A stretch of DNA of 46,195 nucleotides. Origin: a virus. Below are positions 1 through 46,195 of this stretch, piece by piece. A program made the translations under genes and the position numbers. The notes below the pieces were generated by a model. The model did not search any database. It was given only the letters and a program-made list of their open reading frames with translations, and was not told the DNA's origin. The DNA lies in the IMG/VR virus record IMGVR_UViG_3300007352_000148, positions 1-46,195 of that record, one strand, 5' to 3'. Positions within the stretch are counted from its first letter, which is position 1, and every line of letters starts with the position of its first letter.

Positions 1-832
1 TCAACGGGTTTGATGTCCCATCAGCATCTCTGCGTTCGATTTCTGCATAATAGGTATCGACTACGGCCAGCTCGTTGGCGGTGAATATAATGTTCATCGC
101 GCAGTTGGCCGCATCGGTTACGGTCATTTCACGGTTTACTATCGCAGTTGAATTAGGCGAGTTCTGAGATTCTTTCGCGCAGAAGAAGTAGCGGCCTCCG
201 GACTTGAAGAATGTCGCCCCGAGATTGAACGATGCGGTATCGACATCGCCGCGCTTTACCCGGATCGTCGCGTTATTCGATTTCACGACAATGCGCCTGA
301 GTACGCCCGTGCCAACCTGGAGAGGTGAGACTGTGACGCCGGCAACGAGTTTTTCCTGCAAAGCCTCGAGGCTGTCCGTCGCGGGGTCGAACGTGCCGCC
401 GATATCGGAGACGGCCGACGCGACCTTGGATGCCAGCGCGCGGACTGCGCCGAGAACCGTGTTTACACCGGTCCCGGTGAAGGCCCCGATCCGGGTAATA
501 ATGCTTGCTACACTGGCATCAACGGGGTATTCAATGATTTGTATCGTGGTGCCGAGTGCTTCGGCGGTGTTTGCGCTCTTGTAGCGGCCCTCAATGACGG
601 AACGATCAGCGATATTGACCGCATCCTGAGTTAGTTCGGCGTAATACCTGCCGTTGCCAATCGCAACCAGAACGCCTATCCCTGTGTTTGCCCAGGGCGG
701 GCCATTTACGGCGATTTGGGGCTGTCCGCCTGCCTCGAGTGTCTCAGGGGTCATGCCGTCGGTTGCATCAACACAGTGGAAATACATGCGTCTGAGTGCT
801 GCGGTTGCTTCGTTCTTTTTTACCTGGATCAT
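1..832 (-). CDS. Tail-associated protein, 3' end outside the window
   Basis: About 277 codons are visible, running off the window edge. The ATG overlaps the stop of the tailspike gene as ATGA, so the two are translationally coupled. The N-terminal third is rich in Gly, Thr and Ala with short beta-prone stretches (IAVNGPPW, GVLVAIGNGRYYAEL), followed by a helical stretch typical of tail-fibre or baseplate adaptor proteins and then another beta-rich part. No enzymatic motif is seen. Position after the tailspike suggests a fibre, adaptor or baseplate protein. This is inference from position and composition. Confidence 0.7.
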   Translation of the reverse strand, partial: MIQVKKNEATAALRRMYFHCVDATDGMTPETLEAGGQPQIAVNGPPWANTGIGVLVAIGNGRYYAELTQDAVNIADRSVIEGRYKSANTAEALGTTIQIIEYPVDASVASIITRIGAFTGTGVNTVLGAVRALASKVASAVSDIGGTFDPATDSLEALQEKLVAGVTVSPLQVGTGVLRRIVVKSNNATIRVKRGDVDTASFNLGATFFKSGGRYFFCAKESQNSPNSTAIVNREMTVTDAANCAMNIIFTANELAVVDTYYAEIERRDADGTSNPL

Positions 833-2739
833 GCCGCATGCCTCCGTAAAAGGGTTTGATAGTAGCTGCGTCCGCCCTGCGACTCTTCCGGCCCGATCTC
901 ATATGTGGGCTCAACCGTGGCATATTGGCCGACGGCGAATGAATAGATCCGGATTTTATGCGTTGATGCATATGCCGCGCCGTAAAGCCCGAGCGGATTG
1001 GCGAGGTTCGGCACCTGCGCGCTCGTTTCTACCTCGCCCAAAAGTGCTCCGGCGGTGTCCCGCCAAATGGTTTTTGCATACCCGCTGCGCTTGACCAGCT
1101 CGATAATGCGGGTCGTGTTATACCAGGAGTTATACGCGATAGCCCCGACGCTACTGTCGCTGAGGCTGGTCGTGTAGGTGCTGAGCCGGGCGTTTGCTGC
1201 GCCGTAGCGCTGCCCGGTGAGTGCCCACGGGTTCGCGCCACCGGCATTGTCCGTGCCGCACTGGCCGACCATGAGATTGGTGTTTATTTCATCGACTAAA
1301 ACCTGCGCCTTGCACAATATCCTCCAGCTGCCGCCTGCTGCCGGAGAGTAGCCGGACCGGGCGGATGAAAAATAACCGGACTTCGGCAGATATTCTAATT
1401 TACCGTGTGATTTTGTGAGCGTGCCGTAGGTGTTGGTCCACGTCTTTTCCGCACGGGCCTGCAGTAATTCCCGGCGGTTTGCGCTTGTGGCGAGGCCGAT
1501 CGCTCCATTAGTGCCGTCGCTGCCGGAAAAAAGCGTGTACCACGTGCCGCCGACGAGCGCCTGGGACGGCCAGAAACACCAATAGGAATCGAACTGGTCA
1601 ATCTGTGTAACAAGCAGCGCGCCGTCTCGTGTCCACGGCCCTTCGGGCGCTGGCGCGCTCGCCAGGTTTACAAACTCGTCGCTGGCAAAATAGGTGATGT
1701 AGTAGGTCGAGCCCTCTTTCCAGAATTCCGATGGAGAGATGTAGTTTGCTGCGTTGGTCCAGACATAATTGTTGCTGTACCGAGTCCACGGACCCTCGGG
1801 CGCGGGTGCCGTGGCATACATCATATTGTACTGCCCGCCGGCATTGTGACCGGTGTAGAGCATACGCCAGACAGCTCCGTCCTTGAGCACGGCGCAGGCA
1901 TACAGGTCGAGCGAATCGTCGGCAGAGCCTTGTGAGAGAATCGGAGATACATCGCATGTCCACGGCCCGGTAACGACCGAGGCAGAAGCATGCCCGATGG
2001 TTACGAAATCCGTTGCGGGGGGGTTGTCGCGGTTTGCCTCGAAAAATGCGTGGAATGTCGCGGTATCCGGATCATAGACGGCGGTGATGACCACATGGTC
2101 GGCAGCATAATATGTTGCAGGCACAACAGGCATTACTGGATTGCTGCCGTAGCGCGTCCATGTTATTAAATCAGTTGACCACATGAGGCCGGTCTGGTCC
2201 TGGCTCCCGGATGATTGAACAGCGCCCCCGGCATAAAACGCCCAGTATTTACCGGAACCATCTTGGTATGCCGTGCCGTCGGCGTTTTTGATGATGCGCG
2301 GGACATACACCACATCCTTTTCCCAACCTGAGCCGGTTTTTGACAGAATGGGGTTTCCGCTGTAGCGGTCGAGCCCGCCGGTCCAGAGTATCCGATCATC
2401 AAACCACTCCCATACGAGGTCTCCGTCGGTCGTATTGTCGTGCGCGACTGAGGGGTTGCCGTAATACAGATAGATTGTGGATTCGCCTGCGGGGATGGAC
2501 GGGACTTTGACCGTGAGCCGGGTGGTTGCGGAGTTTGCTCCCCAGTCGAGCGTGTGCGGCAGGATTGTGGTGCCGTCGGCACCGGTGAACCGGATGTCGC
2601 CGCAGTCCGCGCGGAGCTTGCCTGCGGCAACGAGGGCGGCAGTGTTCATCTCGGTGAAATACTGGTAATTGGTCAAGAGCACATCAGTATTGGTGATGAC
2701 TATCGGCTTTCTGTATGTCCAACCTGTGAGCCAGCCCAT
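829..2739 (-). CDS. Tailspike / receptor-binding protein with DUF2341-like and GH43-like propeller domains
   Basis: 636 residues. The first 100 residues match the DUF2341 pattern (WTYRKPIVITN, later TIYLYYGNPSV). Residues about 110-400 look like a five-bladed beta-propeller of the GH43/GH32 type: blades recur with GPWTR and GPWTC turns (APAPEGPWTR occurs twice), and acidic residues sit at blade starts (YDPDTATFHAFFEA, SPSEFWKEGSTYY). The C-terminal part is a beta-sandwich-like lectin segment. Such proteins bind and often cut surface glycans. Virion location is inferred from neighbours. The start follows AAAGGGG and directly abuts the upstream stop. Confidence 0.75.
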   Translation of the reverse strand: MGWLTGWTYRKPIVITNTDVLLTNYQYFTEMNTAALVAAGKLRADCGDIRFTGADGTTILPHTLDWGANSATTRLTVKVPSIPAGESTIYLYYGNPSVAHDNTTDGDLVWEWFDDRILWTGGLDRYSGNPILSKTGSGWEKDVVYVPRIIKNADGTAYQDGSGKYWAFYAGGAVQSSGSQDQTGLMWSTDLITWTRYGSNPVMPVVPATYYAADHVVITAVYDPDTATFHAFFEANRDNPPATDFVTIGHASASVVTGPWTCDVSPILSQGSADDSLDLYACAVLKDGAVWRMLYTGHNAGGQYNMMYATAPAPEGPWTRYSNNYVWTNAANYISPSEFWKEGSTYYITYFASDEFVNLASAPAPEGPWTRDGALLVTQIDQFDSYWCFWPSQALVGGTWYTLFSGSDGTNGAIGLATSANRRELLQARAEKTWTNTYGTLTKSHGKLEYLPKSGYFSSARSGYSPAAGGSWRILCKAQVLVDEINTNLMVGQCGTDNAGGANPWALTGQRYGAANARLSTYTTSLSDSSVGAIAYNSWYNTTRIIELVKRSGYAKTIWRDTAGALLGEVETSAQVPNLANPLGLYGAAYASTHKIRIYSFAVGQYATVEPTYEIGPEESQGGRSYYQTLLRRHAA

Positions 2740-3156
2740 CTATTCCCCTTTAGTCACAATGTCAGATTGCTTTGACGACATATCGTGCGTTCGCCACCAA
2801 TTAAACCCGCCAACAAGCAGTGCGGCAACTACTATTGCCGCTACGCCTGCCAGAAATCCCTTATAGCCCCTCACCCATTTCACGTCTGCGTGATCTGATA
2901 TTCGAGCATCTAAACCGTATGCACCGATTTCTGTTTTGATGGCAACCATGTCTTGTTCCACTTTATTGAGCCGAGGGTGTATGATATCGGCTTGATCTTT
3001 TACGGCTTGCCGTATTTCCATGATTCTGTTGTCGAGGGCGTCGTAATGGCTCTGCATCAAGTCCTTGATATTATGTATGCCTTGCTCTTGCGACCTGAGC
3101 ATAGATGCTTCTACTTGTTTCGCAAAACATGAGACAGATCCGCATTCTGAAGCCAT
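2740..3156 (-). CDS. Coiled-coil protein with one C-terminal membrane segment
   Basis: 138 residues. Residues 10-85 are charged and heptad-like. A single hydrophobic helix at about 101-122 (FLAGVAAIVVAALLVGGF) is followed by a short charged tail. This arrangement is seen in XhlA-like holin accessory proteins and in phage inner-membrane proteins, but nothing diagnostic is present. It lies between a virion protein and the tailspike, so a lysis or DNA-injection role are both possible. Confidence 0.6.
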   Translation of the reverse strand: MASECGSVSCFAKQVEASMLRSQEQGIHNIKDLMQSHYDALDNRIMEIRQAVKDQADIIHPRLNKVEQDMVAIKTEIGAYGLDARISDHADVKWVRGYKGFLAGVAAIVVAALLVGGFNWWRTHDMSSKQSDIVTKGE

Positions 3157-3180
3157 GCCATACCCCCTTACTGTAAAAAA

Positions 3181-3906
3181 TTAGCCGTTCTTCCTCAGAA
3201 GGATTGCAAATCCTCCTTCGGCAACCGTGTTGTTAGCCGTTGCGGTGAACTTGAGCTTTACGTCAGACTTCGCCGGGATCTCTTTGCCGAGGATCGGCAA
3301 AGGCTGCGGCAGGTGCTCCTGGAAGAGGTACATATCCCGGTACTTGATGAAAGCCCCGCCGAATTCCCGAACGTCTAGCGTCATGGTGCCGTCAAACGCT
3401 TTCTGCGTGTTGCCGAACCAGTCGGTCAGGATCCCAATATAGCCGTCAGGGATTGAATAGAACCCCTGCTTTGCAATCCCGCTTGCGGCAATAATTTTCG
3501 CCCTCACCTTGGCTGCGTCTCCGGGAACACCTGCAACGGGTACGAGGTCTTCATAGACATACACATCTCCGGCAGGGTTGGACGCGCTGGTGTTTTTCAC
3601 CTCGTTTATCCTGATCCACGTGCCCGATATGGCCGTTTTCGTCTGCCCGACCAGGGTAACGGTAGTGGTTTGCACGTCCCAGTTTGCATCGAGCCCGGTG
3701 ACTCTGATCACCATGTCGTCGGCATTGTTTGAGCTTGATATATAAAGTGCCGCAGCAGCAGCCATGAACGTATGATCGCCGCCGAAATCCCACACGTCTT
3801 CGGTCCCTGTGTCAACATCCGGGTTGATGCCTATTATTTCCACCCGTGAATACTGAGAGTCCCGCCCGAGAGCAATATCAACCATTTTTTCCTGTAGCAT
3901 GTTCAT
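3181..3906 (-). CDS. Virion structural protein
   Basis: 241 residues, almost all beta-prone. Features include an N-terminal PDVDTGTEDVWDFGG segment, an aromatic and Thr-rich middle (RVTGLDANWDVQTTTVTL) and a C-terminal FAILLRKNG. This resembles a widespread family of podovirus-like structural proteins that carry a 'NPDIDT...W..GG' start and a 'V.GLD' strand. The fold and exact virion position are unknown. It follows the portal by two genes. No other candidate for a capsid protein is in the window, so it could be a capsid-associated protein, but I would not call it the major capsid protein. Confidence 0.65.
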   Translation of the reverse strand: MNMLQEKMVDIALGRDSQYSRVEIIGINPDVDTGTEDVWDFGGDHTFMAAAAALYISSSNNADDMVIRVTGLDANWDVQTTTVTLVGQTKTAISGTWIRINEVKNTSASNPAGDVYVYEDLVPVAGVPGDAAKVRAKIIAASGIAKQGFYSIPDGYIGILTDWFGNTQKAFDGTMTLDVREFGGAFIKYRDMYLFQEHLPQPLPILGKEIPAKSDVKLKFTATANNTVAEGGFAILLRKNG

Positions 3907-3917
3907 GTCGTTTCCTC

Positions 3918-4145
3918 CTAAGAATTTCGCGATTCGATGAATTGTTTTTTCAGATACAGATACCCGAGGGATTCACCCTGCAGCCACCTGGATGTTACGT
4001 TTTCGATCGCCGCTCTGCTCTGCTTGAGCGAGTCAATCTCCATTGCGTCCAGCAGTTCAACGAGTTTTTGCCCATCCCCCCGGTTTGGAGAGTCAACCAT
4101 GATCCGGGAGAGCAGTTTTCTCTGATCGTCCTTGAGTGTCATCAT
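3918..4145 (-). CDS. Small protein downstream of portal
   Basis: 75 residues, largely alpha-helical and charged (KLVELLDAMEIDSLKQSRAAI). The start overlaps the end of the portal reading frame, showing translational coupling. No domain is recognised. A head-joining or scaffold-like helper is possible from position only. Confidence 0.6.
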   Translation of the reverse strand: MMTLKDDQRKLLSRIMVDSPNRGDGQKLVELLDAMEIDSLKQSRAAIENVTSRWLQGESLGYLYLKKQFIESRNS

Positions 4146-6343
4146 TATGCGGCTACCCCTTTCTTTTGCTGCATTGTAGAATAATCACGTCCTGCTACAC
4201 GCTCACCAGATGGAGAAAGCGGCTGCATTGGTTTCATGGGGCGCTGCTCACCGCTCTGCGGCGTCATCTCGCCGTTTTCTCCGGTCAGTTGATCAATCTG
4301 TTCTTGTTCCTCGGGGAGGATTTTGTCACGGTCCAGCCCGGGGAGGCTTTTCATTGCATCCCTGAGCATGTGACGGCGCCCGGTCATGCCGATGATTGCC
4401 ATGTCGACAGGGTTATTTGTATTCCGGAGCATTTCATTCATGCGGATAATCGTCTGCTCACGCACGATCAGCGCAGATGATCCTTTTGCGACCGGCTTCA
4501 TGTCCCCTGCGGGAGGCTCCGCAGAATCATCGTTATCCATGATGTAATAGGATTCGGCTTCAACCGAGGGTTCCGTCAGTCCGCGGTCAATGTGCTCAAT
4601 CACAGCCTTAATACCCCTCGACGACTGCGACAGGAGCATGGATGTTGCCGAGGCTGTGTCTATGTTCGCCGGGGTTGATCCCCCGTGCGCGAACTTTGGC
4701 ACTCCGGAGTCAAAATCAGCGAGGTTCATGAGGAAATCGTAGAAATCGGCGAGAGGGCCGACTATCAGCTGTACTTGGTAGAACCGGAGGGCCGGCGCAT
4801 TGGCCTGCATTTGGTTTGTCGTGACGTAGAACCGCTTGTACGGATGGAGCGGGCTTTTGTCCGGGCATCTTTCCTGGTCCTGTTCAATAATAGGACCGGA
4901 TGCCATGGCCGCATTGATGCCGCATGCCCGGAATACCGCGTTTGCCGTGACCTGATGCGCCCAGAGAACGTCGGGAATAGCCTGACCCCAGAACTTGTCG
5001 GGATCTTCAATGAATGATGCCTTATAATAATTGATCTTTCCGTCTGCGTTCGGGTTGAGACGGGCCATAATGACATGATTGCCGATGAGGATGCAGTAAA
5101 CGCGATACCATTTGTCGAGGTCGGTAATAATCTCACCGCTTTTATTCATCCCCCACTCGACCAGTATGCTGCCCGGCGCCGTGCCCCAGTAAATGAGCGC
5201 GTCGACATTATCACCCATATACATCGTGTTCGTGGACTTGTTGTCCAGTGCGGCAACGCGGGAATCGATCGCCGTCCATTCCCGGAGGGCTCCATTCCCA
5301 GCTTCGCGCAGTACCGCTCGGATCTCGTTGTCGTCAAACCCGTCTACTCCAAGCATTCCTTGCAGGTCCAGCGGGGAGTACTGAGTTTTTTCAATCAGTC
5401 CGTCCTGACAACTTCTGGCTCCTACCAACGGATAAACGTTGATTGGGGAAACGCGCGAGAACTTCTCATGCACCACATTTTCAAATGCGAACTTACGCTT
5501 CCCGGTTGCCGGATCGAACGGTCTGGTGCGCTTCACAACCATACGTTCTTCCGGTCCCTTGACGAAACAGGCCGGGAATGTCACGATATCATGGATAATC
5601 TCACGGATAGCGTTATACCACCCTCCCTCTTTCAGTTTGTCGTCTACCTTGACTTCAAACTTTTCCGTTAATTCCTTGGCCATCTGGAGCGTTTGGCGGT
5701 GTATTTCGTCAACTTTGGCCTTGAGCGCAGCCGCAACTTGTTGGGCCACCAACTCTTCTACCTCGGCGTCCATGGCCTCGACGTCATAATTGCCCCGCGC
5801 CGTGTGCTTTTGGGCGACCATCTGGGCAACCTGACGGCCGAATGTCTGACGGACCTCTTGCTCGATCTGTTGTCCATATGCCATCTGGACCGTTTGTTCG
5901 ATTTCTGGAGGGAGGTCGGGGTCCGGGGTGTTCTCAATGCCGAACGGTCGGGTACCGGCTTGGAAATATACGTCCATGATCCAGTCTTCCCCCGCACGGC
6001 ACTTGGTTTCGATCACCGGCATGTACGGAGGCTCCCAGTCTTTCCCGTGCAGAATTGCGATTTCTGCCAGCTTCTTCGCATCGTACTCCAATGCTCTCGC
6101 CTGTTTTGCCCGGATCATCCGTTCTTCGATGCCAGAGGAAATTCGTTCCTGCTTGGCTCGATCGAATTGACCGCGGACAAACGACGCCAAACTGTTGATC
6201 AGGCCGGCATTGGTCTGAGGTGTCGGCACCGGGACGGGTGCTGCCTGAGCGTTTACGGCCGGCAACGTTGGGAGCGGTGCGCTCCCTGCCATCACCGGGA
6301 TGATTCCTTTCTGCATTTCTGCGGGAGATATTGGAGTTATCAT
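4145..6343 (-). CDS. Portal protein (large podovirus-type)
   Basis: About 732 residues from the ATG preceded by GAGGG (a second ATG lies ten codons upstream). The protein has the portal pattern: a long charged N-terminal helical region rich in Gln (residues 150-250), a conserved wing segment with FIEDPDKFWGQAIPDVL, then HQVTANAVFRACGINAAMASGP and a helical C-terminal barrel region with EPSVEAESYYIMDND. The dodecameric portal sits at the capsid vertex and is the DNA entry channel and terminase dock. It is downstream of terminase, as expected. Confidence 0.85.
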   Translation of the reverse strand: MITPISPAEMQKGIIPVMAGSAPLPTLPAVNAQAAPVPVPTPQTNAGLINSLASFVRGQFDRAKQERISSGIEERMIRAKQARALEYDAKKLAEIAILHGKDWEPPYMPVIETKCRAGEDWIMDVYFQAGTRPFGIENTPDPDLPPEIEQTVQMAYGQQIEQEVRQTFGRQVAQMVAQKHTARGNYDVEAMDAEVEELVAQQVAAALKAKVDEIHRQTLQMAKELTEKFEVKVDDKLKEGGWYNAIREIIHDIVTFPACFVKGPEERMVVKRTRPFDPATGKRKFAFENVVHEKFSRVSPINVYPLVGARSCQDGLIEKTQYSPLDLQGMLGVDGFDDNEIRAVLREAGNGALREWTAIDSRVAALDNKSTNTMYMGDNVDALIYWGTAPGSILVEWGMNKSGEIITDLDKWYRVYCILIGNHVIMARLNPNADGKINYYKASFIEDPDKFWGQAIPDVLWAHQVTANAVFRACGINAAMASGPIIEQDQERCPDKSPLHPYKRFYVTTNQMQANAPALRFYQVQLIVGPLADFYDFLMNLADFDSGVPKFAHGGSTPANIDTASATSMLLSQSSRGIKAVIEHIDRGLTEPSVEAESYYIMDNDDSAEPPAGDMKPVAKGSSALIVREQTIIRMNEMLRNTNNPVDMAIIGMTGRRHMLRDAMKSLPGLDRDKILPEEQEQIDQLTGENGEMTPQSGEQRPMKPMQPLSPSGERVAGRDYSTMQQKKGVAA

Positions 6344-6363
6344 ATAGCCCTCAAGTACTTCAG

Positions 6364-6594
6364 TTAAACCCAAACGATATTTATTCCCAAAACGGTTGTA
6401 ATGCCTGCCTCAAACTGCTCGCGAAAATGCCGTTTTGATAATTTGACATACCTTCCTGCGCGAGGCATGCCTTTGCTATCGGCGTGTTTTACCCGTGGTA
6501 ACATAATTTCAACCAGCGGCATTACAAGACGCACTTTCTCGTCGATCTCGCAAAGGGTACGCTCTAAGATTTCCATCCGGTCAAGAGTTGTCAT
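6364..6594 (-). CDS. Small hypothetical protein
   Basis: 76 residues. The start overlaps the upstream stop as ATGA. The N-terminal half is a predicted helix with heptad character (ILERTLCEIDEKVRLVM), and the C-terminal half is basic. No family recognised. It is part of the packaging and portal block. Confidence 0.6.
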   Translation of the reverse strand: MTTLDRMEILERTLCEIDEKVRLVMPLVEIMLPRVKHADSKGMPRAGRYVKLSKRHFREQFEAGITTVLGINIVWV

Positions 6595-6902
6595 GCGTTC
6601 CCCTCATACTTCATCTTGAAACGAATTCGTGCATGTTCCGCAACTAACTCTCTCCAATTTGCAGGCGGTTCTGGCATTTCGTGCTTTAAAGCAAAGTAAC
6701 AGGATTCGCCGTTCTTGTGCGTTGCCAGTCCACGGGTACCGTAACCGAAAGTCTCGAGTCTGAACGTTTCTACATAAAACACTGTAAACTCTTCAGGCTT
6801 TTCCTCTCTCCACCCAAGGGCTGGGACAGTGGGAACAGTAACCGCAACGACTGCACCTATCATTGCTTTCAGGAAGCCACGTCTTGAAATGTCATTCATC
6901 AT
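6591..6902 (-). CDS. Secreted protein with twin-arginine (Tat) signal
   Basis: 103 residues from an ATG overlapping the upstream stop (ATGA). The N-terminus has a textbook Tat signal: SRRGFLK at residues 6-12, a hydrophobic stretch MIGAVVAVTVPTVPA, then an ALG-type cleavage region near residue 30. The mature part of about 70 residues has aromatic beta-prone strands and a C-terminal helix, with no recognised domain. Tat export implies folding before crossing the inner membrane. Sitting between portal and terminase, it is an unusual cargo for that location. A host-cell or envelope-modifying role is possible but unproven. Confidence 0.7.
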   Translation of the reverse strand: MMNDISRRGFLKAMIGAVVAVTVPTVPALGWREEKPEEFTVFYVETFRLETFGYGTRGLATHKNGESCYFALKHEMPEPPANWRELVAEHARIRFKMKYEGNA

Positions 6903-7360
6903 GCGTTCCCCTTGATATGTTTTGAGCTGATGACGATGTTCGACGTCTGCAGCGGTATCATCATCTGCGGCAGCAACTGCCCGTTCTTCATCTTCCGATC
7001 CGGGAACGATACCAGCGGCTGATACTCCGGTTTCTTTCTCGGATCCGGGTTGTGGAGCACTTTCATGATCCATGTGCCGGTCAGTTCCGGTTTCTTCCGA
7101 ACGTTCACATGCAGGACCACGATGTTCATGAACTGCATGCGGCGCTTGAGGTCTTCCATGGGGAGGTTTAAGTCCCGGGCTCCGATCACCCCGCAGTGCT
7201 CCTCGAGGAATAACCTAACGTTGCCTTCTAAGTCCGCATGCGCCTTCGAAATCATCTTCTGCAACTTGGGACTGGCTAGGATGATCTGCTTCCCCTGCTC
7301 CCCGCGCAGTTCTTCGGGCAGGATCTCGACGCCGGTTAAAAGTCCGTTCTTGGCGGCCAT
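6899..7360 (-). CDS. Hypothetical protein
   Basis: 153 residues. A helical N-terminus (residues 25-70) is followed by beta strands (QFMNIVVLHVNVRKKPEL, TGTWIMKVLHN). No family recognised. It is coupled to the Tat-signal gene by an ATGA overlap. Confidence 0.6.
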   Translation of the reverse strand: MAAKNGLLTGVEILPEELRGEQGKQIILASPKLQKMISKAHADLEGNVRLFLEEHCGVIGARDLNLPMEDLKRRMQFMNIVVLHVNVRKKPELTGTWIMKVLHNPDPRKKPEYQPLVSFPDRKMKNGQLLPQMMIPLQTSNIVISSKHIKGNA

Positions 7361-7362
7361 GG

Positions 7363-7446
7363 CTATACCCCAATCCCAAACAGGCCCGTCGGTTTTCCGT
7401 TATTCATCGTTGTATTTGCTGTTAATGTGATCAAGAACTTTTTCAT
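7363..7446 (-). CDS. Very short ORF, 27 residues
   Basis: The ATG overlaps the stop of the upstream gene as ATGA, the coupling pattern used throughout this operon, and the stop lies 2 bp before the next ATG. The peptide begins MKKFLITLTANTTM. It fills the gap exactly, which supports translation, but the length gives no independent proof. Confidence 0.35.
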   Translation of the reverse strand: MKKFLITLTANTTMNNGKPTGLFGIGV

Positions 7447-8360
7447 TGCGCCTTCCTTTCTGTGGAGGTCGACCCGGATGCTTTCTCTGCGCTCGGAGTG
7501 CATTCGGCACATTTCCCAACCGTCTCGTTTGTGCTGCATGAGCATGGTACCGGCTCTGTCTTTCGAATGATACTGGACGGATTGTCAAAGGGGTAATGCT
7601 TGAACGGTGTAGGGTCTTTAAATTCCATTGGCCGCCCCGGTTTCAAGTTCCCCAGATCGATCTTCGGAGCGCACCCTTGTTTTTCTCTGACTTGATTACG
7701 AGCATACAGTGCCCGCTCGATTGCATATTTCGTTCGTTCTGCCGTTGATCTCCCTTGGTTACGCTCACATATTTTTTTGAATGTGGCATCCAGATCTCCA
7801 AGTCCATCGTAATAATCTCGCAATTCCTTCTCGTGCTCTTCACGAATAATGTCATCAAGGATTGCAACTGTTTCGGTTGATATAATGTTTCCTTCTGTCG
7901 CTGTCGGTTGCGGCGCGCAGGACTTGCAGTAGTAGGGAGTGACGATACGCTCCTCTCTGGTGGGTTCAAACGTACCTGAAAGTGTCATAAATCCCGTCTT
8001 TTCCTCAATGAACGATTTACCCCTGACCGCCTTCTCTTGCTTCACCATGCAGCCGCAGGTGGCGCAGTCGATGGTATTGGTTGCGCCACTCTTAAATAAT
8101 TCTTTTAGGAATTCAATCTCCTCTCTGGTCATCGGAGTCGGTTTCTCGGGAGTTGCAGCGCATGCGTCGGTAGCTGCACGTGCGAGGTTCGGAATACCAG
8201 ACATACTTTCTGCCACGTCGTGCAGCATGCTCACTGTTTTCGCAAAATACTTTGCGGCCTGCATATGCTGTATCCGCATGTACTGAATAAAATTAGTCGC
8301 CACTAACGTAGCCAGCAACACCCCCAATATCACGAGTACAACAATCGGTAATGTAATCAT
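7443..8360 (-). CDS. Membrane-anchored Cys-containing protein
   Basis: 305 residues. An N-terminal membrane helix (residues 3-26, LPIVVLVILGVLLATLVATN) anchors the protein. CATCGC near residue 100 and YYCKSCAP near 145 form a likely zinc ribbon, then a charged helical part and a low-complexity Ser/Thr tail with further Cys pairs (CSCS, CAEC). The start has AAGGAAG upstream. No family recognised. It lies between terminase and portal genes. Confidence 0.65.
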   Translation of the reverse strand: MITLPIVVLVILGVLLATLVATNFIQYMRIQHMQAAKYFAKTVSMLHDVAESMSGIPNLARAATDACAATPEKPTPMTREEIEFLKELFKSGATNTIDCATCGCMVKQEKAVRGKSFIEEKTGFMTLSGTFEPTREERIVTPYYCKSCAPQPTATEGNIISTETVAILDDIIREEHEKELRDYYDGLGDLDATFKKICERNQGRSTAERTKYAIERALYARNQVREKQGCAPKIDLGNLKPGRPMEFKDPTPFKHYPFDNPSSIIRKTEPVPCSCSTNETVGKCAECTPSAEKASGSTSTERKAQ

Positions 8361-8380
8361 CTCAACTTCCTTTCCGCGCG

Positions 8381-8548
8381 TCAGCGCACTCGGTATCTTC
8401 CCAGGATTGTCTTTCTATAAAAATCTTCCAGCATCTTCCTTGATTTGATTTTTGGGTCCGGGTCAGGCGTTTTAATAAGCACTACTGCAACTGTGAATAA
8501 CGTTGTTAGCGTTACTATAATGCACCATACTATTTCGAAAACATTCAT
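8381..8548 (-). CDS. Small single-span membrane protein
   Basis: 55 residues. Residues 4-27 form one hydrophobic helix (IVWCIIVTLTTLFTVAVVLI), followed by a basic tail rich in Lys and Arg. AAAGGAT precedes the ATG. It lies between the HAD-like gene and a second membrane protein gene. Function unknown. Confidence 0.55.
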   Translation of the reverse strand: MNVFEIVWCIIVTLTTLFTVAVVLIKTPDPDPKIKSRKMLEDFYRKTILGRYRVR

Positions 8549-8561
8549 CTCTTATCCTTTC

Positions 8562-8894
8562 TCAGCGCACCGGCACCCCGGTATTGGTTTTTACCTGCAC
8601 GCAGCGGTCGTCCCAAATTTCATCAAACCGCATGCTTTTCTCGTTCGTGACCTCGAGATGCCCGATCCCCTGCTTGGACAGCCAGTCCTTGACAAACGGA
8701 ACGGCATCAGGATTATCAGCGCGCGCCGTGAAAATAACGACCTCATGACCATGCTTGAGCCAGGCCTTAACTCTCCTGAGCATCCCCGGGACCGGAGCCC
8801 CGATGTGCTCAATGCCCATCCACCCGCCATATTTGGCGAGCGTACCGTCCAGGTCGACGGCATAAACTTTACGGTCTGAAAACAGGCTTTTCAT
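8562..8894 (-). CDS. HAD-superfamily phosphatase-like protein
   Basis: 110 residues. Motif I is AVDLDGTLA (nucleophile Asp14, acid Asp16). Motif II is VVIFTARA with the Ser/Thr after the strand. The C-terminus has FDEIWDDR, matching the acidic motif IV. The length is that of the short phage HAD proteins without a cap. The start overlaps the TerL stop as ATGA. Its substrate is unknown. Polynucleotide or nucleotide phosphatase is plausible from family membership. Confidence 0.75.
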   Translation of the reverse strand: MKSLFSDRKVYAVDLDGTLAKYGGWMGIEHIGAPVPGMLRRVKAWLKHGHEVVIFTARADNPDAVPFVKDWLSKQGIGHLEVTNEKSMRFDEIWDDRCVQVKTNTGVPVR

Positions 8895-10648
8895 ACCAGT
8901 GCTCCAGCCGGCACCGTCGGGCCCATCGTGCTCCCGGACATCACTGCCCTGATCACGCTGGGGAGAGGTAGCCGCTTCCGAACCCACTGCCCGATCGCGT
9001 AGGATATCACCCGGTCGTCGAAACAACCGGACTCGGCGCCTATCGTCCCGTCATCGTTGTGCTTCATGGACATCATTTCCCAGTACGTTTCTGGGCAGAC
9101 GATGCCCTCGGCACCCTGATTAAAAAGCTCTACTAGGCCGTCAATAACGAGTGACTTCGCGTCTCCGTACTTCCCGCCCTTAGTCACCCATCCATAACGC
9201 TTAACGGGCATATGCGGAGGATTCGGCTGGGTTTCTGCGTAAATGTTCGGGTACGCCATCTCTACCAGCTTCCCGACCACGGCTGTACCATGATTGTTTC
9301 TCTCGGGCACCAACCAGGCTGTGTTATACCTGTACCCCAGATGTGCGAGCAAAATACCGAATTGCACGGCGTCAATACGTCCATGCCATTGAGCAACCTG
9401 TTTCCCTGTCAGTTGTTCAATCACATCGGCGTTTGAAAAATCCGCATGCTTGCTGGTGATCATGATGCCTTCGGCAACGTCTGCGGAAATCAAATAGGGC
9501 ACCCCGGGCTTCGGTTCTTCCCACACCTGCAGCAGTTTATCGGTATCGCCGGCAAGCGGGTTCTTCGCTATGAACTGGCCGATAGAGGTTAAACACTCGT
9601 AATATGCAACGGGCTTTTTGCATGCCTTCCGCCGGTCGTCGGCTTTTTCTGCGTCTACAATCGGACGCCCAGAGGCAAGGAAAGCCTCTTTCGCATTACT
9701 CGGATACTCCTGGCGGAAAATTCTTTCATCGCCGCGGCATTTGTTCTGGATCGCCCAGCGACGATATTGTAGATGGCAATCGTTGATGCCGTATCTAACA
9801 ACCATCTCCTGTTCATACGGCGTTCTGGTAAACCCGGGCTCGGGATCCATCTGGTATTTCGGGAACACGAACCACGGGATAAACACGCTCGAGAATTCAT
9901 TGTCTTTGTCGGCGTCGGGGTTGACTGTGCAGCGGAAGTCGGGGTTGCCGTCTCTGCCGATGAAAACCTCATACCGGTACCGGGCCGCCCAGTAGTTGTC
10001 GTGGAACTCGCCGCCGGTCCCGGCTGCGGTGCTTTCTCCGATGATCTCAGTGTCTGGCTCGTCAGGAACGCACTGAATAAGCGAAGTCAGCAGGGCTGAA
10101 ACCGTGTGCTTCGGCCACTTGGCCAATTCGCTCAAATGCAGATAATGAATCAACTGGCCGGAACCGAGGTGTAGTTTCCCCGCCGTGCCCACGCGGATCG
10201 CGGAGTCGAGGCCGGTGCCTTCTTTGGTGTTGAATTCGAGGATTGATGTGTTATTGAATCGGGTCTTTGGTTTCAGAGGAGCATGGTCGTAATACCGCTT
10301 GACCATGCCGAAAATAAAATCAGTGGCGTCCGGCTCGTGGGTCACATGCATTGCATACCGGTTTCGTGCGTGGGTTGTTTTGTGATAGAAGCATCCCGTT
10401 GTGTCTGTAGATATTCCTTCGCGCCGGGCTTTCAATACCCACATGCGCAACAGCCTACCGTTATTAACAATGTCGCGCTTGATTTTGTGGAGAACCAACT
10501 GGACGGGGTTGAAAGTAAAGTCAATCAGGTCGCCTTCTGGGGTCTGAATCTTCAGGTTGGCGGGCGCATACTTTTCGAAATCAAGTCCAACCTCGATCAT
10601 TTCGTCGGTGATTTCGAATTTACTATGTTGAGTTTCGGTATCGATCAA
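8891..10648 (-). CDS. terL: Terminase large subunit
   Basis: 585 residues. The ATPase domain has a Walker A variant KARREGIST at about 73-81 and an acidic HYLHLSELAKW segment as Walker B near 170. The nuclease domain has LISADVAEG (first catalytic Asp), VPERNNHG and a final DDRVISYAIG Asp pair, as in RNase H-fold terminase nucleases. The subunit cuts concatemers and drives DNA through the portal. The start is TTG in a TTGA overlap with the TerS stop, with AAGAG upstream. Confidence 0.9.
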   Translation of the reverse strand: MIDTETQHSKFEITDEMIEVGLDFEKYAPANLKIQTPEGDLIDFTFNPVQLVLHKIKRDIVNNGRLLRMWVLKARREGISTDTTGCFYHKTTHARNRYAMHVTHEPDATDFIFGMVKRYYDHAPLKPKTRFNNTSILEFNTKEGTGLDSAIRVGTAGKLHLGSGQLIHYLHLSELAKWPKHTVSALLTSLIQCVPDEPDTEIIGESTAAGTGGEFHDNYWAARYRYEVFIGRDGNPDFRCTVNPDADKDNEFSSVFIPWFVFPKYQMDPEPGFTRTPYEQEMVVRYGINDCHLQYRRWAIQNKCRGDERIFRQEYPSNAKEAFLASGRPIVDAEKADDRRKACKKPVAYYECLTSIGQFIAKNPLAGDTDKLLQVWEEPKPGVPYLISADVAEGIMITSKHADFSNADVIEQLTGKQVAQWHGRIDAVQFGILLAHLGYRYNTAWLVPERNNHGTAVVGKLVEMAYPNIYAETQPNPPHMPVKRYGWVTKGGKYGDAKSLVIDGLVELFNQGAEGIVCPETYWEMMSMKHNDDGTIGAESGCFDDRVISYAIGQWVRKRLPLPSVIRAVMSGSTMGPTVPAGALV

Positions 10649-11229
10649 CTCTTTTTCCCCTGTGACTCTTTCCGCTTTTGCTCCAGCCGGTCGATGTACG
10701 CTGAGAAAGGATCCTCGACTACCACGGTGGAACGATAAATCCCCAGACGCTTGCCTTTCATGTCTAGGGCTTTCAGTTTGTCATAAACCTTCAGGTTGGT
10801 GACTTTGATGAGCGGCTTACTGCCATTACCCCCGCCGACCTGCGTATGCTCAATTTCGTGAATTATGGCCAGTTGCTCGTCAGTAAGCTCGCTGATGTCT
10901 TTGAGAGTTCCATCGGGCTTATAGAAATCATGATGCCCGCGGTAGAAAGCGATCATGTCAATTTCTCGGTCCCAATCTTCCGCAGTTTTAATGGCCTTAT
11001 TTTCCACTTTGGCCATAAGCTCTTGAATTCGCTTCTGAACCTTTGCTAAAGCTAACCATTTGGCTGCGACCACATCTGGGTTTTTAGCCTTACTCCCCGC
11101 CCGCCTTGCGGCCTCGGCGCCTTTCCCCTTCATGCCGCCCAACTCCACGTATTTAAAGCAGAAAAACTCTTGAGCCTGAGTTAGTTTGTCACGCTTGGGG
11201 GTCTTCCTTTTCTCCCTAGCTTTTGCCAT
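10645..11229 (-). CDS. terS: Terminase small subunit
   Basis: 194 residues. The N-terminal segment LTQAQEFFCFKYVELGG with GKGAEAARRAGSK and VQKRIQELMAK matches the Terminase_2-type helix-turn-helix DNA-binding domain (family knowledge). The rest is a helical oligomerisation region and a basic tail (QKRKESQGKKS). It recognises the packaging start site and loads TerL, which follows with a TTGA overlap. Confidence 0.85.
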   Translation of the reverse strand: MAKAREKRKTPKRDKLTQAQEFFCFKYVELGGMKGKGAEAARRAGSKAKNPDVVAAKWLALAKVQKRIQELMAKVENKAIKTAEDWDREIDMIAFYRGHHDFYKPDGTLKDISELTDEQLAIIHEIEHTQVGGGNGSKPLIKVTNLKVYDKLKALDMKGKRLGIYRSTVVVEDPFSAYIDRLEQKRKESQGKKS

Positions 11230-11252
11230 AACCTATTGCGTTCCTTTCGCCC

Positions 11253-11459
11253 TCAACCCCAACCCCTGCCCAGGTATTCCGGTTTTTCCGTAAACATTCG
11301 CGGCTCGTAAACAGGTACCTGTATGTCTGCAAGTGCCTGTATATCTTTCTTGAATTCACTGACCATATAAAGAGATCGCTCGATGATCCCTCGCAGTTCT
11401 ATTGCCCTGCTTCTCCGTTTCCGGGTCTTTACCCGTCTGATGTTTAACTGGTTACTCAC
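11253..11459 (-). CDS. Small basic hypothetical protein
   Basis: 68 residues from a GTG start that overlaps the upstream stop (GTGA). The N-terminus is very basic (RRVKTRKRRSRAIELRG). The middle is helical and the C-terminus is Pro/Gly-rich. A nucleic-acid-binding role is suggested only by charge. It sits just before terS. Confidence 0.5.
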   Translation of the reverse strand: MSNQLNIRRVKTRKRRSRAIELRGIIERSLYMVSEFKKDIQALADIQVPVYEPRMFTEKPEYLGRGWG

Positions 11460-11656
11460 GCCTTCCGTCCCCTTGCCCCCACATGCTTCACGCTACCTTC
11501 TGCTGGAATTTGCCGTAGCAACCGCTTTGCCTGCATCAGTCCTGAAATAAATCCCTTCCTCCAACTCTCGGATTTGGTAGGTGCCATATTCTTATTTGCT
11601 CGGCACCACTCTATTTCATCCTGCAGCACCCGTTTGGCGTTTTTTTTATTGATCAT
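11456..11656 (-). CDS. Small basic hypothetical protein
   Basis: 66 residues, helical and basic with one Cys (DEIEWCRANKNM) and a GFISGLMQAKRLL helix. It overlaps the upstream gene by 11 bp. No family recognised. Confidence 0.5.
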   Translation of the reverse strand: MINKKNAKRVLQDEIEWCRANKNMAPTKSESWRKGFISGLMQAKRLLRQIPAEGSVKHVGARGRKA

Positions 11657-11822
11657 CAGTACCCCACCTTTCCCGGAATATTTCCCGCCTCCTCTGCCTT
11701 CGTTCTTTCCGGTGAGTGAGATGCTTTCCGTATCTTCCCCAGGACCATGCTCCCCTGAGTCTGCGGCTCCAATACTCCCGGCCTAGATGACCTGCCCGCT
11801 CTGCTCGTTCGCCGTGTGTCAT
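11646..11822 (-). CDS. Small Arg-rich protein
   Basis: 58 residues. The ATG overlaps the upstream stop as TAATG. Composition is strongly Arg/Gly/Trp-rich (HGERAERAGHLGREYWSRR), ending in RERWGTDDQ. Proteins of this look are common next to phage terminase genes. Function unknown. Confidence 0.55.
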   Translation of the reverse strand: MTHGERAERAGHLGREYWSRRLRGAWSWGRYGKHLTHRKERRQRRREIFRERWGTDDQ

Positions 11823-12172
11823 TACGGGCTGTTTCTTCGGCTGCGGATATATGCCTTCCTTGCTCCGCCCATCAGCCCCTGTTTAACCGCTTGCTCTCTG
11901 ACTAATGACATCCATCCCCTGTGAGTTCTCAGACCATTAAGGTTATGGGCCGCCCATCGCGGCAAAACTGCCCAGAGATCCTTTATTTCAATTCTGCATG
12001 TGATAGTGGATATCTCTGGCCCGCTGACCATGATTGATTCACGATGTGTTCGGTCGATCTCGTCCGCTGTCATGATGACCATTGGAATATGCCCGGAGGC
12101 GATTTCTTCGAGGTATTGCCGGTCTATAGCATCACGCAGTCCTTGGGCTGCTGCATCAATTGCCTTGGCCAT
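11822..12172 (-). CDS. Hypothetical protein
   Basis: 116 residues. An N-terminal helix (AIDAAAQGLRDAIDRQYLEEI) leads to a beta part and then a basic C-terminus. No domain recognised. Coupled to the next gene by TAATG. Confidence 0.55.
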   Translation of the reverse strand: MAKAIDAAAQGLRDAIDRQYLEEIASGHIPMVIMTADEIDRTHRESIMVSGPEISTITCRIEIKDLWAVLPRWAAHNLNGLRTHRGWMSLVREQAVKQGLMGGARKAYIRSRRNSP

Positions 12173-12257
12173 CTAAGGGCTGAGGTAGATGATCTCTGCC
12201 ATAGAAAGACAACACCTCTCCTGTTGGATCGGTGATACGTGAAATCAAGATGTTACG

Positions 12258-12377
12258 TTACGCCGATTGTGATAAAACCCTTTCGCACTGCTTCCGCGTC
12301 TCTTCGTCCAGCGGCTGCGCAGTACGCAGGATTTGTAGGGCGTGCTCCCTGCTCTCTATTTGCTCCGTGCGGTCCAT
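12258..12377 (-). CDS. Possible 39-residue protein
   Basis: The ORF begins MDRTEQIESREHALQIL and reads as an amphipathic helix pair, but there is no clear ribosome-binding site upstream. It is the only open stretch between the 9-bp repeat block and the next gene. Confidence 0.3.
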   Translation of the reverse strand: MDRTEQIESREHALQILRTAQPLDEETRKQCERVLSQSA

Positions 12378-12474
12378 AACTTATGAATAAATTCATTGAA
12401 TAATTCCTCAAAACGGACCTTGTGCAACATATCTATACAGCCTCTATTATTTCATATACTTTGGAAAAACGTGA

Positions 12475-12519
12475 GTGGAATCACTGGAATATGTGGAATA
12501 TTTGGAATACGTGGAATAA
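12475..12519. repeat. Five tandem 9-bp repeats, consensus GTGGAATAT
   Basis: Five consecutive units of nine bases share TGGAAT: GTGGAATCA, CTGGAATAT, GTGGAATAT, TTGGAATAC, GTGGAATAA. They lie in a 200-bp stretch without a convincing gene, upstream of the terminase cluster in transcription order. Phased short direct repeats are typical protein-binding arrays. A packaging (pac/TerS) site, an operator or a minor origin are all possible. Confidence 0.7.
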
Positions 12520-12577
12520 AAACAGGCGTAATTACCCGTTTTAGTGGGTGGGTGTCTTGCTGGTGAGAATAATGTTG

Positions 12578-12763
12578 TCACGCATAAGGCTTGCCGTACT
12601 TCTTTTCATACCGAGTGATGTTCAGTCTCCATTTGCCGCCTGGGGTTTTACGGAAAATTTCTTTGTCGGAGATCCGATCAAGGAATTTCCGCTTCGCTAC
12701 TTTGAAACAGCATTCGAAATACTTTTCAATTGGATCATTCCCGGTACGGATATCTTCTGCCAC
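12578..12763 (-). CDS. Small hypothetical protein
   Basis: 61 residues from a GTG preceded by GGGGGAG. It contains YFECCFKVAKRKFLDRIS and a Gly/Lys turn before a basic C-terminus. No family recognised. Confidence 0.5.
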   Translation of the reverse strand: MAEDIRTGNDPIEKYFECCFKVAKRKFLDRISDKEIFRKTPGGKWRLNITRYEKKYGKPYA

Positions 12764-12783
12764 ATTCTCCCCCTTTCAACTTA

Positions 12784-12808
12784 AGCCCGGGGATTTCCAC
12801 CCCGGGCT
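12784..12808 (-). other. Strong intergenic hairpin
   Basis: AGCCCGGGG pairs with CCCCGGGCT around a 7-base loop. On the transcribed minus strand it lies between the 30-residue zinc-ribbon gene and the next ORF, with GTTGAAAGG just after it. No U-run follows, so it is more likely an RNA-processing or stability hairpin, or the remnant of a cassette-type hairpin, than a terminator. Confidence 0.5.
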
Positions 12809-12840
12809 CTCGTAACAAATGATCCGGCCGTGGCCGGCGC

Positions 12841-12933
12841 CTACATCATCTTTTTACCGCATTCAGGACAACCCTTCTTACCCTTCATGCCCTTCCCACT
12901 GCATGTGCTGCACTTCTTTTTCGGAACTGCCAT
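12841..12933 (-). CDS. 30-residue zinc-ribbon microprotein
   Basis: The peptide has two Cys pairs, CSTC (8-11) and CPEC (22-25), separated by Gly/Lys-rich residues: a minimal zinc knuckle. The ribosome-binding site is near-perfect (AAGGAGGTGATC), seven bases from the ATG region. It directly follows the ASCH gene on the same transcript. Zinc-dependent RNA or protein binding is inferred from the ligands only. Confidence 0.6.
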   Translation of the reverse strand: MAVPKKKCSTCSGKGMKGKKGCPECGKKMM

Positions 12934-12971
12934 TAATGATCACCTCCTTTCAACTTGTCGCTTATTAGAAA

Positions 12972-13397
12972 TTACGGCACTTCAAAAAATCCAAGTGCCC
13001 CCTTGAACTTTTGAAACGGCAGTGGTTTGGTATCACGGAGAAGTAATGCGTAATCTCCCATAAACCAGTTCGACAGCGATTCTTTTACGCAGTCGTATAT
13101 CACCGACTGCCCGACTATGCCGCCCCGCGGCAGTTCATCGAATGTCGGTAGTTTGATGTTGGTAAATTCGGAAATGAACCGTTGACAGAAATCATATTCG
13201 CTTTTTGTCATGCCGATGGATGCGTGAATTTTGAACGGTCCTCGAAATTGACGCCATCCGGGACAGCCTTCCCAATCGCGGTTTTCAAGCGGCTTTATTT
13301 CCTCGGCAGCAAAGGCCCGTGCTCTTTCTGACGGATCGGTAATATCAGGCCGGACAATCAGCCACGCCCACGGTTGCCGTATGGATAATGCTTTCAT
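12972..13397 (-). CDS. ASCH-domain protein
   Basis: 141 residues. It opens with ALSIRQPWAWLIV, the hallmark of phage ASCH-domain proteins, followed by ENRDW and FKIHASIG, and a late GALGFF strand. ASCH domains belong to the PUA-like fold and bind RNA; some members hydrolyse modified nucleosides. The gene is bracketed by complementary ends (13412-13423 against 12964-12975), the pattern of the cassette units described elsewhere. Confidence 0.8.
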   Translation of the reverse strand: MKALSIRQPWAWLIVRPDITDPSERARAFAAEEIKPLENRDWEGCPGWRQFRGPFKIHASIGMTKSEYDFCQRFISEFTNIKLPTFDELPRGGIVGQSVIYDCVKESLSNWFMGDYALLLRDTKPLPFQKFKGALGFFEVP

Positions 13398-13430
13398 AAT
13401 TTTTATCTCCCCGTAAATTCCAACTAAGCG

Positions 13431-13742
13431 TTATAACCCATACCATGTACTCATCGACCTTTGAAATTCGATTTCATCCTGTTCGGTCCATCTCCCTTTC
13501 TTTGCTTCATGCTGTCGAATCAGGCGATACACCTGTGGATAATACGGTTCATCTATCGCAACACAGATAAATGGCTTTCCTTTTTTCAGGAGCTTTCCGG
13601 CACGAGTGGTATCAATAAGATGCTCCGCATTAAAAAGACGATCCATCATCTGCTTGTTTTGATCGGCCAAAATACGCTTCAAATCGGACTCGTCCTTCTT
13701 TGTCATTTTACCGAATGTCGGTTCTGGTCCACCTCTTGGCAT
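13431..13742 (-). CDS. Hypothetical protein
   Basis: 103 residues from the ATG preceded by GGAGG; a GTG four codons upstream is also open. Mostly helical and charged (KMTKKDESDLKRILADQNKQ), then a beta segment KPFICVAIDEPYYPQVY and a C-terminal helix. No family recognised. Overlaps the upstream gene by 35 bp. Confidence 0.5.
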   Translation of the reverse strand: MPRGGPEPTFGKMTKKDESDLKRILADQNKQMMDRLFNAEHLIDTTRAGKLLKKGKPFICVAIDEPYYPQVYRLIRQHEAKKGRWTEQDEIEFQRSMSTWYGL

Positions 13743-14013
13743 ATAGTCCTCCACAAAAAACGGATACGTTGTTCAACTGTTCGAGACAAAAATCATAAAA
13801 TGGCCGAAACCGAGCGGCGTTATATGGATTCTCTTTGCCACTTAAAGGGTCGATTTCTCCGATGCTTTCCTGAACGTGTACGCCGCGATTACCATCCTTA
13901 TCCGCATAAGGGATAACTGACCGAATCGTATATATTTCTCCCATCACGGTCGGAGGAGAATGTCTTTGAATATTTCGATCATCTATGCAAATTACCTTAT
14001 CTCCTATTTTCAT
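13708..14013 (-). CDS. Hypothetical SH3-like protein
   Basis: 101 residues. The start MKIGDKVICID, then GEIYTIRSV and a final ARFRPFYDF motif, is the layout of small phage proteins with an SH3-like barrel and a 'RFRP' signature. The function of this family is unknown. GGGAG precedes the ATG, and the cassette core GTTGGGC lies 19 bp further upstream, so this ORF sits at the head of a cassette-like unit. Confidence 0.6.
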   Translation of the reverse strand: MKIGDKVICIDDRNIQRHSPPTVMGEIYTIRSVIPYADKDGNRGVHVQESIGEIDPLSGKENPYNAARFRPFYDFCLEQLNNVSVFCGGLYAKRWTRTDIR

Positions 14014-14182
14014 ATCGTCTCCCGAAAAGAAGGCCCAACCAGTCAGTCCTGCCGTCCAAAAGGACGGCAGCTGACTTCCCCGTTCCTGCCGTCGCTACGT
14101 AGAGGTGAAGTTGCGAAATTGCAATCGTTCCAACGCGGGCCATAAACTCTTTAGGCAAATCGCTTGCCTTATACGCCCTCAC
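13997..14182 (-). CDS. Small hypothetical protein whose 3' end is formed by an attC-like hairpin
   Basis: 61 residues from a GTG in a GTGA overlap with the upstream gene. The last third of the coding region is the attC-like hairpin at 14033-14090, so the C-terminus (after about residue 31) is encoded by the recombination-site-like DNA. No family recognised. Confidence 0.45.
   Translation of the reverse strand: MRAYKASDLPKEFMARVGTIAISQLHLYVATAGTGKSAAVLLDGRTDWLGLLFGRRYENRR
14033..14090 (-). mobile_element. attC-like site m3
   Basis: On the minus strand AGTCAG and CTGCCGTCC pair with GGACGGCAG and CTGACT around a TTTT loop, with two unpaired bases (GA) on the second arm. The site ends in GTTGGGC, which fits the integron core GTTRRRY exactly. 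The first arm is preceded by AAC. It is a near copy of the site at 30753-30810 (the cores AGTCAG/GCCGTCC are identical). The next gene starts 19 bp after the core. Confidence 0.65.
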
Positions 14183-14631
14183 TGGTATTCGAGAATAATT
14201 AGATTCCGTTTTTTAGTTCGTCCGACCTCGCGCCATCCACATTTTTTGAAACAACAACCCGGATTCGTGGATCGTATCTTTTTCTGATTAATGAACGTGT
14301 ATAGCCGCTCTCCGGGCCATCGGCTCCCAGCTCGTGACATTGCCTCCCGGATCAGGCCGGACGATAGGCGCGGCCCCTCGTTTCGGAAGACGGCACAGTT
14401 GATTCCCTTGTTGCCTGATGCGTCGACGAATTTTCGCCAAATGAATATTGCATCGGCCTCCGGTGTGATGAGTGCCATATACTGCCCCGGTCCTGCCGTC
14501 TTTTTCGGCTGTCTGCCGTCCCGATATTGGTACGCCGAATAGTGCCGATTGTAGAGCGTCCGAAGGCGCGGATCACCGTCCCTGATTTCTATCCATGAAT
14601 CCACGCTTATCGGCATTTCAGTTTGAAGCAT
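14179..14631 (-). CDS. Hypothetical phage protein
   Basis: 150 residues from the internal ATG (MLQTEMPISVD); 12 further upstream codons are open. Contains RLRTLYNRHYSAYQYRDGR, GQYMALITPEADAIFIWRKF and LYTFINQKKIRSTNPGCCFKKCGW, a set of conserved blocks in a phage family resembling GNAT-type acyltransferases. Catalysis is unproven. Confidence 0.6.
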   Translation of the reverse strand: MLQTEMPISVDSWIEIRDGDPRLRTLYNRHYSAYQYRDGRQPKKTAGPGQYMALITPEADAIFIWRKFVDASGNKGINCAVFRNEGPRLSSGLIREAMSRAGSRWPGERLYTFINQKKIRSTNPGCCFKKCGWREVGRTKKRNLIILEYQ

Positions 14632-14715
14632 AGAACCTCGCCCAACCATCGTATCGACGGGTCGCAAGAACCACGCCCGTCATCCGGGTGTTCTCTGCCC
14701 GCAAGGTGCATGCGG

Positions 14716-14961
14716 CTAATAGCTACAAAATATAATCATGCCGTGATCGAAATCTGCTTTTAGCGCATCGAGCAAGCTACACTTACGACACGCGCCGCAT
14801 GGTTCGGGATAAAAGCGATTCGAGCGGGCAGAGAACGGGGGCGAGTTGAGAACCTGTCCCCTCGGCTCAGGATTATGAGCTGGACATGTTTCTGGTTCAA
14901 GGCCGTCTATGCATCCAGAAAATAATAGTTTCCCGCAGTTTATATTATGGCATTCGCTCAT
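14716..14961 (-). CDS. Cys-rich small protein
   Basis: 81 residues starting MSECHNINCGKLL. Two Cys groups (CHNINC near the start and CGACRKC near 60) suggest one or two zinc sites. CGGGAG precedes the ATG. Unknown function. Confidence 0.55.
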   Translation of the reverse strand: MSECHNINCGKLLFSGCIDGLEPETCPAHNPEPRGQVLNSPPFSARSNRFYPEPCGACRKCSLLDALKADFDHGMIIFCSY

Positions 14962-15022
14962 ACTCCCGATCCTCTTCGCCCCGATCCACCGCAACTTTTA
15001 CATTTCACCCAAACACTCATGG

Positions 15023-15325
15023 TTATTCCTCCTTATTCTCAGCGGCAAACTGTTCTTTCGTTTTTCCAAAGTGCTTTTCTGCGCACGGAAGGCAAAACCA
15101 GAAGGAGCAATACAAGCACTTGTACGCATTCGCCATTGAAACTTTACGACCGCATTGTTGGTGATCTTTACCGCTCAACCTTGCGGGGTGCGTTCCCTGG
15201 CAGGTCACATAGTCAGTAAATTCCGTGTCCATTCCGGTCCCGGTGATGGACTTGGTGCGCAGCTTCTCGACCTCGATGCACTGAACTTGATAGCGTTTTA
15301 GTACGGTCTGCTGTGATATTGGCAA
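15023..15325 (-). CDS. Small zinc-binding protein
   Basis: 100 residues from a TTG preceded by GGGAGG, which decides the start. The upstream in-frame extension overlaps the preceding gene. Cys ligands are CQ at 45-46, YKCLYCSFWFC and LPCAEKHFG. Likely a zinc knuckle. No family recognised. Confidence 0.5.
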   Translation of the reverse strand: MPISQQTVLKRYQVQCIEVEKLRTKSITGTGMDTEFTDYVTCQGTHPARLSGKDHQQCGRKVSMANAYKCLYCSFWFCLPCAEKHFGKTKEQFAAENKEE

Positions 15326-15384
15326 GTTGCCTCCCTGACTAACCAGTCGTTCGTGTGGGATGCTTCGCACCCCACAACTCAGCG

Positions 15385-15561
15385 TTATCGTCCTACTATC
15401 TCGCCCAAATTGGTCATTTCTTCGATTGACCATGCCGATTTTATAGTCGGCTGCATTGATGATTTCTTTGTGTATGAGGACCATTTTTTGACGGCCTCAC
15501 TTGCATTCCGAGCAATAATTATGCCTGTTGTCCAAGAGCTTCTTATCTGCCATGCAAACAT
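15385..15561 (-). CDS. Small hypothetical protein
   Basis: 58 residues from the ATG preceded by AAGGAG, which decides the start. MFAWQIRSSWTTGIIIARN followed by a Ser/Lys-rich helix. Unknown. Confidence 0.5.
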   Translation of the reverse strand: MFAWQIRSSWTTGIIIARNASEAVKKWSSYTKKSSMQPTIKSAWSIEEMTNLGEIVGR

Positions 15562-15600
15562 GATTTTCTCCTTTCCCGGGCGCGAATCAGAGCGCACGGA

Positions 15601-16068
15601 CTACCCTGTTGCCGCCGGCAATAGGTTTTTTGAATTAACAAAATCTATAACGCGCTGCCCAGATCCCAAAAGAATATGCGGCATAAACACAGCATCAAAA
15701 CTCATTGCGCCCATCTCGGCCGCTGTTATCTGCGCTTTGAGCATATCCCTGAGCATGGAACATACCGCGATTTTACCCTGTTCAAGGGCCATGGCATCAT
15801 AATCTGCTTTTTTCATGCGTCGATGGCCGTTAAAAGGGTGTCTTTGCAGGTACATGGCCGCATACCCACGCCAGGACATGACGATAGAAACCGGCCGATC
15901 CCGGTGACGGAACTGTAGAATGGTTTCACCCTTGACGGTATCCTGCATGGTCCCGAACTGGGAGCAGCCAAAATCGGAAAGAATTTTTTCAAGGTCTGCA
16001 ATTGCCTCTTTCCCACTTCTGGCGTGCTCATACGGCAAACTTTTAACCTTCTTTTTACGCTGTATCAT
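15601..16068 (-). CDS. Conserved phage protein of unknown function
   Basis: 155 residues. Blocks include SGKEAIADLEKILSDFGC, FGTMQDTVKGETILQFRHR and AAEMGAMSFDAVFMPHILL. The same pattern occurs in proteins near replication genes of other phages. Location after dnaB suggests a DNA metabolism helper. No catalytic motif is seen. Confidence 0.65.
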   Translation of the reverse strand: MIQRKKKVKSLPYEHARSGKEAIADLEKILSDFGCSQFGTMQDTVKGETILQFRHRDRPVSIVMSWRGYAAMYLQRHPFNGHRRMKKADYDAMALEQGKIAVCSMLRDMLKAQITAAEMGAMSFDAVFMPHILLGSGQRVIDFVNSKNLLPAATG

Positions 16069-16080
16069 GATTCTCCTTTC

Positions 16081-16278
16081 TTAAATTCCAGATCCCGCAT
16101 CAGTCCTTGCCGTGTCTACTACAGTTTTTCTATCTACTGCCCGGATTATTCTCAATAACGGCTTCCGTAGTGGATTTTCGTGAATATGGGAAAGTCCGAC
16201 ACACAAACTCTCCCGCTTCTCCTTGGGGAGTTTAATGCGACTGATGAGTAAATAAACATGATGGCCGAAGATCTTCAC
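16081..16278 (-). CDS. Small hypothetical protein
   Basis: 65 residues from a GTG overlapping the upstream stop (GTGA). Basic, with VYLLISRIKLPKEKRESLC. Unknown. Confidence 0.45.
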   Translation of the reverse strand: MKIFGHHVYLLISRIKLPKEKRESLCVGLSHIHENPLRKPLLRIIRAVDRKTVVDTARTDAGSGI

Positions 16279-16499
16279 GGGTGGAATCTCCTTTCCCTCC
16301 TGAGCACACCATCAATCCCGGCCTCCGGGTATTTCCGGTGCAACTCCTCGTACCCTTCCCTCTCCCGGCAAAGCTTCTCCTGGTCGCTGTGTGTTGAACA
16401 GTACCGCAACACATGGGAGGTAAAGTCCCTAGCCTTCTGTATGTCACGGGGTACAGCCGGTTGATTGTATCCGAGGTCTTCGTGAGGTGATGTAGACAT
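16275..16499 (-). CDS. Small hypothetical protein
   Basis: 74 residues. The ATG is 1 bp after the dnaB stop. Charged and helical (RDIQKARDFTSHVL, CREREGYEELHRKYPEAG). Unknown. Confidence 0.5.
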   Translation of the reverse strand: MSTSPHEDLGYNQPAVPRDIQKARDFTSHVLRYCSTHSDQEKLCREREGYEELHRKYPEAGIDGVLRRERRFHP

Positions 16500-16500
16500 A

Positions 16501-17889
16501 TCAATGCCCTCCGTATTTTTTTTCTGCGTTTTCGAACCGTGTGAACCTGTTCAGGAAAGTGAGATCCACCTTCCCAATGGGCCCGTTTCTCTGCTTCCCA
16601 ATGATAACTTCTGCCCGGCCGCGCCTTTCACAAAGGCATTCACCGTCAATAGGACATTCACACTTGTTGTATACTTCGGCCCGGTAAATAAACAGGATCA
16701 CGTCTGCGTCTTGCTCTATGGCTCCGGATTCTCTCAGGTCGGCAAGCATGGGCCGCTTTTCCTTCCCCGGCCTGTTTTCCACTGCTCGGTTCAACTGGGA
16801 GAGCGCTATCACCGGTGTTTTCAGTTCCTTTGCCAGCGCCTTGAGTGATCGTGATATGTTTGATATTTCCTGTTCTCGGCTGCCCTCATTCCCCTTCCCG
16901 CGCATCAGCTGCAGGTAATCCACAATAACCAAGTCCAGCCCCTGATCCGCTTTTAATCTCCTTGCTTTTGCGCGCAGTTCGAGGGAGGAAATAGCTGCCG
17001 TATCATCGATATAAATTTCCGCATCCGACATTGTGCCGGCTGCATGGGAAAGGGGAGACCAGTCGCGTTCTGCCAATTGCCCGGTCCGGATTCGGTGCGC
17101 GTCCACCCTTGCCTGTGACCCCAGCATGCGAAGCACCAACTGCTCTTTCGACATTTCCAAACTGAACACTGCTACCTTCTGCCTTTTCTCGATTGCTGCA
17201 TATTCAGCAATATTGAGAGCGAATGCGGTCTTTCCCATGGACGGTCGGCCAGCAATAATAATCAAATCGCTCGGCTGGAGGCCAGACAGCATGTCATCAA
17301 GATCCACAAACCCGGTTGCCACCCCAGTGATCTTCTCTTTTCTTTCATACAACCTCTCAATCATCCCAAAGCTATCCCCCACGATCTGGCGCATGGGGGA
17401 AAATGAATCCTGAGTCTTCTTTTGGGCTATTGTGAATATCTTCTCTTCTGCTTGATCCAGAAGTTCGTCAATACTCATTGTGCGGGCATCGTCGTAACTC
17501 TGGGTGATGATGTCGGTAGCGGAGTGGATCAGTTGGCGCAGGACCGATTTTTCGCGTACAATCCGGGCGTGGTTTTTAATGTTCGCGGCAGTTGGGACCA
17601 AACTGACTAGAAACGCAAGATATGAGGCTCCGTCCACCTGTTCAAGGCCCACCTTGCCGCGGATCGCATCCGGGAGTGTAACCAGGTCAATTACTTCCCC
17701 ACCCTCATACATTTCCGCCATGACACTATAGATTCTACGATGGGAGTCTTTATAAAAATCATCGGCGGTCAGAAGGTCGACAACATTTTCTATTGCGGAA
17801 TTTTCAATGAGTATGGCGCCCAGCACCATCTGTTCGGCTTCAAGGTTTTGCGGCGGCAGTTTCTGAAGGCTGATTTCACTTTGCGACAT
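16501..17889 (-). CDS. dnaB: Replicative DNA helicase
   Basis: 462 residues, the usual DnaB length. The N-terminal domain starts LPPQNLEAEQMVLGAIL. The RecA-like domain has Walker A GRPSMGKT (about 214-221), Walker B DLVIVDYLQLM (about 318-328) and the LRESGAIEQDADVI motif with the arginine-finger region. The ring helicase unwinds DNA at the phage fork. The start overlaps the 3' end of the initiator gene by 14 bp, so loader and helicase are co-expressed. A Cys-rich loop (CECPIDGECLC) near 405 is unusual and may bind metal. Confidence 0.95.
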   Translation of the reverse strand: MSQSEISLQKLPPQNLEAEQMVLGAILIENSAIENVVDLLTADDFYKDSHRRIYSVMAEMYEGGEVIDLVTLPDAIRGKVGLEQVDGASYLAFLVSLVPTAANIKNHARIVREKSVLRQLIHSATDIITQSYDDARTMSIDELLDQAEEKIFTIAQKKTQDSFSPMRQIVGDSFGMIERLYERKEKITGVATGFVDLDDMLSGLQPSDLIIIAGRPSMGKTAFALNIAEYAAIEKRQKVAVFSLEMSKEQLVLRMLGSQARVDAHRIRTGQLAERDWSPLSHAAGTMSDAEIYIDDTAAISSLELRAKARRLKADQGLDLVIVDYLQLMRGKGNEGSREQEISNISRSLKALAKELKTPVIALSQLNRAVENRPGKEKRPMLADLRESGAIEQDADVILFIYRAEVYNKCECPIDGECLCERRGRAEVIIGKQRNGPIGKVDLTFLNRFTRFENAEKKYGGH

Positions 17890-19021
17890 TGAATATCTCC
17901 ATTTCTTTTGCTTTATATAATCGCTGTAGTTCCGTCCACTTCATGCCGAATTTTTTAAATTCTGTGTTTGCCTCATCCGACATAACTGGTTGGCTGGTGT
18001 AGTTTACATTGTCCAATTCTTTGGCGAGTTCTTCTTGTGCGGCATTATATGTATTGCCCTCGGGCTTTTTGGGCTCCTGCCATTCCACCCAATCCTGCCA
18101 GTTATTGAACCAAGTGGATCCGTTTTTTGGTTTCTTCCATGCATTTTCCTTCATGGCAAGGTGCGTGATGTAGTTGTCAAGTGCCTTATCAATCTTGGCC
18201 AATTCATCCAGGGTGTTTACTGTAGCCTTAAAATGGCGTAATGCCTCTTTTTTACCATCCTTGTTGGGGTACCGGTTCCATCGGACCATAAATTCATTTT
18301 CATGATTAATCGACTTTTCTTTTGTAGTTTCTTTTGTAGAGTTTTCTTTTGTATGTCCTGTTTTCGGTAATGACTCTTTACCTTTTTCGGTAACACTCAT
18401 TTCCTTTTTCGGTAAGGCCGTGCTTTTTCTTTTTTCGGTAATCATACTTCGCAAAAAAGTTGACATGGCTGTCCTATTAGTGTGTGACTTCCCGTGACAA
18501 CTTTTACATAATGTGATTAAATTATCATCCGTGTTATTTGTCTGATTAAAATCAATATGATGGACAGGTAAAAATTCTTTCGTAATATGCCCTTCATATC
18601 CACAAACCATACACGCGTTACCATCGGTCACCCTTATCTTGTTTTTTATTTCTGTTATACTTACACGTCCTTTTAATATTTCCTTTTTCGGTAATGGTTT
18701 CCATGTATGAAAATCTTTATTGAAACAGTATGTTGAACACCATCCGTTTCCTTTTTCGGTAACGTTGTTTCCTTTTTTGGTAATAAGATTCATCGAAGTC
18801 AATTTATTGATGGCTTGGCACACCCGTGTCTTTGACATGCCCGTACCATCTACAAATTGAGAAAGGGAAATATCATCTTCCTTTTTGTGCCATCCATATG
18901 TTTTCCTGAAAATGAAATCGAGAACTTGACGCGCTTCTCCAGGTATTCTTGTTTTGGCGAGCGCATCCATTATTTCATTTGCAATATCTGTATGGCCGTT
19001 TTCTGCTTGTGGATTTGCCAA
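17876..19021 (-). CDS. O-like replication initiator with an inserted HNH domain
   Basis: 381 residues from a TTG with GAGAGG upstream. Residues 7-80 match the phage replication protein O N-terminal winged-helix domain (ENGHTDIANEIMDAL, then RQVLDFIFRKTYGWHKK and MSKTRVCQAINKL). Residues 135-185 are an HNH nuclease: CMVC, HHID, LCKSCHGKSH. The C-terminal part has WNRYPNKDGKKEA and GSTWFNNWQDWVEW, conserved in initiator C-termini that recruit helicase. The HNH segment interrupts an otherwise normal initiator and sits between two groups of origin repeats inside the gene. Confidence 0.85.
   Translation of the reverse strand: MANPQAENGHTDIANEIMDALAKTRIPGEARQVLDFIFRKTYGWHKKEDDISLSQFVDGTGMSKTRVCQAINKLTSMNLITKKGNNVTEKGNGWCSTYCFNKDFHTWKPLPKKEILKGRVSITEIKNKIRVTDGNACMVCGYEGHITKEFLPVHHIDFNQTNNTDDNLITLCKSCHGKSHTNRTAMSTFLRSMITEKRKSTALPKKEMSVTEKGKESLPKTGHTKENSTKETTKEKSINHENEFMVRWNRYPNKDGKKEALRHFKATVNTLDELAKIDKALDNYITHLAMKENAWKKPKNGSTWFNNWQDWVEWQEPKKPEGNTYNAAQEELAKELDNVNYTSQPVMSDEANTEFKKFGMKWTELQRLYKAKEMEIFNVAK
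18361..18441. repeat. Origin iterons, cluster 1 (four copies)
   Basis: Consensus CCTTTTTCGGTAA on the plus strand. Copies at about 18361-18370 (ten bases matched), 18381-18393, 18403-18415 and 18429-18441 (one base longer in the T run). They lie inside the initiator gene, as do the lambda-type O-binding iterons (family knowledge), and encode the repeated LPKKE and VTEKGK segments. Confidence 0.75.
18682..18783. repeat. Origin iterons, cluster 2 (three copies)
   Basis: Copies of CCTTTTTCGGTAA at 18682-18694, 18750-18762 and 18771-18783 (the last with T for C). The HNH coding segment (about 18467-18619) lies between this cluster and cluster 1, so the presumed origin is split by about 240 bp. 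Confidence 0.75.
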
Positions 19022-19064
19022 AAATTTCTACCTCTCCAAGCCCCTCATCAGGCAGTGCATTACA

Positions 19065-19820
19065 CTACGACAGGTTCACCCCTGCCGCCTCGAGCAGGTC
19101 TTTTTTGAACATGTGCTTCTTCCCCAAATGCTCCATGAGGTTCTTGGCGTCCTGGTAGAACTTTCCCCAGTCGATTTCTTCCGCCCGAGGATCGTGGTTC
19201 CACTTGCCGATTTTGAATTCATCGACATACGGCGCCGCGAAGTACATGGCCCTCAGTGATTCCTTGGGACTAATTACGGGCTCTATAGAGGCCCACGTCG
19301 ATATACCGGCGTCCTTTGCCCGGGAAAGCATCTGTAATCGGTCGTCAGGTAATGCGGCTTTTGGTTCCCATTTTCTGGATAGGTCGTTATCCATGAAAGT
19401 CAGGGTGGCGCCGATTTTGTTCCGGGGATCCTTCACCAGGAGGTCGAAGTCCTTTACCGCCCGGGTGCCGCCCTTGGTTAGAATGTTCACGGCGTTGCCG
19501 GAATCGGTTATGATCTTGAGTATGGACCGGGTGAGGCCATGGACATCGTGGTTGGCCGGGTAGACGTCGCATAGAAAGCAGAGAAATATCGGGTCCGGTA
19601 TTTTCTCCGCGCAGTCTTTTGACATCCGAGCGAAAAGGTCAGGGACGGCCGTTACTGAAGCATGAAATTTTACTTTTCCTTCTGGGCCCTTCATCCACTT
19701 GGCTGCCGGCGCATAGCAGTAACGGCATCCGTGATCGCATCCCGAGAAGATGTTCGCAGCATAGCCTTTATCCTGGTATTCTCCTGCCCTTCCTGATGGC
19801 GTGTAAAGTATCGGTCTCAA
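19065..19820 (-). CDS. Radical SAM protein
   Basis: 251 residues from a TTG with AAGGAG seven bases upstream. The CDHGCRYCYAP motif (Cys28, Cys32, Cys35) is the CxxxCxxC site for a 4Fe-4S cluster. Further pieces are CFLCDVYPANHD, LTKGG and ASIEPVIS, typical of the SplB-like/phage radical SAM group. The reaction is unknown. The neighbours (two DNA methyltransferases, a PAPS-reductase-like enzyme) make a nucleic-acid-modifying role possible. Confidence 0.85.
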   Translation of the reverse strand: MRPILYTPSGRAGEYQDKGYAANIFSGCDHGCRYCYAPAAKWMKGPEGKVKFHASVTAVPDLFARMSKDCAEKIPDPIFLCFLCDVYPANHDVHGLTRSILKIITDSGNAVNILTKGGTRAVKDFDLLVKDPRNKIGATLTFMDNDLSRKWEPKAALPDDRLQMLSRAKDAGISTWASIEPVISPKESLRAMYFAAPYVDEFKIGKWNHDPRAEEIDWGKFYQDAKNLMEHLGKKHMFKKDLLEAAGVNLS

Positions 19821-19835
19821 GGTGTGGCTCCTTCC

Positions 19836-21014
19836 CTATAAAAGCAATCCTACTTGTGCTGTTCTCTCTTTCTGTAGGGGCTCATACGCCCGCTGGATCT
19901 CGCAGCCGATCCATTGCCGCCCCAGCTGCTCGGCAACTTGGCCGGCGGTCCCGCTTCCGAAAAACGGATCAAGAACAATGTCGCCCGCCCGGGACCCTGC
20001 GAGGATGCAAGGTTCGATTAATTTTTCTGGGAACGTCGCAAAGTGTGATCCGCTATACGGTTGCGTCGCCACTTTCCAAACGGATCTTTTATTTCTCATC
20101 TCAACTACGTCTCGGACTGCGTTAGAAAAACTTGCATTCTGTTTACTTCCCTTGGCATTCATTGCGGCTTTCGGGTTGACACCCGCTTTTACCATGTGAT
20201 CTAAAGAACGCGCTATCGTCTGGCCTCCGGGCCCTCCGTCGGCATATTTGTGGCTGTCGCTTCGGCCCCGAGCATACCGGGCGTGCGTGTCAAGGGAGGC
20301 TGGTTCCATAATCGCCGCCGCATCGTAGTAGTAGCGTTCCGTCTTGGAAAGAAGAAAAATATATTCATGCGACTTCGTTGGGCGATCCTTTACGGACTCT
20401 GGCATACACTGCGCCTTCTCCCATACAATGTCACACCTGAGATACCAGCCGTCAGCACGCAGGGCAAAGGCCACCATCCACGGAATGCCGACGAGGTCTT
20501 TCTGTTTCAGCCCAGGCGGTACGGTATGCCCGAGCGTGTTCCCGACGTCCTTATACTTGTTGTCCGGCACTTGGTATGATCTCGCGGCCGCGTATGTATC
20601 CCCAAGATTCAACCACAGCGTTCCGTCATCGGCCAAAAGATCCCGCACAAATCTGAAAATCTCAACTGAGTGCTCAACGTAAAGTTGCGGAGTAGGCTCA
20701 AGCCCGAAGCAGCCGAGCCATGCACCGCATTTCTGGCACCACGTATGACTTGAATCAAAGCGTGACCCGAGCGTATGGTTCGGATCGCTGGCCGTAGTGC
20801 TTCCAGCGTTTCCCTTTGTGGAGTTTTTGAAACCCGTTTCCTGCGGACCCCATTCGTGGTCACACTCAGTATCTCCACCCCACACTGTCGGGTTATTCCC
20901 ATAATCCCGCAGCCCCCAATATGGCGGACTCGTGACGCAGGTTTGTACCTTCACGCCGTCCACTATCAGGCGCTTCATTGTTTCCCTGCAATCTCCGAAA
21001 AAGCACTTATTCAC
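19836..21014 (-). CDS. DNA methyltransferase, N4-cytosine/N6-adenine type
   Basis: 392 residues from a GTG with AAGGAG upstream. The catalytic motif TSPPYW is at 28-33, ahead of the SAM-binding motif DPFFGSGTAG near 350: the permuted order of beta-class amino-methyltransferases. TSPPYW favours N4-cytosine, but N6-adenine is not excluded. A Cys/His pair set (CDHEWG, CQKCGAW) in between suggests a small zinc-binding target-recognition insert. It probably protects phage DNA from restriction. Confidence 0.9.
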   Translation of the reverse strand: MNKCFFGDCRETMKRLIVDGVKVQTCVTSPPYWGLRDYGNNPTVWGGDTECDHEWGPQETGFKNSTKGNAGSTTASDPNHTLGSRFDSSHTWCQKCGAWLGCFGLEPTPQLYVEHSVEIFRFVRDLLADDGTLWLNLGDTYAAARSYQVPDNKYKDVGNTLGHTVPPGLKQKDLVGIPWMVAFALRADGWYLRCDIVWEKAQCMPESVKDRPTKSHEYIFLLSKTERYYYDAAAIMEPASLDTHARYARGRSDSHKYADGGPGGQTIARSLDHMVKAGVNPKAAMNAKGSKQNASFSNAVRDVVEMRNKRSVWKVATQPYSGSHFATFPEKLIEPCILAGSRAGDIVLDPFFGSGTAGQVAEQLGRQWIGCEIQRAYEPLQKERTAQVGLLL

Positions 21015-21034
21015 CCTTCAAACTCCTTCAGCCA

Positions 21035-21487
21035 TTATTTATTCTGCGCTTCTCTAAGTTTCATGTATTCACTGTTTGCCGGTATCTTGATATCGCAGCC
21101 AATGCTCTGGGCCCAGTCAAGTATTTCCGTGGTGTATTGGTATGCCTCTCCGACATCAAGTGCGGCAGTCGGTCTCAATACTTCATGGACTGTCTTTTTG
21201 CCGGTTACAACATCGGTGAATTCTCTCTGCACCCAGCCGAGAAATTTATTTTTCAACATATCTTTTACCCACTCAGGCGAACAATCAGTCCTGCCTTTGT
21301 TGATCAGGTATTTACTAATCTCCTGGTATATGACATGCTGAAATGCGTTTTGCGAAAGGGACCTATGCTCTCTCCATGGGGTAAAGGTGATGCGCCATCC
21401 TTCTTTCGGGATGCTCACTTTTAGCAACCGGGAGCATTCATCTATTTGCTCTGCGGTTGTTGCTCTGTATGATTGAGGAGTTGACAT
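21035..21487 (-). CDS. ninB: NinB/Orf-family recombination protein
   Basis: 150 residues. RSLSQNAFQHVIYQEISKYL, followed by a WVKDMLKNKFLGW segment and EYMKL at the end, matches lambda NinB (Orf), which aids RecFOR-type recombinase loading. Length is near the family's 146. The ATG was chosen; a TTG three codons upstream immediately after the previous stop is also possible. Confidence 0.8.
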   Translation of the reverse strand: MSTPQSYRATTAEQIDECSRLLKVSIPKEGWRITFTPWREHRSLSQNAFQHVIYQEISKYLINKGRTDCSPEWVKDMLKNKFLGWVQREFTDVVTGKKTVHEVLRPTAALDVGEAYQYTTEILDWAQSIGCDIKIPANSEYMKLREAQNK

Positions 21488-21496
21488 ATTGACCAA

Positions 21497-22426
21497 CTAT
21501 CCGCACAACCCGTATGCCGATTGACATTCCGATGAATCTATCAAAGCCATCATGTCCTGCTGCTTGCCTCCGTGCGTTGTCCGGGACCAGCGCACTACAT
21601 CGCGTATGCCCCGGCCCATGAGATCGCCCCGGCTGTCGTCCGGCGACGGGAAAAAAGAAGATTCCTGACGCTTGCTCGCCAGCGCAACCATGCTTTCCCA
21701 TTCGGCTATACGTTCAATCTGCTCTGGAAACCGTTTTGAAATTTCCCGGATTTCCCCCTTCGCGGCATTGATGCAAGGCATGCAGCCCACTCGATTCATT
21801 CCCATCGAATAAAGCGGGTTTGGCTTTATGCCGTGCCGAGCGTGTATCTTGAAACAGTCCTCGGCGGTCCAGTCCAATATCGGTCGGTAATTATACAGTC
21901 TGCCGTCGTCCACGCGCTCAAGAGGAAGGAGACGAGCCCGGCTCTCTGATTCGCTTGCTCGCACTCCCTGCCACGAGAAAACCATAAACGCCTCGTTGTC
22001 CAGTAGGTCAATATTGTATTCAAGTAGCGGCATGGTCTTCAAGAACTGTGTACAGAACTGGGCCTTTCGTGACGGGAAGCGCCCTTTCCAGATGCAAAGA
22101 TCAAGGTACGGGTTCCCGGTCGGGACCAGTGCTTTTGCGGCCCGCTCGATCACGCCTTGCGGCACACCCTTATCCGCCCACTTCGACAGCACGTACTCTT
22201 TCTTTCCCGCGATCTGCAGGATAAAATCCCGTTTCAGCCGGTCGATCTTGATTCCCAACTTGTACTCTAAATATTCCAGGTACTCGTAAACGATAGGATG
22301 CTCGTTCCCTGTGTCGGCAAAGACAAACCGGCACTCATCCATGTTGTACTGCTCAATGGCAAGCAGTGCCGTTGCCGTTGAATCCTTCCCACTACTCATC
22401 GATACCACGCGCAAAACTTTCAACAT
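21497..22426 (-). CDS. PAPS-reductase / PP-loop ATPase family protein
   Basis: 309 residues. The PP-loop SMSSGKDST is at 9-17, followed by VFADTGNEHP and a later FCTQFLK. A likely Fe-S or zinc Cys set is VGCMPC with a terminal YGLCG. Phage members are homologous to CysH and to DndC, which activates sulfur incorporation into the DNA backbone. Whether this one reduces PAPS or modifies nucleic acid is not decided by sequence. The ATG follows AGGGGTG. A GTG three codons earlier is also open. Confidence 0.8.
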   Translation of the reverse strand: MLKVLRVVSMSSGKDSTATALLAIEQYNMDECRFVFADTGNEHPIVYEYLEYLEYKLGIKIDRLKRDFILQIAGKKEYVLSKWADKGVPQGVIERAAKALVPTGNPYLDLCIWKGRFPSRKAQFCTQFLKTMPLLEYNIDLLDNEAFMVFSWQGVRASESESRARLLPLERVDDGRLYNYRPILDWTAEDCFKIHARHGIKPNPLYSMGMNRVGCMPCINAAKGEIREISKRFPEQIERIAEWESMVALASKRQESSFFPSPDDSRGDLMGRGIRDVVRWSRTTHGGKQQDMMALIDSSECQSAYGLCG

Positions 22427-22542
22427 GAAAATCACCCCTATCTAACTACACATTTTAAAATGATTCGATCCATTGGTTTCCCCCGGCTGCCATACTGCGG
22501 TACGTGACCTACCGGCTTATTTGTGGGCTGGCCGGGGAAGAT

Positions 22543-22884
22543 TTATTTACTCAAACTCAATTTCAATAATCGTTTGGTCTTCCGCTCCTCTTTCTTGCGA
22601 GTACGATACTTCTTTGATGATGCTGGCGTTATCGTCTGCAAGTATTCCTGCTTTTGTAATCCCGTCCAAGACAGCTTTAATACTCGCTCCGTCGGGATCT
22701 GTGAGATGTTTTCTGATGCTATGCACTCTGATACGGCATGGTGTATGGCATCCCGTACTTTCTTTCTTTGCCATGGGCTCATGGCGAGAAGCGCGTTCCA
22801 TGTCGGCAGCCTGAACGGGAGTGCCAACACTATTTTTTTGACAGGCACCACAGATGAGCTTATTTCCTTTCCATTTACATCCAT
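22543..22884 (-). CDS. RusA-like protein, N-terminal half in this frame
   Basis: 113 residues. The ATG overlaps the HNH stop as TAATG, which makes this a real start. The first 60 residues (IVLALPFRLPTWNALLAM, PWQRKKVRDAIHHAVSEC) look like the start of a RusA-type Holliday-junction resolvase. The second half is basic and of low complexity, while the -1 frame over the same DNA encodes a clear RusA C-terminal half. Either a frameshift joins them or two overlapping genes exist. Confidence 0.55.
   Translation of the reverse strand: MDVNGKEISSSVVPVKKIVLALPFRLPTWNALLAMSPWQRKKVRDAIHHAVSECIASENISQIPTERVLKLSWTGLQKQEYLQTITPASSKKYRTRKKEERKTKRLLKLSLSK
22547..22774 (-). CDS. RusA-like C-terminal half in the -1 frame
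   Basis: 75 residues from an internal ATG with no good ribosome-binding site; the frame is open from 22918. RIRVHSIRKHLTDPDG, then KAVLDGITKAGILADD and QTIIEIEFE give the conserved Asp set and the last strand of RusA resolvases (the usual DPDN is DPDG here). Best read as the second half of the RusA gene, expressed by a -1 frameshift or as an overlapping gene. Confidence 0.5.
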   Translation of the reverse strand: MAKKESTGCHTPCRIRVHSIRKHLTDPDGASIKAVLDGITKAGILADDNASIIKEVSYSQERGAEDQTIIEIEFE

Positions 22885-23309
22885 TAATGCAAGCCATCTC
22901 TCTTTGCCTTTTCTTCAAGTTTTTCTTTATATTCGATCAATAACTGTTCATACACATCCTCGAAATCCAACATACATATCGCCCGGGCCAGCTGCCAAAG
23001 CCTGTCATAAAGCCCCGGAGATCTCTTCTCAATCCATGCCTTGAAAGCATTCTCGTTCGAGTGTGCTTCTGCATGGCATCCTACACACAGAGGGATCAAG
23101 TTTTCTTTCAAAGTGCAGGTGTTTCCATATTTCCGGTGAACAATATGGTGCGGGTGCAGCGCCATGGACGGGCTGTCCGGCCGGTTGCACTTCGCACACC
23201 GGGCATCCAGGAGTACGATCTTGCAGGCGACGGCAATGGCTTTATCCTGCCATTCCTTCTGGGGTGTCTGTCGTTCTGGTTTCGGGACCGGCTTTGTAAA
23301 AACGCTCAC
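22884..23309 (-). CDS. HNH endonuclease
   Basis: 141 residues from a GTG overlapping the upstream stop (GTGA) with GGAGG ahead; an ATG four codons upstream is the alternative. CAKCNRP, HPHHIVHRKYG and LIPLCVGCHAEAHS form the zinc-stabilised HNH fold. The helical C-terminus is unlike NUMOD homing enzymes. Could be a packaging-type or recombination-associated HNH nuclease, or a homing enzyme. Confidence 0.8.
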   Translation of the reverse strand: MSVFTKPVPKPERQTPQKEWQDKAIAVACKIVLLDARCAKCNRPDSPSMALHPHHIVHRKYGNTCTLKENLIPLCVGCHAEAHSNENAFKAWIEKRSPGLYDRLWQLARAICMLDFEDVYEQLLIEYKEKLEEKAKRDGLH

Positions 23310-23590
23310 GCCACCCTCCAATAGAGGTATTTATTAGGACCTGCGCTCGGCACAGCCTTCCTGTCCAATAACCCCATATCCCGCATTTCCCGGAGCGCCT
23401 GGGCCGCTGTTGTCTGTATCATGTCGTGCTGACTCGCCAGTTCGCGGGATGAGATGCAAGGGACTTTACGGAGTAGGTTGAAAATTCTCTTCTGCGTAGG
23501 TGACAGTCCTCGGATAAGCACGGCATTCATGTCCGGGGCTATCTGCGGGTGCTTCTTTTTCAGGCGTATGAGGTCTTTGAGGGAAATCAC
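23306..23590 (-). CDS. Winged-helix DNA-binding protein
   Basis: 94 residues from a GTG overlapping the upstream stop (GTGA), preceded by GGCGG. RIFNLLRKVPCISSRELAS, then TTAAQALREMRDMGLL is a MarR-like winged helix with turn and recognition helix. It lacks a second domain, so it is probably a small DNA-binding regulator. Confidence 0.65.
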   Translation of the reverse strand: MISLKDLIRLKKKHPQIAPDMNAVLIRGLSPTQKRIFNLLRKVPCISSRELASQHDMIQTTAAQALREMRDMGLLDRKAVPSAGPNKYLYWRVA

Positions 23591-23955
23591 GCCTTCACCG
23601 CCTTGAAATAGGATATGAGGTCCTCCAGTGAATGAAACACCGGTATCCCGAGAGAATATGCGCGTTCCAGTTCCTTCTGTGCCCCGCGGCTGTTTTCCCA
23701 ACCTTCCACGAGTAAAATTGCGTCACTTACTTCCATCCACGCTAACGACTGCGCCTGTATCATCTCAATCGGGATAGACTCGCCTTCGCGGAGTTGGAAA
23801 AATAAACTGTAATCAATAAACGGGGAAAATACCGCAAAACCTTCTAGGAGCAGCTGGGTGGATATCCGCATGCCCTTCCGGAGATTGTCGAGGAACTTGA
23901 TAGGGTTGGGGTCGCTCATCGCGCCAGCACAATAGATACGCTTCTTGGTATTCAA
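23587..23955 (-). CDS. Nucleoside 2-deoxyribosyltransferase-like protein
   Basis: 122 residues from a TTG with AGGGAGG six bases upstream, which decides the start. KKRIYCAGAM, the EVSDAILLVEGWENSRGAQKE block and a C-terminal LGIPVF match the DUF4406/nucleoside deoxyribosyltransferase-like Rossmann fold. These are thought to act on nucleotides or their derivatives. Activity unproven. Confidence 0.7.
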   Translation of the reverse strand: MNTKKRIYCAGAMSDPNPIKFLDNLRKGMRISTQLLLEGFAVFSPFIDYSLFFQLREGESIPIEMIQAQSLAWMEVSDAILLVEGWENSRGAQKELERAYSLGIPVFHSLEDLISYFKAVKA

Positions 23956-23965
23956 TGATTCCTCC

Positions 23966-26956
23966 CTATGCGTGGGCATAAACCGCATGATTGGCGTAAT
24001 TTGCCTTCACCAGTGCTGCCGCGATCCCTGGGCATACCGAATTACCGCACAGTCTTACCTGTGCTGTTTTGGTGAATGGCTTACCGTGCATATCGTGCTC
24101 GATAATATAGGTGTCGTAGAATCCCTGAGCACGGAATATTTCGCGTGGCGCGAGCATGCGGAGACCTATATCAATGATTTGGTAGTCTTCCCCGTGGACC
24201 TTTACTAAACCGAAACGATCTCTTGTTGAAATTGTATTAATTGGCTTCCGTATGTCATGGGATTCACTGGCTGCATGGTATTGCAAGAGGAATGCCCGGA
24301 CTTCTCCGAAGTGAAGGCCGCCAGCCGTGATTGTCTGCAGCGGTTCACGTGAGTCCTGACCGATATTCGTACCCTTGAGCTTAACCAAGTGTGACGTTAC
24401 AAGGCTGTCTTTGTCACGTTGAGTAACCGTCCGCACTGGTTCGTCGGCAGCATATCCTATGCTCGATCCCATGTATCGAACAAGACTCGCGGCTACCAGG
24501 GAATGATGGTCTACTGACGTGACCGTGCCGAGCGGCATTTCAACCTGCGAGCCCACGACTCCGCCGTAGTGTTTGGCGAGGAAGGCAGAAACGAGGGCAT
24601 GCCTTTGAGTTGCGGTAATTGTTGGTAGTGGATCATCGACAGGATGGCAACGGTCCTCGTCACCTTTTGAAGAATAGAGTGAAGACAAAACAGGAGATAC
24701 CAGCGCCAGCTCTCCCCGGTGCGCAGCGGTTATCGTCGGAAATGGGTCTTTAATATCATTGGTCCTATCGCCTCCCTGATGGGTCAGTGGAATAAGATGT
24801 GGCATGACGAGTGCGCTGTCTGCCTTTGCCGTAACCGTTGCAACAGGTTCCTCTATATGCCTCGGCCTTGACTGTCCTGCCCGTCCGCCAACTCCTATTA
24901 TATGGGGCGCAACGAGCGCAAAGTGTCCGCCCTTTGTCTCCGCACAGATAGTTCTGAGCGGTTCATCAATGGGCATAGAACGCGGCGATGATCCGTTGGC
25001 GTGCTCAGTAATATACGGGACTACCAGTCCGTGCCGGTTCTCCGTAGTTTGCGTTGCCAGCGGATCGCCAACAGATTGCCCGCGGAACTCTCCGCCCTTA
25101 TCGCCATAGTACGTCACGATAAACGGCTCAGTCGAATCTGTGACATACCGCTTAATACCCATGGCAATGCGGCGTTGCGTGGCTTCGGCCAGCGGTTTCT
25201 TGCGCTCGAATATAGACGGCGCGGGAATATCCCATTGGATGCACTCGGCCGCAGTTCTCCAAGGCAGGAGTTTTCCACTCTTTACGGCTGCGCTTTTCGG
25301 GTCACCATGTGTCGGCTCGGGCCACACAATAGGCTGTCCGTCTGAGCGGGCAATGAGAAAGAGACGCTTCCGGATGGTCGGGTCGCCATAATCACAAGCC
25401 CTGAGCATTTTATGGTCAACTTCGTAACCATTTTTACGGAGGGCATTGAGAAACGAACGGAAGGTTCGGCCCTTGCGTTTCGGACACGGGTACTGCTTGC
25501 CGTCCGTTTTGGTGATCAGCGGTCCCCAAGTGATGAATTCCTCGACGTTCTCGAGCATGATTACCCGTGGTTTTACCGTAGCAGCCCAGCGGAGAACTAC
25601 CCAGGCAAGCCCACGGATCTTCTTACTGACAGGTTTCGTGCCCTTGGCCTTAGAGAAATGTTTGCAATTATGAACGACAATACCTTCAACAATGTAGCTT
25701 TCATCGTCCTCGACGCCAATATTAAAAACATCGGTTTCAACAACTGCGGGTTCCTGGCTACGAATAGGACACCACTCAAGGCCACTCTCGGCAATAGTTT
25801 GACTATGACCATCAACAATATTTTCTCGCCATCGAAGCAGGTAAATTGGCCTCGCGTTGACAATTCGGCCTTGAATTTCATTGCTGTTTTGTAAAAGATG
25901 AACTGTGACTGTTTTCCCAAGAGAATTCAGGAGGGCTTTGATTCCGAAAGCGAGGTGTTTGGATACCGTGCGGCATTCGGTAAATTGTTTTCCTGCCCAT
26001 CCATCCGCAGAAAGGTATCCGTCAAGCAAAGACTGTTTAAAGGCTGGTCCGATACCGAGTGCCCAAGCTGGAATTCGTTTTGACTCGGCCCTGTGCCCAA
26101 AGTGTTCTCGTAACCATTCCACTAAACCACGGTGGTTTGTACTGAATTGATATGCTGTACCAGTCTCCCGCTCGTGCCACGCCAACTCATTAAAACCGGC
26201 ACGTTCTCCTTCACGCATCCATGTGTTGATTGTCTGGCGAAGTTTTTCTACCTCATGCTTACCGCAGGTGAGAACCAATTCAGCGCGTGTATCTGTGAGG
26301 CGTGTCCAGCCGTCTCCAAGGTAACGACCAACAAGCCACATAAAGCGGTTGTCTGCAACCATGCCGCGACCCAACACAGGAGGTATTGTTGACGCCGGGA
26401 AGGTCGTAGGAGTTGCCCAATACCACCCTTTTGTGAGAAGCGATGCTGGTGCCCAGCCAGCGTCTCCCAGAACACGCCCATATCCTCGAGGTTCGGTACA
26501 CCATACGCTTTTACGATGACGAACATAGAATGGATGCTCAGGACTCACAAGTAACCCGGGATGCCCATGTCCCTTAATTGACATCAACGGCTTGCGTGTA
26601 TGAGATACCTCTGTTACCCGTCCCCAACGCAGTTTATGTGTGAGTACTTCATCGCCAACTTCGATTTCTTCAATGGCTTGATAGCCCCGGCGCGTGAGTA
26701 CCAGTGTTCCTGCCGGGAAACAGTCCGGGCTGAACCATGCCAGGCCGACGGGCCTGCCGGCGCATTCAACCATCGGGTTGACTTTCCACACGTCTTCCCG
26801 GAGATGCTTTGTGAACGGGTGATTTACCTGATGCATCCGGATCGCGTCCGCATCGTGGTTTACAGCGATATCGATCGGGCGCCCAAGGGCCCGCTCTATC
26901 CCCGTTGATGCTCCGCCGCCGCCCGCAAAATTATCGACTACGATTTCTCCTGTCAT
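23966..26956 (-). CDS. C5-cytosine DNA methyltransferase with intein
   Basis: 996 residues before splicing, about 644 after. Motif I is VVDNFAGGGGASTG (6-19). The motif IV catalytic Cys is residue 431 (SPD then CKHFSKAKG after splicing). Motif VI is MLENVEEF, motif VIII is YGDPTIRKRLF, and QVRLCGNSV near the end is motifs IX/X. Between the motifs is a nine-fold repeat of about 31-37 residues (PLxTITxxxRHALV...), likely target recognition. The enzyme methylates phage DNA, probably against restriction. The intein spans 79-430. Confidence 0.92.
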   Translation of the reverse strand: MTGEIVVDNFAGGGGASTGIERALGRPIDIAVNHDADAIRMHQVNHPFTKHLREDVWKVNPMVECAGRPVGLAWFSPDCFPAGTLVLTRRGYQAIEEIEVGDEVLTHKLRWGRVTEVSHTRKPLMSIKGHGHPGLLVSPEHPFYVRHRKSVWCTEPRGYGRVLGDAGWAPASLLTKGWYWATPTTFPASTIPPVLGRGMVADNRFMWLVGRYLGDGWTRLTDTRAELVLTCGKHEVEKLRQTINTWMREGERAGFNELAWHERETGTAYQFSTNHRGLVEWLREHFGHRAESKRIPAWALGIGPAFKQSLLDGYLSADGWAGKQFTECRTVSKHLAFGIKALLNSLGKTVTVHLLQNSNEIQGRIVNARPIYLLRWRENIVDGHSQTIAESGLEWCPIRSQEPAVVETDVFNIGVEDDESYIVEGIVVHNCKHFSKAKGTKPVSKKIRGLAWVVLRWAATVKPRVIMLENVEEFITWGPLITKTDGKQYPCPKRKGRTFRSFLNALRKNGYEVDHKMLRACDYGDPTIRKRLFLIARSDGQPIVWPEPTHGDPKSAAVKSGKLLPWRTAAECIQWDIPAPSIFERKKPLAEATQRRIAMGIKRYVTDSTEPFIVTYYGDKGGEFRGQSVGDPLATQTTENRHGLVVPYITEHANGSSPRSMPIDEPLRTICAETKGGHFALVAPHIIGVGGRAGQSRPRHIEEPVATVTAKADSALVMPHLIPLTHQGGDRTNDIKDPFPTITAAHRGELALVSPVLSSLYSSKGDEDRCHPVDDPLPTITATQRHALVSAFLAKHYGGVVGSQVEMPLGTVTSVDHHSLVAASLVRYMGSSIGYAADEPVRTVTQRDKDSLVTSHLVKLKGTNIGQDSREPLQTITAGGLHFGEVRAFLLQYHAASESHDIRKPINTISTRDRFGLVKVHGEDYQIIDIGLRMLAPREIFRAQGFYDTYIIEHDMHGKPFTKTAQVRLCGNSVCPGIAAALVKANYANHAVYAHA
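25667..26722 (-). mobile_element. Intein with LAGLIDADG-type homing endonuclease
   Basis: 352 residues. Block A: Cys1 followed by FPAGTLVLTRRG and EIEVGDEV. Block B: GLLVSPEHPFYV with the His. Endonuclease motifs: LVGRYLGDGW (206-217 region of the protein) and LLDGYLSADGW. C-terminal blocks: DVFNIGVEDDESY and IVVHN, then the +1 Cys. All splicing residues (Cys1, block B His, penultimate His, Asn, +1 Cys) are present. The +1 Cys is the methyltransferase nucleophile. Confidence 0.93.
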
Positions 26957-26968
26957 GCCATACCTTTC

Positions 26969-27442
26969 TTAAAACGGCAATTCCATTTCCTTCCCGAACT
27001 TCACGCGCCACCAGGAGCGCAACCTGTACCCCCAGATTTTCCACCGGTACAGCGCACGCTTGATGCTTTGCCAGATCGGGTGCGTCAGATAGCGCATGAA
27101 CATCCCGACATCAAATAAGGCCATCAGGATAACGACCGCTTCCCATGCCTTTTCGTTGTCAACAGCCTCGTGCTTGATCAGGCTGTTGTACTGGGTCACC
27201 GGGGGATGGATCAGGATCGGCAGTGTGTGTGTCGGTGTAAGTTTTTTCTTGATATTTATAAAACCATGCCCGCCCCGTTCCATCGCACGACCAACAAGGC
27301 TTGGTTATCACCTGCTTATCATACCCATCCTGCACCCCGTACCTGCGGAGGATCTTGTCCTTGAGCTGGTAGAACCATCCCTCTTTCCGGGATAGGTGCC
27401 GTTATTGGCAAGGATGAGCAGATTGAGGATGGACGGGTGCAT
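26969..27442 (-). pseudogene. Phage gene with two compensating frameshifts
   Basis: The ATG at 27442 lies 1 bp after the kinase stop and starts LILANNGTYPGK. Near 27380 the protein-like reading moves by one base to a frame with GWFYQLKDKILRRYG and KPCWSCDGTG. It returns to the original frame near an A6 run (about 27245), continuing as ILIHPPVTQYNSLIKHEAV and ending in FGKEMELPF. Net frame change is zero. The reconstruction is about 157 residues with a Cys pair. Alternatives: two short genes, or two sequencing errors. Confidence 0.5.
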
Positions 27443-27443
27443 G

Positions 27444-27974
27444 TTATGGCCTCTCCCCAATGATTTCCTCGATACACCTGATAAGTTTCTCAACATCCCC
27501 ACTCTCGGCCCGGATGGTGTAATCGCAATCGATGGAATCAACAAACCGTTCGCTGTCATGGGTGGTCCCGGCCGTTTCATCTGTGTACCCGATGCGCTCC
27601 ACCTTGATCAGGACACCGCCGAGGTCGCGGATGCGCTTGGCCTCTTCGGGGAAACGGACATCATCGACAACAACGTGCTTCTTTTCTTCGCCCATGATCC
27701 TGCAGATTTCGTCCTCGCAGCGGTTGACCCAATAAAGCGGGTCTACCTGCTTCCGGAATATCTCGGTTCCGACCTTCTGCATCAGCCATCTGGAACGTTC
27801 GGTTTTTGCTCCGTAACATTCTTCATGCGTACACATGCCGGCGGTAATGAGCATCTTCTTTAGCGGGTCCGCGAAGGCCACACGTGCGTAATCGAAATTA
27901 GCAGTGAGATGATCGCCGATGGTTGTCTTGCCGACATATGCCTTGCCTACTATGCCGAAGAGATGGAGTTTCAT
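27444..27974 (-). CDS. Deoxynucleoside monophosphate kinase
   Basis: 176 residues from the ATG overlapping the upstream stop (ATGA); 30 more upstream codons are open but overlap the previous gene. P-loop GIVGKAYVGKT is at 7-17. FADPLKKML and the VVDDVRFPEEAKRI segment match phage dNMP kinases (T4 gp1 type), with the lid-region Arg residues. It supplies dNDPs for replication. In this phage it precedes a cytosine methyltransferase. Confidence 0.85.
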   Translation of the reverse strand: MKLHLFGIVGKAYVGKTTIGDHLTANFDYARVAFADPLKKMLITAGMCTHEECYGAKTERSRWLMQKVGTEIFRKQVDPLYWVNRCEDEICRIMGEEKKHVVVDDVRFPEEAKRIRDLGGVLIKVERIGYTDETAGTTHDSERFVDSIDCDYTIRAESGDVEKLIRCIEEIIGERP

Positions 27975-28249
27975 GCCGTTACCGCCGCATTCCGGTACTC
28001 GTTCATCAGGCTTTTCGGGATGTTTATAATCTGCTTCTTGATCTCCCTTTCCACCCCTCCGCAATCAGCCAGACACCAAGCATGTTGCTTTCCCGGAGTT
28101 ACCCTGAGCACCCGGAGCACAACCGCCTTGGGCTTCGGCCTTGACGGTGATCCTGCGAACGCAAATGCTCTCTTCGCCACAGCCACGGCAACGGCCATCA
28201 TCGAAGCCAGCCGATAATATTTATTGCTCACCAGATTTACCTTGCTCAT
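27971..28249 (-). CDS. Hypothetical protein
   Basis: 92 residues. GGAGG precedes the ATG. Ala/Val-rich N-terminal segment (LASMMAVAVAVAKRAF) that may be weakly membrane-associated, followed by a KQHAWCLADCGGV Cys pair. No family recognised. Confidence 0.5.
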   Translation of the reverse strand: MSKVNLVSNKYYRLASMMAVAVAVAKRAFAFAGSPSRPKPKAVVLRVLRVTPGKQHAWCLADCGGVEREIKKQIINIPKSLMNEYRNAAVTA

Positions 28250-28332
28250 GCTTCCTCCCTTGAAATCTCCCGCCCTTCCCCGGGCCAGTGCTTCCCGACA
28301 CTGGTTGTTCCGGGGTCAGGGGGAAGGTTTGA

Positions 28333-29166
28333 TTACTGATTATTGCTGCTGAATTTCCCGTTCAGAAATACCCATCCGGGCAGTTTGGTTTTCAGTGTTG
28401 CGATTTCCTGGGCGAGAGCATCGCGCTCGGTCCGCTCGTGCTTGACGTTGATGATCTTGAACACGGGCTTTTCGTCCTGGCTCTTGGGCATCTCGACCTC
28501 AAAGTCCGCTTCGATCCTGATTTTGTTTTCCGACCCTTCATAGAACGGCAGCGTCAGCGTAAGTTTCTTGGGCAGATTGCTTATCTGCGCCCCGTTCTTA
28601 TCTGCAAACATTAAGGTCGTATTGTCCGGATCAAGGTCGCTCTCGAATTTCAATTCGCGGTCCATCTTGATCAGGGCAATGTTGCCGCGCAGGAGTCCGG
28701 AATTCTGGAAGCATTCCGGGTAGGTATCAAACAGTTTGAGCAGGGATTTTTGGTCAAATTCGCCGATACCGGGTTCCCCCCTCCTGTTTAAGAAGATCGC
28801 TTTCATTTCGAGAGAGATGGCCAAGGGGAGGGCGATTCTCTCCTGCCGCGTTTTTTCGTCGAAGAACATGGTGATCTTGGTGTTGTTTCTGCCATACTCC
28901 CCGACGTAAAAAATCACTCCCTCTTCAGGCTTGGCGCCGCACTTATTGATCGCATTGACGAACGCCTCGGAATCATTCGCCGTGTAAAGCCGGTCGTTGT
29001 GCCGACGGATCGGAGTGATCGGATCCTTGGTGACTTCTGTGTACCCCACTCCACCCCGCAAAAAATGCCGCTCCTGATTGGTGGTGGTGTCTTTAAAACT
29101 GATGTGGTCGTCAGGCAGTGCGGTTTTGCCGACGGTCAGTTGTACTTCCTGCGTGTTTTTTTCCAT
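28333..29166 (-). CDS. DUF2303/YfdQ-like protein
   Basis: 277 residues. Conserved blocks are YTANDSEAFVNAINK, GVIFYVGEYGRNNTKITM, ERIALPLAISLEMKAIF, LLKLFDTYPECF and a late LPFYEGSENKIRI. This arrangement matches the YfdQ (DUF2303) family found in early regions of tailed phages. Function is unknown, and the family may act in recombination or host takeover. The start is TAATG-coupled to the upstream gene. Confidence 0.65.
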   Translation of the reverse strand: MEKNTQEVQLTVGKTALPDDHISFKDTTTNQERHFLRGGVGYTEVTKDPITPIRRHNDRLYTANDSEAFVNAINKCGAKPEEGVIFYVGEYGRNNTKITMFFDEKTRQERIALPLAISLEMKAIFLNRRGEPGIGEFDQKSLLKLFDTYPECFQNSGLLRGNIALIKMDRELKFESDLDPDNTTLMFADKNGAQISNLPKKLTLTLPFYEGSENKIRIEADFEVEMPKSQDEKPVFKIINVKHERTERDALAQEIATLKTKLPGWVFLNGKFSSNNQ

Positions 29167-29516
29167 TACGATGCCGCTCCTTCCCTGTGTGCCGTTGTGA
29201 TTGACCGAACCTTGTCGGAATCTGTGAATTCAAATCCCGGCTGCTTGGCGTTGTCGGACGTGGTTTCGATCTTGATCTTTTCGTCCTCGATGACCGCTAT
29301 CGCCTTAGACGATCTTTTCGGGACTTTTGCCTCGCAATCGAACGTGATAATTACGCTTCCACCGTCCAGATCAACCGTGATGTCGATCGAGATTTTCCGC
29401 TTTCCTGGGATGTCGTTCTCAAAAATAACGGATTGCAGCACTTTCGCCATCTCGTTATTATAAAGCGGAAGTAATTTTGTATCCTTCAGGTTTGCCAATG
29501 ACAATTCTTTCAGCAT
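29166..29516 (-). CDS. Hypothetical early protein
   Basis: 116 residues from the ATG preceded by GGAGGTGA. Beta-rich with KISIDITVDLDGGSVIITF and EKIKIETTSDN. It regularly precedes the DUF2303 gene in related phages (from family knowledge, not checked here). Unknown function. Confidence 0.55.
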   Translation of the reverse strand: MLKELSLANLKDTKLLPLYNNEMAKVLQSVIFENDIPGKRKISIDITVDLDGGSVIITFDCEAKVPKRSSKAIAVIEDEKIKIETTSDNAKQPGFEFTDSDKVRSITTAHREGAAS

Positions 29517-29546
29517 ATGTCTCACCTCCTCTCTCTACTGCTGTTG

Positions 29547-29963
29547 TTATTTTTCTTTTGCCATCTGCATGAGTCGCGCAGCTACAACGACCTCATCAAC
29601 TTGGTATCGTTTCGCAAAAAATGACACAACATCCGGTCGATCCTTGTATTTTTCCCAGTCGGGAAGAAACAGGCTATCCGGCATCAGTAAGTGCAGCGCA
29701 AATTCATTCGCTTCTTTCTCGTCTCGATCTTCTAGTATCGTGGTCATATTTACCCTTGTTATCGTGTCTTGCGCTCGCTTATTCCATAGCCCAATCGCGC
29801 CTCTGCGTGATTTCTTCGGATAAGTACGAACTAGGCATTTTAGGCATTCGATCTGCCACCATTTATGATTGACCATCGTGCTTTCATAGTTATCAACCCG
29901 CGCTTTACCGCCGCAGAATGGACACGATAACAAAACGGTCGAATCAGATTTCGCTTTGCTCAA
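29547..29963 (-). CDS. Lar-like zinc ribbon fused to an ImmA/IrrE-like C-terminal half
   Basis: 138 residues from a TTG preceded by GGAGGTGA. Residues 14-45 are a Lar-type zinc ribbon (CPFCGGKARV ... IECLKC), ending in LWNKR. Residues 75-138 have EKEANEFALHLLMP, the third-helix signature of ImmA/IrrE (DUF955) metallopeptidases. The HExxH helix that normally precedes it is absent. Lar alleviates type I restriction and ImmA cleaves phage repressors, but the missing zinc ligands argue against peptidase activity. Confidence 0.65.
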   Translation of the reverse strand: MSKAKSDSTVLLSCPFCGGKARVDNYESTMVNHKWWQIECLKCLVRTYPKKSRRGAIGLWNKRAQDTITRVNMTTILEDRDEKEANEFALHLLMPDSLFLPDWEKYKDRPDVVSFFAKRYQVDEVVVAARLMQMAKEK

Positions 29964-29977
29964 CTGTTCACCTCCAC

Positions 29978-30175
29978 GTTGGTGCGGCGCTTCGCGCCGG
30001 AAACCTTTTACGTCTGGGCGGGCTGGTAGGGACTTTCGGTTCTGCCACCATCACCCGACGATCGGGAGTCCTCCCGGCGAAGGGATTCTCATCCACGGTA
30101 CGGTATCGTTTTAGCGACAGCCGCCGCCAGTTCCCGCCCAGACGTAAAAGCTTTTTATATTAAGCGCCGCACCAA
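29978..30175 (-). other. ORF-less structured cassette, possible non-coding RNA
   Basis: Two nested perfect inverted repeats: 14 bp (29979-29992 with 30162-30175) and 18 bp (30005-30022 with 30133-30150, CTTTTACGTCTGGGCGGG), continued inward by CTGG/CCAG. The ~105 bases inside hold further short hairpins (GGGAG/CTCCC) and no ORF of useful length on the transcribed strand. The outer ends match cassette ends. The first 43 bp in transcription order recur inverted at 46153-46195. Confidence 0.6.
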
Positions 30176-30180
30176 TGGGG
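30138..30180 (-). repeat. 43-bp repeat, inverted copy of 46153-46195
   Basis: The 43 bp are identical to the reverse complement of the last 43 bp of the window and diverge immediately beyond (CC versus G after the GGGG). The window therefore ends exactly where a second copy of the structured cassette begins. Confidence 0.95.
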
Positions 30181-30233
30181 CCGTTAAGTCGTGACCGGCA
30201 AGCATTGGTTGATGCGTCGCACACTACGCGCCG

Positions 30234-30301
30234 CACCAACCAAGCCGTTCAAGACCGACCGCCCCTAACGGGGCGGCGACTTAACGGCCCCATTAAATTT
30301 C
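30234..30301 (-). mobile_element. attC-like site m2
   Basis: Minus strand: GCCGTTAAG pairs with CTTGAACGGC leaving one unpaired G, and GCCGCCCC pairs with GGGGCGG around GTTA. The site begins inside the stop of the nuclease ORF (GAAATTTAAT, complementary to the cassette's own start) and ends in GTTGGTG. Part of a larger three-way structure closed by the 18-bp perfect inverted repeat 30174-30191/30277-30294. Confidence 0.7.
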
Positions 30302-30739
30302 TTCATGCCTCACGAAGACGGCGGTTGATAGTTCCAACCTCCGCAAAACTGAGACAAGCATCACTACTTCGGCGCTCTTGTTCGCAGCGGTATACGTTGC
30401 CTCTTTTGCCGTTCGCACTTGTTTATCGTATAACTCAAGCAAGCCCCACGAGTCAGGCAATTCATCGGGCTTGACGAGTTTCGCGGGAACTAGAAAATAA
30501 CGGTGATCCCCCATACCGCGCTCTTGTTCCCGGCGAAATATTTTATTCTTATCCGAGAGAAAATCTGCTCTCGATGCCTTGCACTCCACAAGGATGCTAG
30601 CTCCACCAGAAGCATAGAAGCCTATCGCGTCTGGAGTTTCGGTGTTGTGTGTAGTGGCAAGTTCGGCCAAAATGATTGTGCAACGCCGATTATTTGCAAG
30701 CCATGCCTGAGCTTTTTTGACCAACTCTTTATGAGTCAA
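30293..30739 (-). CDS. PD-(D/E)XK nuclease-like protein on a cassette
   Basis: 148 residues. TPDAIGFYASGGASILVECKAS contains the PD-(x)n-ECK core, followed by SRADFLSDKNKIFRR and DHRYFLVPAKLV, as in small restriction-endonuclease-fold proteins. It may be a nuclease or a DNA-repair/defence protein. The ORF is embedded in a cassette: 11 bp after its leading GTTAAATTTC comes no strong ribosome-binding site, and its TAA stop lies in the complementary GAAATTTAAT. Confidence 0.75.
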   Translation of the reverse strand: MTHKELVKKAQAWLANNRRCTIILAELATTHNTETPDAIGFYASGGASILVECKASRADFLSDKNKIFRREQERGMGDHRYFLVPAKLVKPDELPDSWGLLELYDKQVRTAKEATYTAANKSAEVVMLVSVLRRLELSTAVFVRHEEI

Positions 30740-30752
30740 ACCGACCTCTGAA

Positions 30753-30810
30753 ATTTAACCAGTCAGTCCAGCCGTCCAAAAAGGACGGCAGCTGACTTCT
30801 GCGTTATGGT
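30753..30810 (-). mobile_element. attC-like site m1
   Basis: Minus strand: AGTCAG/CTGACT and GCCGTCC/GGACGGC around a T5 loop, with unpaired bases between the two stems on the second arm, ending in GTTAAAT, which fits GTTRRRY. Starts at CATAACGC, which supplies the stop of the upstream gene. Very similar to site m3. Confidence 0.7.
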
Positions 30811-31016
30811 TCCAACCTCTTCATGAATTCTGCATTGCCATCCTCATGGCACCTGCTGCAGATATATCTTTTTGTCTTGATCGTCTTGTATGCCCTCGGT
30901 GCCTTATCTCGTGGCGGGTATGTGGTGCGGTTATCTGTATTGAATGCCTCTATGCCGAGGAATATCAATCCAAGAGTGAGAGCGATGCTGACTATTGTGA
31001 GTCCGGGATTGGCCAT
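30804..31016 (-). CDS. Small membrane protein with CxxC
   Basis: 70 residues. Membrane helix at 5-24 (LTIVSIALTLGLIFLGIEAF), then a basic linker and YICSRCHEDG. GGAG precedes the ATG. Unknown function; early region. Confidence 0.6.
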   Translation of the reverse strand: MANPGLTIVSIALTLGLIFLGIEAFNTDNRTTYPPRDKAPRAYKTIKTKRYICSRCHEDGNAEFMKRLEP

Positions 31017-31019
31017 GTT

Positions 31020-31169
31020 CTAATCTCCACTGTCGTCGGTCTGGTTTATGTCTTTCGGAGTAACCGCCATTTGTATCCTGTGCAATGCGCTGTATACCGC
31101 TTCCCGGTTCTTCGGGTCGTTGTAGTTCTCAATTGCAAAATCAATATCTTTCTTTATCGTTTCGATCAT
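31020..31169 (-). CDS. Small hypothetical protein
   Basis: 49 residues starting MIETIKKDIDFAIENYNDP, helical and charged, ending TDDSGD. AGGTGG precedes the ATG. Spacing to the next gene is 3 bp. Confidence 0.55.
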   Translation of the reverse strand: MIETIKKDIDFAIENYNDPKNREAVYSALHRIQMAVTPKDINQTDDSGD

Positions 31170-31308
31170 TCGTCACCACCTTGGTTAAGTTTGCAGGGCG
31201 ACCCCGGACCAGGAGCCGCCCTGCATATGTAAAGGAGGTCCACTCCCCATGAGTGGCAAAAGAAACCCTGCCAGTAAGGAGAACCAGAAACCCGGCAGGG
31301 CAAATCAT

Positions 31309-31527
31309 TTATTCGTCTCCGTCTTGAGTGGGGTAAAGTATGTCATACGGTTTAAATGTTGCCTCGTGGATCGCCCTCGCTACTTCAACTCGCATACGCT
31401 CGTAGGCCCTGATACGAATTTCTTTCGGGAGGCTGTCGAATTGTTTTTTTACGTCCGGGTGGACACGAAAGGAAACTGGGGGGCCTGTTTTTTCATACTG
31501 CTGCAGATCGTCGCAATCTTTAGCCAT
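31309..31527 (-). CDS. Ribbon-helix-helix-like small protein
   Basis: 72 residues from the ATG with AAAGGA nine bases upstream; 65 upstream open codons overlap the Cro-like gene and are unlikely. GPPVSFRVHPDVKKQFDSL is a strand plus helix of the MetJ/Arc fold, then RMRVEVARAI. Probably a second early DNA-binding regulator. Confidence 0.55.
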   Translation of the reverse strand: MAKDCDDLQQYEKTGPPVSFRVHPDVKKQFDSLPKEIRIRAYERMRVEVARAIHEATFKPYDILYPTQDGDE

Positions 31528-31594
31528 ATGTGTCATTCCTTTCGTAAATAGTGAACCAATGTAGACAGTGACAAAGAAAAAAATATATGTATAC

Positions 31595-31816
31595 TCAGGA
31601 CGCTTTCCCCATGCGCTTGCCGAGTGACGGATTTTCAGCGAGGTGATATTTTCGAAAACCTTTTCGCTTGCTGAGAAAATAAATCGGTTTTTTACCGGCG
31701 AAGATGGCAAGGTCGATCGCAAGGGGGATGATGGTAGTTTTTTTATCCCCCCGCAGGAGTGGGGTTAGGAAGCTCGGCTCGACGCCGTGCTTATTGGCAA
31801 TCTCAATCTTTTTCAT
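31595..31816 (-). CDS. Cro-like HTH regulator
   Basis: 73 residues. KKIEIANKHGVEPSFLTPLL is a compact helix-turn-helix, followed by a helix LAIDLAIFAGKKP. First gene of the leftward unit, facing the repressor across the operators. The promoter -10 (TACAAT) ends 9 bp from the ATG, so the mRNA is almost leaderless. Confidence 0.7.
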   Translation of the reverse strand: MKKIEIANKHGVEPSFLTPLLRGDKKTTIIPLAIDLAIFAGKKPIYFLSKRKGFRKYHLAENPSLGKRMGKAS

Positions 31817-31824
31817 TAGGCTTA

Positions 31825-31853
31825 ATTGTACTTTAGTACAAGTTAAAAGTCAA
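31825..31853 (-). promoter_or_regulatory. Leftward early promoter with operator
   Basis: Minus strand TTGACT (31848-31853), 17 bp, then TACAAT (31825-31830). The 16-bp perfect palindrome TTGTACTTTAGTACAA (31826-31841) covers the -10, so repressor binding would block the promoter. Confidence 0.75.
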
Positions 31854-31860
31854 CATAAAA

Positions 31861-31903
31861 TTGTACTATAGTTTATTGACGTAGCTTTGAGGATGCATAT
31901 AAT
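31861..31903 (+). promoter_or_regulatory. Repressor promoter with operator
   Basis: TTGACG (31876-31881), 16 bp, then TATAAT (31898-31903). A second operator-like site TTGTACTATAGTTTAT (31861-31876; one half-site intact) abuts the -35, consistent with autoregulation. The expected transcript start coincides with the ATG at 31910, as in lambda cI from PRM. Confidence 0.75.
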
Positions 31904-31921
31904 GAATGGATGGAGAACTCC

Positions 31922-32200
31922 ATGAAGGTTTTAGGGCGGCATATAAGAGCTTTGCGTAAATCCAGAGGATTAAAGGCAAAAGACATTGCAGAACGTGCCA
32001 ATTTGACACCTACTTATATAAGCAGGGTAGAAAACGGGAGAGTTGATGGCGTTTCGGTCGAGGTAATCATGAGGATCGCCCAAGCCATGTCTGTACCCAC
32101 GGCAGCTTTGTTTAAAGACGATGAGATCGTGGAAGAATTAATAAAACATGCGGAACTAATGAAGAAATTTTTTAAGGAAGAAGGCAAAAAAGACAAATAA
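31922..32200 (+). CDS. CI-like phage repressor (XRE family)
   Basis: 92 residues from the ATG with GGAG six bases upstream; an ATG at 31910 gives four more residues and a leaderless mRNA. ALRKSRGLKAKDIAERANLT, then YISRVENGRVD is a classical HTH_3 domain. A helical tail rich in Lys/Glu follows; there is no S24 peptidase domain, so induction would not be by RecA self-cleavage. It sits opposite the Cro-like gene and is the likely lysogeny repressor. Confidence 0.8.
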   Translation: MKVLGRHIRALRKSRGLKAKDIAERANLTPTYISRVENGRVDGVSVEVIMRIAQAMSVPTAALFKDDEIVEELIKHAELMKKFFKEEGKKDK

Positions 32201-32236
32201 TACCCTGAAAATACCCTGAAAGTATTAGATATGAGG

Positions 32237-32265
32237 TTGACAAATAATCCTTTCTTATGTTTAAT
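32237..32265 (+). promoter_or_regulatory. Sigma70-type promoter
   Basis: TTGACA (32237-32242), 17 bp, TTTAAT (32260-32265), upstream of the small Cys protein. No operator palindrome overlaps it. Confidence 0.5.
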
Positions 32266-32294
32266 TGGCTTATTAAATCAAGGAGGATTAAGGA

Positions 32295-32471
32295 ATGAAA
32301 AAAGAAGAACCCTGCAACAATCTGAGGAACAACCTGTGCAAGCGATGCAGATCCAGCCGTATTGTTGTGGTGCCACGGGCCGCATTTGTGAAATATCTGA
32401 AACAAGGAAACGCCCTGCTATCGAAGTCGTTTTGCCCTCCCAACTCCATCCATAAACTACCGAAACAATAA
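32295..32471 (+). CDS. Small Cys-containing protein
   Basis: 58 residues. AAGGAGG precedes the ATG. NLCKRCRSSRIVVVPRAAF holds a CxxC; two other Cys are spaced apart. A Com-like zinc knuckle is possible. Its own promoter and terminator make it an independent unit that could be expressed in the prophage. Confidence 0.65.
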   Translation: MKKEEPCNNLRNNLCKRCRSSRIVVVPRAAFVKYLKQGNALLSKSFCPPNSIHKLPKQ

Positions 32472-32492
32472 AAAATAATAATACTTTGACTT

Positions 32493-32520
32493 AAAAAAGG
32501 CACCCTTGGGTGCCTTTTTT
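32493..32520 (+). terminator. Rho-independent terminator
   Basis: GGCACCC-TT-GGGTGCC stem followed by T6. The stem is preceded by A6, so it may act on both strands. It isolates the repressor operon from the next promoter region. Confidence 0.9.
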
Positions 32521-32536
32521 ATTGTCCGAAAAATAA

Positions 32537-32588
32537 TTGTACTATAGATATATTTTTTACTTGCATTGTTAGTTGTACTATGGTACAA
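32537..32588 (+). promoter_or_regulatory. Rightward operator pair and presumed promoter
   Basis: TTGTACTATAGATATA (32537-32552) and the palindrome TTGTACTATGGTACAA (32573-32588) repeat the immunity operator TTGTAC-N4-GTACAA. A -10-like TACTAT lies inside the second operator, with weak T-rich -35 sequence ahead. It would place rightward early genes under the same repressor. Confidence 0.65.
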
Positions 32589-33019
32589 TTCAACCATGCT
32601 TAATTTGCTGCGTTAGTTTCACCCTCTGCCCCTTCTTACGAAGCAGGGCGTGAGGGTTCTAATAGCAACATGGTACATCCACCAGCATCGGGATGGTTTC
32701 AAAGGCGGATTACAATCGGCCAAAGGTAATTGAGCTTCTTACCGCACCGCAGTACCAGTAGGTAGTTCTTGGAGGGGGTTGAGCTACGGAGGGCCAAACC
32801 GGTAGCGCAAATCGAAAACGACACAGTGCGTACCCTGATCCCGGGGTCTGAAGCGCACGAGAGATACAGGAAGGGGCCGCTTGCTGGTCGTCGAAGCAAC
32901 GCGTTGGTCTGCAGGCAACAGACACTCTTCCTGCCTCGCCAAGAACTACTTACTGGACACCACGAGCGCAGCACCAGCGATTTTAAGAATCGCGCCATTC
33001 TCCAAGAAAGGAGGGGCAC
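32589..33019 (+). other. Leader region without a supported gene
   Basis: 430 bp between the operator pair and the XRE gene. The XRE frame is open back to 32769 but the extension has no ribosome-binding site. A short ORF encoding MVSKADYNRPKVIELLTAPQ (about 32692) ends after 22 codons and looks like a remnant. I see no RNA gene here. Confidence 0.5.
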
Positions 33020-33254
33020 TGTGAGCGCATTAGCGGAAACACTCAGCAAAGCCAGAACGCGCCGTAAGTTGTCGATGAACGACGTATCCAGGCAGTCCAG
33101 CATCGCCAAAGATCACCGCGGCAGGATCACTCAGGGCTACATCTCCCGCCTTGAGTCTGGCAAAGAAACAAACCCATCATTCCTGAAACTGCAGACGCTG
33201 TGCAATATTTACCGGATCAATCCGGGGACACTCTTTAAGCAAACGGTGAGATAG
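33020..33254 (+). CDS. XRE-family DNA-binding protein
   Basis: 77 residues from a GTG preceded by AAGGAGG, which decides the start. SALAETLSKARTRRKLSMND, then GYISRLESGKETNPS and IYRINPGTLF is an HTH_3 domain. The stop codon TAG lies inside the 5' end of the tRNA gene. Probably an early activator or anti-repressor-type regulator. Confidence 0.7.
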
Positions 33255-33328
33255 ACTTGTACGGCGCAAGAGCGGACTGTAAATCCGATCCGAAAGGCCA
33301 GGAGGTTCGATTCCTTCTCTCACCACCA
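33245..33328 (+). tRNA. tRNA-Tyr (GTA)
   Basis: Acceptor GGTGAGA (33245-33251) pairs with TCTCACC (33318-33324), then A and encoded CCA. D stem CTTG/CAAG, anticodon loop CTGTAAA with GTA at 33279-33281, a short variable stem, and T arm GGAGG-TTCGATT-CCTTC. Bases 33245-33254 are shared with the end of the upstream CDS. Phage tRNAs often match late codon use or replace cleaved host tRNAs. Confidence 0.85.
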
Positions 33329-33345
33329 TCACGCTCGATCATGAT

Positions 33346-33361
33346 AGTTCCACGTGAAACA
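33346..33361. promoter_or_regulatory. parS-like palindrome
   Basis: AGTTCCACGTGAAACA matches the bacterial parS consensus TGTTTCACGTGAAACA at 14 of 16 positions. No parA/parB gene is in the window, so a role would need host ParB or a phage ParB elsewhere. Chance is possible for one 16-mer. Confidence 0.35.
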
Positions 33362-33396
33362 TCGGTGCAAAATCCTCAACCGGAGGTGATTGCCCT

Positions 33397-33405
33397 ATGA
33401 AGTAG
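33397..33405 (+). other. Possible two-codon minigene (ATG AAG TAG)
   Basis: GGAGGTGAT (33382-33390) with a six-base spacer precedes ATG AAG TAG. Comparable minigenes (lambda bar) sequester peptidyl-tRNA. It lies 69 bp after the tRNA on the same transcript. A ribosome-binding site this good in front of a two-codon ORF is unlikely to be a normal gene. Confidence 0.35.
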
Positions 33406-33711
33406 GAAAAACACTTATTTTATCACTGTTCCTTATTGAGAGTACCAAAAGCAAAGTTTTACGTTCTTTCACATCAAGATCCACATCCAGAATTACATCA
33501 AGTTAAAAAGGGCGGGCAGAGCCTCTTGCACCCGTGAGATAGGGTTCAGCTCCAATAAAACTTCGCGGCTTTCAGATACTCTGAGCCGCACACTAATCGA
33601 GCGATGGGGAGAAATAAAAAATTACCCGACGCAAAGCTCTGCCGCCCTCACCTACGAGCATCCTATATCGGAATCATATTTTTATTTTATTCAACGTCGA
33701 AAGGTGAACCC
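33406..33711 (+). other. Leader region with a hairpin, no supported gene
   Basis: An open frame runs from 33604 into the next CDS but lacks a ribosome-binding site. A hairpin is visible at about 33570-33594 (GCGGCTTTCAGA with TCTGAGCCGC). No terminator tail follows it. Confidence 0.4.
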
Positions 33712-33903
33712 ATGTCAGAATCAAAATATGAGTCATTTTCGTCAATCAGCGAACTGAAGCCGGGAATGATCGTTCGCGGAAAGTCAACCGGACAAACGTT
33801 TATGGTCCTCGTAAGCTTTGGGGACCGCGTGACTGCCGTAAGCACGGCAGACATAACGAATCCCGATGAGTGGGAAGTTTTAAAAAAAATAACGCCAAGC
33901 TGA
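33712..33903 (+). CDS. Small hypothetical protein
   Basis: 63 residues from the ATG with AAAGGTG upstream. ELKPGMIVRGKSTGQTFMVL is an SH3-like beta pattern. The stop is inside the 28-bp repeat AACGCCAAGCTGACC... (33891-33918). Confidence 0.55.
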   Translation: MSESKYESFSSISELKPGMIVRGKSTGQTFMVLVSFGDRVTAVSTADITNPDEWEVLKKITPS

Positions 33904-33918
33904 CCCGCAGCCGAGGAG
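33891..33918 (+). repeat. 28-bp repeat, first copy (attC-like half site)
   Basis: Identical to 40866-40893. It begins AACGCCAAGCTGACCCGC, like the first arms of sites 4 and 6 (AACGC...GCTGACC), but no matching second arm follows. Probably a half site or scar. Confidence 0.7.
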
Positions 33919-33925
33919 GAGAAGC

Positions 33926-34117
33926 ATGAGCATGTGTCGAATACCAGACTGTGGATATTATTTCAAGGGATGCTGTAAAAAGAAAGATGGAACTATTTGC
34001 ACTGCTCAGGCTTCGCCGTCTCGAACGAGTGGTTCTCCGACCGCGTCGCGGTCGGACTCGGTCGAGGCGGCTGCCTCTCAACTCGCCGCCATTCCAGCGG
34101 TCACAATCGAAAGTTGA
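33926..34117 (+). CDS. Small Cys-rich protein
   Basis: 63 residues. GGAGGAG precedes the ATG. N-terminal MSMCRIPDCGYYFKGCCKKK has four Cys; the rest is Ser/Thr/Ala-rich and encoded by GC-rich palindromic DNA. The C-terminal half may simply be read-through into intercassette DNA. Confidence 0.4.
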   Translation: MSMCRIPDCGYYFKGCCKKKDGTICTAQASPSRTSGSPTASRSDSVEAAASQLAAIPAVTIES

Positions 34118-34128
34118 GGAGCGAGTCT

Positions 34129-34293
34129 ATGCAAAAACTTACAGTAAAGGAACTCAGAGACGCACTGCAAAAGGCAGACGATAATGCAGATATCATTATT
34201 CATACTGCCAAAGAGATTTCGACAGCGAGGCAAGTAGTGATAGGCAGAGAACCGTTCATCATGATAATCGCAAGCGACGAAACTTGTCCTTAG
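34129..34293 (+). CDS. Small cassette protein
   Basis: 54 residues, MQKLTVKELRDALQKADDN, then strands DIIIHTAKEI and EPFIMIIASDE. GAGGAG precedes the ATG. The gene is bracketed by a perfect 14-bp inverted repeat (34091-34104 with 34298-34311). Unknown function. Confidence 0.6.
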   Translation: MQKLTVKELRDALQKADDNADIIIHTAKEISTARQVVIGREPFIMIIASDETCP

Positions 34294-34371
34294 AAGCGTG
34301 ACCGCTGGAATGCTTGCGTAACTCGCAGGCGTAGCCAGTCGAAGTTGACGCGATTGTTACGATTGTTATGA
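34291..34371 (+). mobile_element. attC-like site 1
   Basis: GCGT, AC and CTGG of the first arm (34296-34308) pair with CCAG, GT and ACGC of the second (34335-34351), with unpaired bases and an inner CTTGCG/CGCAGG loop stem. A core TTGTTA occurs twice (34355 and 34364); the second, GTTATGATTGC, is complementary to the end of the following cassette. Confidence 0.6.
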
Positions 34372-34396
34372 TTGCGTCTAAAGGTGGTAATTGAAA

Positions 34397-34534
34397 ATGG
34401 ACGAAAAAGTTTACGATCTTTCATTAGAAGATATCAGACCATTGATTGACCTACCTGCCGAATATGAATTGGTTCGCGCAGATAGCAACGGAAACGGAAC
34501 AGGCGTGATTGTCAAACTGGTCAAGCGATCATAA
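34397..34534 (+). CDS. Small cassette protein
   Basis: 45 residues, MDEKVYDLSLEDIRPLIDL, with a C-terminal GTGVIVKLVKRS strand. AAGGTGGT precedes the ATG. Its stop is in GCGATCATAAT, complementary (9 of 11, both others G-T) to the cassette start 34365-34375. Confidence 0.6.
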   Translation: MDEKVYDLSLEDIRPLIDLPAEYELVRADSNGNGTGVIVKLVKRS

Positions 34535-34588
34535 TGCGGCGGTAAGCCTCGGCACGCGAAGCGACGGGTTCGACCCGTTTGGTTAAGA
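34525..34588 (+). mobile_element. attC-like site 2
   Basis: Starts in the ORF stop (CATAATGCGGC). GGT, AGCC and TCG pair with CGA, GGGTT and ACC with bulged bases. Ends in GTTAAGAC, the start of the next cassette. The first arm AATGCGGC-GT-AAGCCTCGGC is shared with site 8. Confidence 0.6.
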
Positions 34589-34609
34589 CTTTTTGGAGGG
34601 CTGATATAT

Positions 34610-34918
34610 ATGCCAAGAAAATTATCTGAACCCGTTATGCGATACGCGAATGCCATGCAATTGAAATTGAACAAAAACGCGCACAAAGGCGGCTGGATTC
34701 GCTATGACAATCGGGGCCGACGAATATGGGCTCCTGAAGACGTGCGTTTTTTGCTCAACAAACTTAAAGAAGAGCACGACGAACTGATTGCAGAGGTGGA
34801 AAAGTATTTGTCTAATCCATGCATGTATCAAGGGAACAATCTGCTGAAAGAAGCTGCGGATAATGGAAATATTTCGATGATGCTTGCGGATGTATGTAGG
34901 CAATTGAAAAAAGTATAA
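34610..34918 (+). CDS. Cassette protein
   Basis: 102 residues. GGAGGG precedes the ATG. RRIWAPEDVRFLLNKLKEEH, then NLLKEAADNGNISMMLADV: a helical, charged protein resembling small MazG-neighbour or coiled-coil proteins; family not recognised. Its stop is in AAAAAAGTATAACGC, partly complementary to the cassette start GTTAAGACTTTTT. Confidence 0.6.
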   Translation: MPRKLSEPVMRYANAMQLKLNKNAHKGGWIRYDNRGRRIWAPEDVRFLLNKLKEEHDELIAEVEKYLSNPCMYQGNNLLKEAADNGNISMMLADVCRQLKKV

Positions 34919-34970
34919 CGCGCCGGATGAACGGCGCAGCGGAAGCGGAATGTCGGTCCGCTGGTTGAAA
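34911..34970 (+). mobile_element. attC-like site 3
   Basis: Starts TATAACGCGCC at the stop of the previous ORF and ends GTCCGCTGGTTGAAA. Internal pairing is less regular (CGC/GCG, CGGA/TCCG). Assigned by the AACGC start, length and TGGTT end, as in the other sites. Confidence 0.5.
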
Positions 34971-34993
34971 ACGGCGATATCAGGAGGCCCACC

Positions 34994-35242
34994 ATGAAGA
35001 AACAGAAATTGCTCTGCGGAAAGTGCAAAACGGAACTGGACGAAAGCATGCTCTGCTCGGTAACTGATACTGTCGGCGAGGTTTACCGGGAAAGAAAGGC
35101 TTTGTGCTGCAATAATCCAGATTGCTCGGCACCGATCCATGTAATTTCTATGACCGAGGGGCCGATTGAGAAACCCAAAACGTTTTTTGGCCGCTCCTGG
35201 CTCCTCGCTCCTATTGGCCGGCTGCTCATGGGGAGGACATAG
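34994..35242 (+). CDS. Zinc-ribbon protein
   Basis: 82 residues. LLCGKCKTELDESMLCSV and LCCNNPDCSAPIHV give two Cys pairs. AGGAGG precedes the ATG. It starts the gene block that leads to the recombination genes and has no cassette-type end. Confidence 0.55.
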   Translation: MKKQKLLCGKCKTELDESMLCSVTDTVGEVYRERKALCCNNPDCSAPIHVISMTEGPIEKPKTFFGRSWLLAPIGRLLMGRT

Positions 35243-35244
35243 TC

Positions 35245-35355
35245 ATGGAGATAACCTATTGCTCCTGGATTCGCGTGATCGAACAGGCACAGCGGGAAGC
35301 CCCTGTCTGGCTGGAAGAAGCATTCGCTCGGATCAAGCAGAAAGAAGTTGCGTAA
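35245..35355 (+). CDS. 36-residue protein
   Basis: MEITYCSWIRVIEQAQREAP, one amphipathic helix. Starts 2 bp after the previous stop; its stop overlaps the next ATG as TAATG. Coupling supports translation. Confidence 0.45.
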   Translation: MEITYCSWIRVIEQAQREAPVWLEEAFARIKQKEVA

Positions 35356-35552
35356 TGACCGAAACCGCACCCATACACAACTTGGCCGACGCCCTGCCAT
35401 ATCTGCAGGAACTGATGAAAGTCACCTGCACCTGTCAGCACAAGCACACAAATCCGAAATATCATAAAGCCGGGTGCCCCTACCCGGAAGAAGCATATAA
35501 ACTTTGTCCAATGTTGAAGGAGACCACCGATGAACCCGAACGCAACAGTTGA
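35355..35552 (+). CDS. Small Cys-containing protein
   Basis: 65 residues. VTCTCQHKH, GCPYPEEAYKLCPM: possible zinc knuckle. TAATG-coupled start, 3' end overlaps the next ORF. Confidence 0.5.
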   Translation: MTETAPIHNLADALPYLQELMKVTCTCQHKHTNPKYHKAGCPYPEEAYKLCPMLKETTDEPERNS

Positions 35553-35706
35553 TCAGCAGTGCAGCAATGCCCATGGAACCAATACCTGTGGAGCTGGCTG
35601 GAAGCAGTGCCCCTGCCCTCAGTCGATCGACCACATCAAAAAGGTACGGCGCCGGGGAGATCCCGGGCCCCTGCCGCCGAGAGAAGAAAGCGAGGAATAC
35701 CGATGA
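35530..35706 (+). CDS. Small Cys-rich protein
   Basis: 58 residues. MNPNATVDQQCSNAHG, then CGAGWKQCPCPQ. Ends in an ATGA overlap with the ATPase gene. AAGGAG lies upstream. Confidence 0.5.
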   Translation: MNPNATVDQQCSNAHGTNTCGAGWKQCPCPQSIDHIKKVRRRGDPGPLPPREESEEYR

Positions 35707-37682
35707 AAAAGATCAGCCTGAAGAAACTGGTGCTCAAGGACTTCCAGGGCGGGAATTTCACGCTCGAATCGAACGGACAGGATGTTCATATCAGCGGGGA
35801 TAACGGGGTAGGCAAAACGAGGCTTATCAGCGCCTTCACGTGGCTCCTGTTCAATAAAGACTCCCTCGGCCGCAACGACTTCCAGATTAAGAACCTTGAC
35901 GCGACCGGCGAAGCCGCGCACGGGCTCGAGCATACCGTCGAAGCGGTACTGGATGTAAACGGCGACCTCGTAACACTCAAGAAGGTCTACGTGGAAAGAT
36001 GGACCAAACAGCGCGGCCGAGCGCACGCGGAATTCTCCGGCCATACCACGAACCATTTTATCGATGAGATACCCGTATCCGAAAAAGACTACAAGGCCCG
36101 AATCGCCGAGATCACCGGGGATGAGGCACGGTTCCGCCTTCTGACCTCCCCTACCACATTCCCCGCCCTACACTGGAAGGAAATGCGGTCCATCCTGCTT
36201 TCGGTCTGCGGAGATATCAGCGACCAGGATGTGATCAACTCCGACGAGAAGCTTTTCGCCCTTACCGCAATCCTCGGGAAGAGAAAACTGGACGACCACA
36301 AGAAGGTCGTTGCAGCCAGAAAAGCTGAGATCAATGGGGAACTCGGGAAGATCCCCGTCCGGATAGACGAGGTGCGCCGGTCCCTGCCTGACATCGCTGG
36401 ATTGGACAAGGACGCGCTTTGGAACGAGCAGTTGCGGCTCGAGGGCGCCATCTCTGACGCCAAACTCCGGAAGCAGGGTGTGGACACCGGAGGGGCCATT
36501 GCGGACCTGACCAAACAACTGAAAGCCATCGACTCCGACCTGTACCGGATGGAGCGCGCGCACAGCGACGAGATCGGAAAAACAGTGGGCAGACTGAGCG
36601 GAGAAGTCACGGAAGCCTATGAAAAACTTCGTGCCAGCCGCAACCGTCTGGATGCCATTGACGGGGAAATAAATCGCAAGAAGTCCTCTGTAAGCGCCCT
36701 TGAAAACGATCTGGACCGATACCGGTCCCAGTGGGGCGGCATTGAAGCCGAACGGTTCCAGGACACAACAGCCGAAGCATGCGCTGCCTGCGGCCTGTCC
36801 CTTCCCGCTGGTCGTGTTCAGGAAGCTCGGAATAAAGCCCTGAAATTATTCAACGATACCAAGGCGAACCGACTGGCAGAGATCACAAGGAAGGGCGTAC
36901 AACTTAGTGACGAGCGGGACGGGCTGCAGTCCCAGATTGCAGCACTTGAAACAGAAAAACAAGGTCTTACCGTGACCATTCCGGAGGCAGAAAAGCGGCA
37001 CCAGGAACTTACCGCCGAGCGCGATGCGGTCAAGAAGCAAGCAGAGGACTATTCCGCGATACCGGGCAGGGCCGCACTGCTCGCCCAGAAGACCGATATC
37101 GAACAGAAGATTACGGCCGCCAAGGGCTCGGTAGCCCAGGACACCGCCAAGATCGAGCAGGAAATCGACGGCATGGAAACTACCCTGAAGGGCGTCAAGG
37201 AGAAGCACGGCCGGTTCGAAACACGCGAAAAGGCAGAGAAGCGGATCGAAGAACTGAAAGCCGAGGAAAAGAAACTGGCGTCCGAGTTTGAACAGCTCGA
37301 ATCCGAACTCTTCCTGTGTGAACAGTTCATCAGGACCAAGGTGAGCATGCTGACCGACCGGATCAATTCCCGGTTCGAGATCGTGCGCTTCAAACTGTTC
37401 AATGTTCAGGTCAATGGCGGACTGGATGAGTGCTGCGAGATCACCGTCAATGGGGTGCCTTATAACGGCGGTCTGAACAATGCGGCCCGGATCAATTCCG
37501 GCCTTGACATTTGCCGGACCCTCTCCCAGCACTACGGCCTTCTGGCGCCGGTCTTTGTAGACAATGCCGAATCCGTGACCAGTTTGGTAAAAATGGACGC
37601 CCAGGTTATCCGGCTGGTCGTGAGCGCGCTGGACAAGACGCTCCGGGTGGAGATGGCAAACAGGAAAATGGTGGCAGCATGA
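35703..37682 (+). CDS. SMC/RecN-like ATPase with coiled coil
   Basis: 659 residues from the ATG in an ATGA overlap; upstream open codons belong to the previous gene region. Walker A GDNGVGKT is at 32-39, long coiled coils run from about 200 to 530, a CAAC near 360 sits where Rad50/SbcC have the zinc hook, and a C-terminal segment VFVDNAESV acts as Walker B. The gene precedes KTSC and RecT genes, so the protein probably processes DNA ends with the annealase. Confidence 0.85.
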   Translation: MKKISLKKLVLKDFQGGNFTLESNGQDVHISGDNGVGKTRLISAFTWLLFNKDSLGRNDFQIKNLDATGEAAHGLEHTVEAVLDVNGDLVTLKKVYVERWTKQRGRAHAEFSGHTTNHFIDEIPVSEKDYKARIAEITGDEARFRLLTSPTTFPALHWKEMRSILLSVCGDISDQDVINSDEKLFALTAILGKRKLDDHKKVVAARKAEINGELGKIPVRIDEVRRSLPDIAGLDKDALWNEQLRLEGAISDAKLRKQGVDTGGAIADLTKQLKAIDSDLYRMERAHSDEIGKTVGRLSGEVTEAYEKLRASRNRLDAIDGEINRKKSSVSALENDLDRYRSQWGGIEAERFQDTTAEACAACGLSLPAGRVQEARNKALKLFNDTKANRLAEITRKGVQLSDERDGLQSQIAALETEKQGLTVTIPEAEKRHQELTAERDAVKKQAEDYSAIPGRAALLAQKTDIEQKITAAKGSVAQDTAKIEQEIDGMETTLKGVKEKHGRFETREKAEKRIEELKAEEKKLASEFEQLESELFLCEQFIRTKVSMLTDRINSRFEIVRFKLFNVQVNGGLDECCEITVNGVPYNGGLNNAARINSGLDICRTLSQHYGLLAPVFVDNAESVTSLVKMDAQVIRLVVSALDKTLRVEMANRKMVAA

Positions 37683-37927
37683 CACAGAACAACGATACCA
37701 AAATCCCTTTGATGCAGGAAGTCGAATCCAGCAACATTGCCTCCATCGGACACGATGAGGAAGAAAACGCACTGCACGTTCAGTTTAAGAACGGCGGGCA
37801 CTATGTCTATTCCGGCATCGCGCGTGATGCATTCAATGAAATCCTAAAGGCCAAAAGCGTGGGCGGCTATATCCACAAGCACGTGAAAGGCCAGTGTGCC
37901 TGCAGGAAGATCGAGATCAAGAAATAG
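37679..37927 (+). CDS. KTSC-domain protein
   Basis: 82 residues from an ATGA overlap. SSNIASIGHDEEENALHVQF, then YVYSGI and FNEILKAKSVGGYIHKHV match the KTSC domain, found fused to or beside replication and recombination proteins; thought to bind nucleic acid. Confidence 0.75.
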   Translation: MTQNNDTKIPLMQEVESSNIASIGHDEEENALHVQFKNGGHYVYSGIARDAFNEILKAKSVGGYIHKHVKGQCACRKIEIKK

Positions 37928-37953
37928 GAAGATAGTAAATAGAAAGGCGAAAC

Positions 37954-38259
37954 ATGAAAACAGTATCGATTTGCAAAGCTCAGGGTATTCCACGGGTGAA
38001 CAGCATCGAACCCGTGACAATAGTGATTGAACGGGAATTCCCGGAGTACAAGGCCCTGAGCCAATCTGCCGAGCATTTTGAAAAGGATGCAGATGCCCTT
38101 GTGGGCGCCATCTTAACCACTCTACCGGGTGGGACGATTGACAGATTGATATGCAAACTTCTTCAGAAGAAGGCGTCACTTTTCGTTGTACCGTTATTTA
38201 ATGAAAAAAAACCAGACGAAGGAGGCATCACCCATGGCAACACAGACAGCAACAGATAA
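37954..38259 (+). CDS. Hypothetical protein
   Basis: 101 residues overlapping the recT start by 26 bp. MKTVSICKAQGIPRVN and VTIVIEREFPEYKAL, then a helical SAEHFEKDADALVGAIL. Unknown; part of the recombination operon. Confidence 0.55.
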   Translation: MKTVSICKAQGIPRVNSIEPVTIVIEREFPEYKALSQSAEHFEKDADALVGAILTTLPGGTIDRLICKLLQKKASLFVVPLFNEKKPDEGGITHGNTDSNR

Positions 38260-39232
38260 GGCCCCGGCAAAGCCCGGGAACGTACCGGCAACACAAAAGG
38301 CAGCAGCCCCGACAATTTCGGGCACATCCAAGAGCATCACCGATATGGTTGAGTCCAGCATCAGCCAGATGGTCATGGCCGGGAAACTCGTTCTCCCTCC
38401 CGATTACGCAGTGGCGAACGCCCTCAAATCGGCCTACCTGATGCTCCAGACGGTGGAAAATCGGGATCACAAGAAGGCCCTTGAGGTTTGCACCAGGGAG
38501 AGCGTGGCAAACGCTCTACTGGATATGGTGGTGCAGGGCCTGAACGTCGGCAAGGACCAGGGATATTTTATCGTCTTCGGCAACCAACTGGTGTTTATGC
38601 GCTCTTACATGGGCGCCATGGCCGTCGTAAAGATGGTCAACCCGGCCGTTAAGGACTTCGCCTTTGCCGTGGTATATGAGGGAGACGTGTTTAAATACTC
38701 CCTCAAGAACGGTCAAAAAACCGTCGTGCAGCACGAGCAGGAACTGGCAAATATCGACAAGGCCAATATTCTCGCGGCCTATGCCATCGCCCTAGACAAA
38801 GACAACAACCCGATCAGGACCGAGATTTCCACGATCGACGAGATCCATCAGGCATGGAAGCAGTCCAGAAACAACCCGTTTGATGATAAGGGCGATGTTA
38901 AGGAATCGAGCACGCACGGCAAATTCGCGTCAGACATGGCCCAAAAAACCGTGATCAATAAACTGTGCAAGTTCATTATCAACTCATCATCCGACAACAC
39001 CCTGCTGAAAGAAACAGTCAACAAGACGTATGAAGTCGTGGATGCCGCCGCGGTAAAGGCGGAAATCAGCGATGCGGCAAACGCTGGTCCGGTGCTGGAA
39101 ATCCCCGCGGAGACCATCACCGAGACTGCCCAGGCAGCCGAGCAGTCAACCCAGCCCGAGAAGTCCCCGCCGCCGGCAGGAGACGGGCAGCTTCCGCTTA
39201 CGGGAGCAACGGCAAGGAAACCGGGATTTTAA
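38234..39232 (+). CDS. recT: RecT-family single-strand annealing protein
   Basis: 332 residues from the ATG preceded by AAGGAGG. PPDYAVANALKSAYLMLQ, ESVANALLDMVVQGLNVGKDQGYFI and QLVFMRSYMGAMAVVK are the conserved RecT core. The protein anneals complementary strands and is paired upstream with the SMC-like ATPase. The C-terminus is Pro/Ala-rich. Confidence 0.92.
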   Translation: MATQTATDKAPAKPGNVPATQKAAAPTISGTSKSITDMVESSISQMVMAGKLVLPPDYAVANALKSAYLMLQTVENRDHKKALEVCTRESVANALLDMVVQGLNVGKDQGYFIVFGNQLVFMRSYMGAMAVVKMVNPAVKDFAFAVVYEGDVFKYSLKNGQKTVVQHEQELANIDKANILAAYAIALDKDNNPIRTEISTIDEIHQAWKQSRNNPFDDKGDVKESSTHGKFASDMAQKTVINKLCKFIINSSSDNTLLKETVNKTYEVVDAAAVKAEISDAANAGPVLEIPAETITETAQAAEQSTQPEKSPPPAGDGQLPLTGATARKPGF

Positions 39233-39327
39233 ACCTTCGGCGAAGGGCTGCCTGACAGAAATGCAGGACAGCAGCCGATCACTCCCGGTACCGGTGTAAT
39301 CCGGACCGGGAGTTTAATAAAAAAATT
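39233..39327 (+). other. Structured spacer between recT and HNH gene
   Basis: Two hairpins: GGCTGC with GCAGCC (about 39247-39281), and CTCCCGGT with ACCGGGAG followed by TTTAATA (about 39284-39318), a terminator-like structure. It marks the left border of the HNH insertion. Confidence 0.5.
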
Positions 39328-39900
39328 ATGAATGAAATTTGGAAAGACATACCTGAGTTTGAAGGTGTTTATCAAATCTCAAATCATGGTAGATTGAAAA
39401 AACTAAAATGCGAAAGAAGACCGCATTCCTATCCTCGGATTGTATCGGTTAAAAACGGGAATGGGTGGTATCTCACGATTATTTTGCAGTTCGAAGGGAA
39501 AAAGAAAACTGCGAGAATACACCGTCTTGTGGCAGAGGCATTCATTCCTAATCCAGAAAATAAGCTAGAGGTAAACCACAAAGATACGAATAAACAAAAC
39601 AACCACTGGAGCAATTTAGAGTGGGTCAGCCGAAAAGAAAATCATGCTCATGCGGTCAAGAATACAGATATCGTAAAGGGCATGAATCATTACAACAAGT
39701 TTGTCAGGCCAAATATCATAGTGCAAGTTTCTCCTGAAGGAGATGTAATTAAAGAATTCCCAAACGCATGCGAAGCTGCGCGAACTACAGGCGTATGTAA
39801 CAGAAATATTCTCCAAGTTGCTCATAAGACGCAATATAAGCCTGGGAAAATCAGGAAGCAAGCGGGTGGTTTTATCTGGAGGTTTAAGGATGCAGTTTGA
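39328..39900 (+). mobile_element. NUMOD4/HNH/NUMOD1 homing endonuclease gene
   Basis: 190 residues. NUMOD4: WKDIPEFEGVYQISNHGR. HNH: IHRLVAEAFIPNPENKLEVN, then HKDTNKQNNHWSNLEWV. NUMOD1: PNACEAARTTGVCNRNIL. Base composition is markedly more AT-rich than the flanking genes. The last 11 bp overlap the start of the MBL gene and carry its GGAGG. Confidence 0.93.
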
Positions 39901-40595
39901 GTCATTGGCGTCATCCAGTAAAGGAAATGCTTATATCGTTACAGCGGAAGGGGCAGCGCCGTTGCTCATCGAAGCAGGTATGCCAATCCGCACTTTGAGA
40001 GAACGCCTAGGTTTTGGCGTTACGGGTCTCGCGGGGTGCCTTGTATCCCACGAGCATCTTTGACCACGCCAAAGGCGTCAAGGACTTGCTTAAAGCAGGC
40101 GTAGACTGCTGGATGAGCGCAGGGACCGCCGAGGCACTTGGAGTATTCGGCCATCACCGGCATTGCCTGCTTTTGCCTGACGATACTGCGACACTAGGAA
40201 ATGGATGGACGGTAAAGCCTTTTGATCTACAACACGACGCCTCAGAGCCGCTCGGCTTCCTCATAGGCCACAAAGATGAAAGGCTTCTGTTCGTTCCAGA
40301 TACCGCATACGTCGAGAACCGCTTCGCAGGTGTCACCCTGGCCGCGATCGAATGTAACCACGTGGAGTCCATCCTGTCGCAGAATATCGTAAGCGGCCGG
40401 GTGGATCCTTCTCTCGGGAAGCGGATACGCAGGAATCACATGAGCCTGGAAACCGCAATCGCCATGCTCAAAGCCAATGATCTGAGCAAGTGCCGGAAGA
40501 TTTTTTTGCTTCATCTCTCAGACGCTAACTCGGATGAGCAGCGCATGAAACTTGAGATCCAGCAGGCCACAGGAATACCGACTGAAATATGCTGA
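39890..40595 (+). pseudogene. Metallo-beta-lactamase-fold hydrolase, frameshifted at the active site
   Basis: N-terminal frame: SLASSSKGNAYIVTAEG, LVSHEH then CTTTGA. Removing one T from the TTT at about 40061-40063 gives SHEHL followed by DHAKGVKDLL, the HxHxDH zinc site, in the next frame, continuing HDASEPLGF, FVPDTAYV, ECNH and HLSDANSDE to 40595. About 235 residues when repaired. A real frameshift or an error in a T run. Confidence 0.75.
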
Positions 40596-40840
40596 AACTT
40601 GAATTCAACAAACCATCCATTAATTGTATGTATTTCCGGGAGAAACTTTCCGGGGTTGGGGAGAATGTCTGCATCCATAAATTCGATACTTGTACACCAG
40701 TAGACTGTGAAGATAAGGCGCCATATCCTGCAGCGGAAGATATCCGACAAGAAAATTGGAAGCGCAACTACGAAGAATGCCCAAGCATGGACTGTGAGCT
40801 ATGCGAGGATAGAGAAATCTGTGAAGGAAGTGAAGTGTAG
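40589..40840 (+). CDS. Cys-rich small protein
   Basis: 83 residues; ATG overlaps the previous stop. EECPSMDCELCEDREICEG plus Cys at 13, 28, 35 and 40. Probable metal-binding. Unknown. Confidence 0.55.
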   Translation: MLKLEFNKPSINCMYFREKLSGVGENVCIHKFDTCTPVDCEDKAPYPAAEDIRQENWKRNYEECPSMDCELCEDREICEGSEV

Positions 40841-40865
40841 AGCAGCCCGCACCACGCGGGCAGAG

Positions 40866-40893
40866 AACGCCAAGCTGACCCGCAGCCGAGGAG
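40866..40893 (+). repeat. 28-bp repeat, second copy (attC-like half site)
   Basis: Identical to 33891-33918, in the spacer between two genes and preceded by a CCCGC/GCGGG hairpin. Confidence 0.7.
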
Positions 40894-40917
40894 AAGCTAT
40901 CGGAAAGGAGAAATATC

Positions 40918-41319
40918 ATGGGCATGCCTGACAGAACGGTTGATCCGAACGGAATTGAAGAAGACGACGCATATATGACCATCTTCGAAGAGGCACGCAA
41001 GGAGAAAATGGCCGATATGGACGTATGGGTTGCCTGGAAGATGGGTCTTGCAGCATATCAGCAGGCGCGGAAACTCGACGTGAAGTTTCCACACGACACA
41101 CCGGAACCGATTGATACCCCGGACCACATGACCATCGCGGATATGAAAGTTGAAGTTGCCGACTACGAACCGCATTATAACATGATTGATGCCGAAACCA
41201 TCCGCGAATCATCATGTCCGGCTTGCAAGGGCCCGCTTATGTACCGTGGATTCAAGCATGGTGACTCATACCGTGCGTTTGCCGTATGCAAGAAATGCAA
41301 TCGAGCGGACGAATTTTAA
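40918..41319 (+). CDS. Zinc-ribbon protein
   Basis: 133 residues. AAAGGAG precedes the ATG. The acidic N-terminus has EEDDAYMTIFEEARKEK; the C-terminus has SCPACKGPLMYRGF and VCKKCNRAD, a zinc ribbon. The stop TTTTAAAGCGTCCAACGC resembles the first arm of the attC-like sites (GTCCAAC fits RYYYAAC). Confidence 0.6.
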   Translation: MGMPDRTVDPNGIEEDDAYMTIFEEARKEKMADMDVWVAWKMGLAAYQQARKLDVKFPHDTPEPIDTPDHMTIADMKVEVADYEPHYNMIDAETIRESSCPACKGPLMYRGFKHGDSYRAFAVCKKCNRADEF

Positions 41320-41465
41320 AGCGTCCAACGCGGTCGATAGGATAGATGGCGCTGAAATCGTACTGGAAAATAAAATAGCCCAGGCAATCCCCGGCCCGGA
41401 CGGGAAGTCAAGATGGACTGCCAACCCTTATGTATGGAGCATTTACTTTAAGAGAATACCTAACC
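41320..41465 (+). other. Spacer with an open frame but no start codon
   Basis: 146 bp with a protein-like frame (RIDGAEIVLENKIAQAIPG, WTANPYVWSIYFKRIP) and no ATG, GTG or TTG start of its own. It could be the decayed 5' part of a gene, or code in an out-of-frame overlap with the previous gene. Confidence 0.35.
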
Positions 41466-41807
41466 ATGACACATTTTGAAGACGGACCCGCAAAAGGGGA
41501 AACCCTGATGCTGAAACGTTCTCCCATCTTTCTCCGTGTGGTAGAAGTTAACGGACAATGGGACGCTCTTGATCAGTTGGATGACGAACCAGCCCCCCAT
41601 GAGAAGATATACGCCTATGAACGCATAGGCGAGCCCGGCATGGTGCATATCAATGCAGGGCGTAAGGGCAACAGTGGGTGGTATCCGATGGCAGCTTACC
41701 GGTTCATAACTGATCAACCAACCGATTCTGCAATGCTCGACAGCGAAGCCTGGCGGCAGTGGTGCCGGAATAGAGTAAAACCGAAATCTACAGAGGTCTT
41801 AAAATAA
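41466..41807 (+). CDS. Hypothetical protein
   Basis: 113 residues, MTHFEDGPAKGETLMLKR, a beta-rich protein with YAYERIGEPGMVHIN and SEAWRQWCRNRV. Weak ribosome-binding site. Stop overlaps next ATG (TAATG). Confidence 0.55.
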   Translation: MTHFEDGPAKGETLMLKRSPIFLRVVEVNGQWDALDQLDDEPAPHEKIYAYERIGEPGMVHINAGRKGNSGWYPMAAYRFITDQPTDSAMLDSEAWRQWCRNRVKPKSTEVLK

Positions 41808-42268
41808 TGGTCATCCTTGCCTTTCTGCAAAACATGTGGGTTCGGGAGCCCGAGAAGGTCCGGGCTTGGCTGGACAAGAATCCGCATCTCTGGAACCGTG
41901 CCGTAACCGGCTTTTTGTTCTCGGGCTGTCTGACCGGCCGGAGGATTAAAGCCTGCTTCGGTGACCTGGTCGAGAAGATGACATTCGAGGAATGTACAAG
42001 GGAGATCGCCGGCGATTCCCGAACCATCTGCCCACCGAACACCGCACACATCGAGGCTTGTATCGAGAAGTACAAACCGACGGTTGTGGTCACGTTCGGG
42101 AGGATCGCAGCTGAGGCGGTACGACCGATCTGGCATGCCTGGTCCACATTGACGCCTGAATATTTTATCGCATTGCCTCACCCAGCAGCCAGGCAGGTCG
42201 ACACGATCAGCAAACTGAAGTCTGCAGCCAATAAGATCAGGAGGCTCTGTGGAAACTACATCAGTTAG
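41807..42268 (+). CDS. Uracil-DNA-glycosylase-superfamily-like protein
   Basis: 153 residues. LAFLQNMWVREPEKVR and FLFSGCLTGRRIK open the protein, then VVVTFGRIAAEAV and IALPHPAARQ, corresponding to the UDG motif strands (GR and HPS-like). The catalytic motif A residues are not obvious, so enzymatic activity is uncertain. Widespread in phages. Confidence 0.65.
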   Translation: MVILAFLQNMWVREPEKVRAWLDKNPHLWNRAVTGFLFSGCLTGRRIKACFGDLVEKMTFEECTREIAGDSRTICPPNTAHIEACIEKYKPTVVVTFGRIAAEAVRPIWHAWSTLTPEYFIALPHPAARQVDTISKLKSAANKIRRLCGNYIS

Positions 42269-42428
42269 CGGCGAAATCAAAAAAGAAACCGACCTCGCCA
42301 TACTGTTCTTTGACGGGGAAAAGGAAGTCTGGATACCGAAATCACAGATCGAATCCCGGGTGAATTACAGCGATAGCGTGGAGATTGAGATTCCGGCCTG
42401 GTTAGCAGAAGAAAAGGAGTTGGTATGA
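42249..42428 (+). CDS. Small acidic protein
   Basis: 59 residues from a GTG preceded by GGAGG; overlaps the previous gene by 20 bp, and its stop overlaps the next start (ATGA). LAILFFDGEKEVWIPKSQI, then EIEIPAWLAEEKEL, a beta-rich acidic protein. Confidence 0.6.
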   Translation: METTSVSGEIKKETDLAILFFDGEKEVWIPKSQIESRVNYSDSVEIEIPAWLAEEKELV

Positions 42429-42823
42429 GCGACGTTATTAGAGACATTACAGATTACTCCATGAGCGAAGACTATGAACTGCTTTGGGACTTGGCACAAA
42501 AGCAGTCAGTCGTGTGCGAGGTGGACTATGATTCCAGAAACAATGATCCATCCAAACCTATCCGGGACATAGCAGCCACTCGATCTCACAAGCATCGTGA
42601 TGAAATAGTGGTCGAGGTTGAAGTCAGAGGGTACGGGTATATCTATGCCACTGATAAAGAAGATTTCCTGATGCAGTGCCGGAGATCGCGGCTGAAGTTC
42701 ATATTGCCCCACATCAGAAAAAAAGAGAGATGCATACACTACTCGTGCAGACTGTGCTTATTGGGCAGTGGTATATGCTCAGGATGCGAGGGCTGTAAAG
42801 AATATGAACCTGACGGGTTGTAA
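42425..42823 (+). CDS. Hypothetical Cys-rich protein
   Basis: 132 residues. Acidic N-terminus (YSMSEDYELLWDLAQKQ), beta region EIVVEVEVRGYGYIYATD, and a C-terminal CRLCLLGSGICSGCEGC metal-binding-like cluster. Confidence 0.55.
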   Translation: MSDVIRDITDYSMSEDYELLWDLAQKQSVVCEVDYDSRNNDPSKPIRDIAATRSHKHRDEIVVEVEVRGYGYIYATDKEDFLMQCRRSRLKFILPHIRKKERCIHYSCRLCLLGSGICSGCEGCKEYEPDGL

Positions 42824-42826
42824 TTA

Positions 42827-43096
42827 ATGGCCGCCTTCTCCAAAGATGGCTGGGTTAACCGCTTCTGGCACTGTGACGGTTGCGGGAAAGAAGGATCATG
42901 GGAAGAAGGCTGGTCATGGTACGGGTCAATCTTACATCTCGACACATGCCCGAACGATGTCCCGGTTGCCTGTTCAGATGCTTGCGCGAAGATCGTTCAG
43001 GAGAGGATCGACAGCGGCCAGTACGTTTTACCGAAACCGAAGCTGAGGAATAAGAAATACTACTCGGCAGTGGTGACGAAGAGAAAGGGGTACTGA
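42827..43096 (+). CDS. Zinc-binding protein
   Basis: 89 residues. WHCDGCGKEGSWEEG, CPNDVPVACSDACAK. A Cys4-type zinc site with Trp/Glu-rich spacer. Followed directly by the Lar-like gene (TGAATG). Confidence 0.55.
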   Translation: MAAFSKDGWVNRFWHCDGCGKEGSWEEGWSWYGSILHLDTCPNDVPVACSDACAKIVQERIDSGQYVLPKPKLRNKKYYSAVVTKRKGY

Positions 43097-43285
43097 ATGA
43101 GCGAAGAACTTAATCCAATCCCCTGCCCGTCATGCGGCGAAGATCTGGTAAAAAAAGATGACCATCACGGAGACTGGTGGGCTCACAAGAATGATCTGTC
43201 AAGCTGCATTTTTTCATTCATTCAATTGATGGATCAATCTGATGTTAAACGGTGGAATATTCGACCGACTATCCCCGGGCTCTAA
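43097..43285 (+). CDS. Lar-like zinc-ribbon protein
   Basis: 62 residues. IPCPSCGEDLVKKDDHHGDW, then VKRWNIRP at the end, like restriction-alleviation (Lar) and related small zinc proteins. It is the second Lar-like ORF in the window. The reading frame continues open for 72 codons beyond its TAA stop. Confidence 0.55.
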   Translation: MSEELNPIPCPSCGEDLVKKDDHHGDWWAHKNDLSSCIFSFIQLMDQSDVKRWNIRPTIPGL

Positions 43286-43504
43286 GTAACCCACATCCCA
43301 GAACACGATGGGGCCACAGGATTCACCCGGGGGCTCACGCTGGCCGAAGGTATGGAGTTGCTGCCGAAGTTGGTTGAATACATCCTTACCGCCGAGGGGA
43401 TGCAGTGTATAAGCGGACTGTCTGTCAATCTAGTGCTTACCCTGCCCTGCGGGGATCGCGTAGAGGTCCAGAAAGATGATATTGCAGAAAGTACCAAGAG
43501 ATAA
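43286..43504 (+). pseudogene. Open frame following an in-frame TAA, no normal start
   Basis: VTHIPEHDGATGFTRGLTL, MELLPKLVEYILTAEGMQC, LVLTLPCGDRVEV and a stop at 43502. The only ATG is at 43352, with a weak ribosome-binding site. Candidates: a decayed or non-ATG-initiated gene, or stop-codon read-through of the Lar-like protein. Confidence 0.4.
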
Positions 43505-43515
43505 GAGGAGTCATT

Positions 43516-43767
43516 ATGAGTAACGAGCAGCCGCAAAAAGTAGTGAATACTCTCCCGGCCGAGGGCCTTTGTCGACTCAGGCAGATCATAGGATACAGGG
43601 ATAAAGATTCTGGTGAATGGGTGCCAGGCTTCCTTGCTATCAAAAAAAGTGCATGGTATCGGGGGATCATAGAAGGCAAATACCCGAAGCCTGCAAAGAA
43701 GTTTGGCACTCGCTGCACTTTATGGGATGTTGATGATATCAGGAAGCTGAAAGAAAAGGCATCGTAA
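43516..43767 (+). CDS. AlpA-like DNA-binding regulator
   Basis: 83 residues. GAGGAG precedes the ATG. GLCRLRQIIGYRDKDSGEW, KKSAWYRGIIEGKYPKPAKK and LWDVDDIRKLKEKA match the AlpA/phage excisionase-like winged HTH pattern. The stop (TCGTAATGCG) starts attC-like site 4. Confidence 0.75.
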   Translation: MSNEQPQKVVNTLPAEGLCRLRQIIGYRDKDSGEWVPGFLAIKKSAWYRGIIEGKYPKPAKKFGTRCTLWDVDDIRKLKEKAS

Positions 43768-43820
43768 TGCGATACTGACCCCTGCTACTTTAGCGTGGGT
43801 GTCGAGCACTCTGGTTAGTT
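43761..43820 (+). mobile_element. attC-like site 4
   Basis: From TAATGCG in the stop to GTTAGTT. GAC-CC-GC pairs with GC-GGG-GTC around TACTTTA, with unpaired bases on the second arm, then GAGCACTCTGG-TTAG. Just past the core, GCACTCTGG (43806-43814) pairs with CCAGAGTGC (43823-43831). Confidence 0.65.
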
Positions 43821-43842
43821 TTCCAGAGTGCGGAAAGGCAGC

Positions 43843-44085
43843 ATGATAAAGATTACAGACAGACGGTCAATTTTAAAACAGGTCATCAGCGGGATTTGCT
43901 GGTCTCCGGTGGCTCTCATCGGCTTATTTATTGCTGCGCTCGTGGGCCTGATGGCATACGGTATTACAATTACCATTCTTGGCGGCGGGCTGCTTAAAGT
44001 CATTATTGGATTAGCGAAGTCTGCCGGTATTATGGCCGTGGTTTTCGGATACATCATTGCATTTATATGGTCGAACCAAAACTAA
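43843..44085 (+). CDS. Two-span membrane protein on a cassette
   Basis: 80 residues. Helices GICWSPVALIGLFIAALVGL and IMAVVFGYIIAFIW with a GITITILGGGLLKVII stretch between. AAAGG precedes the ATG. Ends AACCAAAACTAAC, exactly complementary to the cassette start 43814-43822. Confidence 0.65.
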   Translation: MIKITDRRSILKQVISGICWSPVALIGLFIAALVGLMAYGITITILGGGLLKVIIGLAKSAGIMAVVFGYIIAFIWSNQN

Positions 44086-44183
44086 CGCGAGCATGAGCCG
44101 CGTACACATTGGAGGGCAAATGAAGCATTTTATTAAAACCACAACGGAGCAGATCGGGCGACGGCTCGATGCTCTGGTTAGAA
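44077..44183 (+). mobile_element. attC-like site 5
   Basis: The clearest site. GAGCAT-GAGCCG pairs with CGGCTC-G-ATGCTC: twelve base pairs with one extra unpaired base on one arm, then TCTGGTTAG. About 60 bp of loop. Its first core AACTAAC is exactly complementary to the start of its own cassette. Confidence 0.75.
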
Positions 44184-44189
44184 TTTGTC

Positions 44190-44369
44190 ATGTTCATTGG
44201 CATTCTAAGTTTGCGAGATCGTGGATATGTCACTCATACCCATGCTATTATCCTGTTTCTGATTATCGCTGCCGATGTGGGCACATTAAGACATATCGCA
44301 CAAATTGATTTTAACGCGGCGCTGACCTGCCGCAGCGAAGCGGAGGCCAGTGTCGAGCGTCCTGGTTAG
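44190..44369 (+). CDS. Small membrane protein on a cassette
   Basis: 59 residues, MFIGILSLRDRGYVTHTHAI followed by LFLIIAADVGTL hydrophobic stretch. It reads through the following attC-like site and stops in GTTAG. No ribosome-binding site visible. Confidence 0.4.
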   Translation: MFIGILSLRDRGYVTHTHAIILFLIIAADVGTLRHIAQIDFNAALTCRSEAEASVERPG

Positions 44370-44371
44370 AA
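44306..44371 (+). mobile_element. attC-like site 6
   Basis: TTTTAACGCGG, arms CGCTGACCTGCCGC and GCGGAGGCCAGTGTCG around AGCGAA, ending TGGTTAGAA. The arms pair with one unpaired base. The core is complementary to the start of its cassette allowing a G-T pair. Confidence 0.7.
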
Positions 44372-44374
44372 TTT

Positions 44375-44998
44375 ATGCCAATGATCGCAGCACTATATGT
44401 TATGAAAAACGGCGTCTATTATGGGTTGCCCGACGTGGACCCATGGGACGCTCACCGCGACGCCCGGAAGTACGCAGGGCCTTTCCCGGTTGTCGCACAT
44501 CCGCCCTGTGAACGATGGGGCCGCTATTGGAGCGGAGGGCCGATGTTGGCAAGGACGCCGAAGGCCAAAAAAAAGGGCGACGATCAGGGATGTTTTGAGG
44601 CGGCGATAAATGCAGTACGCCGATTCGGCGGAGTCATTGAACATCCCGAGGGCAGCCACGCATGGACGGCATTCGGTTTGAACAAGCCACCGCGAACCGG
44701 GGGATGGGTGACGGCAGACTTTGAGGGCGGCTGGACATGTTGTGTCGAACAGGGACATTACGGGCACAGAGCTCGCAAGGCAACCTGGTTATATGCGCAC
44801 AGCGTAGAATTGCCGGATTTGAAGTGGGGTTCGTGCGGTAAAAAGGAACGGCTGGAAGACGGATACCATTCAACGGAAGAGCGGCGGCGGGCAGTTCGTA
44901 CCGGGATTTGCCAGAGGTTATCGAAAAACCAGCGCACCGCGACGCCGCAGGAGTTCCGGGATTTGTTGATTGGAATTGCAAAGACGGTACGGAATTAA
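44375..44998 (+). CDS. Conserved phage/cassette protein with HPPCERWG motif
   Basis: 207 residues. VVAHPPCERWGRYW, GGVIEHPEGSHAW, CCVEQGHYGHRARKATW and a C-terminal LSKNQRTATPQEFRDLL. The PPC and ATPxxFRDLL blocks recur in a family of phage proteins distantly resembling DNA methyltransferases (PPC in place of PCQ). Activity unknown. The core GTTAGAATTT starts 10 bp before the ATG. Confidence 0.7.
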   Translation: MPMIAALYVMKNGVYYGLPDVDPWDAHRDARKYAGPFPVVAHPPCERWGRYWSGGPMLARTPKAKKKGDDQGCFEAAINAVRRFGGVIEHPEGSHAWTAFGLNKPPRTGGWVTADFEGGWTCCVEQGHYGHRARKATWLYAHSVELPDLKWGSCGKKERLEDGYHSTEERRRAVRTGICQRLSKNQRTATPQEFRDLLIGIAKTVRN

Positions 44999-45059
44999 AA
45001 TTCCAACGCTTGCGTCAACCGCGAGCGAAGCGTAGACGGTTTGGACGCAATTGTTATGC
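44998..45059 (+). mobile_element. attC-like site 7
   Basis: AAATTCCAACGC (complementary to the cassette start 44365-44374, 9 of 10), arms TGCGTC-AACCG with CGGTT-TG-GACGCA, two unpaired bases on one arm, ending TTGTTATGC. Confidence 0.75.
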
Positions 45060-45081
45060 GCCATCACGGAAAAGGAGAACA

Positions 45082-45300
45082 GTGAAAACTATTATCACGA
45101 AACAACAGTTCACAGAGTTAGTGGGGATTCTGGCACTCGCAGATCATGAAATGAAAATCCTCAACACCCTAAACGATGCGGCACACGCTATCACAGGTGA
45201 AAAAGATGATTGGGGACATACGGCAGATGCGATCTGGGACGACAACCTACGAGACGCGAAAAAATTGTTGAGGAAGCTCAAAATCATCGTTAAAAAGTAA
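45082..45300 (+). CDS. Small cassette protein
   Basis: 72 residues from a GTG preceded by AAGGAG. FTELVGILALADHEMKILNT and AKKLLRKLKIIVKK, helical. Flanked by GTTATGCGC and GCGCATAAT. Confidence 0.6.
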   Translation: MKTIITKQQFTELVGILALADHEMKILNTLNDAAHAITGEKDDWGHTADAIWDDNLRDAKKLLRKLKIIVKK

Positions 45301-45366
45301 GCGCATAATGCGGCAGTTAAGCCTCGGCCCCGTCAGGGGCCGAAGGTCTTGAACTCCTGGTTCTCT
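45301..45366 (+). mobile_element. attC-like site 8
   Basis: GCGCATAATGCGGC, then GTTAAG-CC-TCGGCCCC paired with GGGGCCGA-AGG-CTTGAAC leaving one unpaired G, ending CTGGTTCTCTC. Inside the 18-bp perfect inverted repeat 45307-45324/45403-45420. Confidence 0.7.
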
Positions 45367-45420
45367 CAGCGCTGATTTATAGCGCGTTTTGAGAAGGAGT
45401 TCAGGCTTAACTGCCGCATT
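45307..45420. repeat. 114-bp imperfect palindrome / three-way structure
   Basis: Closed by AATGCGGCAGTTAAGCCT and its perfect reverse complement, with two internal stems (GGCCCC/GGGGCC and TGAACTCCT/AGGAGTTCA). The structure at 30174-30294 has the same design with an 18-bp closing stem of different sequence. Confidence 0.8.
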
Positions 45421-45470
45421 CCCTCAGCGCGGCTCATGTAAAAGGCTTTAAGCTGAAAGGAGATTACACA

Positions 45471-45617
45471 ATGGCAACGAAAATCGAAAAGGTGCTTCAA
45501 GATACAGAAAAATGGCTTGAAAAAGAAAAAACGTGGGAAGACGATTTAGACGGATTAGATGCCATAGATATAGCGAAGGCTGTAATTCATCGGATCAGAG
45601 AGCGGCTTTCAGCTTAA
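45471..45617 (+). CDS. Small cassette protein
   Basis: 48 residues, IEKVLQDTEKWLEKEKTWED, then AIDIAKAVIHRIRERL, helical. AAAGGAG precedes the ATG. Flanked by inverted repeats (TTCCCTCAGCGC ... GGCTTTAAGCTGAAAG at 45418-45459 with 45607-45646). Confidence 0.6.
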   Translation: MATKIEKVLQDTEKWLEKEKTWEDDLDGLDAIDIAKAVIHRIRERLSA

Positions 45618-45640
45618 AGCCTACCTCTAATCAGCGCTGA

Positions 45641-45696
45641 GGGAACCCGACAAAATGAGGGGTGCGGAGCATCCCGCTCGATTTTAATGGTTAGCC
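45641..45696 (+). mobile_element. attC-like site 9
   Basis: GGGAACCCGAC, then AAAAT-GAG-GGG paired with CCC-G-CTC-G-ATTTT (two unpaired G), ending ATGGTTAGCC. The sequence 45629-45647 is complementary (18 of 19) to the cassette start 45359-45377. Confidence 0.75.
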
Positions 45697-45729
45697 GCTT
45701 TCATCGGTTTAGCCAGAAAGGATACTATT

Positions 45730-46044
45730 ATGAGTTGGGGAGAAAGAAGCTGCAAGCGGCCTTGTCGTTGTCCTCAGAAATGTAAAATGGAAACGTGTAA
45801 TGTTGATTGTTCCTCGTATGAATGGGATGGTGTGACAAAACCAGATTCGGCGTCAAAAATAATGAAATATTGGCCTTGTGAATGTCCTTTTATCGTGGGG
45901 CAGAATAGGTGTCAAGTTCATGATGCTGAAGCTACATGGATAATGTTCGATACGCCATTACGGGGTTATGACAACCAGAGAGTACAGGAGGCCCTTAAAT
46001 CACTGGAAGAGCTGTGCAGGTCGGGCAAGAAGTTAAGCGGCTAA
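45730..46044 (+). CDS. Cys-rich cassette protein
   Basis: 104 residues. RSCKRPCRCPQKCKMETCNV has six Cys. AAAGGAT precedes the ATG. A central helix follows (ALKSLEELCRSGK). Probable metal binding. Its stop lies in AAGCGGCTAACC, exactly complementary to the cassette start 45689-45700. Confidence 0.6.
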   Translation: MSWGERSCKRPCRCPQKCKMETCNVDCSSYEWDGVTKPDSASKIMKYWPCECPFIVGQNRCQVHDAEATWIMFDTPLRGYDNQRVQEALKSLEELCRSGKKLSG

Positions 46045-46099
46045 CCCCGGGGCTAAGCCATCGCCCGTAGGGCGATTGGTTTTGAACTCCTGGTTGATA
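46035..46099 (+). mobile_element. attC-like site 10
   Basis: AAGCGGCTAACC, ATCGCCC-GTA-GGGCGAT stem extended by CC/GG and AA/TT, then TTTTGAACTCCTGGTTGAT. The 3' part TTGAACTCCTGGTT is shared with site 8. Confidence 0.7.
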
Positions 46100-46152
46100 C
46101 GGCGCGTAGCTTGCGCCGTGCCAACCGATTAGAGACTTCAGCGGCTCAAGGC

Positions 46153-46195
46153 CCCCATTGGTGCGGCGCTTAATATAAAAAGCTTTTACGTCTGG
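46153..46195 (+). repeat. 43-bp repeat at the window end
   Basis: Perfect inverse of 30138-30180, the entry into the structured cassette. The assembly stops here, as expected for a repeat longer than the assembly overlap. Confidence 0.95.

Follow-up and report, generated by a model that had tools for sequence, protein, structure and literature searches.

An integron-like array in a temperate tailed phage is built of attC sites that have the structure known from bacterial integrons, whereas the cassette genes between them run the other way, each ORF being antisense to its own attC site. We consider it probable that this phage, which encodes no integron integrase (IntI), carries several cassette clusters of a phage-type inverted integron system. 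The same layout is present in IntI-bearing phages. Phage attC arrays as such were already known, and what is new is the reversed polarity; no prior report of inverted phage integrons was found in a search largely confined to literature outside subscription papers and preprints. The window referred to below is the entire stretch of 46,195 nucleotides that was analysed, and its sequence is also contained in a longer record of this virus, of 83 kb.

Identification of the attC sites

Integron attC sites are typified by R''/R' boxes (RYYYAAC/GTTRRRY), by L boxes that pair but leave extra bases on one arm, and by a variable terminal structure. The first-pass annotation of this DNA had described an array of seven such sites separating six small ORFs, and inspection of the sequence and its repeats located all seven (Table 1). 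The covariance-model check that it proposed, carried out with an in-house directional attC model trained on 39 bacterial reference attCs, gave a mixed outcome: s2, s3 and s4 (three of the seven) are clear matches, s5, s6 and s7 are weak (4.7-6.7 bits, with correct location and strand, filters off), and s1 at 43762 has no match to the model even with the filters off and is recognisable by eye alone. Significant scores were also obtained for b0, b2, the lone site c and two sites beyond the window end. These further attCs of the 83-kb record adjoin the phage integrase, and the best-scoring site of all (34.9 bits) lies in this region. Cassettes occur at no fewer than four locations in the genome, each reading with the local operon. 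The sites at 15337-15392, 29928-29981 and 30753-30809 were absent from the first-pass annotation, as was the inversion of sites relative to genes.

The phage sites have R and L boxes that are conserved, and they carry extrahelical bases. The hairpins at all seven array sites are imperfect and nearly all of their extra bases fall on one arm, as had been noticed earlier. On the minus strand s4 reads GCATAACAATTGCGTCC...GACGCAAGCGTTGGAA, resembling class 1 attCs, while s5 has a divergent R'' with an AAT end, followed by nested inverted repeats. An attC of the TAACCAG type is found in 7 of the 13 sites of this phage. The start of each cassette is complementary to the end of its own attC, the site being split between the two cassette ends; in a permutation test on nine sites, two of them beyond the window end, the end-pairing score was 76 against 37.9 +/- 7.5 for shuffled ends (p = 9e-5), which bears out the earlier claim of complementary unit ends.

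Several of the sites are weak in the model, and they might in principle be terminators, repeats or other hairpins with a chance resemblance to attC. This is very improbable given the shared box structure, the complementary cassette ends and the 34.9-bit site, and given that the window has four model matches of at least about 22 bits in 46 kb, compared to one per 808 kb of other phage DNA (Poisson P = 4e-7). Scanning the window and the array against Rfam recovered nothing relevant. The sequence evidence supports the array sites as integron attC sites bounding cassettes in a temperate tailed phage.

Table 1. Positions of attC sites and cassettes in the window.
Feature	Position	Strand	Evidence and remarks
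Lone attC site c, leftward gene block	15337..15392	+	attC model 22.4 bits
attC site b2	29928..29981	+	attC model 22.9 bits; abuts start of gene 29547-29963
ORF-less cassette	29978..30240	-	ends GTTGGTGCGGCGC / GCGCCGCACCAAC
attC-like site b1	30234..30298	+	L-arm pairing; model 6.3 bits, partial
Cassette ORF B1 (phrog_631)	30293..30739	-	PHROG E 1.4e-43; ends GTTAAATTTC / GAAATTTAAT
attC site b0, second cluster	30753..30809	+ (genes there -)	attC model 22.2 bits
attC-like site s1, weak	43762..43820	-	hairpin and pairing GTTAGTTTT / AAAACTAAC with next site; boundary between phage gene 43516-43767 and first cassette
Cassette ORF A1, small membrane protein	43828..44085	+	ORF list
attC site s2	44080..44183	- (canonical top strand; genes +)	attC model 20.5 bits
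attC site s3	44309..44371	-	attC model 26.1 bits, E 0.0003
Cassette ORF A3 (phrog_12600)	44375..44998	+	PHROG E 3.5e-66
attC site s4	45001..45059	-	attC model 18.2 bits
Cassette ORF A4	45082..45300	+	ORF list
attC-like site s5	45303..45366	-	L-arm pairing, same-arm extra bases; model 4.7 bits at 45315-45354
Cassette ORF A5	45471..45617	+	
attC-like site s6	45640..45696	-	model 6.7 bits; about 19 nt cassette-end pairing
Cassette ORF A6, Cys-rich	45730..46044	+	ORF list
attC-like site s7	46039..46099	-	model 4.8 bits; cassette ends GGTTAGCCGCTT / AAGCGGCTAACC
ORF-less cassette, first part	46093..46195	+	runs beyond window end; continuation in L006

The phage genome and the absence of IntI

PHROG matches to a terminase, a portal-like head-tail adaptor, DnaB, RecT and a phage integrase (phrog_1) mark the carrier as a temperate tailed phage, and together with the attC model matches they confirm the earlier view of an integron-like array in such a phage. 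The earlier remark that no integrase is visible holds for IntI across the whole 83-kb record, over which TIGR02249 has no match at E <= 10; the best tblastn match for an IntI in this phage has an E-value of only 0.03. The element is therefore not a complete integron, which would include IntI. The clustering of s2, s3 and s4 inside 1 kb instead corresponds to a CALIN, which is defined by two or more attCs in a cluster that lacks intI.

Since the record is metagenomic and comes without reads for checking, it was considered whether assembly had fused phage DNA with a contig from a host integron. Such a chimera is hardly credible: the sites form four or more clusters, which lie among phage genes on either side of the genome, their polarity tracks the local operon, and the 83-kb record has phage genes flanking the array on both sides.

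No close relative of the phage is present in the collections searched, and hence gain or loss of its own cassettes could not be seen; attC is lacking from distant relatives, whose RecT or integrase is about 50% identical.

Reversed polarity of cassette genes

In this phage all eight sites scoring at least 16 bits, across four clusters, are antisense to the local genes, departing from the usual rule that a cassette ORF is oriented as its attC. The score on the gene strand is little or none (5.9 bits for the best site, against 34.9 on the opposite strand). The pairing analysis puts most of the extra bases on the canonical 5' arm for 12 of the 13 sites, and the extra-base polarity of the site at 15337-15392 is ambiguous. 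The ORF direction of A3 and B1 can be taken as real because both have PHROG homologs.

Strand-by-strand homology scans, in which an ORF on the attC strand was counted as sense, gave opposite pictures for the two kinds of array: in bacterial arrays sense ORFs hit 27 Pfam families and antisense ORFs none, while in IntI-bearing phage contigs antisense ORFs hit 44 PHROG families and sense ORFs one. These scans are independent of the coding-score gene caller. It was an effect of that caller that three contigs of the IntI clade described below (L137, L097 and L129) initially passed as sense; reading of the proteins on both strands places them as antisense. The inversion is not universal, as phages TJE1, L291 and L292 have sense cassettes and one member of the IntI clade (L147) has one.

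IntI-bearing phages with the same layout

A single clade unites the IntIs of inverted arrays, with support of 100/96 without and 99/94 with extra bacterial genomes. Elsewhere this clade was recovered once, in a newly sampled bacterial assembly; the contig concerned has phage-like genes, looks like a phage and shows the predicted polarity. In the stretches compared (580 and 1095 bp) two of these records, L149 and L136, are identical, except that exactly one inverted cassette of 520 bp, joined at G^TT next to intI, distinguishes their arrays on the intI side.

A phage-type inverted integron, as proposed here, would combine antisense cassettes, a phage genome and an IntI of the phage clade; the phage under study has the first two and lacks the IntI. 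It has one cassette gene family, A3, in common with members of the clade, the homologs being borne as inverted cassettes by L098 and L106 (tblastn), whereas its attC sequences are no closer to those of the clade. Its lack of IntI, its own TAACCAG attC type and the absence of attC sequence kinship with the IntI clade might suggest functional attCs whose inversion is a local accident unrelated to the IntI-bearing phages. We regard this as improbable in view of the uniform inversion across four clusters, the A3 homologs in two clade phages and the same inversion in other IntI-less phages (L285, L294 and L178). A recombinase of L285 at one stage taken for an IntI remnant proved to be a complete XerC/D-like recombinase, and the IntI identification was withdrawn.

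Cassette contents and a possible host origin

The earlier count of six small ORFs was slightly generous: the 139-nt cassette at 44177-44315 lacks a convincing ORF. A1 has no match in Pfam or PHROG, and N-terminal homologs of A6 occur in 23 other viral contigs. Among 79 viral contigs with A3 relatives, attC was found in only one (L178). The ORF-less cassette that begins at 46093 is 79% identical to 30138-30264, the second copy being 29978-30240; this repeat is absent from all other viruses searched.

These data bear on whether the clusters are an ordinary CALIN, i.e. a stretch of host chromosomal integron gained by imprecise excision or recombination, as in Vibrio phages (Qi et al. 2023). Phages with captured host integron fragments do exist, and the attCs of the window are no closer in sequence to those of the phage clade than to bacterial ones, a measure that separates phage from bacterial sites too poorly to place them. 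We nevertheless judge a host origin unlikely: the cassette polarity is opposite to that of bacterial arrays, the cassettes, at four or more places, invariably follow the local operon in their reading direction, A3 and B1 belong to phage protein families, and none of the window cassette proteins matches any of 80 bacterial integron loci.

Comparison with known systems and functional implications

The first-pass annotation knew of no described phage with attC arrays, a claim that fails because Qi et al. 2023 (PMC9892861) had described 17 CALINs, together with 4 integrons or In0 elements, from the genomes of phages, with five of six phage attCs recombining with IntI1. The phage described here resembles those CALINs in having IntI-less attC arrays inside a phage genome, but differs in its antisense ORFs, its several site clusters and the existence of an IntI lineage of phages in which this inversion recurs. 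For TJE1 and PH101 the cassettes were reported to lie in one direction, in a structure typical of bacterial arrays (PMC9892861), and in our analysis the TJE1 attC sites score on the gene strand.

With chromosomal and mobile bacterial integrons there is agreement in attC structure (R and L boxes, extrahelical bases) and G^TT borders and, for the IntI phages, in the usual intI/array geometry. However, phage-type cassette ORFs point to the intI end and bacterial ones away from it; expression driven by Pc would fail, leaving read-through from the phage operon. In inverted-integrase integrons, such as those of Treponema, the intI gene is flipped and cassette and attC polarity are normal. These are alike in that intI and cassette ORFs are co-directional, but there it is intI that is flipped and in the phages the cassette ORFs.

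Under the inverted phage-type system favoured here, attC would retain its normal polarity for the integrase, while each antisense ORF would render the cassette genes co-directional with the phage operon. IntI would act on the folded attC bottom strand, here the operon coding strand, and cut at G^TT, so that ORF-plus-attC units could be inserted or excised, with selection retaining those whose ORF reads with the operon. The enzyme might be supplied in trans, by a host integron or a co-resident IntI phage, or might formerly have been present in cis; the cassettes of this phage are presumably still mobile.

The polarity of attC is thought to be held fixed by the need for Pc-driven cassette expression (PMC8946536). 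A phage lineage with nearly all cassettes reversed implies that the integrase chemistry can serve another expression logic, that of phage-operon read-through, and predicts a cassette pool apart from the bacterial one. It would give phages a site-specific means of swapping small genes, such as those for DNA methyltransferases. The one phage-borne integron lineage in which the reversed layout recurs looks like a version of this gene-capture system that belongs to the viruses themselves. More tentatively, it is possible that phages own a separate integron system, with a monophyletic IntI lineage and reversed cassettes, of which IntI-less phages are clients. The clade IntI would then sit in phage operons adjoining phage integrase or recombination genes, and the reversed cassettes would mainly carry genes for DNA modification or nucleases and unknown genes. 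If IntI-less phages are such clients, two cassette pools would coexist, able to recombine physically, yet neither expressible in the platform of the other.

Cassettes can also insert at attG or other secondary sites, and analogous insertion could be the source of the scattered single attCs. The name attG is used in PMC12901181.

attC sites in the window phage

A seed of 39 attC sites, each located upstream of intI in a bacterial integron locus, was used in this study to build a directional covariance model; the class 1 attCs from R388, not part of that seed, score 60-65 bits. The E-values of the model are rough, with weak sites depending on geometry. A covariance-model search, as proposed in the first-pass annotation, recovered attC sites in the window, including three which that annotation had not listed (Table), and two others past the window end (34.9 and 16.5 bits). 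Scores of about 22 bits or more are reached 4 times in the window and once in 808 kb of DNA from other phages. Among the seven sites originally noticed by eye, three are clear by the model, those at 45.30, 45.64 and 46.04 kb attain only 4.7-6.7 bits, and that at 43.76 kb obtains no score; these low- or non-scoring sites are supported by their hairpin geometry and end pairing. The idea that the first bases of a cassette are complementary to its last was borne out, as ends of adjacent cassettes pair over 7-19 bases in most cases (p = 9e-5 on shuffling partners).

After the attC-like site s5 of the array comes an 18-nt perfect match, in inverted orientation, to the left arm of that site (AATGCGGCAGTTAAGCCT / AGGCTTAACTGCCGCATT), and a similar arrangement is seen at the site b1 at 30.2 kb; it looks like a composite or duplicated half-site. 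A cassette of about 260 nt devoid of an ORF is present in two copies, which are 79% identical where compared and have inverted ends. The copy in the array displays better RNA folding than 200 shuffles (z -3.8), and this cassette was absent from every other viral contig searched.

Features of the window phage
Feature	Coordinates (strand)	Remark
attC in array	44309-44371	model, 18-26 bits
attC in array	44080-44183	model, 18-26 bits
attC in array	45001-45059	model, 18-26 bits
attC newly found	15337-15392	model, 18-26 bits
attC newly found	29928-29981	model, 18-26 bits
attC newly found	30753-30809	model, 18-26 bits
Cassette ORF A3	44375-44998 (+)	
Cassette ORF A6	45730-46044 (+)	
Cassette ORF B1	30293-30739 (-)	second cluster
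s5 with inverted arm copy	45303-45430	
ORF-less cassette, array copy	46093-46195	on to 3685 of L006 (83-kb record, past window end)
ORF-less cassette, other copy	29978-30240	
Methyltransferase-like ORF	23966-26956 (-)	996 aa
tRNA-Tyr (gta)	33245-33328	

The virus and its relatives

The 46,195 bases of this virus record correspond to positions 21328-67522 of a second IMG/VR record, IMGVR_UViG_3300007351_000003 (83,217 bases), which is 100% identical over the stretches compared, extends past both window ends and contains the array at 65088-67522. PHROG matches recover large and small terminase subunits, a portal-like head-tail adaptor, DnaB, RecT and an SbcC-like ATPase, and a phage tyrosine integrase (phrog_1) lies beyond the window end; the virus is a temperate tailed phage. 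With TerL as query, the 83,217-base record was the sole relative retrieved, and an 8 kb blastn search against 50,697 phage records recovered no relative. The initial observation that no integrase is visible extends to the entire 83-kb record, in which neither profile searches nor tblastn detected an integron integrase (IntI). Distant relatives sharing RecT or the integrase have no attC, which is weakly compatible with acquisition by the window phage, the argument being weak because kinship is low. By eye, the methyltransferase-like ORF reads as a DNA cytosine methyltransferase with a seeming intein interruption (CFPAGTLVLT ... VVHNC) and a homing-endonuclease-like middle. The phage also has a tRNA-Tyr gene.

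Inverted cassette polarity

In canonical attCs it is the 5' arm of the top strand that has the extra unpaired bases; among 51 reference sites defined by strict criteria, 40 have them nowhere else. At all 8 sites of 16 bits or more in the window phage this strand is opposite to the genes: it is the minus strand in the rightward gene blocks (the array and the sites past the window end) and the plus strand in the leftward ones (29.9-30.8 and 15.3 kb). The complementary strand of these sites scores at background level or close to it, with 5.9 for the best site versus 34.9 on the canonical strand. The gene directions of A3 (phrog_12600, E 3.5e-66) and B1 (phrog_631, E 1.4e-43) are backed by homology.

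A coding-score gene caller gave 28 sense (on the canonical attC strand) versus 6 antisense in bacterial integron loci, and 21 versus 57 in IMG/VR contigs with IntI, both samples being the best 80 matches to one query alignment. In the bacterial loci a cassette's longest ORF is on the attC strand in 45 of 51 cases. Independently of gene calling, the longest ORF on either strand was taken for each cassette: sense ORFs of bacterial cassettes match 27 Pfam families, antisense ones 0. In cassettes of the phage IntI clade (see below) 44 PHROG families are matched by antisense ORFs, including DNA methyltransferases, Mom-like proteins, PAPS reductase, exonuclease and DHH phosphoesterase, and 1 by sense ORFs. 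Virus classifiers may prefer co-directional gene blocks, a possible sample bias; despite these sampling limits, the structure of the clade and the strand-homology test speak for a genuine inversion.

The supposition that phage attC arrays were undescribed fails, since Qi et al. 2023 (PMC9892861) reported integrons and CALINs in phage genomes, with IntI1 recombining 5 of 6 phage attCs. By their account the cassettes of TJE1 and PH101 share one orientation, as is usual in bacterial arrays, and the present model places its hits to the TJE1 sites on the gene strand, unlike those of the window phage. A literature search that reached few subscription papers or preprints brought up no description of inverted cassettes or of an IntI clade specific to phages.

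A phage lineage of integron integrases

In a quick tree all 22 IntIs with antisense-called arrays fell in one clade of 30 viral and 0 bacterial sequences, supported at 100/96 in a careful tree. Of its 4 members first called sense, L137, L097 and L129 proved antisense on inspection of their proteins, which include a Dam-like methyltransferase and PAPS reductase; in L147 one cassette is indeed sense. When ten of the highest-ranking matches to a clade IntI, from a search of 369 gammaproteobacterial genomes, were included in the tree, nine fell outside the clade and one inside (then 31 rows, support 99/94; AU test for its exclusion, p = 0.057). The called cassette genes of other inspected loci are sense in L266, L267 and L268 and mixed in L269. 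The inside sequence, L264 (genome G370), is on a 49-kb contig with long gene runs of phage-structural size, and on by-eye reading of its proteins this contig reads as a phage. Its integron block (5437-11118) is one operon, with intI and two attCs between SbcC-like and SbcD-like genes and the genes antisense to attC. SbcCD cuts hairpins, and this neighborhood may be relevant to attC folding.

TerL is encoded in four clade contigs (L096, L100, L122 and L142), and several have tail proteins or a phage integrase adjoining the integron. Their genes usually run from an early operon through cassette ORFs, whose attCs lie on the opposite strand, to a co-directional intI, a phage integrase and convergent tail genes; apart from its lack of intI, the window phage is organized similarly. 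A separate viral IntI group outside the clade (L103, L135, L164, L159) has attC downstream of intI on the same strand, a layout of the inverted-integrase type.

Evidence of cassette movement and a probable mechanism

Two members of the clade, L149 and L136, share stretches of 580 and 1,095 bp at full identity and differ by exactly one cassette. This cassette, of 520 bp, adjoins intI, has its junction at G^TT when read on the canonical strand and carries ORFs antisense to attC. Likewise, L116 and L117 have 99.9% identical intI regions and arrays rearranged mainly at attC borders. The folded bottom strand of attC is the IntI substrate, and strand choice sets cassette orientation (PMC8946536). 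In the phage cassette units the ORF is mounted reversed, so that insertion in the normal attC orientation would let the gene read with the phage operon. As the window phage lacks IntI, its cassettes, if still mobile, would need IntI in trans from the host or another phage; attC sequence similarity gives no tie to the phage IntI clade.

Relatives of A3 occur as inverted cassettes directly after an attC in L098 and L106, and most others have no adjoining attC. Relatives of A6 were found in 23 other viral contigs. In 4 of these, attCs occur somewhere in the locus: L285 and L294 have them antisense, L291 and L292 sense. L285, an IntI-less phage with three antisense attCs, also encodes a small XerC/D-like recombinase (6544-7239) between its attCs.
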